Virus record (IMG/VR): IMGVR_UViG_3300026094_000023
Span: 1-30,098 of that record
Reading direction: 5' to 3' (one strand)
DNA from: a virus
Length of the DNA stretch: 30,098 nucleotides
Below, in pieces: positions 1-30,098 of this stretch. The stretch's first letter is position 1. Every line of letters starts with the position of its first letter. Position numbers and translations under genes: made by a program. The notes below the pieces were generated by a model. It was not told the DNA's origin. It did not search any database and saw nothing but the letters and a program-made list of their open reading frames with translations.

Positions 1-1
1 T

Positions 2-400
2 TTCAGAGATAAAGACTATAATCTAATTGACAAAGAAACCCCGCGTGGCGAAAGATTTAAAGAGTATGCATCGAACTTTTCTAATAATCTAGAAGATATA
101 AAATCGCCTGGATTAAGAATTTTGCTACTAAACAACATTGGCAACGACGAAAACACAGACGGAGCAGACGCTTGGAAGAACCAAGACGGTTCAGACTTTG
201 CTGCTAGTGCTAATGACATCATAGAATGGACAGGCACAGAATGGCAAGTGATATTCGATTCTACCGACAATGATTCTACAGTAACACCAGTTTATACTAC
301 CAATCTTAACACGGGTGTTCAATACAAGTTTGAAAATTCTGAATGGCGTCTTTCATTTGAAGGTGAATATCCGAACGGAACCTGGCGCATAGAATTCTAA
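2..400 (+). CDS. C-terminal part of an unassigned, probably virion, protein (partial at left edge)
   Basis: The reading frame is open from base 2 to the TAA at 398-400, giving 132 residues. The true start lies outside the window; the TTG at 122 is only an internal codon, since the frame stays open and protein-like upstream of it. The fragment is acidic and Trp-rich towards its end (EWTGTEWQVIFDS, then SEWRLSFEGEYPNGTWRIEF), a layout of short beta-strands with Trp anchors that suits a phage structural protein. I do not recognise the family. A neck or tail-completion role is only a guess from the T4-like setting. It is on the plus strand, 13 bases ahead of the Nudix gene, and probably shares its transcript. 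Confidence 0.7.
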   Translation, partial: FRDKDYNLIDKETPRGERFKEYASNFSNNLEDIKSPGLRILLLNNIGNDENTDGADAWKNQDGSDFAASANDIIEWTGTEWQVIFDSTDNDSTVTPVYTTNLNTGVQYKFENSEWRLSFEGEYPNGTWRIEF

Positions 401-413
401 AATAACTACAAGC

Positions 414-848
414 ATGCAGGGAATTACTTGTTCAGGCGCTTTATTTTACAGTCTTGATTCTCAAAGATTTCTCTTTTTACATAGGACTCGTGGCAGGCAC
501 AGTAATGTGTGGGGCATAGCAGGCGGTAATCTTGAAAAGCTAGAAACTGCCTGGCAAGGTGCCGAAAGAGAAATCAGAGAAGAAATCGGCGAAGTCGATA
601 TTCTTAAAATAATACCTCTTGAAAAGTTTGTTGCTAGAGGCAATGATTTTGCTTTTCATACCTACCTCTGTATAATTGAAAGAGAATTTATACCTGATTT
701 AAATCCTGAACACGACGGATATGCTTGGGTTGCCTACAAAAAATGGCCTAAACCTTTGCACTATGGTTTGAAAAACACACTTCAAAAAAAACATAATCTG
801 AGTAAAATAGAAACAGTATTTCATCTAGGAGAATTATTAAACAAATGA
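414..848 (+). CDS. Nudix hydrolase
   Basis: This is a 144-residue single-domain Nudix protein. The Nudix box is easy to read: G38, then five residues, E44, seven residues, and R52-E53-I54-R55-E56-E57-I58-G59, which carries the Mg2+-binding glutamates. Family members hydrolyse nucleoside diphosphates linked to another group, such as nucleotide sugars, dNTPs or ADP-ribose. The substrate cannot be read from the motif. The neighbours (cupin and GmhB-like phosphatase) make a sugar nucleotide, of the GDP-mannose mannosyl hydrolase kind, the best guess. The start at 414 has no good Shine-Dalgarno, so translation may be coupled to the gene ending at 400. The stop overlaps the next start (ATGA at 845-848). 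Confidence 0.88.
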   Translation: MQGITCSGALFYSLDSQRFLFLHRTRGRHSNVWGIAGGNLEKLETAWQGAEREIREEIGEVDILKIIPLEKFVARGNDFAFHTYLCIIEREFIPDLNPEHDGYAWVAYKKWPKPLHYGLKNTLQKKHNLSKIETVFHLGELLNK

Positions 849-1213
849 CAGATAAAAGACACGGCATTGTTGAAAAAAGCTGGGGCAACGAACTCATATG
901 GGCAAACACTGACACTTACTGTGCCAAAATTCTAGTGTTCGGGGTAGCTGGTTCAAAAACCTCAATGCACTTTCACACAGGAATAGATAAATCTCTTTTT
1001 GTTAATTCAGGATCTTTTCTTGTAAAATGGATAGACACTGAAAAAGGAGTTTTGCTAGAACAGAGATTTTCAGAAGGAGAAACATGGTTTAACCCTAGAC
1101 TACAACCACACCAAATTGAAGCCGTTACTGATGCAGCAAGTATCACGGAAGTGTCTAATGGTGATAACATAAACGACTGTCTTAGAATAATGCAGGGCAA
1201 TAGCAATGATTGA
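845..1213 (+). CDS. Small cupin-fold protein, sugar-phosphate isomerase-like
   Basis: This 122-residue single-cupin protein resembles the C-terminal cupin domain of type II mannose-6-phosphate isomerases. Cupin motif 1 is G36-x5-H42-x-H44-x4-K49-x6-G56, and motif 2 is G78-x5-P84-x4-H89. Three histidines of the metal site are kept, but the usual glutamate is a lysine (K49), so metal binding or activity may differ from the classical enzymes. Its start overlaps the Nudix stop by four bases and its end overlaps the HAD gene by eight, which implies one translationally coupled unit. AGGAG lies upstream of the ATG at a rather long distance. It may act as an isomerase or epimerase on a sugar phosphate or nucleotide sugar; a sugar-binding role without catalysis is the alternative. 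Confidence 0.82.
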   Translation: MTDKRHGIVEKSWGNELIWANTDTYCAKILVFGVAGSKTSMHFHTGIDKSLFVNSGSFLVKWIDTEKGVLLEQRFSEGETWFNPRLQPHQIEAVTDAASITEVSNGDNINDCLRIMQGNSND

Positions 1214-1814
1214 TATTTACTGGGGCGATACTGAAAATTTGCCTGTCAATTCCTATAGTGCCAAAACTACTGTTATAGGACTAGATAGAGACGGTGTACT
1301 AAACAGAGACAAAGGATCAATTAAAAATCCAGATGATTTAGAACCAATAGAAGGCAGCCTCGAAGCAGTTGCAAAACTTAAAAAACTCGGATATCCTGTG
1401 GTAATTTTATCTAATCAATCTGGTATATCCAAGGGGCTAATGACTCCCGAGGACGTGGACAATGTCAACGAAACTCTATTTAGAATGCTAGGAGAAGCAG
1501 GTTGTGCCTATATAGACGGATTATATTATTCGACCAGCAGTCATAAAACAGATTACTATGCTAAACCTAATACAGGAATGTTTAAACGCTGCGAGGATGA
1601 AAATACTAGCATACGTTTTCGAAATGGTTATTTTGTCGGTGATAAATTAAGTGACCTTAAAGCAGCTATAAACATAGGAGCTGTGCCCGTTTTAGTAAGA
1701 ACCGGCCACGGTTGTGAAACAGAAAAGCTGCTTAAAAGGTACACCTATAGGAAGATAAACCAGAAAACAAAAATATATAACAATCTAGCCGAGTTTGTTT
1801 TCCAGCTTACTTAA
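1206..1814 (+). CDS. HAD phosphatase of the GmhB (heptose bisphosphate phosphatase) type
   Basis: This 202-residue protein has all four HAD motifs in GmhB/histidinol-phosphatase order. Motif I is LDRDGVLN, with the nucleophile D27 and the acid/base D29. Motif II is ILSNQSG (S69). The lysine of motif III is in AKPNTGMF (K120), and motif IV is GDKLSDLKAA (D146, D150). GmhB removes the 7-phosphate of D-glycero-D-manno-heptose 1,7-bisphosphate on the way to ADP- or GDP-heptose. The structural zinc loop of bacterial GmhB, which normally supplies several Cys and a His before RKP, is here the short Cys-free stretch STSSHKTDYYAKP. The enzyme therefore belongs to a zinc-free variant or acts on a different sugar phosphate. 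It overlaps the cupin gene by eight bases and meets the opposing FmdB-like gene tail to tail with an eight-base overlap. Confidence 0.85.
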   Translation: MIDIYWGDTENLPVNSYSAKTTVIGLDRDGVLNRDKGSIKNPDDLEPIEGSLEAVAKLKKLGYPVVILSNQSGISKGLMTPEDVDNVNETLFRMLGEAGCAYIDGLYYSTSSHKTDYYAKPNTGMFKRCEDENTSIRFRNGYFVGDKLSDLKAAINIGAVPVLVRTGHGCETEKLLKRYTYRKINQKTKIYNNLAEFVFQLT

Positions 1815-2118
1815 ATCCTACGCTAGCACCTTTTTTATCTTGTTTTTTGCGTTGTTCTTCTGCTTTTCTTGATCTTTCTTCTGGAAAATACTCTTCTTTC
1901 CCCATTCGTCCTTGAGGACCAAAATACTCTGATGTGGTATGTCTCACACTCATGCTTTCTTTTCCCTCCATTCTGAAATTAGGAGCAGATATTAGCCTTT
2001 CAAGGTTGTCACAGTCAGCAGTTTCGCATTCTGGACATTTTTCGGGGTCGTCGTCGAATCCGCAAAAATCAACCCACTCGTGGTTACATATTTTACATCT
2101 ATAATCATATAATGGCAT
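1807..2118 (-). CDS. FmdB-like zinc-ribbon protein
   Basis: This 103-residue protein begins MPLYDYRCKICNHEW, the classic FmdB/CxxC_CxxC_SSSS opening. The zinc ribbon is C8-x2-C11 with C28-x2-C31. The second half is basic and charged (SRKAEEQRKKQDKKG) and has no known fold. The FmdB label comes from a regulator of formamidase expression, but most family members, including phage ones, have no known role. A TAAGGAGATATT Shine-Dalgarno stretch precedes the ATG and overlaps the stop codon of the 1930-residue protein, so the gene is the last of that late transcription unit. Its 3' end overlaps the HAD gene on the other strand. Confidence 0.85.
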   Translation of the reverse strand: MPLYDYRCKICNHEWVDFCGFDDDPEKCPECETADCDNLERLISAPNFRMEGKESMSVRHTTSEYFGPQGRMGKEEYFPEERSRKAEEQRKKQDKKGASVGFK

Positions 2119-2127
2119 AATATCTCC

Positions 2128-5100
2128 TTAAGCCTGTGCCTCGCCCCACTTGATAATAACGTTTGCTTCTGTCTGTGCGCCGCTTACTTTATATACGTTT
2201 ATAGCAAGAACGTCCGGACCGTTTGGAAATGTTCCTCTACCACCTAACGGTGTATTTGTAAGTTCTTTGAGAGAATCTAGACTAAGTTCTGAACGCTCAC
2301 CTGGCTGGGCAATGAACGAAAACACAGTTTCACCGGGTTCGCCGTACGGCGGTTGAGAAAATTCAAATTCAATCTCGTCTGATGCAGTAAATGTACCGGA
2401 ATAGGTGTTGTTAAAGGTTACCCTTAAAAACGAAGTTTCTCCGAATTCCTCTTCTGCGATGCTTACTATTTCAGTTCCTGCAGGAAAAGTTACATTTCCG
2501 CCTGTTACAGATGTTCCTGGAGTGATTCCAGCGGTTACTGCTGATTGTTGGTTTAGAAAAACAAAGTTTCTATTCGTAGTGGTAAATCTTCTTTCAATGG
2601 TTACTGATCCTGCAGTAGTGCCAGAATAACTAGTATCTAGATACAATCTTGTTGTACTGGAAAATCTACGTACCAACCTTATTCTTATACCGCTGCCAAA
2701 ATTAGCAGTGCTAGTGGTTCCAACAACAAAGTCTCCCACCTGCGGATTGACATCTGTTGCAGAAGCGTTTGTAATATCTACAAAGGATCTGTTACTTCTA
2801 TTAAATCTAATGTTAGCAGTATCCTGCAAAGAAACCTGGCCTGAAACTAACTCTGTTATAATTTCGTCCGAAGTTGTCCAGTCAATAGCACCGCCCGAAG
2901 CTATCTGAGCAAAGCTAGGCTGGCCACCTTGCGAGACGCTGCTCAGCCCTGACCAACGAACGCTGCCAGGATCTTCAGGATAGTTTTGAGGATTAAGTAT
3001 ACCTTCCACAACGATGCCGCCCTGGATAGATGTACCGTTGTCTTCGTCGTTAGATGTAATTTCTATGCCTTGAAGCAACAGCTGAGCTCGGTTCAACAGT
3101 TCGCGCTCGCCAAGATCTCCTACTAGAGAATTTGACACGCTAGGTGCTAGTCTAAGCATAAACGCAGTCTGTTGTGTTGTATCAACTGTGATGCCTGATT
3201 CTACATAAGAGAAAATGTAACCTCTGTCATCGTCAAACTGACCGTCGGTTATAAACGCAGAACCCCAGTGGCTAATAAGTGGAGTAATTGTGCTTGATAT
3301 CAGTATAACTCCTGTTCTGTCATCATGGGATACTGCATCCCCTGCAGAATATGATCTCGTAGCGCCTGCCTGAAAACTAGTTAAATTTGCAGCTCTTTGT
3401 AATCCAGTTAACTTGTTTTCTGCGTCGTCTTTTCCTGTATATCTTATGATTTCGTTATCTATATAAACTGTGCCCTGCTCTGGAAAAAAAGACGAATCTT
3501 CTAAGAAAAGTTCTGAATCGCTGGCTCCTAGTGCCGAAACAAGTTTGCCCGGAGGTCCTTCGTTTGTTACTTCGTATCTAACAGGAAGGTTTCCTGATCT
3601 CATGAATGCTTCTGTGTTGACGTTTGAATTTCTCATTCTATGAGCATATACAAAATTACCGTCAGCGCCTCTTACCATAAAGTCAATAAAACCAGCACCG
3701 TACCACGAATATTGAATTCCGATCATCTGCATCTTTGCTATGTCTATATCATAGCCGCTTGGACCGGTGCCATCTAAACGATCGATATTGAAGTTAGCTT
3801 GTTTTATTTTTTTGTCTCTAATTAACATGCCCTTCGCAGCCGGAACATCTACTACGCCTCTCCAGTCAGGAGTAACAGTCATTTCGCTTTGACTGTTTAC
3901 GTGAGAAATAACGTGCGTCATGCCTTTGACTACAATTTTATCACCGGCTCTAAGCTGGTCTCTAAATCTAGTATTTGTACCTGTAATAACATTATCATCA
4001 ACTTGCAAAGCAAGTGTGCCTGATATTTGAAAGGTACTTGTACGTTGTACTACTGAAATTTGTGTACCGTCGTATTCCCAAAATATTCCGTTTTGGTCAT
4101 CAAATATTCCTGAGCGCACTGTTGAGCCGTGCCAGGCAATTACGCTCATCTGAGCACCAAATCCCAGCGTTGCTGTAGTAGATCCTAGTCTTCTCTTAGA
4201 TCGAACTTGAAAGGTTCTTTCGTCTATGATATTTGCAACTTCGTAGTCAAATTCAGGGGGTATAGCAGTTTCTGATCCTGAATTATACCCCGGAGTTTCT
4301 ATGCCTAGCAGTCTAATTATACCTCCCTGCTGCACACCATGATCATTGTCATCTGTTGTAATAGTAATGAGGGAATTAACTTCTACGTCTTCTGCTGTTA
4401 CAGATCTAAGGTCGTAAGAAGGCGCAAAAAGAGCACCAGTTGTATACATTATGCCTTTACCAGACTGATATCTTATGTATTTTTTGCTCTGTCTGACAGC
4501 AGACGCGCCGTGCTGCGGTCCGCCGGTGCCTAGCTGAACGCCGCCGTCAAATGGCCTATGCACAAAGAAGCTGTCTGGTCTGCTGTATACGTCACCACTT
4601 ATCAAATCATTTCCGTTGTCTGTATCAATAGCACCAGGTGCTCTTGCGGTATAACGTAGTGTTGTTACGTTGGGAATTTGTGATACAAAGAAGCTACCCG
4701 CAGCAAGAAGATGGCCGTTTTCTGGCGTGTCACTATTTGTGTCGACTATAAATGTATCCCCTGGCACTAGTCCGTGGGCGCTGTCAAATTCTATTTCTAA
4801 AGTAGCCAACAATTCGTAGTCTATTGTTGATCCTTGTGTGAGTTCTGAGATTGTAGGTTCGCTGACAGTTACCGTAGAAAATAGATCAAGATTATACCCT
4901 TGCACAGCTTGCTCATAGATTTGTATAAATCCTACCGAGCTATCGTCTAAAATTGCCCCATTATTTTCTACTTCTACAATGCGAAGTGTAAGATCGTTTG
5001 TAAAATTTGTTCCGCCTAGCTGAGAACCTAGTATTCTAATTCTATCACCTACTTTATAGTTTTCGCCTTGATTAGAAACTTCAGTTGTATATTCGCTATT

Positions 5101-7920
5101 AGCTCTGAGTATATTAAATCTTGCACCGAATCCTTCTGGCTGTTGTATTTCTCCTGAGATTCCCTGAAAACTTAGATTATCGGCTACAGCAACGCCAGAG
5201 TTTATGTCGACTGATACAATTCCGCCGTTTGCATCTACTTCGGTTATATCAAGGATCAAGTCGTTTTCAGGACTCGATCCTAATAGAGTGTCGCCTGTAA
5301 TTAAAATCTGTTGCCCTGTGGCATAGTCCTGTCCTTGATCTAAAACTTCAGCATTGGTATATACTTCATTATTGATAGTAACATTAAAAGTTGCTCCGTT
5401 GCCTACTAGATTCTGAACTTGATCAACAGTAACAGAATCTGCGTTTATTGCTGATCCTGAAAGCGATACTCCGAATATTGTGCCTGCAGCATCTACCTCA
5501 GAAACTGTAATGACAAGATCGTTTGCAGGCGAAGTGCCGCCAAGTTCGGCTCCTGAGACGGTGATTTCTTCTGATTCTTGATAGTCTGACCCGCCAGATT
5601 GTATAGTAATACTGTATACTGTTCCAGTTCTAGTAACTGTAAATGCAAATCCTGTTCCTAAGCCCGTGTAAGTAAACGGAGGCTCGATGTATGATACTTG
5701 TGCGTCAGGCGCAGTTCCTTCAAATTCTACTGCTACAATTGAACCGCCGGTGCCTGTTTCTGTTACTGTAATAATTAAATCGTTTGTAGGACTTTCTCCG
5801 AGGGGTGTAAATTTATCACCTGTTATTAGTATTCTATCTCCGACTATATAGTCTTGTGTAAGGTCCGGACTAGCAATGTCAACAGTTTCAAAAACGTTGT
5901 CTTGATAGGTAATATCGAACGCTGCTTCGGCGCCGTTACCTCCTAACGGTACAGTAGTGTCAGCAAAAAGCACATTGTCAGTAGCATTAAATGCCTCTCC
6001 TATCTGCTGAACTGTTTGTATTTCGCCCGAAGGTGTTATAGAATCTACAAGGAGAACTAGATCGTGATCTGGAGATAGGCCGCCTAATTGATCTCCTGTA
6101 AATAGGATTCTATCTCCTACCTCAAATCCAGTTCCTGGATTTACTATATTTGTCGAATAAATTCCATTTGATTTAGAAATGTCAAACACTTGATTTATAC
6201 CATTAGAATCAATGTTAGTGCCAGAAATGTCTATGTATTGGGTTTCATTTCCTATTATTTCTATGTCAAACTGATCAGAAAAAATAACAGAGTTGCCAAT
6301 AATGTTTGAAACATATATTGCAGTGCCGCTACCATTATTTGCAGCAAGACTTTCTATTATACCTGTTGCGTCGTCGACATTAATAACATCGGCATTGGAG
6401 GTATAATCTCCAATAATTTTTGGTGTAATAAATACGCCGCCACCTGCGCTGGTTTCTAAGGAGCCGGTGATTTGAGTTCCGACAGCTATCGAACTGTTTA
6501 TTAAAGGAGCACCGACTTCAGGAGTCGGGCCGTCGTACGGAATAATTGTGCTACCGATTGCTACATCCAGTTCTGCTACTAGCGTTCCTGCGCTACCCTG
6601 GCTGGCAATTTCAAATTGTGGATTGCCTATTGAAGCGCCAGTGTAAAATCCTGCTTCTCTTAGCTGAGTAAATGCAGTGTCTATACGTTCTCCGTCCGTG
6701 TTACCTACTTTAGATTTTGCAAAGTAGGTAAATTGTGTATCTGACAGTACTTCGGTAACTATAAAAGATCCTTCTGCCCTTGCCGCGCCGGATATAGAAT
6801 CGTTTAATCCTTTTATAGTAATAGGTGTGCCAGATTCAAATCCGTGTCTTGTTACTGTAGTAACAGTAATTAAACTTTGGCCAATTCCTTCTGTACCGGC
6901 AGATGCGTCTGTTGTAATTATACTTACGGTTGTATCTGTACCCGGCACTTCATATACCGACGGATAGCCTCGCATAGTACTAATTGCAGACCATTTGGTA
7001 GTCTGCAAGCCGTACTCGAAGTCAGCGTCAAGCATAGAATAGGGAGTAGCAACTCGCATTCTTTCAATTGCGTCTGTGCCGAAGTCAAATGGTCTTGTAG
7101 TTACTATGCTCTTACCGTTTTCTGAAAATTCAATAAAGATCTGTAATTCGTCGTCAGGAGAGTGATTAGACGTATCATAATTAAGAGTAATCTTTGTTAC
7201 AGCATCGGTAATTTGAAGGTATGCAGCAAATTCTTCTGACTCTCCTCTTTTTTGCAGATCTACTGTTCCGCCGGTAGCAGGATCAGCAAAATTAAAAATA
7301 ATTTCGTTTTTTGTTACATTTGTGATAAGGAGTATATCTTCGAGATCGTACTGGCCTTGAATAATAATATGTCCTACTCCGGTCGGTTCTAGTGTAGGTA
7401 ACGATCCTAAACCATTTGTTATTACATCAACCGTATTTTGGACTAGTGTCTCAAGTTTAGTAAACGCTTCTGGCTCTACGGTCTTATCAGTATCGATAGT
7501 TTGGGTTATTTCTATATTACTTGCTGAAAATGCAGTGTTAGTTAATATGAAGTCTTGGATTAGAGTATCTATAAATTGATAGGTTTGTATTTCGGGCTGA
7601 CGATCGCCGTCAATCTGTGCAACGTCTTGCTCCCAATAATTTTTAATAACATTTATAGTATTTTCGTTGCCTCCAAATCTCAAATCTTTCAGATAAGCAT
7701 CTAAATTATATCCAATATCTCTTTCACACTTAGAGTCGTTATAGGTGTATCCAACAAATCCTGTAACTCCGGCATCAATTTGATCCTGTATCCATGCTGT
7801 TGCCTCTTTCTTTATAAACTCGGTGTTTAGAGCTAATAAATCAAAAGCATCTGGAAACAGATTATCATTTCTTCCAATGCCTGGTTTGAAACTGTAATTT
7901 TTTATCTGCGTTTTTGCCAT
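2128..7920 (-). CDS. Giant virion structural protein, fibre-like, with internal repeats (1930 aa)
   Basis: No enzyme motifs are visible. Residues about 25-140 form a helical module (LLALNTEFIKKEATAWI, then CERDIGYNLDAYLKDL) that recurs twice in the 2029-residue protein. Residues about 575-1000 hold five tandem ~90-residue beta repeats centred on VGDRILFTG..LGG..P..DL. Later come segments typical of marine T4-like structural proteins: IGIQYSWYGAGFIDFMVRG and YAHRMRNSNVNTEAFMRSG, then FFPEQGTVYIDNEIIRYTG, and a C-terminal block ending ALINVYKVSG-like, with VIIKWGEAQA last. The likely role is a long fibre, baseplate-attached or whisker-like component of the virion. A GGAT element lies just upstream of the ATG, inside the end of the preceding gene, and only three bases separate the two genes. 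Confidence 0.8.
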   Translation of the reverse strand: MAKTQIKNYSFKPGIGRNDNLFPDAFDLLALNTEFIKKEATAWIQDQIDAGVTGFVGYTYNDSKCERDIGYNLDAYLKDLRFGGNENTINVIKNYWEQDVAQIDGDRQPEIQTYQFIDTLIQDFILTNTAFSASNIEITQTIDTDKTVEPEAFTKLETLVQNTVDVITNGLGSLPTLEPTGVGHIIIQGQYDLEDILLITNVTKNEIIFNFADPATGGTVDLQKRGESEEFAAYLQITDAVTKITLNYDTSNHSPDDELQIFIEFSENGKSIVTTRPFDFGTDAIERMRVATPYSMLDADFEYGLQTTKWSAISTMRGYPSVYEVPGTDTTVSIITTDASAGTEGIGQSLITVTTVTRHGFESGTPITIKGLNDSISGAARAEGSFIVTEVLSDTQFTYFAKSKVGNTDGERIDTAFTQLREAGFYTGASIGNPQFEIASQGSAGTLVAELDVAIGSTIIPYDGPTPEVGAPLINSSIAVGTQITGSLETSAGGGVFITPKIIGDYTSNADVINVDDATGIIESLAANNGSGTAIYVSNIIGNSVIFSDQFDIEIIGNETQYIDISGTNIDSNGINQVFDISKSNGIYSTNIVNPGTGFEVGDRILFTGDQLGGLSPDHDLVLLVDSITPSGEIQTVQQIGEAFNATDNVLFADTTVPLGGNGAEAAFDITYQDNVFETVDIASPDLTQDYIVGDRILITGDKFTPLGESPTNDLIITVTETGTGGSIVAVEFEGTAPDAQVSYIEPPFTYTGLGTGFAFTVTRTGTVYSITIQSGGSDYQESEEITVSGAELGGTSPANDLVITVSEVDAAGTIFGVSLSGSAINADSVTVDQVQNLVGNGATFNVTINNEVYTNAEVLDQGQDYATGQQILITGDTLLGSSPENDLILDITEVDANGGIVSVDINSGVAVADNLSFQGISGEIQQPEGFGARFNILRANSEYTTEVSNQGENYKVGDRIRILGSQLGGTNFTNDLTLRIVEVENNGAILDDSSVGFIQIYEQAVQGYNLDLFSTVTVSEPTISELTQGSTIDYELLATLEIEFDSAHGLVPGDTFIVDTNSDTPENGHLLAAGSFFVSQIPNVTTLRYTARAPGAIDTDNGNDLISGDVYSRPDSFFVHRPFDGGVQLGTGGPQHGASAVRQSKKYIRYQSGKGIMYTTGALFAPSYDLRSVTAEDVEVNSLITITTDDNDHGVQQGGIIRLLGIETPGYNSGSETAIPPEFDYEVANIIDERTFQVRSKRRLGSTTATLGFGAQMSVIAWHGSTVRSGIFDDQNGIFWEYDGTQISVVQRTSTFQISGTLALQVDDNVITGTNTRFRDQLRAGDKIVVKGMTHVISHVNSQSEMTVTPDWRGVVDVPAAKGMLIRDKKIKQANFNIDRLDGTGPSGYDIDIAKMQMIGIQYSWYGAGFIDFMVRGADGNFVYAHRMRNSNVNTEAFMRSGNLPVRYEVTNEGPPGKLVSALGASDSELFLEDSSFFPEQGTVYIDNEIIRYTGKDDAENKLTGLQRAANLTSFQAGATRSYSAGDAVSHDDRTGVILISSTITPLISHWGSAFITDGQFDDDRGYIFSYVESGITVDTTQQTAFMLRLAPSVSNSLVGDLGERELLNRAQLLLQGIEITSNDEDNGTSIQGGIVVEGILNPQNYPEDPGSVRWSGLSSVSQGGQPSFAQIASGGAIDWTTSDEIITELVSGQVSLQDTANIRFNRSNRSFVDITNASATDVNPQVGDFVVGTTSTANFGSGIRIRLVRRFSSTTRLYLDTSYSGTTAGSVTIERRFTTTNRNFVFLNQQSAVTAGITPGTSVTGGNVTFPAGTEIVSIAEEEFGETSFLRVTFNNTYSGTFTASDEIEFEFSQPPYGEPGETVFSFIAQPGERSELSLDSLKELTNTPLGGRGTFPNGPDVLAINVYKVSGAQTEANVIIKWGEAQA
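4930..6190 (-). repeat. Five tandem ~90-residue beta repeats inside the 1930-aa protein
   Basis: The core motif, (V)GDRI-hydrophobic-I-x-G-D-x-LGG-(S)P-x-NDL, recurs near residues 601, 693, 783, 870 and 957, a period of about 87-92 residues (about 265-275 bases). Between cores each unit has acidic residues, G-I-V, then GxGAxFNV and a Tyr-containing strand. Sequence identity between units is modest, so they are old duplications. Boundaries are estimates. Confidence 0.75.
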
Positions 7921-7923
7921 TTT

Positions 7924-8805
7924 TTATAATCCAAATGCGATCGAGAAAGCAATATCTCTACTATCAACATATGCTTTATTTGTTAAATCGTTTTTTACAG
8001 TAGGAGATAGGTTTACTTTTGCACTGCTAAATTGAGCGGCTGCCGGAGCGGTTAGTCCGATGGTTGAGTTGTTTACTTCTGTATTAACTACCGGAAGAGT
8101 CGAACCTTCATCGTCTATGATTCCAATCACACTAGAGTCAGTGCCTAATACTGTAATTGTACCTTCAGATAGAAAGTTTATGTTACTGTCAGACACAATA
8201 TCTGTTACATTCAAAGTCGGAGTTGCTATAGATCCTGCAACCCCAAGACCCCCGGCTACAGTAAGCGCTCCGGTTGTAGAATTTTCTGCAGAAGTTGTTC
8301 CTGTAACAGCTAAAGTTGAAAAAATTCCAACAGGATCAACAATAGTTATTTCTCCGAAAAGGCTTCTGTCTCTATTAGTATAGTATATAAATTCGTCTGT
8401 AAAGTCGGCTGGAATATTAAGAGTATACACTCCGGTACTCTCTCCCTGTGCATCTAAGTTCGAGGTTCCTGAACTATGCTGAATGCCTATAGACAGCAGA
8501 TCCTCTTTATTCTCGCGCAAAAAGAATAGGTCTACTACATCAAAATTAATTAATAATCTAGTTCTTTGCGTCTTTGCTATAGAAAATGCAGGATTTACAC
8601 CAGGAACCGATTCAATAAAAACTACGCCATTTTCGTCGTCAGTAAGCGAAAAATCAAAAACATTTCCTTCCTCCTCGCCGCTTCCTGTTTCTACAGTAGT
8701 TATAGAAGAAGCAATAATATTTCCACTAGAATCTACAGAAAAGTTTGGACTACTGAATCCATAATCGGATCTAAATGCTGTACCTGTTATTTTGCGTTTT
8801 ATCAT
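7924..8805 (-). CDS. Phage tail-fibre-like structural protein (293 aa)
   Basis: The sequence is low in cysteine and rich in Ser, Thr, Gly and Val. The segment TTGALTVAGGLGVAGSI near the middle is the type of repeat found in many phage tail fibres and spikes, where short beta turns stack into a trimeric shaft. The C-terminus, LTNKAYVDSRDIAFSIAFGL, has the NKAYVD fibre signature. The start at 8805 has an AGGAGC Shine-Dalgarno six bases upstream and a late promoter box 18 bases upstream. The gene is followed three bases later by the 1930-residue protein, so the two are co-expressed and may be parts of the same appendage. Confidence 0.78.
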   Translation of the reverse strand: MIKRKITGTAFRSDYGFSSPNFSVDSSGNIIASSITTVETGSGEEEGNVFDFSLTDDENGVVFIESVPGVNPAFSIAKTQRTRLLINFDVVDLFFLRENKEDLLSIGIQHSSGTSNLDAQGESTGVYTLNIPADFTDEFIYYTNRDRSLFGEITIVDPVGIFSTLAVTGTTSAENSTTGALTVAGGLGVAGSIATPTLNVTDIVSDSNINFLSEGTITVLGTDSSVIGIIDDEGSTLPVVNTEVNNSTIGLTAPAAAQFSSAKVNLSPTVKNDLTNKAYVDSRDIAFSIAFGL

Positions 8806-8823
8806 TTAATTGCTCCTGCACAA

Positions 8824-8831
8824 TATTTATT
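8824..8831 (-). promoter_or_regulatory. T4-type late promoter box
   Basis: Read on the minus strand the box is AATAAATA, one base from the T4 late consensus TATAAATA. It ends 18 bases before the ATG at 8805 and lies between that gene and the stop of the upstream gene. Transcription would start near 8818, just ahead of the Shine-Dalgarno. It would serve the 293-aa fibre-like gene, the 1930-aa gene and the FmdB-like gene. Confidence 0.7.
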
Positions 8832-8835
8832 AGAT

Positions 8836-9240
8836 TTAGGATACAAGAGGATTTTGAGATTCAAAATATTGTGCAGTAAAAATAACTTTTGTGTCTTTTA
8901 ATATATCTTTTTTTGGAAAAACATAAACTTCCACGAATGAATTATTAACGATAGCTTCTATACCAATTAAATCTTGCTTTGTTGCAGATCTTGAAAAAAC
9001 CTGCAGATCAGCATTATCAATACCTGCAGTAATTAGGCATTTAACTAGTTCTCTGTTTCGAGAATCGTATTCGCTACTGATAGTGTATTCTGCCGAGCAA
9101 AAATCGCCTAAGTACCATCTGTCAAGCACAGTGTTCGGATTTGCTTGTATCCAAGATCCTTTATGTGAAAATCCAGAATTATTTCTCAGAAGTATTGTGT
9201 TTTTTAGTCCTTCTGTAAAAAATTTTGTTAAATTAGACAT
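8836..9240 (-). CDS. Small virion structural protein (134 aa)
   Basis: This compact, mostly beta protein contains WYLGDFCSAEYTISSEYDSR and later VEVYVFPKK, a pattern I associate with small structural proteins of marine T4-like phages. It has no enzyme motif, signal peptide or membrane segment. The start at 9240 is preceded by a weak GGTAG Shine-Dalgarno and, 18 bases upstream, by a late promoter box, so it probably has its own late transcript. It sits between the carbamoyltransferase and the fibre-like gene. A fibre-joining or baseplate role is plausible but rests on context only. Confidence 0.7.
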   Translation of the reverse strand: MSNLTKFFTEGLKNTILLRNNSGFSHKGSWIQANPNTVLDRWYLGDFCSAEYTISSEYDSRNRELVKCLITAGIDNADLQVFSRSATKQDLIGIEAIVNNSFVEVYVFPKKDILKDTKVIFTAQYFESQNPLVS

Positions 9241-9258
9241 TTATTCTACCGTTTAGTA

Positions 9259-9266
9259 TATTTATT
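9259..9266 (-). promoter_or_regulatory. T4-type late promoter box
   Basis: The minus-strand sequence is AATAAATA, ending 18 bases before the ATG at 9240. It overlaps the TAA stop of the carbamoyltransferase gene (9265-9267), so the stop codon and promoter share bases. The predicted transcript start is near 9253, which leaves a leader of about 13 bases. Confidence 0.68.
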
Positions 9267-11034
9267 AATTTTTTATGTAAACTAAACAGTTGTTTTCTGG
9301 AAGGTACAGATATTCAATGTCACTTTCTGCTAGTGTTCTAAAAGCATCATCTAAGGTTTCGACTAACGGTTCGCCGCCAAGATTAAACGAAGTGTTAAAC
9401 AGTATTGGTACTCCTGTTTTTTCCTTAAATGTGGATATTAAATCATAGTATACAGGATTTTGTTCAGAGTTTACTGTTTGTATTCTGCAGGTACCGTCTA
9501 CGTGAATAATTGCAGGTATTTTTTCTGCTACTCCTTCTCTGCAATTAACTGCATACATCATTGTGGGAGAAGACTGCATACCTCTAAGATCAAACCATTC
9601 GTGTGCATCCTCTTCTAGAATTGATCCAGCAAAAGGTCTAAAGTACTCTCTTCGCTTTACTTCGTTAACAAAATCTTTACCGTTTTCGACTGTAGGGTCA
9701 AACAGTAGGCTTCTATTGCCCAGTGCTCTAGGACCGTTTTCTGATCTTCCTTGAAAAAGAGCTACAATATTTTTTTGTTGTAGTTTCTCAACTACACTAT
9801 TATAGTCTGATTGTATCACTTCTGCGTCGTATTTTTCTATTAGTTCTGCAAGAAAAGAATCGTCTATGTTATATTTTGGACCTAAATATAAATCATCTGT
9901 TCTCGGCATTGGCGTTGTACTCTGAGTAATTGACTGATGAATCAAATATGCTGCACCTATAGCGGTGCCAGCATCGTTAGACACTGGCTCTACGTATAGA
10001 TTTATTTCTGGATCAAGATTATTAAGATAATAATAATTAGCAACGCAATTCAAGCCATATCCACCCGAAAGGACTACATTCTTGTTCCCAGTTAACTCAA
10101 CAGCATTGTTAATTAAATCTAGCACTGATTCTTGCGTTTCTGTTTGTACTGCATATGCTAAATCGCGTCGATTAGATAATTCGGTAATGTCGTCTACTTG
10201 CTCGTCTTGTAGTTCTGGATAAACAACCGTGTTTACCAGTGCAGCATTAGGATAAGTTGGAATAATTAAATTCCTATTAACTAGAGTTACTGCAGCGTCT
10301 TTTTCAAATATTGGCGGAATATTATTGTTTTCTTTTCCGTATGGAAAAAGACCCATTGTCTTGCCAGCTTCGATGGCCGAAAAACCACAATACTGTGTAA
10401 CTGCTTCGTATGCTTTTACAATTCCTGCTCTGTCTGAAATAACTACAGCATGCTCTCGACCCGTATCGTCTTTGATATTTTGTATTGAAGCAGGTGCAGG
10501 GCCTCGAAGCCCTATGTGCTTATATTTTGTTTGAAATGTGTCTGGATACCCGCATGCAAATATTGTTTCTGTTTCAAAGCCTATGCTAGAACTTTTCCCG
10601 TCAGATAAAGGAATAAAAGTTCCTGCACCATCTACAACTACTGCTGTAGCAGTTTCAAACCCTGATCTATAAAATGCACATGCTGCATGTAGTTGATGAT
10701 GTATTCCACTTAAGTCAATTACCTGCGGATGACTATCAGCGTCAGCAGTTCTGTCAATTAATCCCAGTTTCCTTGCCATGCCAGTATACATGTTATCGCC
10801 AGTAAAATCAATTATACCAGCAGATTCTTCTAGGCTTTGAGTATGAGCTACTACTAAATAATCTAACCTGTCTGTATACTCTAGTATTTTAACCATTGCG
10901 GCAAAAGGGCTACCGTCGTATTTCTTTCGGCTTAATCTTTCTTCTTCTATAGAAAAAACAATGTTTCCATTTTTTAAAAGACATAAAGAACCGTTATGTC
11001 CTCTAGAAATCCCTGCGATCCATAAATCATTCAT
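9265..11034 (-). CDS. Carbamoyltransferase, NodU/CmcH/TobZ family
   Basis: At 589 residues this is the usual full length for the family. These enzymes make a carbamoyl-adenylate from carbamoyl phosphate and ATP, then transfer the carbamoyl group to a hydroxyl, often on a sugar. The N-terminal half has GISRGHNGS (H13), EEERLSRKK, the metal/carbamoyl-phosphate site IHHQLHAA (H112-H116) and VVDGAGTF (D135). The middle has GKTMGLFPYG and VVLSGGYGLNCVAN. The C-terminal YrdC-like/transfer region has GRSENGPRALGNRSLL, REYFRPFAGS and PILFNTSFNLGGEPLV. All motifs look intact, so it should be active. The ATG overlaps the stop of the GT9-like gene (ATGA at 11031-11034), so the two are translationally coupled. 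The acceptor is probably a glycan made or moved by its neighbours; a modified nucleotide is an alternative. Confidence 0.93.
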   Translation of the reverse strand: MNDLWIAGISRGHNGSLCLLKNGNIVFSIEEERLSRKKYDGSPFAAMVKILEYTDRLDYLVVAHTQSLEESAGIIDFTGDNMYTGMARKLGLIDRTADADSHPQVIDLSGIHHQLHAACAFYRSGFETATAVVVDGAGTFIPLSDGKSSSIGFETETIFACGYPDTFQTKYKHIGLRGPAPASIQNIKDDTGREHAVVISDRAGIVKAYEAVTQYCGFSAIEAGKTMGLFPYGKENNNIPPIFEKDAAVTLVNRNLIIPTYPNAALVNTVVYPELQDEQVDDITELSNRRDLAYAVQTETQESVLDLINNAVELTGNKNVVLSGGYGLNCVANYYYLNNLDPEINLYVEPVSNDAGTAIGAAYLIHQSITQSTTPMPRTDDLYLGPKYNIDDSFLAELIEKYDAEVIQSDYNSVVEKLQQKNIVALFQGRSENGPRALGNRSLLFDPTVENGKDFVNEVKRREYFRPFAGSILEEDAHEWFDLRGMQSSPTMMYAVNCREGVAEKIPAIIHVDGTCRIQTVNSEQNPVYYDLISTFKEKTGVPILFNTSFNLGGEPLVETLDDAFRTLAESDIEYLYLPENNCLVYIKN

Positions 11035-12080
11035 TTAGTTTGTTCCTTACTGGTGTCGATCTTTTTTTTATCTCTGTTTTGCTCTAAATAATTTACTTTT
11101 TTCTGCTGCTTTGATCCGATTAGATTTGACGCCGGAGCACTGTTAATTACAAATTTTTTAAAATTATTTTTTAATGATTCCAAAATTACTTTTTCAATTT
11201 CTTCATTCATTATCATGATACCGTCATTATTTTTATTGACAAGTTCATCTGGCACTATCCGAATAGGGTCATATTTTCTAAGTCCTTCTCCCATATCCTG
11301 TATGTCAAATTTTGTACATTCTGGATACGAAGTATTTTCTGAAAAGGTAGATCCTACAATAACTGTTGCCGGTTTGTCAAAACTATATGCAATGTGTTGT
11401 CCTACAGAATCGCAGCCTAAAAAATAATCTGCTGCTTTGATAATTCCAGCCCAATGACGTAAATCAATATTTTGTGGTTGCGCTACGGGTTGACTACATC
11501 CTTCTTTCTCAAAATCTAGCTGGTATTCGCTCATTAATATAACAGCAAAATCTTTCTGTAATGCCTTTACAAACTGTACAAGATTTTTAAATTCTATACT
11601 TCTGCCAGAGGAATCATTTATAAAATTGCCCATCGGCTGCGCACCTCTTCCAAACGGTTGTATAACAATTACATGATCTTTTTTTGTAGCTGTCTTTACT
11701 TCTTTAATAACATTTGTTCCTGAAATTAATTCTTCTCGTGTTAACCTTATTGTAGGCCGGTTCAGCTCGCGAATGCCTTTATTGTTTACTTCAATATCGA
11801 ACGCCTGTGAAAGATTACATTGTTGATTATAATATTCCCACATTCTATAAGGCTCTAAAGAAACACAGTCCATTTTTTTAATTTTGTTTTCAAATAGATC
11901 TTTATGCCACGCATCGTATGCTCTTTCATGTAACTGAAAGTGTCCTTTAAAAAATTCCATGCCACCTTCACAAACAATAATAAAATCCTCTGTAACTTCT
12001 TCAAAATATTTTTCAAAGGCAGGTATGGAACATAATACCCGCCCGGCGCCGCCATTAATAAAAAATGCTTTGGGTCTCAT
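11031..12080 (-). CDS. Glycosyltransferase of the GT9 (heptosyltransferase) type
   Basis: The 349-residue length and GT-B-like order fit ADP-heptose:LPS heptosyltransferases. The N-terminal half has a degenerate FFINGGAGRVLCSIPAF. The C-terminal nucleotide-sugar half is clearer: VIVIQPFGRGAQPMG, then HWAGIIKAADYFLGCDSVGQHIAY, with DSVGQH at 224-229, and PATVIVGSTF. This matches the family pattern of a D-S-x-x-x-H turn followed by P-x-V-x-hydrophobic-G. A Lys-rich tail of about 45 residues follows. A strong AGGAGG Shine-Dalgarno sits about 10 bases before the ATG, with a late promoter box beyond it. With the coupled carbamoyltransferase it may decorate virion proteins or a glycan. The donor sugar is unknown; the GmhB-like gene in the same window makes heptose a candidate. 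Confidence 0.78.
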   Translation of the reverse strand: MRPKAFFINGGAGRVLCSIPAFEKYFEEVTEDFIIVCEGGMEFFKGHFQLHERAYDAWHKDLFENKIKKMDCVSLEPYRMWEYYNQQCNLSQAFDIEVNNKGIRELNRPTIRLTREELISGTNVIKEVKTATKKDHVIVIQPFGRGAQPMGNFINDSSGRSIEFKNLVQFVKALQKDFAVILMSEYQLDFEKEGCSQPVAQPQNIDLRHWAGIIKAADYFLGCDSVGQHIAYSFDKPATVIVGSTFSENTSYPECTKFDIQDMGEGLRKYDPIRIVPDELVNKNNDGIMIMNEEIEKVILESLKNNFKKFVINSAPASNLIGSKQQKKVNYLEQNRDKKKIDTSKEQTK

Positions 12081-12166
12081 AATTGTAATCTCCTCCTGAT
12101 ATTTATGAAATAACTCTCTGCATTCGTTTTTTTTTGGTTAGAAAAGGTTAATGCATACATACATGC
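12081..12166. promoter_or_regulatory. Divergent intergenic region between the GT9 gene and the plus-strand island
   Basis: These 86 bases are the only divergent junction in the window. The minus-strand side carries AGGAGG and an ATAAATA box. The plus-strand side has a run of ten T and GAAAAGG about 20 bases before the ATG at 12167. It also has the sequence ATGCATACATACATGCATG (12151-12169), which contains two copies of the palindrome ATGCAT. No plus-strand late box is seen, so the plus-strand genes may use another promoter class. Confidence 0.55.
12100..12107 (-). promoter_or_regulatory. T4-type late promoter box ahead of the GT9-carbamoyltransferase pair
   Basis: The minus-strand sequence is CATAAATA, one mismatch from TATAAATA, ending 19 bases before the ATG at 12080. 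With T4-like spacing the transcript would begin near 12094, inside or at the edge of the AGGAGG Shine-Dalgarno (12091-12096). This is very tight, so either spacing differs slightly or the box is weak. Confidence 0.55.
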
Positions 12167-12766
12167 ATGAGCGAAAAACTGTTAAGGCAAGCACTTTTTA
12201 CAGTGCCTCTATATAAAATCGGATTTCCCCAACACGAAAAGAACAAAGAATTATATAGAGCATATGTAGACAAACTCATTGATAATTCTCCGGTTGTCGA
12301 CAGACTGGATAAAATTTCTTCTACTACTAAAAAGGCTTTACACACTGTACCTGTATTTGAAGAATTAGTTGGATTCTTAGGATCGCTGTGTCCTAGAATT
12401 CATGAAGATTTTGATATAAGTTTAGATAAAAGCATTGCGGTCTCGGCTATGTGGTGCACTAGATGTGAAAAACACGAATTTATACCAAATCAGACTCAAT
12501 CTAACGGATTTCTTTACGGTGCATATTTTTTGCAAGCTCCGCCTAATTCGGGTGATATTCTTATTACGAATGAAATTGCAGATCGTAATTATTTTGGAAA
12601 TATTTGGCCAGATAGTTCTAACACTATTAATACAAATGTTTTTCAAGGTCAAATTCCAGAAGGAGAAATACTGTTAATGCCGGCGCATCTTACTACTTCG
12701 TATACCTTTAATTACGCTGACGATAATAGATATATTTTAAATTTTATACTACAGGTATTATTTTGA
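12167..12766 (+). CDS. 2OG-Fe(II) oxygenase-like protein, metal ligands apparently lost
   Basis: This 199-residue protein follows the layout of the phage and marine-bacterial 2OG-Fe(II) oxygenase family. It has a core GFLYGAYFLQAPPNSGDIL, a later IPEGEILLMPAHL, and a terminal NRYILNF carrying the co-substrate arginine (R188). Active members have P-H-x-H/D before the S-G-V-Y-Y-L strand and a second His a few residues after P-S-W-L. Here those positions read P107-N-Q-T and LTTSY (T177), so the iron triad is missing. It may be a non-catalytic binding protein. The start at 12167 is the first ATG after an in-frame stop at 12149, with a distant GAAAAGG. The stop overlaps the next gene (TTGA). Confidence 0.65.
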   Translation: MSEKLLRQALFTVPLYKIGFPQHEKNKELYRAYVDKLIDNSPVVDRLDKISSTTKKALHTVPVFEELVGFLGSLCPRIHEDFDISLDKSIAVSAMWCTRCEKHEFIPNQTQSNGFLYGAYFLQAPPNSGDILITNEIADRNYFGNIWPDSSNTINTNVFQGQIPEGEILLMPAHLTTSYTFNYADDNRYILNFILQVLF

Positions 12767-13176
12767 GTATTCATTTATGTAAATTGCTGATTTTCAACCA
12801 AGATATTCCGGCTACCTTTATAGATAGCTTACTTCACGAATTTACATCTAAAATAGAAGTTGAGTTGATAGAAAAAGAGGAAGACATGCTTCAACGAATA
12901 GCAGAATCTAATCTTGTAATATGCAATTCTATTTATAAAGAAAAATTCAATATCGATTGTGCTACGCTGTGGGTTGTAACTAACAATAGCTATACACTAG
13001 AAGAGCAAAAGGAAAAAGAATTTGTATTTGATCCTTTTAGAAATTCAGATCGATCTAACCATAATTTCTCTTCTACGCATAAATCATTTCTTGATTATGT
13101 TCGTTATACTATTACCCGATGCAAAATACCTTTTACGCCCGATGACTCTGTGAATACCATTGTTGTACTAAATTAG
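12763..13176 (+). CDS. Unrecognised protein (137 aa)
   Basis: I do not recognise this protein. It starts with TTG overlapping the upstream stop (TTGA at 12763-12766), a coupling typical of co-translated phage genes. No ATG lies nearby that would give a sensible alternative except an internal one at about residue 42. The sequence is hydrophilic with mixed alpha/beta character (LIFNQDIPATFIDSLLHEF, LVICNSIYKEKF, LWVVTNNSYTLEEQKEKEF). It has no membrane segment or known motif. Its last 44 bases overlap, tail to tail, the end of the GT10-like gene on the other strand. A partner role for the oxygenase-like protein is an inference from the overlap only. Confidence 0.6.
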   Translation: MSIHLCKLLIFNQDIPATFIDSLLHEFTSKIEVELIEKEEDMLQRIAESNLVICNSIYKEKFNIDCATLWVVTNNSYTLEEQKEKEFVFDPFRNSDRSNHNFSSTHKSFLDYVRYTITRCKIPFTPDDSVNTIVVLN

Positions 13177-14392
13177 ACAACTTACCAGAAACTGAGGATT
13201 GGTGTATTCTCTGCAAATGATTATAATTATATTCTAGTAAAGGAAGCATTTTCTTATACATTAAATCAAGCTCGTTATAATTTAATGAAGAAAGATAATC
13301 AATCTGTTTTTTAATTTCCTCGAATCGCTGATAATCGTCTTCTATATCATCATAAGATTCGTCTATAAAAGATTCAAAAGTAAAGAATCCTTGCTCGCGT
13401 AAATGCCTTAGTGTGTGCGGGAGACCAATAATAATAAAAGGAATACCATACAAAAGGCACTTGACAGTTTTTTCAGTATAGCCCTCATACACGTTCGATC
13501 TATAAAAATCTCTCTCGGTTACTAATGCCCAGTAGCTGTCGTTATGTATAGTTTTAGAATTGGGCATATTTTTTGGATTGAGCAGTATGGTATCCTCTTG
13601 TTCTATCCAAAGCGGTAACTTATTTCTTAAAATATCAAGCTGTTCTTCATTAAAATTATGGTTTTTTATCTCATGAAAACCGCTATACAATCTTTGATCT
13701 TGAATATCACCTAAAGTTTGTTTAGCATCTGAATTTCGCATTTTAATAGGGTCAATATTATCTACTTGATATAAAAGCTGAATATTTTGACAACTTACAT
13801 GAGTGTCTTTTATTAATTCTTTTTCAAAAAGATATAAAACAGTCTCAAATCGATGAATACGTTCTGCACGGTTCAAGCAAATAAACTTTTTGTTTCTTAG
13901 ATTTAGATTTGGCGAAAAAGCTGTTTCGGCTACTGTGGTATTGTCATATGCTTTATCGAACAGGTGATAATGGAGGTTAATCACATTTTTGTGATTTATT
14001 TTTAAATTAGAAGTTACAACGGTCCAGCCGTCTACTTGTATGCTGTTATTAATTTTTTCTATAAACTCTAAAGTAATCAATCCTTCGTAGCAATCGTCTA
14101 ATACAAAGTAAATTTTTGAATTCGAATAAATTGTTTTTAAATGGTTGTAAAATTCAACAAAAACATCATTATCCTCACCTAGATATTCGTAAAAAACAAT
14201 TATCGGCTCACCTTCTTGGAAATCTTGTGCGCATGAACTGAATTGACACATAATAGAAAATGGATTTTTTTGTAAAAAATTCTTGAGTCTGCTATAACCA
14301 TAGGTAAGAACATTTAATGTGAACATGCTGGTACGATTTGCAACTAACTCGGTTTTTTTTGGAGACGGAGGTTGATATAAGTTCTTTAACAT
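13133..14392 (-). CDS. Glycosyltransferase-like protein, fucosyltransferase (GT10)-like C-terminus
   Basis: This 419-residue protein has a weakly conserved N-terminal half with a strand IYFVLDDCYEGL and then KKFICLNRAERIHR. The C-terminal region resembles the donor-binding region of alpha-1,3-fucosyltransferases and related marine virus proteins. It has SYWALVTERDF (286-296), GYTEKTVKCLLYGIPFIIIG with TEKT at 306-309, GFFTFESF (335-342) and IDESYDDIEDDYQRFEEI. In GT10 enzymes the VTE and TEK elements contact the GDP-sugar. The N-terminal acceptor half is not readable, so donor and acceptor are unknown. The gene is the last of a minus-strand unit with the acidic protein upstream. A 51-base gap separates the two and holds no clear promoter. 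Confidence 0.62.
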   Translation of the reverse strand: MLKNLYQPPSPKKTELVANRTSMFTLNVLTYGYSRLKNFLQKNPFSIMCQFSSCAQDFQEGEPIIVFYEYLGEDNDVFVEFYNHLKTIYSNSKIYFVLDDCYEGLITLEFIEKINNSIQVDGWTVVTSNLKINHKNVINLHYHLFDKAYDNTTVAETAFSPNLNLRNKKFICLNRAERIHRFETVLYLFEKELIKDTHVSCQNIQLLYQVDNIDPIKMRNSDAKQTLGDIQDQRLYSGFHEIKNHNFNEEQLDILRNKLPLWIEQEDTILLNPKNMPNSKTIHNDSYWALVTERDFYRSNVYEGYTEKTVKCLLYGIPFIIIGLPHTLRHLREQGFFTFESFIDESYDDIEDDYQRFEEIKKQIDYLSSLNYNELDLMYKKMLPLLEYNYNHLQRIHQSSVSGKLSNLVQQWYSQSHRA

Positions 14393-14443
14393 AAAGATAC
14401 TTATCTATTCTCAAGAATACAGTTTTTTAAATTAGATAATTTT

Positions 14444-15118
14444 TTATTCTGTGTCTAAATCTTCTATAGGAAAATCTATGTCCGGCCACATGTGTCTCGG
14501 CCAATCTCTATATTTGCTAGGTATTTTCTTAACTTCTAATATATAATTATCAATCAACGATATCTGCTCTTGAGTAAGACTATTTTGACTTTTAAAATCT
14601 TTAGCTTCCTGCACAATGTCCTCTACTTTTGGAAAAGGATCTTCGTCTGGGTTTGAATGGTCAGACATAGGTATGTAAAAAGTTCCGTCTTTCTGATTAT
14701 ATATTATATCTCTGATTTCATATATTTCGTCTACGCCGATAGGAATAATATGAGAAAAGAACGGTGTCGATTCGTTTGGTAGATAATAATGCTGCTCAGT
14801 TTCCTCGTTTATTGTTATTTTATTTTCTTCTTGATCTTCTTCGTCGTCGTCTTCGTCGTCATGTGCTAACAAATATGCTAGAAGAGTTTGTTTTTTAGCA
14901 TCCACTAGAACGCTTTTGTTTCCTTCTTGTAACCATGATTCAAGTGTTACTGCATCTTTCTCCAACCTAATACCGCTTTTTTCATCAATTTTATTTTCTG
15001 GAGTGACTTGGATATAAAACTTTTCTGGGCCGTTATATACAGAAGTTTGGGTGAGACCCTTGGTCGTACTAGTTGTGCCATAGACATCAGGTATTTCGTA
15101 AGTAAAGTTTATTAGCAT
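14444..15118 (-). CDS. Acidic protein, possible fibre/adhesin assembly chaperone (224 aa)
   Basis: No known domain is recognised. A very acidic run (AHDDEDDDEEDQEEN, about residues 85-99) lies mid-protein, encoded by GAA/GAC-type triplets. The C-terminal third is predicted helical (ISLIDNYILEVKKIPSKYRDW) and ends with a Trp/Pro-rich stretch, WPRHMWPDIDFPIED. Phage tail-fibre assembly chaperones of the gp38/Tfa type are small acidic proteins encoded just after the fibre tip and often end in an R-D-x-P/W-P motif. The position, 13 bases after the last Gly/Cys-rich candidate adhesin, fits. The functional call rests on position and the terminal motif, so it is tentative. Confidence 0.5.
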   Translation of the reverse strand: MLINFTYEIPDVYGTTSTTKGLTQTSVYNGPEKFYIQVTPENKIDEKSGIRLEKDAVTLESWLQEGNKSVLVDAKKQTLLAYLLAHDDEDDDEEDQEENKITINEETEQHYYLPNESTPFFSHIIPIGVDEIYEIRDIIYNQKDGTFYIPMSDHSNPDEDPFPKVEDIVQEAKDFKSQNSLTQEQISLIDNYILEVKKIPSKYRDWPRHMWPDIDFPIEDLDTE

Positions 15119-15131
15119 TCTTTTATTCCGT

Positions 15132-15983
15132 TTATTTGTATGTAATTCTTACCATGCCTGGATTTCCTGCAGGGCCACACTGACAAGGTCTTTCGCACTC
15201 GCATTCGCAATACCCGACAGCACTGGCGCCGGGTATACCTGGAACATAACCATAACATCTTAGTAATGGTGCAGCAAAAGTCGGCAGTGCTTCCATAGCT
15301 AAACAGTATTGACAATAATTACAGATTCTACATCCAGAGCATTCTCGTTGTTGTGTTTGTACCCAGCCGCCGCATAGATTTACCAATCCTCCTGGATATG
15401 GTATTAGGTGTTGGTTATAAGAAAAACAGTCGGTACTTATGCACTTGGCACAATATTTTCCAGGTAACCCGTTTATATTAATATCGCCGCCGTATGCATT
15501 AGCAGTTCCGCTACAGCACACACCGCAACCCCAGTTGCAGTACATTTCGCCGCCTGGGCCGCCTTGAGCACATAAATCTCCATAAGGGCTGCATACACAG
15601 CTATAGCACCCTTCACAGCCGGTCCAGTTACACGAACAGTTTGTTTTTTGACCGACTATGATTGAAAAACAATCACTCGACAACCCTGTTAAACATTTTA
15701 CAACATATGCGCCAGCGCCACCACCGGGTCCGTATATACAGGAATTCTCGTCGCAGCACGAAGCAAGACCTCCGCCTGCGCCGCCGCCGCCCCACACTTC
15801 TATAGTTGCACAGGTCACAGATGCGGGCGAAATGAATACTTCACAACAACCGTCGTGTTGGTTGTGACCGTCGTCATCCCAGCAGGTAAATTGATAAATC
15901 TCCTGCTCGCCTTCTATCGGTGTCGCAGACGCAATAAGTGATTCTGCTGTAGTTATATTTAATAAATCTCTTAGACTTGCCAT
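15132..15983 (-). CDS. Glycine/cysteine-rich protein A, candidate adhesin (283 aa)
   Basis: This protein has 35 cysteines by count (12%) and dense glycine. It opens MASLRDLLNI, then an approximately 50-residue lead, then the strand and poly-Gly turn IEVWGGGGAGGG. Next are a CC pair, PGGGAGAYVVK and alternating Cys and Gly elements (CSCNWTGCEGCYSCVC; CECECERPCQC). It ends NPGMVRITYK. The WGGGG...GGAGAY...GG order matches the glycine-rich domains of phage tail tips and fibres; the cysteines do not. There is no signal peptide. It has its own late promoter box, 33 bases upstream of the start. It is the most diverged of three tandem paralogues and is followed by the possible chaperone. The likely role is a receptor-binding tip on a fibre; a metal-binding protein is the alternative. 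Confidence 0.72.
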   Translation of the reverse strand: MASLRDLLNITTAESLIASATPIEGEQEIYQFTCWDDDGHNQHDGCCEVFISPASVTCATIEVWGGGGAGGGLASCCDENSCIYGPGGGAGAYVVKCLTGLSSDCFSIIVGQKTNCSCNWTGCEGCYSCVCSPYGDLCAQGGPGGEMYCNWGCGVCCSGTANAYGGDININGLPGKYCAKCISTDCFSYNQHLIPYPGGLVNLCGGWVQTQQRECSGCRICNYCQYCLAMEALPTFAAPLLRCYGYVPGIPGASAVGYCECECERPCQCGPAGNPGMVRITYK

Positions 15984-16016
15984 TGTTACATACTTCTTTT
16001 ATTTTTTTCTTTTAGA

Positions 16017-16024
16017 TATTTATC
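16017..16024 (-). promoter_or_regulatory. T4-type late promoter box
   Basis: The minus-strand sequence is GATAAATA, ending 33 bases before the ATG at 15983 and just after the stop of the previous Gly/Cys-rich gene (16029-16031). It would give protein A and the acidic protein after it a transcript separate from the other two Gly/Cys-rich genes. Confidence 0.62.
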
Positions 16025-16028
16025 AACT

Positions 16029-16877
16029 TCATCTATAGGTTAACTTTACCATCCCAGGGCCGCCTCGCCAGCCATAACAACAGCCGCCGCCGCACGCAGT
16101 CGCACTAGGTCCTCCCATTCCTACCGCTTGACTTGTCTCCTGACCGCTCCAGCTTGCAGCACAATGAATCCACTCGTTGTTACAAGCACACCCTTGATTA
16201 CGCATTATATTATGCCCGCCTTGCTTGTTATTAAGACCGCCTGGATAAGGCAATGCCTGTTTGAAGCAGCACATTGATGTATTACATTCTGTAAATGAGT
16301 ATACATAGCCAAGCACTCCTAATGCTCCTTTATCGGCATCATTGAAAGTTGCTTGATTACAGTTATCCAAATACCAAAAAGGACAAGTTACCGCAGTACA
16401 ACAAGACCGAGGATATGCGAAACAACAGGTTTTCCCACCAAAGCCGCCTTCTGCATGAAAACAATCGAGTCTATTTCCCAGTATGTAGCTACAACATCCA
16501 CGACAGCCTTGACAGATTTCTGAACATCGACCACCGAATCCTACACAAACTACGTAGCAATCTCCAGCATCAACTGCGATAGTTTTTTCTGCAAATGCTC
16601 CGGATCCGCCTGGAACCCCTTGCTGACAGCAACGTGCGCCGCCGCCGCCGCCGCCGCCGCCCCAAAGATAGAATGTTGCTTCGGTGGTTCCGGTTGGCAC
16701 ACACCATCTCATAAATTCACCATCTCTTGTATCACAGCAGCCTGGTGTGTCTTGACAGAAAGGCATAAGAGTTATGATGTTTCCGCTGTATTGAAATGCA
16801 ATAGCAACTTCCCCTGCATCTACCTCAGACTGTGTTACTGTATCAAACTTACCAAAATATGTTCTTAAACCCGCCAT
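16029..16877 (-). CDS. Glycine/cysteine-rich protein B, candidate adhesin (282 aa)
   Basis: The chosen start is the ATG at 16877 (MAGLRTYFGKF), two bases after the stop of protein C. It matches MASLRDLLNI and MPSLRTLLNTF in the paralogues; an ATG at 16946 in the same frame would add 23 Arg-rich residues and overlap protein C by 67 bases. The protein has 29 cysteines by count. Order: an approximately 55-residue lead; YLWGGGGGGGGARCC with eight consecutive glycines; VPGGSGAF; AGDCYVVCVGFGG; CQGCRGCC; AEGGFGGKTCC; ALPYPGGL; and a conserved end, ACGGGCCYGWRGGPGMVKLT. It is closest to protein C, sharing AEGG.GG and CGGGCC.GWRGGPG. It likely forms a glycine-rich, disulfide- or metal-stabilised tip. 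Confidence 0.72.
   Translation of the reverse strand: MAGLRTYFGKFDTVTQSEVDAGEVAIAFQYSGNIITLMPFCQDTPGCCDTRDGEFMRWCVPTGTTEATFYLWGGGGGGGGARCCQQGVPGGSGAFAEKTIAVDAGDCYVVCVGFGGRCSEICQGCRGCCSYILGNRLDCFHAEGGFGGKTCCFAYPRSCCTAVTCPFWYLDNCNQATFNDADKGALGVLGYVYSFTECNTSMCCFKQALPYPGGLNNKQGGHNIMRNQGCACNNEWIHCAASWSGQETSQAVGMGGPSATACGGGCCYGWRGGPGMVKLTYR
16638..16661 (-). repeat. (GGC)8 triplet tract coding for eight glycines in protein B
   Basis: On the plus strand this is eight GCC units without interruption. On the coding strand it reads in frame as GGC, giving the Gly8 run after YLW. Shorter similar tracts sit at the same place in the other two paralogues (near 15782-15791 and 17558-17573). Length changes by whole triplets would keep the frame. 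Confidence 0.85.
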
Positions 16878-16879
16878 AA

Positions 16880-17782
16880 CTATGTCCAACTTACCTTTAT
16901 TAATCCTGGGCCGCCTCTCCAGCCACAACAGCAGCCGCCGCCACAAACTCTTGCAGTAGTGCCTCCGACTCCTATACCTGGACCTATTCGGCCGCCGCCG
17001 CCTGCTACATGATCGTTAAACATGCTGCCGCGCCTACAGTCGTCACGTTGGGTGCCTGTATTGCAAAATGCTCTGGTCACCTTATAAGTAGTAGCCTGAG
17101 TGCCTAGGCCCGCTGGCACCGGAAGTGCTACTTTGTAATAACACCAGTTACTACTGCAACAAACATCAGTTTGCAGCCAACCATGTTCGCCTGTTGCTCC
17201 GGTAGCAGTTTCAGGAACTCCGTTTGGTTGATTTACTGCAGCACCATAATAACATGCGTTATTGTTTGCGCAAGGGTGTTCTAGAACGCCACATCCGCCA
17301 TTAGGAAAACAGTTGAAAAAGAAACAGATTCCGCATCCGCCTTGCCCTCCTTCTGCACAAAGATTACTTACACCTGGCCCGTTCCAGTAGGTAGTACATC
17401 CTCTATAGCCGCAACAAGAATTTGGGGAACAGCAGCCTGCTGATGGAAAACACATACAGTGATTGCCACTGTAACCGTTTGCAGAATTATCTAATAAAAG
17501 TCTTGCATAGGCACCGGCGCCGCCCGGCGGGCCCCACGAACAACAACAACCGCCTGCGCCGCCGCCGCCGGCCCCCCAAAGTTCAAGAGTTACAAACTGC
17601 ATAGAGTCTTCTATGCAAAAATCGCCCCAGCAGTCGTTGTCTAGCTCCGTGCAATACCCGCACAATCCGTACGACGCTAAAAAATATTGGCTCAGCTGTG
17701 TATCTCGTTGCCATCTCGGTGCAGTTCCTGCATCTAGTCCCGAAGGATCAAACGTGTTTAATAGCGTTCTTAAACTAGGCAT
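16880..17782 (-). CDS. Glycine/cysteine-rich protein C, candidate adhesin (300 aa)
   Basis: This protein has 30 cysteines by count. It begins MPSLRTLLNTFDPSGLDAG and has an approximately 60-residue lead. Then come LELWGAGGGGAGGCCCSWGPPGGAGAY, the Cys clusters CMCFPSAGCC and CCGYRGC, LCAEGGQGGCGIC, LPVPAGLG, a glycine patch AGGGGRIGPGIGVGG, and the end CGGGCCCGWRGGPGLIKV. The WRGGPG terminus is shared with protein B and is the clearest proof of duplication. The start has AGGAACATAAC upstream. It is the second gene of the unit that begins with the small fibre-like protein at 18116, with one base between that gene's stop and its own start. It has no signal peptide or transmembrane segment. Confidence 0.72.
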   Translation of the reverse strand: MPSLRTLLNTFDPSGLDAGTAPRWQRDTQLSQYFLASYGLCGYCTELDNDCWGDFCIEDSMQFVTLELWGAGGGGAGGCCCSWGPPGGAGAYARLLLDNSANGYSGNHCMCFPSAGCCSPNSCCGYRGCTTYWNGPGVSNLCAEGGQGGCGICFFFNCFPNGGCGVLEHPCANNNACYYGAAVNQPNGVPETATGATGEHGWLQTDVCCSSNWCYYKVALPVPAGLGTQATTYKVTRAFCNTGTQRDDCRRGSMFNDHVAGGGGRIGPGIGVGGTTARVCGGGCCCGWRGGPGLIKVSWT

Positions 17783-17783
17783 G

Positions 17784-18116
17784 TTATGTTCCTATTAATA
17801 TCCATCCGTATGTTGTTCCGCTATACATAATTGTGATAGTAGCACCGTCAACATCGATATCAAGATTTTCAGAAGTACCCTGTATTAAAGCACCGTTTCT
17901 GTCAATTGTTATAACGTTGGCTCCTGCACTACTTACAACGTCTATAAACTGTATAGTATCATTTACTAATAATGATGAAACTATCGGTAAGGTCACAGTA
18001 AAAGATCCGCCGCTGCTATCTAACAAAATTCTATCATTTACTTCAGCATCGTAGTTAGAACTAATTTCTCTAACAACTGTAGATGCTGTTCCTGTTTCAG
18101 ATATATATCTACCCAT
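17784..18116 (-). CDS. Small fibre-type virion protein (110 aa)
   Basis: This short all-beta protein reads GGSFTVTLPIVSSLLVNDTI, then FIDVVSSAGANVITIDRNGA, and ends SGTTYGWILIGT. That combination of a TVTLP strand, NxxTIDRNG and a terminal YGW is common at the ends of phage tail fibres and in small structural proteins of marine T4-like phages. Here it stands alone as its own gene. AGGAATT precedes the ATG, and a late promoter box lies 24 bases upstream. As first gene of the unit that also makes Gly/Cys-rich proteins C and B, it may be the fibre segment those tips attach to (inference). Confidence 0.72.
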   Translation of the reverse strand: MGRYISETGTASTVVREISSNYDAEVNDRILLDSSGGSFTVTLPIVSSLLVNDTIQFIDVVSSAGANVITIDRNGALIQGTSENLDIDVDGATITIMYSGTTYGWILIGT

Positions 18117-18140
18117 TTTAAAAAATTCCTCTGCTGTATC

Positions 18141-18148
18141 TATTTATT
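18141..18148 (-). promoter_or_regulatory. T4-type late promoter box
   Basis: The minus-strand sequence is AATAAATA, ending 24 bases before the ATG at 18116. It overlaps the TAA stop of the 106-residue gene (18147-18149). It would start the unit made of the small fibre-type protein and Gly/Cys-rich proteins C and B. Confidence 0.68.
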
Positions 18149-18467
18149 AATTTATTGGTGTTTCTATGCCGAACGCTACTGCACTGACATTAACAGCAGA
18201 CGACCTAATAACAATACGTTTGTCTGCATCTAAAACCAAACCTGTGCGTTCTAGAACGCCTTTGGGTAGCAGTTCTACGTCGTACTCAATAAATTCAGCG
18301 TTTGTAGGGGTGTCTGCTTCTGCAATTGCAAGTCTTATTGCAATTGCAGCGTTGCCTCTATTTACTATGCTTACGCTTGCAGCAGTAAATGTGTCTGCTG
18401 GACAAGTGTAAAGTACTGTGTCTGTTGCTACTGCAAGGTCTGCAGCTCCTAATCTTCCAGATGCCAT
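18147..18467 (-). CDS. Small virion structural protein (106 aa)
   Basis: This all-beta protein opens MASGRLGAADLAVATDTVLYT. It continues with CPADTFTAASVSIVNRGNAAIAIRL in the middle and DKRIVIRSSAVNVSAVAFGI near the end. The pattern is familiar from small structural proteins in marine T4-like phages, encoded next to the large fibre genes. It has no enzyme motif, signal peptide or membrane segment. A GGAG Shine-Dalgarno lies about 10 bases before the ATG, and the gene follows the 2029-residue protein by 12 bases, so they share a transcript. The exact position in the particle is unknown. Confidence 0.7.
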   Translation of the reverse strand: MASGRLGAADLAVATDTVLYTCPADTFTAASVSIVNRGNAAIAIRLAIAEADTPTNAEFIEYDVELLPKGVLERTGLVLDADKRIVIRSSAVNVSAVAFGIETPIN

Positions 18468-18479
18468 TGTTGTTCTCCG

Positions 18480-21400
18480 TTATTGTGATAGAAAGAAATT
18501 TAGAGCAGCTGGCACGCCGTCTATTCCTTTTGCAAAGTTCATCTTCTGTTCTACAACAATCTGATTACCTGTTGTAGTTAATATCTGCCTTTCAAGTATC
18601 TGTATTTCACCAGCGGTAATACTATTTACGTTAAGTGATGCAGCGCCGCCGCCAATCTGTGACGTAATAAACGTTTTGATTGCTTTCTGCGTTGGCACTA
18701 CAGAATCACTGTCAGCAGCAAAAGTCCCGTCTGCTGAGAATTCTGTAATTGTTACACCTGTGCCACCAAGTCCAAGCTGTCCTAACGAAAGCTCGTTTAG
18801 CCCTGAGATGTTAAAAGCATCGGCATTAAGAGTGGCCACGCCTGTTGACTGTTCGATTGAAAACAGCTCGCCTACCCTAAAGTTACCATCTTGGTCAGTC
18901 GAGGTATAAAATACTCTGCCACCGTCGCTTTCTCTAGTTTCTGCTTCTGGATCCGGATCGTACTCAGGTTCGTTTGGATAATTTGTTTCTTCTTTATTAC
19001 CGGTACCAATATCAAGAAAGTCGTGTCCAGTTAGTCTTACTTGACTGAACCTTATGCGTAATTCTACTTCTGTTTCGTGAGGCGCAGCTTCACTGATAGT
19101 AAGTTCTGGACTTACTTGTAGCTGAGCACTAAATGGAGGTTCGTCGCCGAACTCGCCTGTTCCTAAGAGCTGTCTAATAACTACAACTTTGAATACTTTA
19201 TTAGGAAGATGTCCGAAAACAATATTAGAGCCAGCTTCGGGAATATCTGTAAGTTGTTTTACTCTTACAAATTCGCCAGGCTGGAATTGATCTGCAAAAC
19301 CGTCGCCTGTTACTTCTGCTTGTGCAGTTTCAAATGCCTGCCCTCGATTTATCCAAGTAGGCTGTGTAAGAACACCGTCCCCTATTCTTGCTTGAGTCGG
19401 AGCATCTATTGTGTTGTTTGGATCTACTATAGTTACGTTAGGAGCACTAGTATAGCCAGTGCCTGGGTCCCATATATTAATCTGAACAACTTTTTCGTCG
19501 TCTACAACTGCTCTTGCTTTTGCAGCATTAGTTGCAAATTGAAGTGCCGGTAATGTGTCAAATTCGAATATGTCATTGTCAAATTGATTTACATATAATT
19601 TCTCGCTGTCGTTGCGTAGATATATACCAGTGCTTTGGGAAGATCCTCCGTATATGCTGAAATCAAAAATCGCATCAGGACTGGGATCTAAAGTTGATAT
19701 GTCCCAGGGAGTAGAAAGAATATGTTTTTGAATAGTATTTTGTCCACTGACGCCCTGCGTTAGAACTAAAATAGTACCATCGCCGTTAAAATCGAAACCA
19801 CCGCCGAAGCTAGGACTCGTGTCTGCAGTTTGAGAAAGAGAAGCTGTTGAAAGGTCCCATGCTGTTGAAAGATCATATTCTGTTATAGAGTCGAAACCTA
19901 TTGCTAGAACAAACATTTTTGTGCCATCTGGCTTAAATGTAACCTCAAATGTTCTCTCCGCTATAGACAGAATGTTTCCAGTATAGGAGGCAGTTGTTAT
20001 ATCATAAGGCGTTGAGAGATCATATTCTCTAATTTCTCCGTTATCGCTATCAACATATACCGCGATGTATAATTTCTGACCGTTGTTCCCTATATATAAG
20101 CCATAAGCTCCTACACCGGGTAATCCGAGATCTACAGTTTTAAGACTAATGCCAGGGCGGTCGTCTATCGACGTTATATCCCAAGCTATGTCTAGATCTG
20201 CTTGGAGAAGTGAATCGCCCTGGTCAGTTGCATACACTCGTCTACCGTCTGGTTTGAAAAACACACCGTGTTGAAGACCTGAAAGGTTGGTTGAATTGTT
20301 TAACTGTATATCATTAAAAGTACTGAAATCTGCGCCACGAGGTGGATCAATAACAACTCTCGGTTCGATAAGATACGATGTACTAGCGTCAAGATTAGTT
20401 TCTACAGAAACAACTCCGGGTACAAGGACATCCCATCCTGGACGATACAAGAACATTAATCCGGTTTCTGTAGTAAGTGTTCCCGGAGAAACCAGTGTAA
20501 TTGCTGTTGCACTAACTACTGTATCTATCACATAAACCGTAGCACTGTCAAGGCCTCCGAATTCGGTACCAGTAAATCTTATATTGTCTCCTGCAGATAG
20601 TTCTGCAGTTGTAGCAACTGTGATTTCTCCTGTGCTTGCATCGACTGCTGTTGTTTCAATAACACCTACTGCTGAGTCTCCTATTTGCGCTATCTTTGTC
20701 CCGCTGTTATATTCTGCAATAACACCATATTGTCCGGCCCCGAGACCAGATGCTATAAAAATAGCTAAGCCAAATAGCTGGCTAGGTATAGCTACTTCAG
20801 TGTTAGAAAGCGTTATCGAAGTAGCATTACCGCCTTGTGCCGCATTCTGACTTGTGAAGTAGTTGTCTCCGCCGAAGTCTCCTTCGCCGTCGCCGGTTAC
20901 ATCGGTGTCTAGCATTCTTACTTCAAAAACACCTCCGTCGACAGTTTGCGGTGTATCAAGTTCTGCATTAAACCCTTCGCCTGTAACTATAAATTCTGTG
21001 CCACCCGATGTGTAGTTTTGTCCTGCATTTGAATATTCGAAAGTTAAAATTTGATCGCCGGTTGTAAAAACTCTGTTTACACTTGCTTCAAATGCTCTGT
21101 TATCTACTTGCCCAATTGTGGGAATTTCTGTTCCGTCTACACCTTCCGCTACAGTACCAAAAGTACCATAAGAACTGTTACCATTGGTTGCTCTTATTTT
21201 TCCGCCGTTTTCTGCTAGATATCCGATGTGAGCATAGTAGGAGAACACAGAAACAAGTTCTGTTCTTCCTAGGTTAGTACACCACGCTCCGATTCCATCT
21301 GAAATTACCTGTGTGAAATCGTTTGCTACAATAGAATCATTGCCGCCGTTGTGGAGGTCTCCGTCAATTTTACAACCCACACATCCTGTGCCGAATGTAG

Positions 21401-24400
21401 TAACATTTTGCACGTACGGTGATCTTGCTTTGATCCAGACTCTTTCATCGTCTGGTCCCCAGCCTGGGTCGAGACTTACATAAGCCCCAGCTGTTGGACG
21501 CTTGGTTCCAAACTCGTTTTCTGCAGACAGTGTGCCTGTTAAGCCTGCTACCGTGCAGTTACGAAGACCAGTTCCGTTTCTCATATAGAACATGTCTTCA
21601 GCAGTGCTTCCTAGAACAGAATTCACATAATATTTGGCTGCTAGCAGTGACTTGTAATTTCCTGTGTAAAGTAAATCATACTGCACTGCTGAAATATATC
21701 TGTCAATATCTCTTCTACAGGCAGATTCGTTAAACTCATAAGAAGGATTCTCTGCTTTGATAAAAGCAATAGCTTCTTCAATAAGAAATGCTCTATTCTT
21801 TTCTATGGCTTCTACAGCATAGGTGTAGCCTGTGTTGTTATTAACAATATTGCTTCCTGCAGTTTTGGGTTCTGTAGAATCGCCTGTAACACCGTTAATA
21901 CCCCAATCAATATAATCACTTATTTGCTGGAAGAGTTCAGCAGCATCCTCGCCGGCTTGGGCACTTCCTAATACCGGATCTGTAACAACATAAGTTTCTG
22001 TGTTTCCAGAAGATGCTGTAAATGCGCCTTCATCTCCGGTTACAATAGGATCTATAATTGTCTGCAATCTAGATATTGCATCTAGAGAATATGTTACGTC
22101 AGAAGCTTCTACTATCTGTTCAGCTGGTTCAATTCTTGTAGATCTAAGCTCGTCGCCTGCTACCGCGCAATTTTCTGGAACTATAATCGGTAACACTTCT
22201 TTCATAGTTCCGGTTTTTACAAAAACTGTGCTATTTGGTATATTTACAGCTGGTAGATTTGTAGTGTCTTCTGCTAGCAGAGCATTGGTAATAATATCAA
22301 ATAAACTTTCAATTACTGTTAGTGCATCTGATTCTGCGTCCGAACTAGTAAATGTTTGAGAAAAACTAATTGTCGTAGAGACCGGAACATTACGTAATAT
22401 AGGGTCTATCACAGTTTGCATATACACAAGAGCGTCAACAAATTGTTCGTTCTCATTTGCCATTTCTGTTATTAGAGATCCTGAATCAAAATAAGTCAGT
22501 GTCTGACGTCTTGTTTCTGCATTACCGGCATGAGTTAGGTCATATAGTACAACATCAATAACTTCATAAAATTCTGATAGTGTAAGAAATTCTTCATCGT
22601 TTGTAAAACCTTCCCATATAGTTCCTGCTTCTTGGGCTGTTATTTTTTCGTTCACATATCTAAGAGTTTCGTTTTGTATGAACGCTGTGTTAAGCTCTAT
22701 TAACTTTCGTGCATCAGGTCTTAGAATTCCGTTATCAATCTGGGAGGTAGCATATCTAATTGTTTTAAAAGGCTGATCAATTGTAGAGCCGTAAATCGGA
22801 GCAGGTTCGTCTTTGCCTTCTTGTGGCTCAACATAAACAATATTGTTGATCTGTCCTACATAGGCCCACTCTGGTGCTGTTTCGTCTTGTCTTACTCTGA
22901 GGACTTGTCCAGGATCCCCTAAAGGTAATGCTGCAGGGCCAGTGCCGCTGTAGTACAGCAAATCACCAACCTGTCCTAGCACATTGTTTTCAGGACCGCC
23001 TGATAGCAGGCTCCAATAAATTCCGTTTGTGTCTTGATCTGGTCTATTTTGTTCATCGCCTTCGTCGGCTATATGAGCAAGAATGCAAATATAAGAATTT
23101 GTTACTTCGTCTCCGTCGGTAAATGTCAAAGAAACCGCATCACCCGCATCATAAAATGCGCCATCAGTCCAAGCATCTTTCCATTCTATTCCTGGGTTTA
23201 GTTCTGCCCAAAATTCAGTATTCGGAGGGCGCTCACTAGTTTCATGAGTTTTGATACATAGATAAGAATATCCGCCAAGACGTACTACATCTCCTACTTC
23301 ATATTCTTGTGTTACACTATCTTCTGCGTATTCTCCTACAAATCTAAAACCCGTGCTAAACAGTTCCCAGTCTGCAGTGCTGTCAATTGGCTTTACATTA
23401 GTATTATTTGAGATAGCGGTGTAGACATAGCCGCCGAAACTAACAACATCGCCTATTTGATATCTTTCTGAACTATTCCAGCTGTCCTCAAATTCTAATC
23501 CGTCAACAAATTGATTCCATTTAGACTCGTCGTCTGTAAGATCGCTTCCGCTTATATGCTGCTGAACGCAAATCCATATTCCGCTACCATATTTTACAAG
23601 GTCATTAACACGGAATCTAGCACCTGCTACCCATTCTCCTCTGTAGTCTACACCTTTATGAAAGAAGTTCCATTTTGATTGGTCAGCTTCTAATCCTTCA
23701 TTAAACGTTTCTGCTGATAAATGCCCTTCGTTTGCTACATAGATTATTCCGCCATATCTTACTATATCGTTACGTCTGTAGCGTATCAGCGGTTGCCAAT
23801 CTCCTTTCCAGTCTAGGCCTTTAGAGAATATATCCCATTTATCTATATCTGCTTCTAAGCCTTCGTTACCTGTTAAAGCAGAAACGTGTGCTTTTGTACA
23901 TATGTAGATTGTACTACCGTATTTGACAATGTCATTTACATTGTAGGTGTTATCTGTTGTCCATTCTTCTTTATAATCAAATCCTTCTGCATATAGATCC
24001 CATTTTGCTCGATCAGACTCTAATCCTAAAACAATCGAGCCGCCTTCTACATAAGAATCATTGACACTAGATTCAATTGTAACAGAGCTAGTAGTTGCGC
24101 TTGCAACTGTAAATGTTCCATTGTATAGATTATTAGGATCACCGTTGCTTACTACGTTGCTAATTTCAATAGTTTGACCTTCTTCAAAAAGAATCCTACC
24201 TGTGTCTGCAAATGAAATTGACACTAAATCTTCTTCGCTGTCTGGCACTACGTTTGTTATTGAAATTTCTGACGACGGAGCACTTGTGTGTTCTGTATTC
24301 GCAATGTATAAATATCCGCCATTTTTTACAACGTCGTTGACTTTATACAAATTAGACGAAATCCAATCACCCTTCCACTCTTGTCCTTCAGATAAAGTAT

Positions 24401-24569
24401 TCCAGTAAGATTCTAAGTCTTGTGCAAAACTTGTAGAACTAGTGTGGGTAGCAATACACAGATATGTTTTACCGCCATGTCTTACAATATCGTCTTTCAA
24501 AAAAGATGTATTTGGTGTCCAATCTTCTTTCCAAACAAATCTAATTCTACCTAATCTAAATTCAGCCAT
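18480..24569 (-). CDS. Giant fibre-like virion protein 1 (2029 aa) with a YVTN/WD-like beta-propeller
   Basis: Order of parts, with approximate residues: eight CBM5/12-like repeats (11-523); start of a pectate-lyase-like beta-helix (YVEPQEGKDEPAPIYGST, 576); two inserted helical modules (626-770, and 923-976 with ACRRDIDRYISAVQYDLLYTGN); the beta-helix core with GLRNCTVAGLTG, AGAYVSLDPGWGPDD and HNGGNDSIVANDFTQV (1003-1135); a propeller of about five blades (1420-1675) with FKPDGRRVYATD and LSTPWDIST-type repeats; and a conserved end with RLTGHDFLDIGTGN and FYTSTDQDGNFRVGELF. This domain set is typical of large fibres or spikes of marine T4-like phages. No hydrolase catalytic set was recognised. 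GGAGC precedes the start, and a late box lies 21 bases upstream. Confidence 0.82.
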   Translation of the reverse strand: MAEFRLGRIRFVWKEDWTPNTSFLKDDIVRHGGKTYLCIATHTSSTSFAQDLESYWNTLSEGQEWKGDWISSNLYKVNDVVKNGGYLYIANTEHTSAPSSEISITNVVPDSEEDLVSISFADTGRILFEEGQTIEISNVVSNGDPNNLYNGTFTVASATTSSVTIESSVNDSYVEGGSIVLGLESDRAKWDLYAEGFDYKEEWTTDNTYNVNDIVKYGSTIYICTKAHVSALTGNEGLEADIDKWDIFSKGLDWKGDWQPLIRYRRNDIVRYGGIIYVANEGHLSAETFNEGLEADQSKWNFFHKGVDYRGEWVAGARFRVNDLVKYGSGIWICVQQHISGSDLTDDESKWNQFVDGLEFEDSWNSSERYQIGDVVSFGGYVYTAISNNTNVKPIDSTADWELFSTGFRFVGEYAEDSVTQEYEVGDVVRLGGYSYLCIKTHETSERPPNTEFWAELNPGIEWKDAWTDGAFYDAGDAVSLTFTDGDEVTNSYICILAHIADEGDEQNRPDQDTNGIYWSLLSGGPENNVLGQVGDLLYYSGTGPAALPLGDPGQVLRVRQDETAPEWAYVGQINNIVYVEPQEGKDEPAPIYGSTIDQPFKTIRYATSQIDNGILRPDARKLIELNTAFIQNETLRYVNEKITAQEAGTIWEGFTNDEEFLTLSEFYEVIDVVLYDLTHAGNAETRRQTLTYFDSGSLITEMANENEQFVDALVYMQTVIDPILRNVPVSTTISFSQTFTSSDAESDALTVIESLFDIITNALLAEDTTNLPAVNIPNSTVFVKTGTMKEVLPIIVPENCAVAGDELRSTRIEPAEQIVEASDVTYSLDAISRLQTIIDPIVTGDEGAFTASSGNTETYVVTDPVLGSAQAGEDAAELFQQISDYIDWGINGVTGDSTEPKTAGSNIVNNNTGYTYAVEAIEKNRAFLIEEAIAFIKAENPSYEFNESACRRDIDRYISAVQYDLLYTGNYKSLLAAKYYVNSVLGSTAEDMFYMRNGTGLRNCTVAGLTGTLSAENEFGTKRPTAGAYVSLDPGWGPDDERVWIKARSPYVQNVTTFGTGCVGCKIDGDLHNGGNDSIVANDFTQVISDGIGAWCTNLGRTELVSVFSYYAHIGYLAENGGKIRATNGNSSYGTFGTVAEGVDGTEIPTIGQVDNRAFEASVNRVFTTGDQILTFEYSNAGQNYTSGGTEFIVTGEGFNAELDTPQTVDGGVFEVRMLDTDVTGDGEGDFGGDNYFTSQNAAQGGNATSITLSNTEVAIPSQLFGLAIFIASGLGAGQYGVIAEYNSGTKIAQIGDSAVGVIETTAVDASTGEITVATTAELSAGDNIRFTGTEFGGLDSATVYVIDTVVSATAITLVSPGTLTTETGLMFLYRPGWDVLVPGVVSVETNLDASTSYLIEPRVVIDPPRGADFSTFNDIQLNNSTNLSGLQHGVFFKPDGRRVYATDQGDSLLQADLDIAWDITSIDDRPGISLKTVDLGLPGVGAYGLYIGNNGQKLYIAVYVDSDNGEIREYDLSTPYDITTASYTGNILSIAERTFEVTFKPDGTKMFVLAIGFDSITEYDLSTAWDLSTASLSQTADTSPSFGGGFDFNGDGTILVLTQGVSGQNTIQKHILSTPWDISTLDPSPDAIFDFSIYGGSSQSTGIYLRNDSEKLYVNQFDNDIFEFDTLPALQFATNAAKARAVVDDEKVVQINIWDPGTGYTSAPNVTIVDPNNTIDAPTQARIGDGVLTQPTWINRGQAFETAQAEVTGDGFADQFQPGEFVRVKQLTDIPEAGSNIVFGHLPNKVFKVVVIRQLLGTGEFGDEPPFSAQLQVSPELTISEAAPHETEVELRIRFSQVRLTGHDFLDIGTGNKEETNYPNEPEYDPDPEAETRESDGGRVFYTSTDQDGNFRVGELFSIEQSTGVATLNADAFNISGLNELSLGQLGLGGTGVTITEFSADGTFAADSDSVVPTQKAIKTFITSQIGGGAASLNVNSITAGEIQILERQILTTTGNQIVVEQKMNFAKGIDGVPAALNFFLSQ
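23000..24540 (-). repeat. Eight CBM5/12-like repeats in giant fibre protein 1
   Basis: Each unit of about 50-65 residues has the order W-K-x-x-W, x-Y-x-x-x-D-hydrophobic-V-x-Y-G-G-x-x-Y-x-C/A, H-x-S, then W-x-x-F-x-x-G. This is the chitin-binding CBM5/12 pattern of a Trp, a GDxV turn and a Tyr. Unit 2 carries an inserted beta segment of about 60 residues. Boundaries are estimates. Confidence 0.75.
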
Positions 24570-24590
24570 CTAATTGCTCCGTCTTACTTG

Positions 24591-24598
24591 TATTTATT
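24591..24598 (-). promoter_or_regulatory. T4-type late promoter box
   Basis: The minus-strand sequence is AATAAATA, ending 21 bases before the ATG at 24569 and four bases after the end of the 1715-residue gene. The predicted start is near 24585, giving a leader of about 16 bases that contains GGAGC. It would serve giant fibre 1 and the 106-residue protein. Confidence 0.7.
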
Positions 24599-24602
24599 AT
24601 TT

Positions 24603-27600
24603 TTATTCGAGACCAAAACCGCCTGATGTAGAATAAAACTGTAGTGCAAGGTACTGTCCTCCTACACCGCCGTTTATCTGCATAGGCGAGTCAACATTTA
24701 TTGACAGTCCTGATGTAGTGTCAATACTGTTTCCTTGTATTTCTATTTGTCCTGCGACTAATCTGTTAGTTTGAGCATTTGAACCACCGCCTGAAACCTG
24801 TCTTAAGATATATTCTGCAATGGCTGCTTGAGTCGGGACAATAAAGTTACTGTTAGCTACAAAAGTAGGATCTCTTGAGAACTCTCTAATAACCACCTGT
24901 GTTCCGCCTACCTGTATGCCACCTAATGCAAGTTCAGTAAGCCCAGAAAGATCAAACTGACTTGCATTAATAGTAACAATACCAGATGCTTGTTCTACTT
25001 TAAATAGTGTTCCAACATTAAAATTACCGTCTTGGTCTGTTGAAGTATAGAATACTCTTCCGCCGCCTCTTGCTCTAGTTTCATTAAACGGCTGAGCAGC
25101 ATTTTCAGAAGTTTCGCCTTCGACATATAATTCTGGATAATTTGTTTGTTCAAAATTACCTGTGCCTATATCAAGGAAATCATGGCCGGTAAGTCTTATT
25201 TGGCTATATTCTTCGCGTAATATTAGATTCGTCCCCGTAGTAGGTGATTCTAATACATCAATCGGTGGATCGATCGAAACAGTTGCGTTAAAGGTTTCAC
25301 CTGTTTCTACTACGTTGTCTACTGATACTAGATTATATCTTACATCCGTTATTCCGTCAATTGCTACGTTAGCGCCAGGACCTGGAATCCTAGTTAAGTT
25401 AGACACATTTATTTGTTTGCCTGTTTGAAATAATTCAGCAAATCCGTTTCCTGTAATTTCTGCAGCAGCAGAAGTATAACCAGAGCCTCTGTTTGCCATT
25501 TCTGGCTGGGGCAATACTCCGTTGTTTAGATTTACTGTATAAAGCGCTTCGATTTGAACACTGTTGTCTTGTATAATTACTTCAGGTGTTTCCGAATAGT
25601 TACTGCCAGGATCATATATAATAAATTCATCTATACTAGATCCTTGCATAGCTGTTCGAATAATCGGCCTAGCTCCTGTAGTTATTGCGTTCCAATTACC
25701 CCCATTATCATTGACTGCAATCCAATTACCTGCATTATATGCAGAATTTTTCCAGGTGCTTGATTCAGTTAAAGTGTACTCAGAACTGTCGTCTTGCACT
25801 GTTTTCCAATAGATTCCGCTTTGGCTTTTTGCTACTGTGAATCCCGAACCCGTTGCTATGAAAACTCCTGCGCCATATGAAACATATTCATAGTCTCCAA
25901 TTTCAATGGCATTTTCTTGCCATGACACGCCGTCGAAACTAATTGCAACTCGTGTTATTTGATCAGTTGAATCCGAAGGCGGTGCAATTGCAACAAATCT
26001 TCCATTGCCGTAAGTAAGATCTGTCCAGTTATAATTTGGAATTGCATTAGTATATATAGTCCACTCAATACCTGCATTTGTAGATACTGCTACATCACCA
26101 ACTTCGTTATCTATAGTAACAAATATTCCATTACCATATTCTGCTAAATTCCATGCTCTTTCTACTTGCGGAAGTGGATCGTCATTGCTCCAGGTAGCAC
26201 CGTTATCAGCTGATCGAATGTTGAAGTTTTCGCCAATTAAAATAATACTGCCTTCGCCGTCTACAGCAATTGCATTCCAATTATCAGTAAATCCAACACT
26301 TCCCAATAGCCACGAACTCCCATCTTGAGATGTTGCAATAGAATCTGTAGCAGATCCATCTGACTCTGCACTAAAAGAAATAACATATAACTCGTTGCTA
26401 TAAACAATACCACTTGCTGCTTTTGATGCTACTTCTATAGGATTTACCCAGCTAGTGCCAGTACCGCTAGTTGATATTTTTGTTTCTGTTGCTGATTTTG
26501 TTGTTGCTATAAACTGATCTCCGTAAATAATATAATGCCACGGTTCGGCTGTGTCAGGAGAAGAAACACTTGCCGATTCGAATATTGGTTCTGAAATATC
26601 TATTTTTGGCTCTATCGAGTATCTTGTTGTTTCGTCTAGTACATTTTCTATAGGCCACCCTGGTTGGAAATTATCCCATCCATTTTGTCCGTCGTATTCG
26701 CGACTTACTATAATATCCTTTGTCTCGGCATCGAAAGCAGCGATTTCTGCGTATTGACCAACGCCTCTTCCGCTTATGATTCTAATTCTTTGCCCAATGT
26801 AGTCTTCGCTTTCTCTAGAATCGGCTTGTGATATTCTTATACTTTTTGCAGTGCCAGATTGCGCACTGTTTATAGTATTTGTGTATTGATTGCCGCCTGG
26901 CAACGAAGAATCTTCTGGACCGAGTACCCTGATACGAGAAATAGCCCCGTCTCTAATTTCTTTATACGTTCCGTCGGCGTCTATACCAGAGCCCGAAAAC
27001 GCAATCGAAGCCTGATTATACGCCTCGCCTGCATGTAGATATCCTAGTGCTATAATTTTTTGTTCGTTAGTACCAAAAGTTATAATTTCTTCTACTTGTG
27101 CTTCATTTCTAGTGTTATCAATTGTAGCAGTTGTAGGAGTTTCATTAGTATTAAATCCTTCTGCAACAGATCCGAATTCTCCATAGGAATTATTTCCGTT
27201 TGTTGCTCTTAGAATTCCGCCGTCTGTCGCTAGATAACCAATATGACAATAGTAGGTAAACACTGACACTAATTCAGATCTACCATTGTCAGATGCCCAG
27301 TAGCCTATACCGTCAGACAGTACCTGCGTAAAATCATTTGCAACAATTGATCGGTTCCCACCGTTGTGCAAAGAACCATCTATCCGCATGCCGATGCAGC
27401 CTGTACCAAAAGTAGATACATTTTGCACATAACACGACCTAGTTTTTATCCAAACAGACTCGTCGTTAGGCCCTTCGCCGGGATCAAGGCTCACATATGC
27501 TCCTGCACTAGGTCTACGTGTTAAAAACTCATTCAACTCTCCTAACTCACCTTCTAGTCCTCTAAAAGACATATTTCGAATACCGCTTCCGTTTCTAACA

Positions 27601-29750
27601 TAAAACATATTAGAAGTTTCAAAACCAGCAGCCGGAGTGATTGTTGTGCTTCTTAATTCGTCGCCTACTAGTGCTACATTTGCAGGAACTGAAATTGGCA
27701 GTATTTCTCTGTATAAGCCGGTTGTTATATAAATCGTTGCAGGAGCTCTTTCGGCTTCGTTTTCTAAAATAAAGTTACATGCAAATCGAACTGTTTTAAA
27801 AGGCGCATTACGAGTAGTTCCGTAAATTGGCTCGTCTATACCGTCGGGAGAAACATAATAGACATTGTCGTTGTCTCCGTACAATCTCCATCCAACTCCG
27901 CTTTCGCTAGCGCCGAGTACTTTCCCTGCGTTAGATATTGGTAAATTTTCTGACTCACTTTCGAAGGTTTTTATATCGCCAATATTTTCTAACTTATTGA
28001 ATTCAGCACCTTGGATTAACACTGCCCAGTATTCAACTGCTCCTACTATCTGGTCTAGATCAGGGCGCGAGTCTGATGATACAGAATCATGTCTTTGAAT
28101 ACAGATATATGCAGTGCCTCTAAAAGTGACTACATCACCTAAAACATATTCTTCATTATCTTTCCACTCTGCGCGAAATTTCTTAGATTTATTTAAAATC
28201 TGCCAAATAGTTTCGTCAGAATCGGGGAATACTTCAGAGTTATCTGCAATTGCAACATATAAGTAGCCTCCGCGCTGCACTACATCTCCTGTTCTATAAG
28301 AGAAAGTGTCTTGCCATTCTCCTTGCAGATTATATCCTTCAGTCAGAAGTTCCCAATCGCCGACATTTTGATCTTTGCCGTTTACACTAGGAACACTATC
28401 AAGATTATTTTGCAAAGCAGTATATGTATATCCTCCATAGCGAACTATTTCTCCCTTTGCGTACTGCGTCGTTGCACTCCAATCGCTTTCGTAGCTTAAT
28501 CCAGGAACATATATTCTCCAGTTTACTTCTTCGTCACTTAAAAATGTTGTAGATTGATGACCTAGAATTGCAATATAAAGAGTAGGACCGTATCTAACAA
28601 CATCGCCTTTCTTATATCTAAATTCAGAGCTCCATTCGCTTTTAAATTCTATTCCTTCGTGAACTACTTCCCAATTGGTCTGATCAACTTCTAGTCCAGA
28701 AGTAAATGTATCAGCAGCAGTGTGTTCTTCTGTACAGCGATAAACAATTGCTCCGTATTTTACTAAATCGTCTATCATATATCGTGTGTTCGGAGTCCAC
28801 TCTCTTCTCCAGTTATCCGAGCGAGAAACAATTTTCCATTTTTCGATGTCGTTTTCTAATCCTAACTGGATGTCTTCTGCTGCTTGATGTTTTTCTAAAC
28901 AAATAAACGTCCTGCCGTTGTATCGCACAACGTCACCTAGATCATAGTATTCTTCAGTTTGCCAATTTGAGAGCCAGTTGTAAGTTGCTGCATATAGAAT
29001 CCAGTTATCTATGTCCGCCGGAAGGCCCAATGTAACTACGCCTGTAGCAACGTGTTGAACCACTGCTCGATAAAGATATCCTTTAAATTTTACTATATTG
29101 CCTCTACTATAAAATGTGCCCGCACTCCAATCTCCTTTCCATTCGTAACCATCTGACATTAATTCCCAATAAGAAGAATATTGCGTGTCGATACTATTTC
29201 CCATTTTTCCGTTGTTAGCTGAATAATAATAAATTCGGTCTGGAACCGTGGTAGGTACGGAAAATTTAAGTTGTCTAATTGCTGAAGAACTAAAACCAGA
29301 TATGTAATCATCCTTAATAACTTGTTCGTCATCAAGGAAATATTCTATACCTGTAGTCCAGTCAGTGCCACCAGATTGCGTTCCGTCATTAACATTACTG
29401 AAAAGAAATATATTCTGAACACTATTAAAATTGATATTAGAAACATCAGACTGATCAAAGATGTAGGTTCTTCCCTGGAGTAGAAAAAATTCTGGAGATT
29501 CAACTCCGTTGAGATATAATTTACCTTGTTGTTGCTCGTTAATTGAATCCTCTGCTACTGTAACAGTTACAGTTTCTTCTATATAATCGGCCTGTTCTTC
29601 ATTATAAAAATTGGACGACGAAGTATGAGATTTTAGGCATACATATGCTTTGCCTTCATAATATATAATATCATCTTTTCTATACGAAAAATCTGAAGTC
29701 CAGCTTCCTTTCCATCTAAACTTCAGTCTTTCTAAATTAAAATTTCTCAT
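24603..29750 (-). CDS. Giant fibre-like virion protein 2 (1715 aa) with an Asp-box beta-propeller
   Basis: This is a paralogue of giant fibre 1. Approximate order: eight CBM5/12-like repeats (12-580; unit 1 has a large beta insert); a pectate-lyase-like beta-helix (NVYYVSPDGIDEPIYGTT at 630; VGDELRSTTITPAAGF; AGAYVSLDPGEGPNDESV; HNGGNRSIVANDFTQV; to about 850); a propeller of about six blades (1057-1353) with Asp boxes SQDGSSW, SADNGATW, SFDGVSW and SQSGIYW; then the shared end, RLTGHDFLDIGTGN and FYTSTDQDGNFNVGTLF. Unlike protein 1 it lacks the inserted helical modules. Asp boxes are structural, and no sialidase arginine triad or Tyr/Glu pair was recognised. The start has AGGA upstream but no late box nearby, so it is probably read through from the gene at the right edge. 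Confidence 0.82.
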   Translation of the reverse strand: MRNFNLERLKFRWKGSWTSDFSYRKDDIIYYEGKAYVCLKSHTSSSNFYNEEQADYIEETVTVTVAEDSINEQQQGKLYLNGVESPEFFLLQGRTYIFDQSDVSNINFNSVQNIFLFSNVNDGTQSGGTDWTTGIEYFLDDEQVIKDDYISGFSSSAIRQLKFSVPTTVPDRIYYYSANNGKMGNSIDTQYSSYWELMSDGYEWKGDWSAGTFYSRGNIVKFKGYLYRAVVQHVATGVVTLGLPADIDNWILYAATYNWLSNWQTEEYYDLGDVVRYNGRTFICLEKHQAAEDIQLGLENDIEKWKIVSRSDNWRREWTPNTRYMIDDLVKYGAIVYRCTEEHTAADTFTSGLEVDQTNWEVVHEGIEFKSEWSSEFRYKKGDVVRYGPTLYIAILGHQSTTFLSDEEVNWRIYVPGLSYESDWSATTQYAKGEIVRYGGYTYTALQNNLDSVPSVNGKDQNVGDWELLTEGYNLQGEWQDTFSYRTGDVVQRGGYLYVAIADNSEVFPDSDETIWQILNKSKKFRAEWKDNEEYVLGDVVTFRGTAYICIQRHDSVSSDSRPDLDQIVGAVEYWAVLIQGAEFNKLENIGDIKTFESESENLPISNAGKVLGASESGVGWRLYGDNDNVYYVSPDGIDEPIYGTTRNAPFKTVRFACNFILENEAERAPATIYITTGLYREILPISVPANVALVGDELRSTTITPAAGFETSNMFYVRNGSGIRNMSFRGLEGELGELNEFLTRRPSAGAYVSLDPGEGPNDESVWIKTRSCYVQNVSTFGTGCIGMRIDGSLHNGGNRSIVANDFTQVLSDGIGYWASDNGRSELVSVFTYYCHIGYLATDGGILRATNGNNSYGEFGSVAEGFNTNETPTTATIDNTRNEAQVEEIITFGTNEQKIIALGYLHAGEAYNQASIAFSGSGIDADGTYKEIRDGAISRIRVLGPEDSSLPGGNQYTNTINSAQSGTAKSIRISQADSRESEDYIGQRIRIISGRGVGQYAEIAAFDAETKDIIVSREYDGQNGWDNFQPGWPIENVLDETTRYSIEPKIDISEPIFESASVSSPDTAEPWHYIIYGDQFIATTKSATETKISTSGTGTSWVNPIEVASKAASGIVYSNELYVISFSAESDGSATDSIATSQDGSSWLLGSVGFTDNWNAIAVDGEGSIILIGENFNIRSADNGATWSNDDPLPQVERAWNLAEYGNGIFVTIDNEVGDVAVSTNAGIEWTIYTNAIPNYNWTDLTYGNGRFVAIAPPSDSTDQITRVAISFDGVSWQENAIEIGDYEYVSYGAGVFIATGSGFTVAKSQSGIYWKTVQDDSSEYTLTESSTWKNSAYNAGNWIAVNDNGGNWNAITTGARPIIRTAMQGSSIDEFIIYDPGSNYSETPEVIIQDNSVQIEALYTVNLNNGVLPQPEMANRGSGYTSAAAEITGNGFAELFQTGKQINVSNLTRIPGPGANVAIDGITDVRYNLVSVDNVVETGETFNATVSIDPPIDVLESPTTGTNLILREEYSQIRLTGHDFLDIGTGNFEQTNYPELYVEGETSENAAQPFNETRARGGGRVFYTSTDQDGNFNVGTLFKVEQASGIVTINASQFDLSGLTELALGGIQVGGTQVVIREFSRDPTFVANSNFIVPTQAAIAEYILRQVSGGGSNAQTNRLVAGQIEIQGNSIDTTSGLSINVDSPMQINGGVGGQYLALQFYSTSGGFGLE
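28010..29720 (-). repeat. Eight CBM5/12-like repeats in giant fibre protein 2
   Basis: Units begin RWKGSWTSDFSYRKDD, EWKGDWSAGTFYSRGN, NWLSNWQTEEYYDLGD, NWRREWTPNTRYMIDD, EFKSEWSSEFRYKKGD, SYESDWSATTQYAKGE, NLQGEWQDTFSYRTGD and KFRAEWKDNEEYVLGD. Units 4, 5 and 6 match the same-numbered units of giant fibre 1 best by eye, so the array was probably duplicated whole. Boundaries are estimates. Confidence 0.75.
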
Positions 29751-29764
29751 TATCTAATCCTAAA

Positions 29765-30098
29765 TTAATTGTCGTAGTTAATTTTTTTGTTAATGCTTAT
29801 TACAAATTCGCCGTTGTCGTTGATGTAATAATAAACGTTTTTATTATCCCATAAAAATTGTTCGTATTCTAGATTTTTAAAAACAAGATCGTGTTCAATA
29901 TCTCGTCCTTCAAAGAAATCTTGTCCTTCAGTAAAATTTGTAAAATTGTCTTCTTCTAGTCCCGGCTGATTGATCGTTAAAGAATCACTGTTACTTAGAT
30001 GATCTAGCTTACCTAATAACAAAGTGCCTTCATCGGTTCTACGTAATCCATAGAAATATCTATAATCTAAATCATTTCCTAATTGTTCTGGGGTTGCG
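29765..30098 (-). CDS. C-terminal part of a virion structural protein (partial at right edge)
   Basis: The frame stays open from the stop at 29765-29767 to the right edge (110 residues visible), so the start is outside the window; the TTG at 30022 is only an internal codon. Visible residues include EQLGNDLDYRYFYGLRRTDEG, TLLLGKLDHL, NFTEGQDFFEGRDIEHD and the end YEQFLWDNKNVYYYINDNGE. The YGLRRTDEGTL and Tyr/Trp-rich end resemble a conserved structural protein encoded next to the large fibres in marine T4-like phages; that link is from memory of the pattern. It lies 14 bases upstream of giant fibre 2 and probably shares its transcript. Confidence 0.68.
   Translation of the reverse strand, partial: ATPEQLGNDLDYRYFYGLRRTDEGTLLLGKLDHLSNSDSLTINQPGLEEDNFTNFTEGQDFFEGRDIEHDLVFKNLEYEQFLWDNKNVYYYINDNGEFVISINKKINYDN

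Follow-up and report, generated by a model that had tools for sequence, protein, structure and literature searches.

Three paralogous cysteine-rich proteins of a T4-like cyanophage as likely tail-fibre heads with a conserved cysteine framework

We analysed a stretch of viral DNA of 30,098 nucleotides (IMG/VR record IMGVR_UViG_3300026094_000023), hereafter called the window, in which three adjacent genes encode cysteine- and glycine-rich proteins (Table 1). The original prediction, made from the DNA letters, regarded them as candidate phage adhesins stabilised by disulfides or metal. The positions, lengths and cysteine counts that it gave are exact, on the minus strand, and the shared MxxLR-type starts (MASLR, MAGLR, and MPSLR) and shared ends (NPGMVRITYK, GPGMVKLTYR, and GPGLIKVSWT) occur in all three proteins as it described. 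For copy 2, the open reading frame list contained a 305-residue frame starting from TTG; the ATG at position 16877 results in 282 residues.

The three genes are flanked by giant fibre genes on one side and by a sugar/carbamoyltransferase block on the other, and the gene order of the window is that of Kyanoviridae cyanophages, e.g., S-CAM1, S-CAM3, S-SSM7, and P-SSM2. In the loci compared, genes of this family always reside behind the giant fibre genes and before a chaperone-type gene. The seven CBM_5_12-like stretches of the 2029-residue fibre suggest a chain of small carbohydrate-binding modules. Genes for 2OG-Fe(II) oxygenases are found near the cluster in several phages, including the window (12167-12766, plus strand) and the related locus L018 (L018:8347-8934).

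Table 1. Genes of the fibre region and syntenic markers in the window.
Feature	Position	Strand	Size and composition	Matches and remarks
NolO-like carbamoyltransferase, syntenic marker	9265..11034	-		PF16861 9e-60, PF02543 4.9e-26
Conserved neighbour at the P-SSM2 T4-GC 302 place, syntenic marker (GC302)	11031..12080	-		phmmer relatives at the same place, 276 loci
Probable tail-fibre assembly chaperone	14444..15118	-	224 aa, acidic	Immediately downstream of copy 3; phrog_9740 8e-11
Cys/Gly-rich head protein, copy 3	15132..15983	-	283 aa, 35 Cys (12.4%)	phrog_4205 1.8e-33; PF21722 2.1e-5; copy-3 ortholog in locus L018
Cys/Gly-rich head protein, copy 2	16029..16877	-	282 aa, 29 Cys (10.3%)	phrog_4205 6.2e-50; PF21722 9.6e-8; AF2 model; Foldseek 7ypx
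Cys/Gly-rich head protein, copy 1	16880..17782	-	300 aa, 30 Cys (10.0%)	phrog_4205 9e-37; AF2 model; Foldseek Bxb1 tail tip, Pam3 fibre
110-aa fibre-like protein p110	17784..18116	-	110 aa	Upstream neighbour, same place in relatives; PHROG tail / tail spike families
106-aa fibre-like protein p106	18147..18467	-	106 aa	Conserved upstream neighbour; phrog_11338 tail fiber protein 2.2e-10
Giant tail-fibre protein	18480..24569	-	2029 aa	CBM_5_12-type repeats (PF02839 1.6e-31, 7 stretches); phrog_9851 tail fiber 4.6e-201
Giant tail-fibre protein	24603..29750	-	1715 aa	phrog_9851 tail fiber 1.8e-181

The protein encoded immediately downstream of the three genes gave no direct Pfam match itself and matches phrog_9740 only, a family with a listed function of unknown. 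Because 15 of its 32 relatives at that position match PF16778 (Phage_tail_APC, best 1.5e-11), phrog_9740 is probably a family of tail-fibre assembly chaperones. Relatives of the downstream gene also match PHROG tail fibre assembly families.

Flanking fibre proteins contain 0–0.9% cysteine, in agreement with the earlier statement that neighbouring virion proteins have almost none. Among 1,409 distinct non-family reading frames of at least 200 residues in related loci, the mean cysteine content is 1.2% and only four reach 5%; two of these four are cysteine-rich proteins encoded at the position of the family genes, and the other two are apparently spurious frames. The high cysteine content of the window proteins is not due to chance. 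A 228-residue protein with 7.9% cysteine and a different sequence lies at the same gene position in another locus (L063:747-1433), possibly an unrelated cysteine-rich fibre tip. The abundance of CC and CxC motifs, which had been pointed out before, holds family-wide (5.1 CC versus 2.8 expected; 4.2 CxC versus 2.8 expected), whereas in the three window proteins it is about what their 10–12% cysteine alone would produce, with CC mildly enriched in two of them (p ~0.015) and CxC in none. An enrichment of CxxC was looked for across the family and not found.

Profile searching, proposed as a check with the original prediction, placed all three proteins over nearly their full length in an existing cluster, phrog_4205 (PHROGs v4, function unknown), which also matched all 19 reference relatives at nearly full length. 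Annotated isolates with relatives are S-CAM1, S-CAM3, S-SSM7, S-SSM6a, P-SSM2, P-SSM5, and Sf-FS3, where the label is always “(conserved) hypothetical protein”. No family member was found in S-SM1, S-PM2, and Syn9, the phages with virion proteomes named in PMC3037559, so these proteomes carry no information on the family. From IMG/VR scans with family members as queries and an independent scan with the neighbouring carbamoyltransferase, we collected 586 distinct complete members (196 at 70% identity). All 586 contain between 6.1 and 14.6% cysteine (mean 10.1, sd 1.05), a range defined by a profile that itself favours cysteine-rich sequences, so that cysteine-poor cousins such as Syn9 gp38 (2 Cys) fall outside the set. 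Members were carried by 67 of the 80 carbamoyltransferase-anchored contigs, and most of the remaining 13 end before the place. Neither tblastn of copy 1 against phages nor a single-protein scan of viral contigs gave a match, whereas scans with other members and with the neighbour did find relatives. A cellular origin was rejected, as the genome scan gave just two matches, both in metagenome-assembled bins. Two strongly diverged members with ~12.5% cysteine (L080:3829-4860 and 4870-5841) fall close to the detection limit of the family profile.

The cysteines are conserved as well as the glycines or better across relatives, with 83–90% of them kept at 45–70% identity. In 229 near-independent close pairs, cysteine is replaced at a rate of 1.8%, compared with 5.1% for Gly, 6.0% for Trp, 9.8% for Tyr, 16.5% for Asn, and 22% for Ser. 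Silent changes in cysteine codons (20%) are similar to those of other two-codon residues; the constancy is therefore due to selection on the protein and not to slow mutation. The structural importance that had been ascribed to the cysteines is thus strongly supported. Nine positions are near-invariant (82-84, 141, 152, 159, 160, 203, and 239 in copy-2 numbering), even though copy 2 itself has no cysteine at 82 and 141. The head proteins are less conserved than p106, p110, GC302, and NolO in every divergence bin, in a comparison of locus pairs that are not independent. Cysteines this constant in a protein that otherwise changes suggest that a scaffold, covalent or held by metal, carries the variable loops. 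The design of a frozen cysteine framework in a fast-changing protein is known from small toxins. We found it in no phage adhesin paper within the searchable literature.

We modelled copies 2 and 1 with AF2 using the family alignments and compared the models with the PDB by Foldseek. Both models are confident (pLDDT 84 and pTM 0.82 for copy 2; pLDDT 80 and pTM 0.80 for copy 1), and both match the Pam3 fibre 7ypx with a probability of 1.00 and TM-scores of 0.45–0.55. Copy 2 matched 7ypx with an E-value of 5e-8 and moderate TM-scores (0.50/0.55), and copy 1 matched the Bxb1 tail tip (1.3e-6) and the Pam3 fibre (3.5e-6). As for the monomer, the proposed structure-prediction check yielded phage tail-tip proteins as the best PDB matches of both copies and no storage-protein match. 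The family profile found no true match among PDB sequences; fold comparison alone gave matches. Copies 2 and 3 exceed the Pfam gathering cut-off (24.3 bits) for PF21722 (Gly_rich_2), which 10 of the 19 relatives also match, and copy 1 gave no match to it. P-SSM2-type members have, as judged by eye, a helix-like N-terminal stretch with a heptad-like pattern, and one group of other members starts with an “FPDGTCQRTQ” segment resembling fibre motifs. The confident models predict that copies 1 and 2 share the fold of the TNF-like and glycine-rich (Pam3 gp24-type) fibre head.

The tail-tip fold matches and the downstream chaperone group give the term “phage adhesin” good support as far as predicted fold and gene locus are concerned; virion location, receptor binding, the disulfides, and their timing are what we infer. 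The adhesin proposal was supported by the fold, the chaperone, and the fixed place behind the giant fibres, except that the nearest architecture is that of Pam3 gp24 and not, as originally suggested, that of S16 gp38. On balance, we consider it fairly likely that the three products are paralogous heads at the distal end of the tail fibres (receptor-binding proteins) in a T4-like cyanophage, with a cysteine framework most probably serving as disulfide staples.

Each head would have a short attachment segment at its N-terminus and a TNF-like β-sandwich that bears a lattice of glycine-rich loops like that of Pam3 gp24. Its folding would probably be aided by the chaperone encoded directly downstream, and the giant fibres encoded upstream would probably carry the heads. 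Some 29 cysteines in each head could form a fixed framework, most likely of disulfides that staple subunits internally and to one another, as the intervening loops diversify. The cytosol is reducing, from which comes the idea that the bonds might close only after lysis, as reduced particles leave the cell into oxic water.

How the cysteines are bonded is less clear-cut than their importance. Cysteine counts are even in 90 of the 196 members of the 70% identity set, without a parity preference; in close pairs, changes of a single cysteine (50) outnumber changes of two (20); and no clean covarying cysteine pairs emerged, the covariation of cysteine columns having tracked subfamilies. Strict pairing found no support in the parity of cysteine numbers and changes or in the paired-change test, and these alignment statistics argue against every cysteine residing in a fixed intrachain disulfide. 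The lack of parity and pairing would be compatible with bonds that are redundant or link subunits, or with metal clusters.

The strongest alternative keeps the tail-fibre heads but makes their cysteines ligands of a metal (Zn, Fe, Cu, or Fe-S), which would stabilise the head or offer iron to the host, along the lines of the “Ferrojan Horse” hypothesis, in which phage tails carry iron. The family-wide enrichment of CC and CxC, the near-invariant CCC and CC positions, and the tolerated single-cysteine changes without parity constraint, which fit redundant clusters, speak for it. Against it, CxxC, the motif typical of Zn and Fe-S sites, shows no enrichment, histidine makes up just 1.8% of residues by composition count, and no Pfam metal-binding family was matched. 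Metallothioneins contain few aromatic residues, unlike these proteins with ~11% W+Y+F, and a metallothionein or other metal-storage protein, likewise without a Pfam match, was rejected. In favour of metal, a marine phage whose tail fibre has six predicted iron-binding domains is reported (PMC11705849). Taken as a whole, we regard the metal alternative as rather unlikely. Provided that the adhesin reading is right, disulfides would have somewhat better than even chances and metal a clearly smaller share, as cysteines in a surface-type domain that would end up in oxic water, the aromatic-rich composition, the low histidine, and the lack of CxxC enrichment point toward disulfides.

Exactly three copies are present in 180 of 192 complete loci and in 50 of 57 after redundancy removal. 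In a tree, copies 1, 2, and 3 group by position much more strongly than in shuffled data (0/500), and each window copy is paired with its counterpart in L018; the copies are therefore old, with their order kept within clades. Compatible with the adhesin heads, the three copies could assemble into one heterotrimer, each forming one face of the tip, in line with the number three, with copies staying distinct and ordered within clades, and with the trimeric Pam3 gp24 (PMC9608196). However, loci with one or two copies occur, including P-SSM2 with two, which weakens the strict form, and the copies of the S-SSM7 group are closer to one another and cluster partly by genome. We consider such a heterotrimer unlikely.

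Still less probable are heads residing off the adsorption fibres, as a decoration, whisker, or collar protein or as a fibre accessory without a receptor role. Three paralogues per phage could indeed occupy different sites, but the structures matched by fold belong to tail fibres and tail tips, the chaperone and giant fibre genes are adjacent, and faster divergence than that of the flanking genes fits a host-facing surface. A secreted or intracellular cysteine-rich product for metal storage or redox buffering, merely sitting in the fibre module, would account for the very high cysteine content but is highly improbable given the specific fibre-head fold, the missing storage-protein match, the strict synteny with the fibre module, and the aromatic-rich composition.

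Returning to the disulfide-stapled adhesin heads, marine T4-like cyanophages are abundant and their receptor-binding proteins mostly unidentified, and the family provides a concrete and easily recognised candidate at a fixed genome place, in which cysteines are the most constrained residues of an otherwise fast-changing protein. Should the disulfides form only once the particle has left its host cell, the tips would undergo a chemical maturation after release, with a bearing on phage decay and infectivity at sea. Tentatively, one might go further and envisage a widespread adhesin class whose rapidly changing receptor loops are held by a frozen framework of ~30 cysteines per head instead of by polyglycine packing, with post-lysis oxidation completing the maturation of the fibre tip as a redox switch for infectivity.

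The earlier statement that no phage adhesin of this kind is described holds for the searchable literature, in which we found no cysteine-rich cyanophage fibre protein, although a PHROG without a name already covers the family. Phrog_4205 is a cluster only, and its library entry records no fold, role, or cysteine character. The cysteine-rich form is a widespread variant of the TNF-like/glycine-rich tail-fibre head, undescribed in that literature. For S16 gp38, we know of no cysteine framework, and its structure (PDB 6F45) is absent among the PDB matches listed for the two models. Its glycine-rich loop lattice with a variable distal tip is likened to the window proteins via Pam3 gp24, with which it shares the lattice (PMC9608196).

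Syn9 gp38, a Gly_rich_2 protein (PF21722), is a structural match located behind a fibre gene like the window genes, but contains 2 Cys in 266 residues and 22% Gly; Syn9 carries ordinary low-cysteine Gly_rich_2 proteins behind its fibre gene. Syn9 gp39 (L311:31149-32327) resembles a Gly_rich_2 head that has been duplicated and contains stretches out of frame; it may be a copy of gp38 with a frameshift. Syn9 gp36 (L311:28855-29805), also behind the fibre gene, contains 35% Gly and 8 Cys and may be an intermediate head type. The Bxb1 tail tip and the Pam3 fibre carry a TNF-like and glycine-rich head that is also present in ALK/LTK. The TG (TNF-like and glycine-rich) domain of these animal receptors is a fold match for copy 2, ranking after phage tail-tip proteins (E ~1e-3) with a weak global TM-score (~0.28).

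The closest known system is the Pam3 fibre (PDB 7ypx, 7yfw), the best or second-best fold match, with which the window genes have the pairing of adhesin and chaperone in common. Besides a helical docking domain and a TNF-like domain, Pam3 gp24 has a lattice of glycine-rich loops, the variable distal ends of which are believed to bind the receptor, and it requires the trimeric chaperone gp25 (PMC9608196). Its glycine-rich domain contains 39% Gly, and cysteine is never mentioned in that paper (PMC9608196). By comparison, the window proteins, with 16–19% sequence identity to Pam3 gp24, contain 15–19% Gly over their whole length, below the ~39% of the glycine-dominated lattice domain of Pam3, together with 10–12% Cys, and are encoded in three copies.
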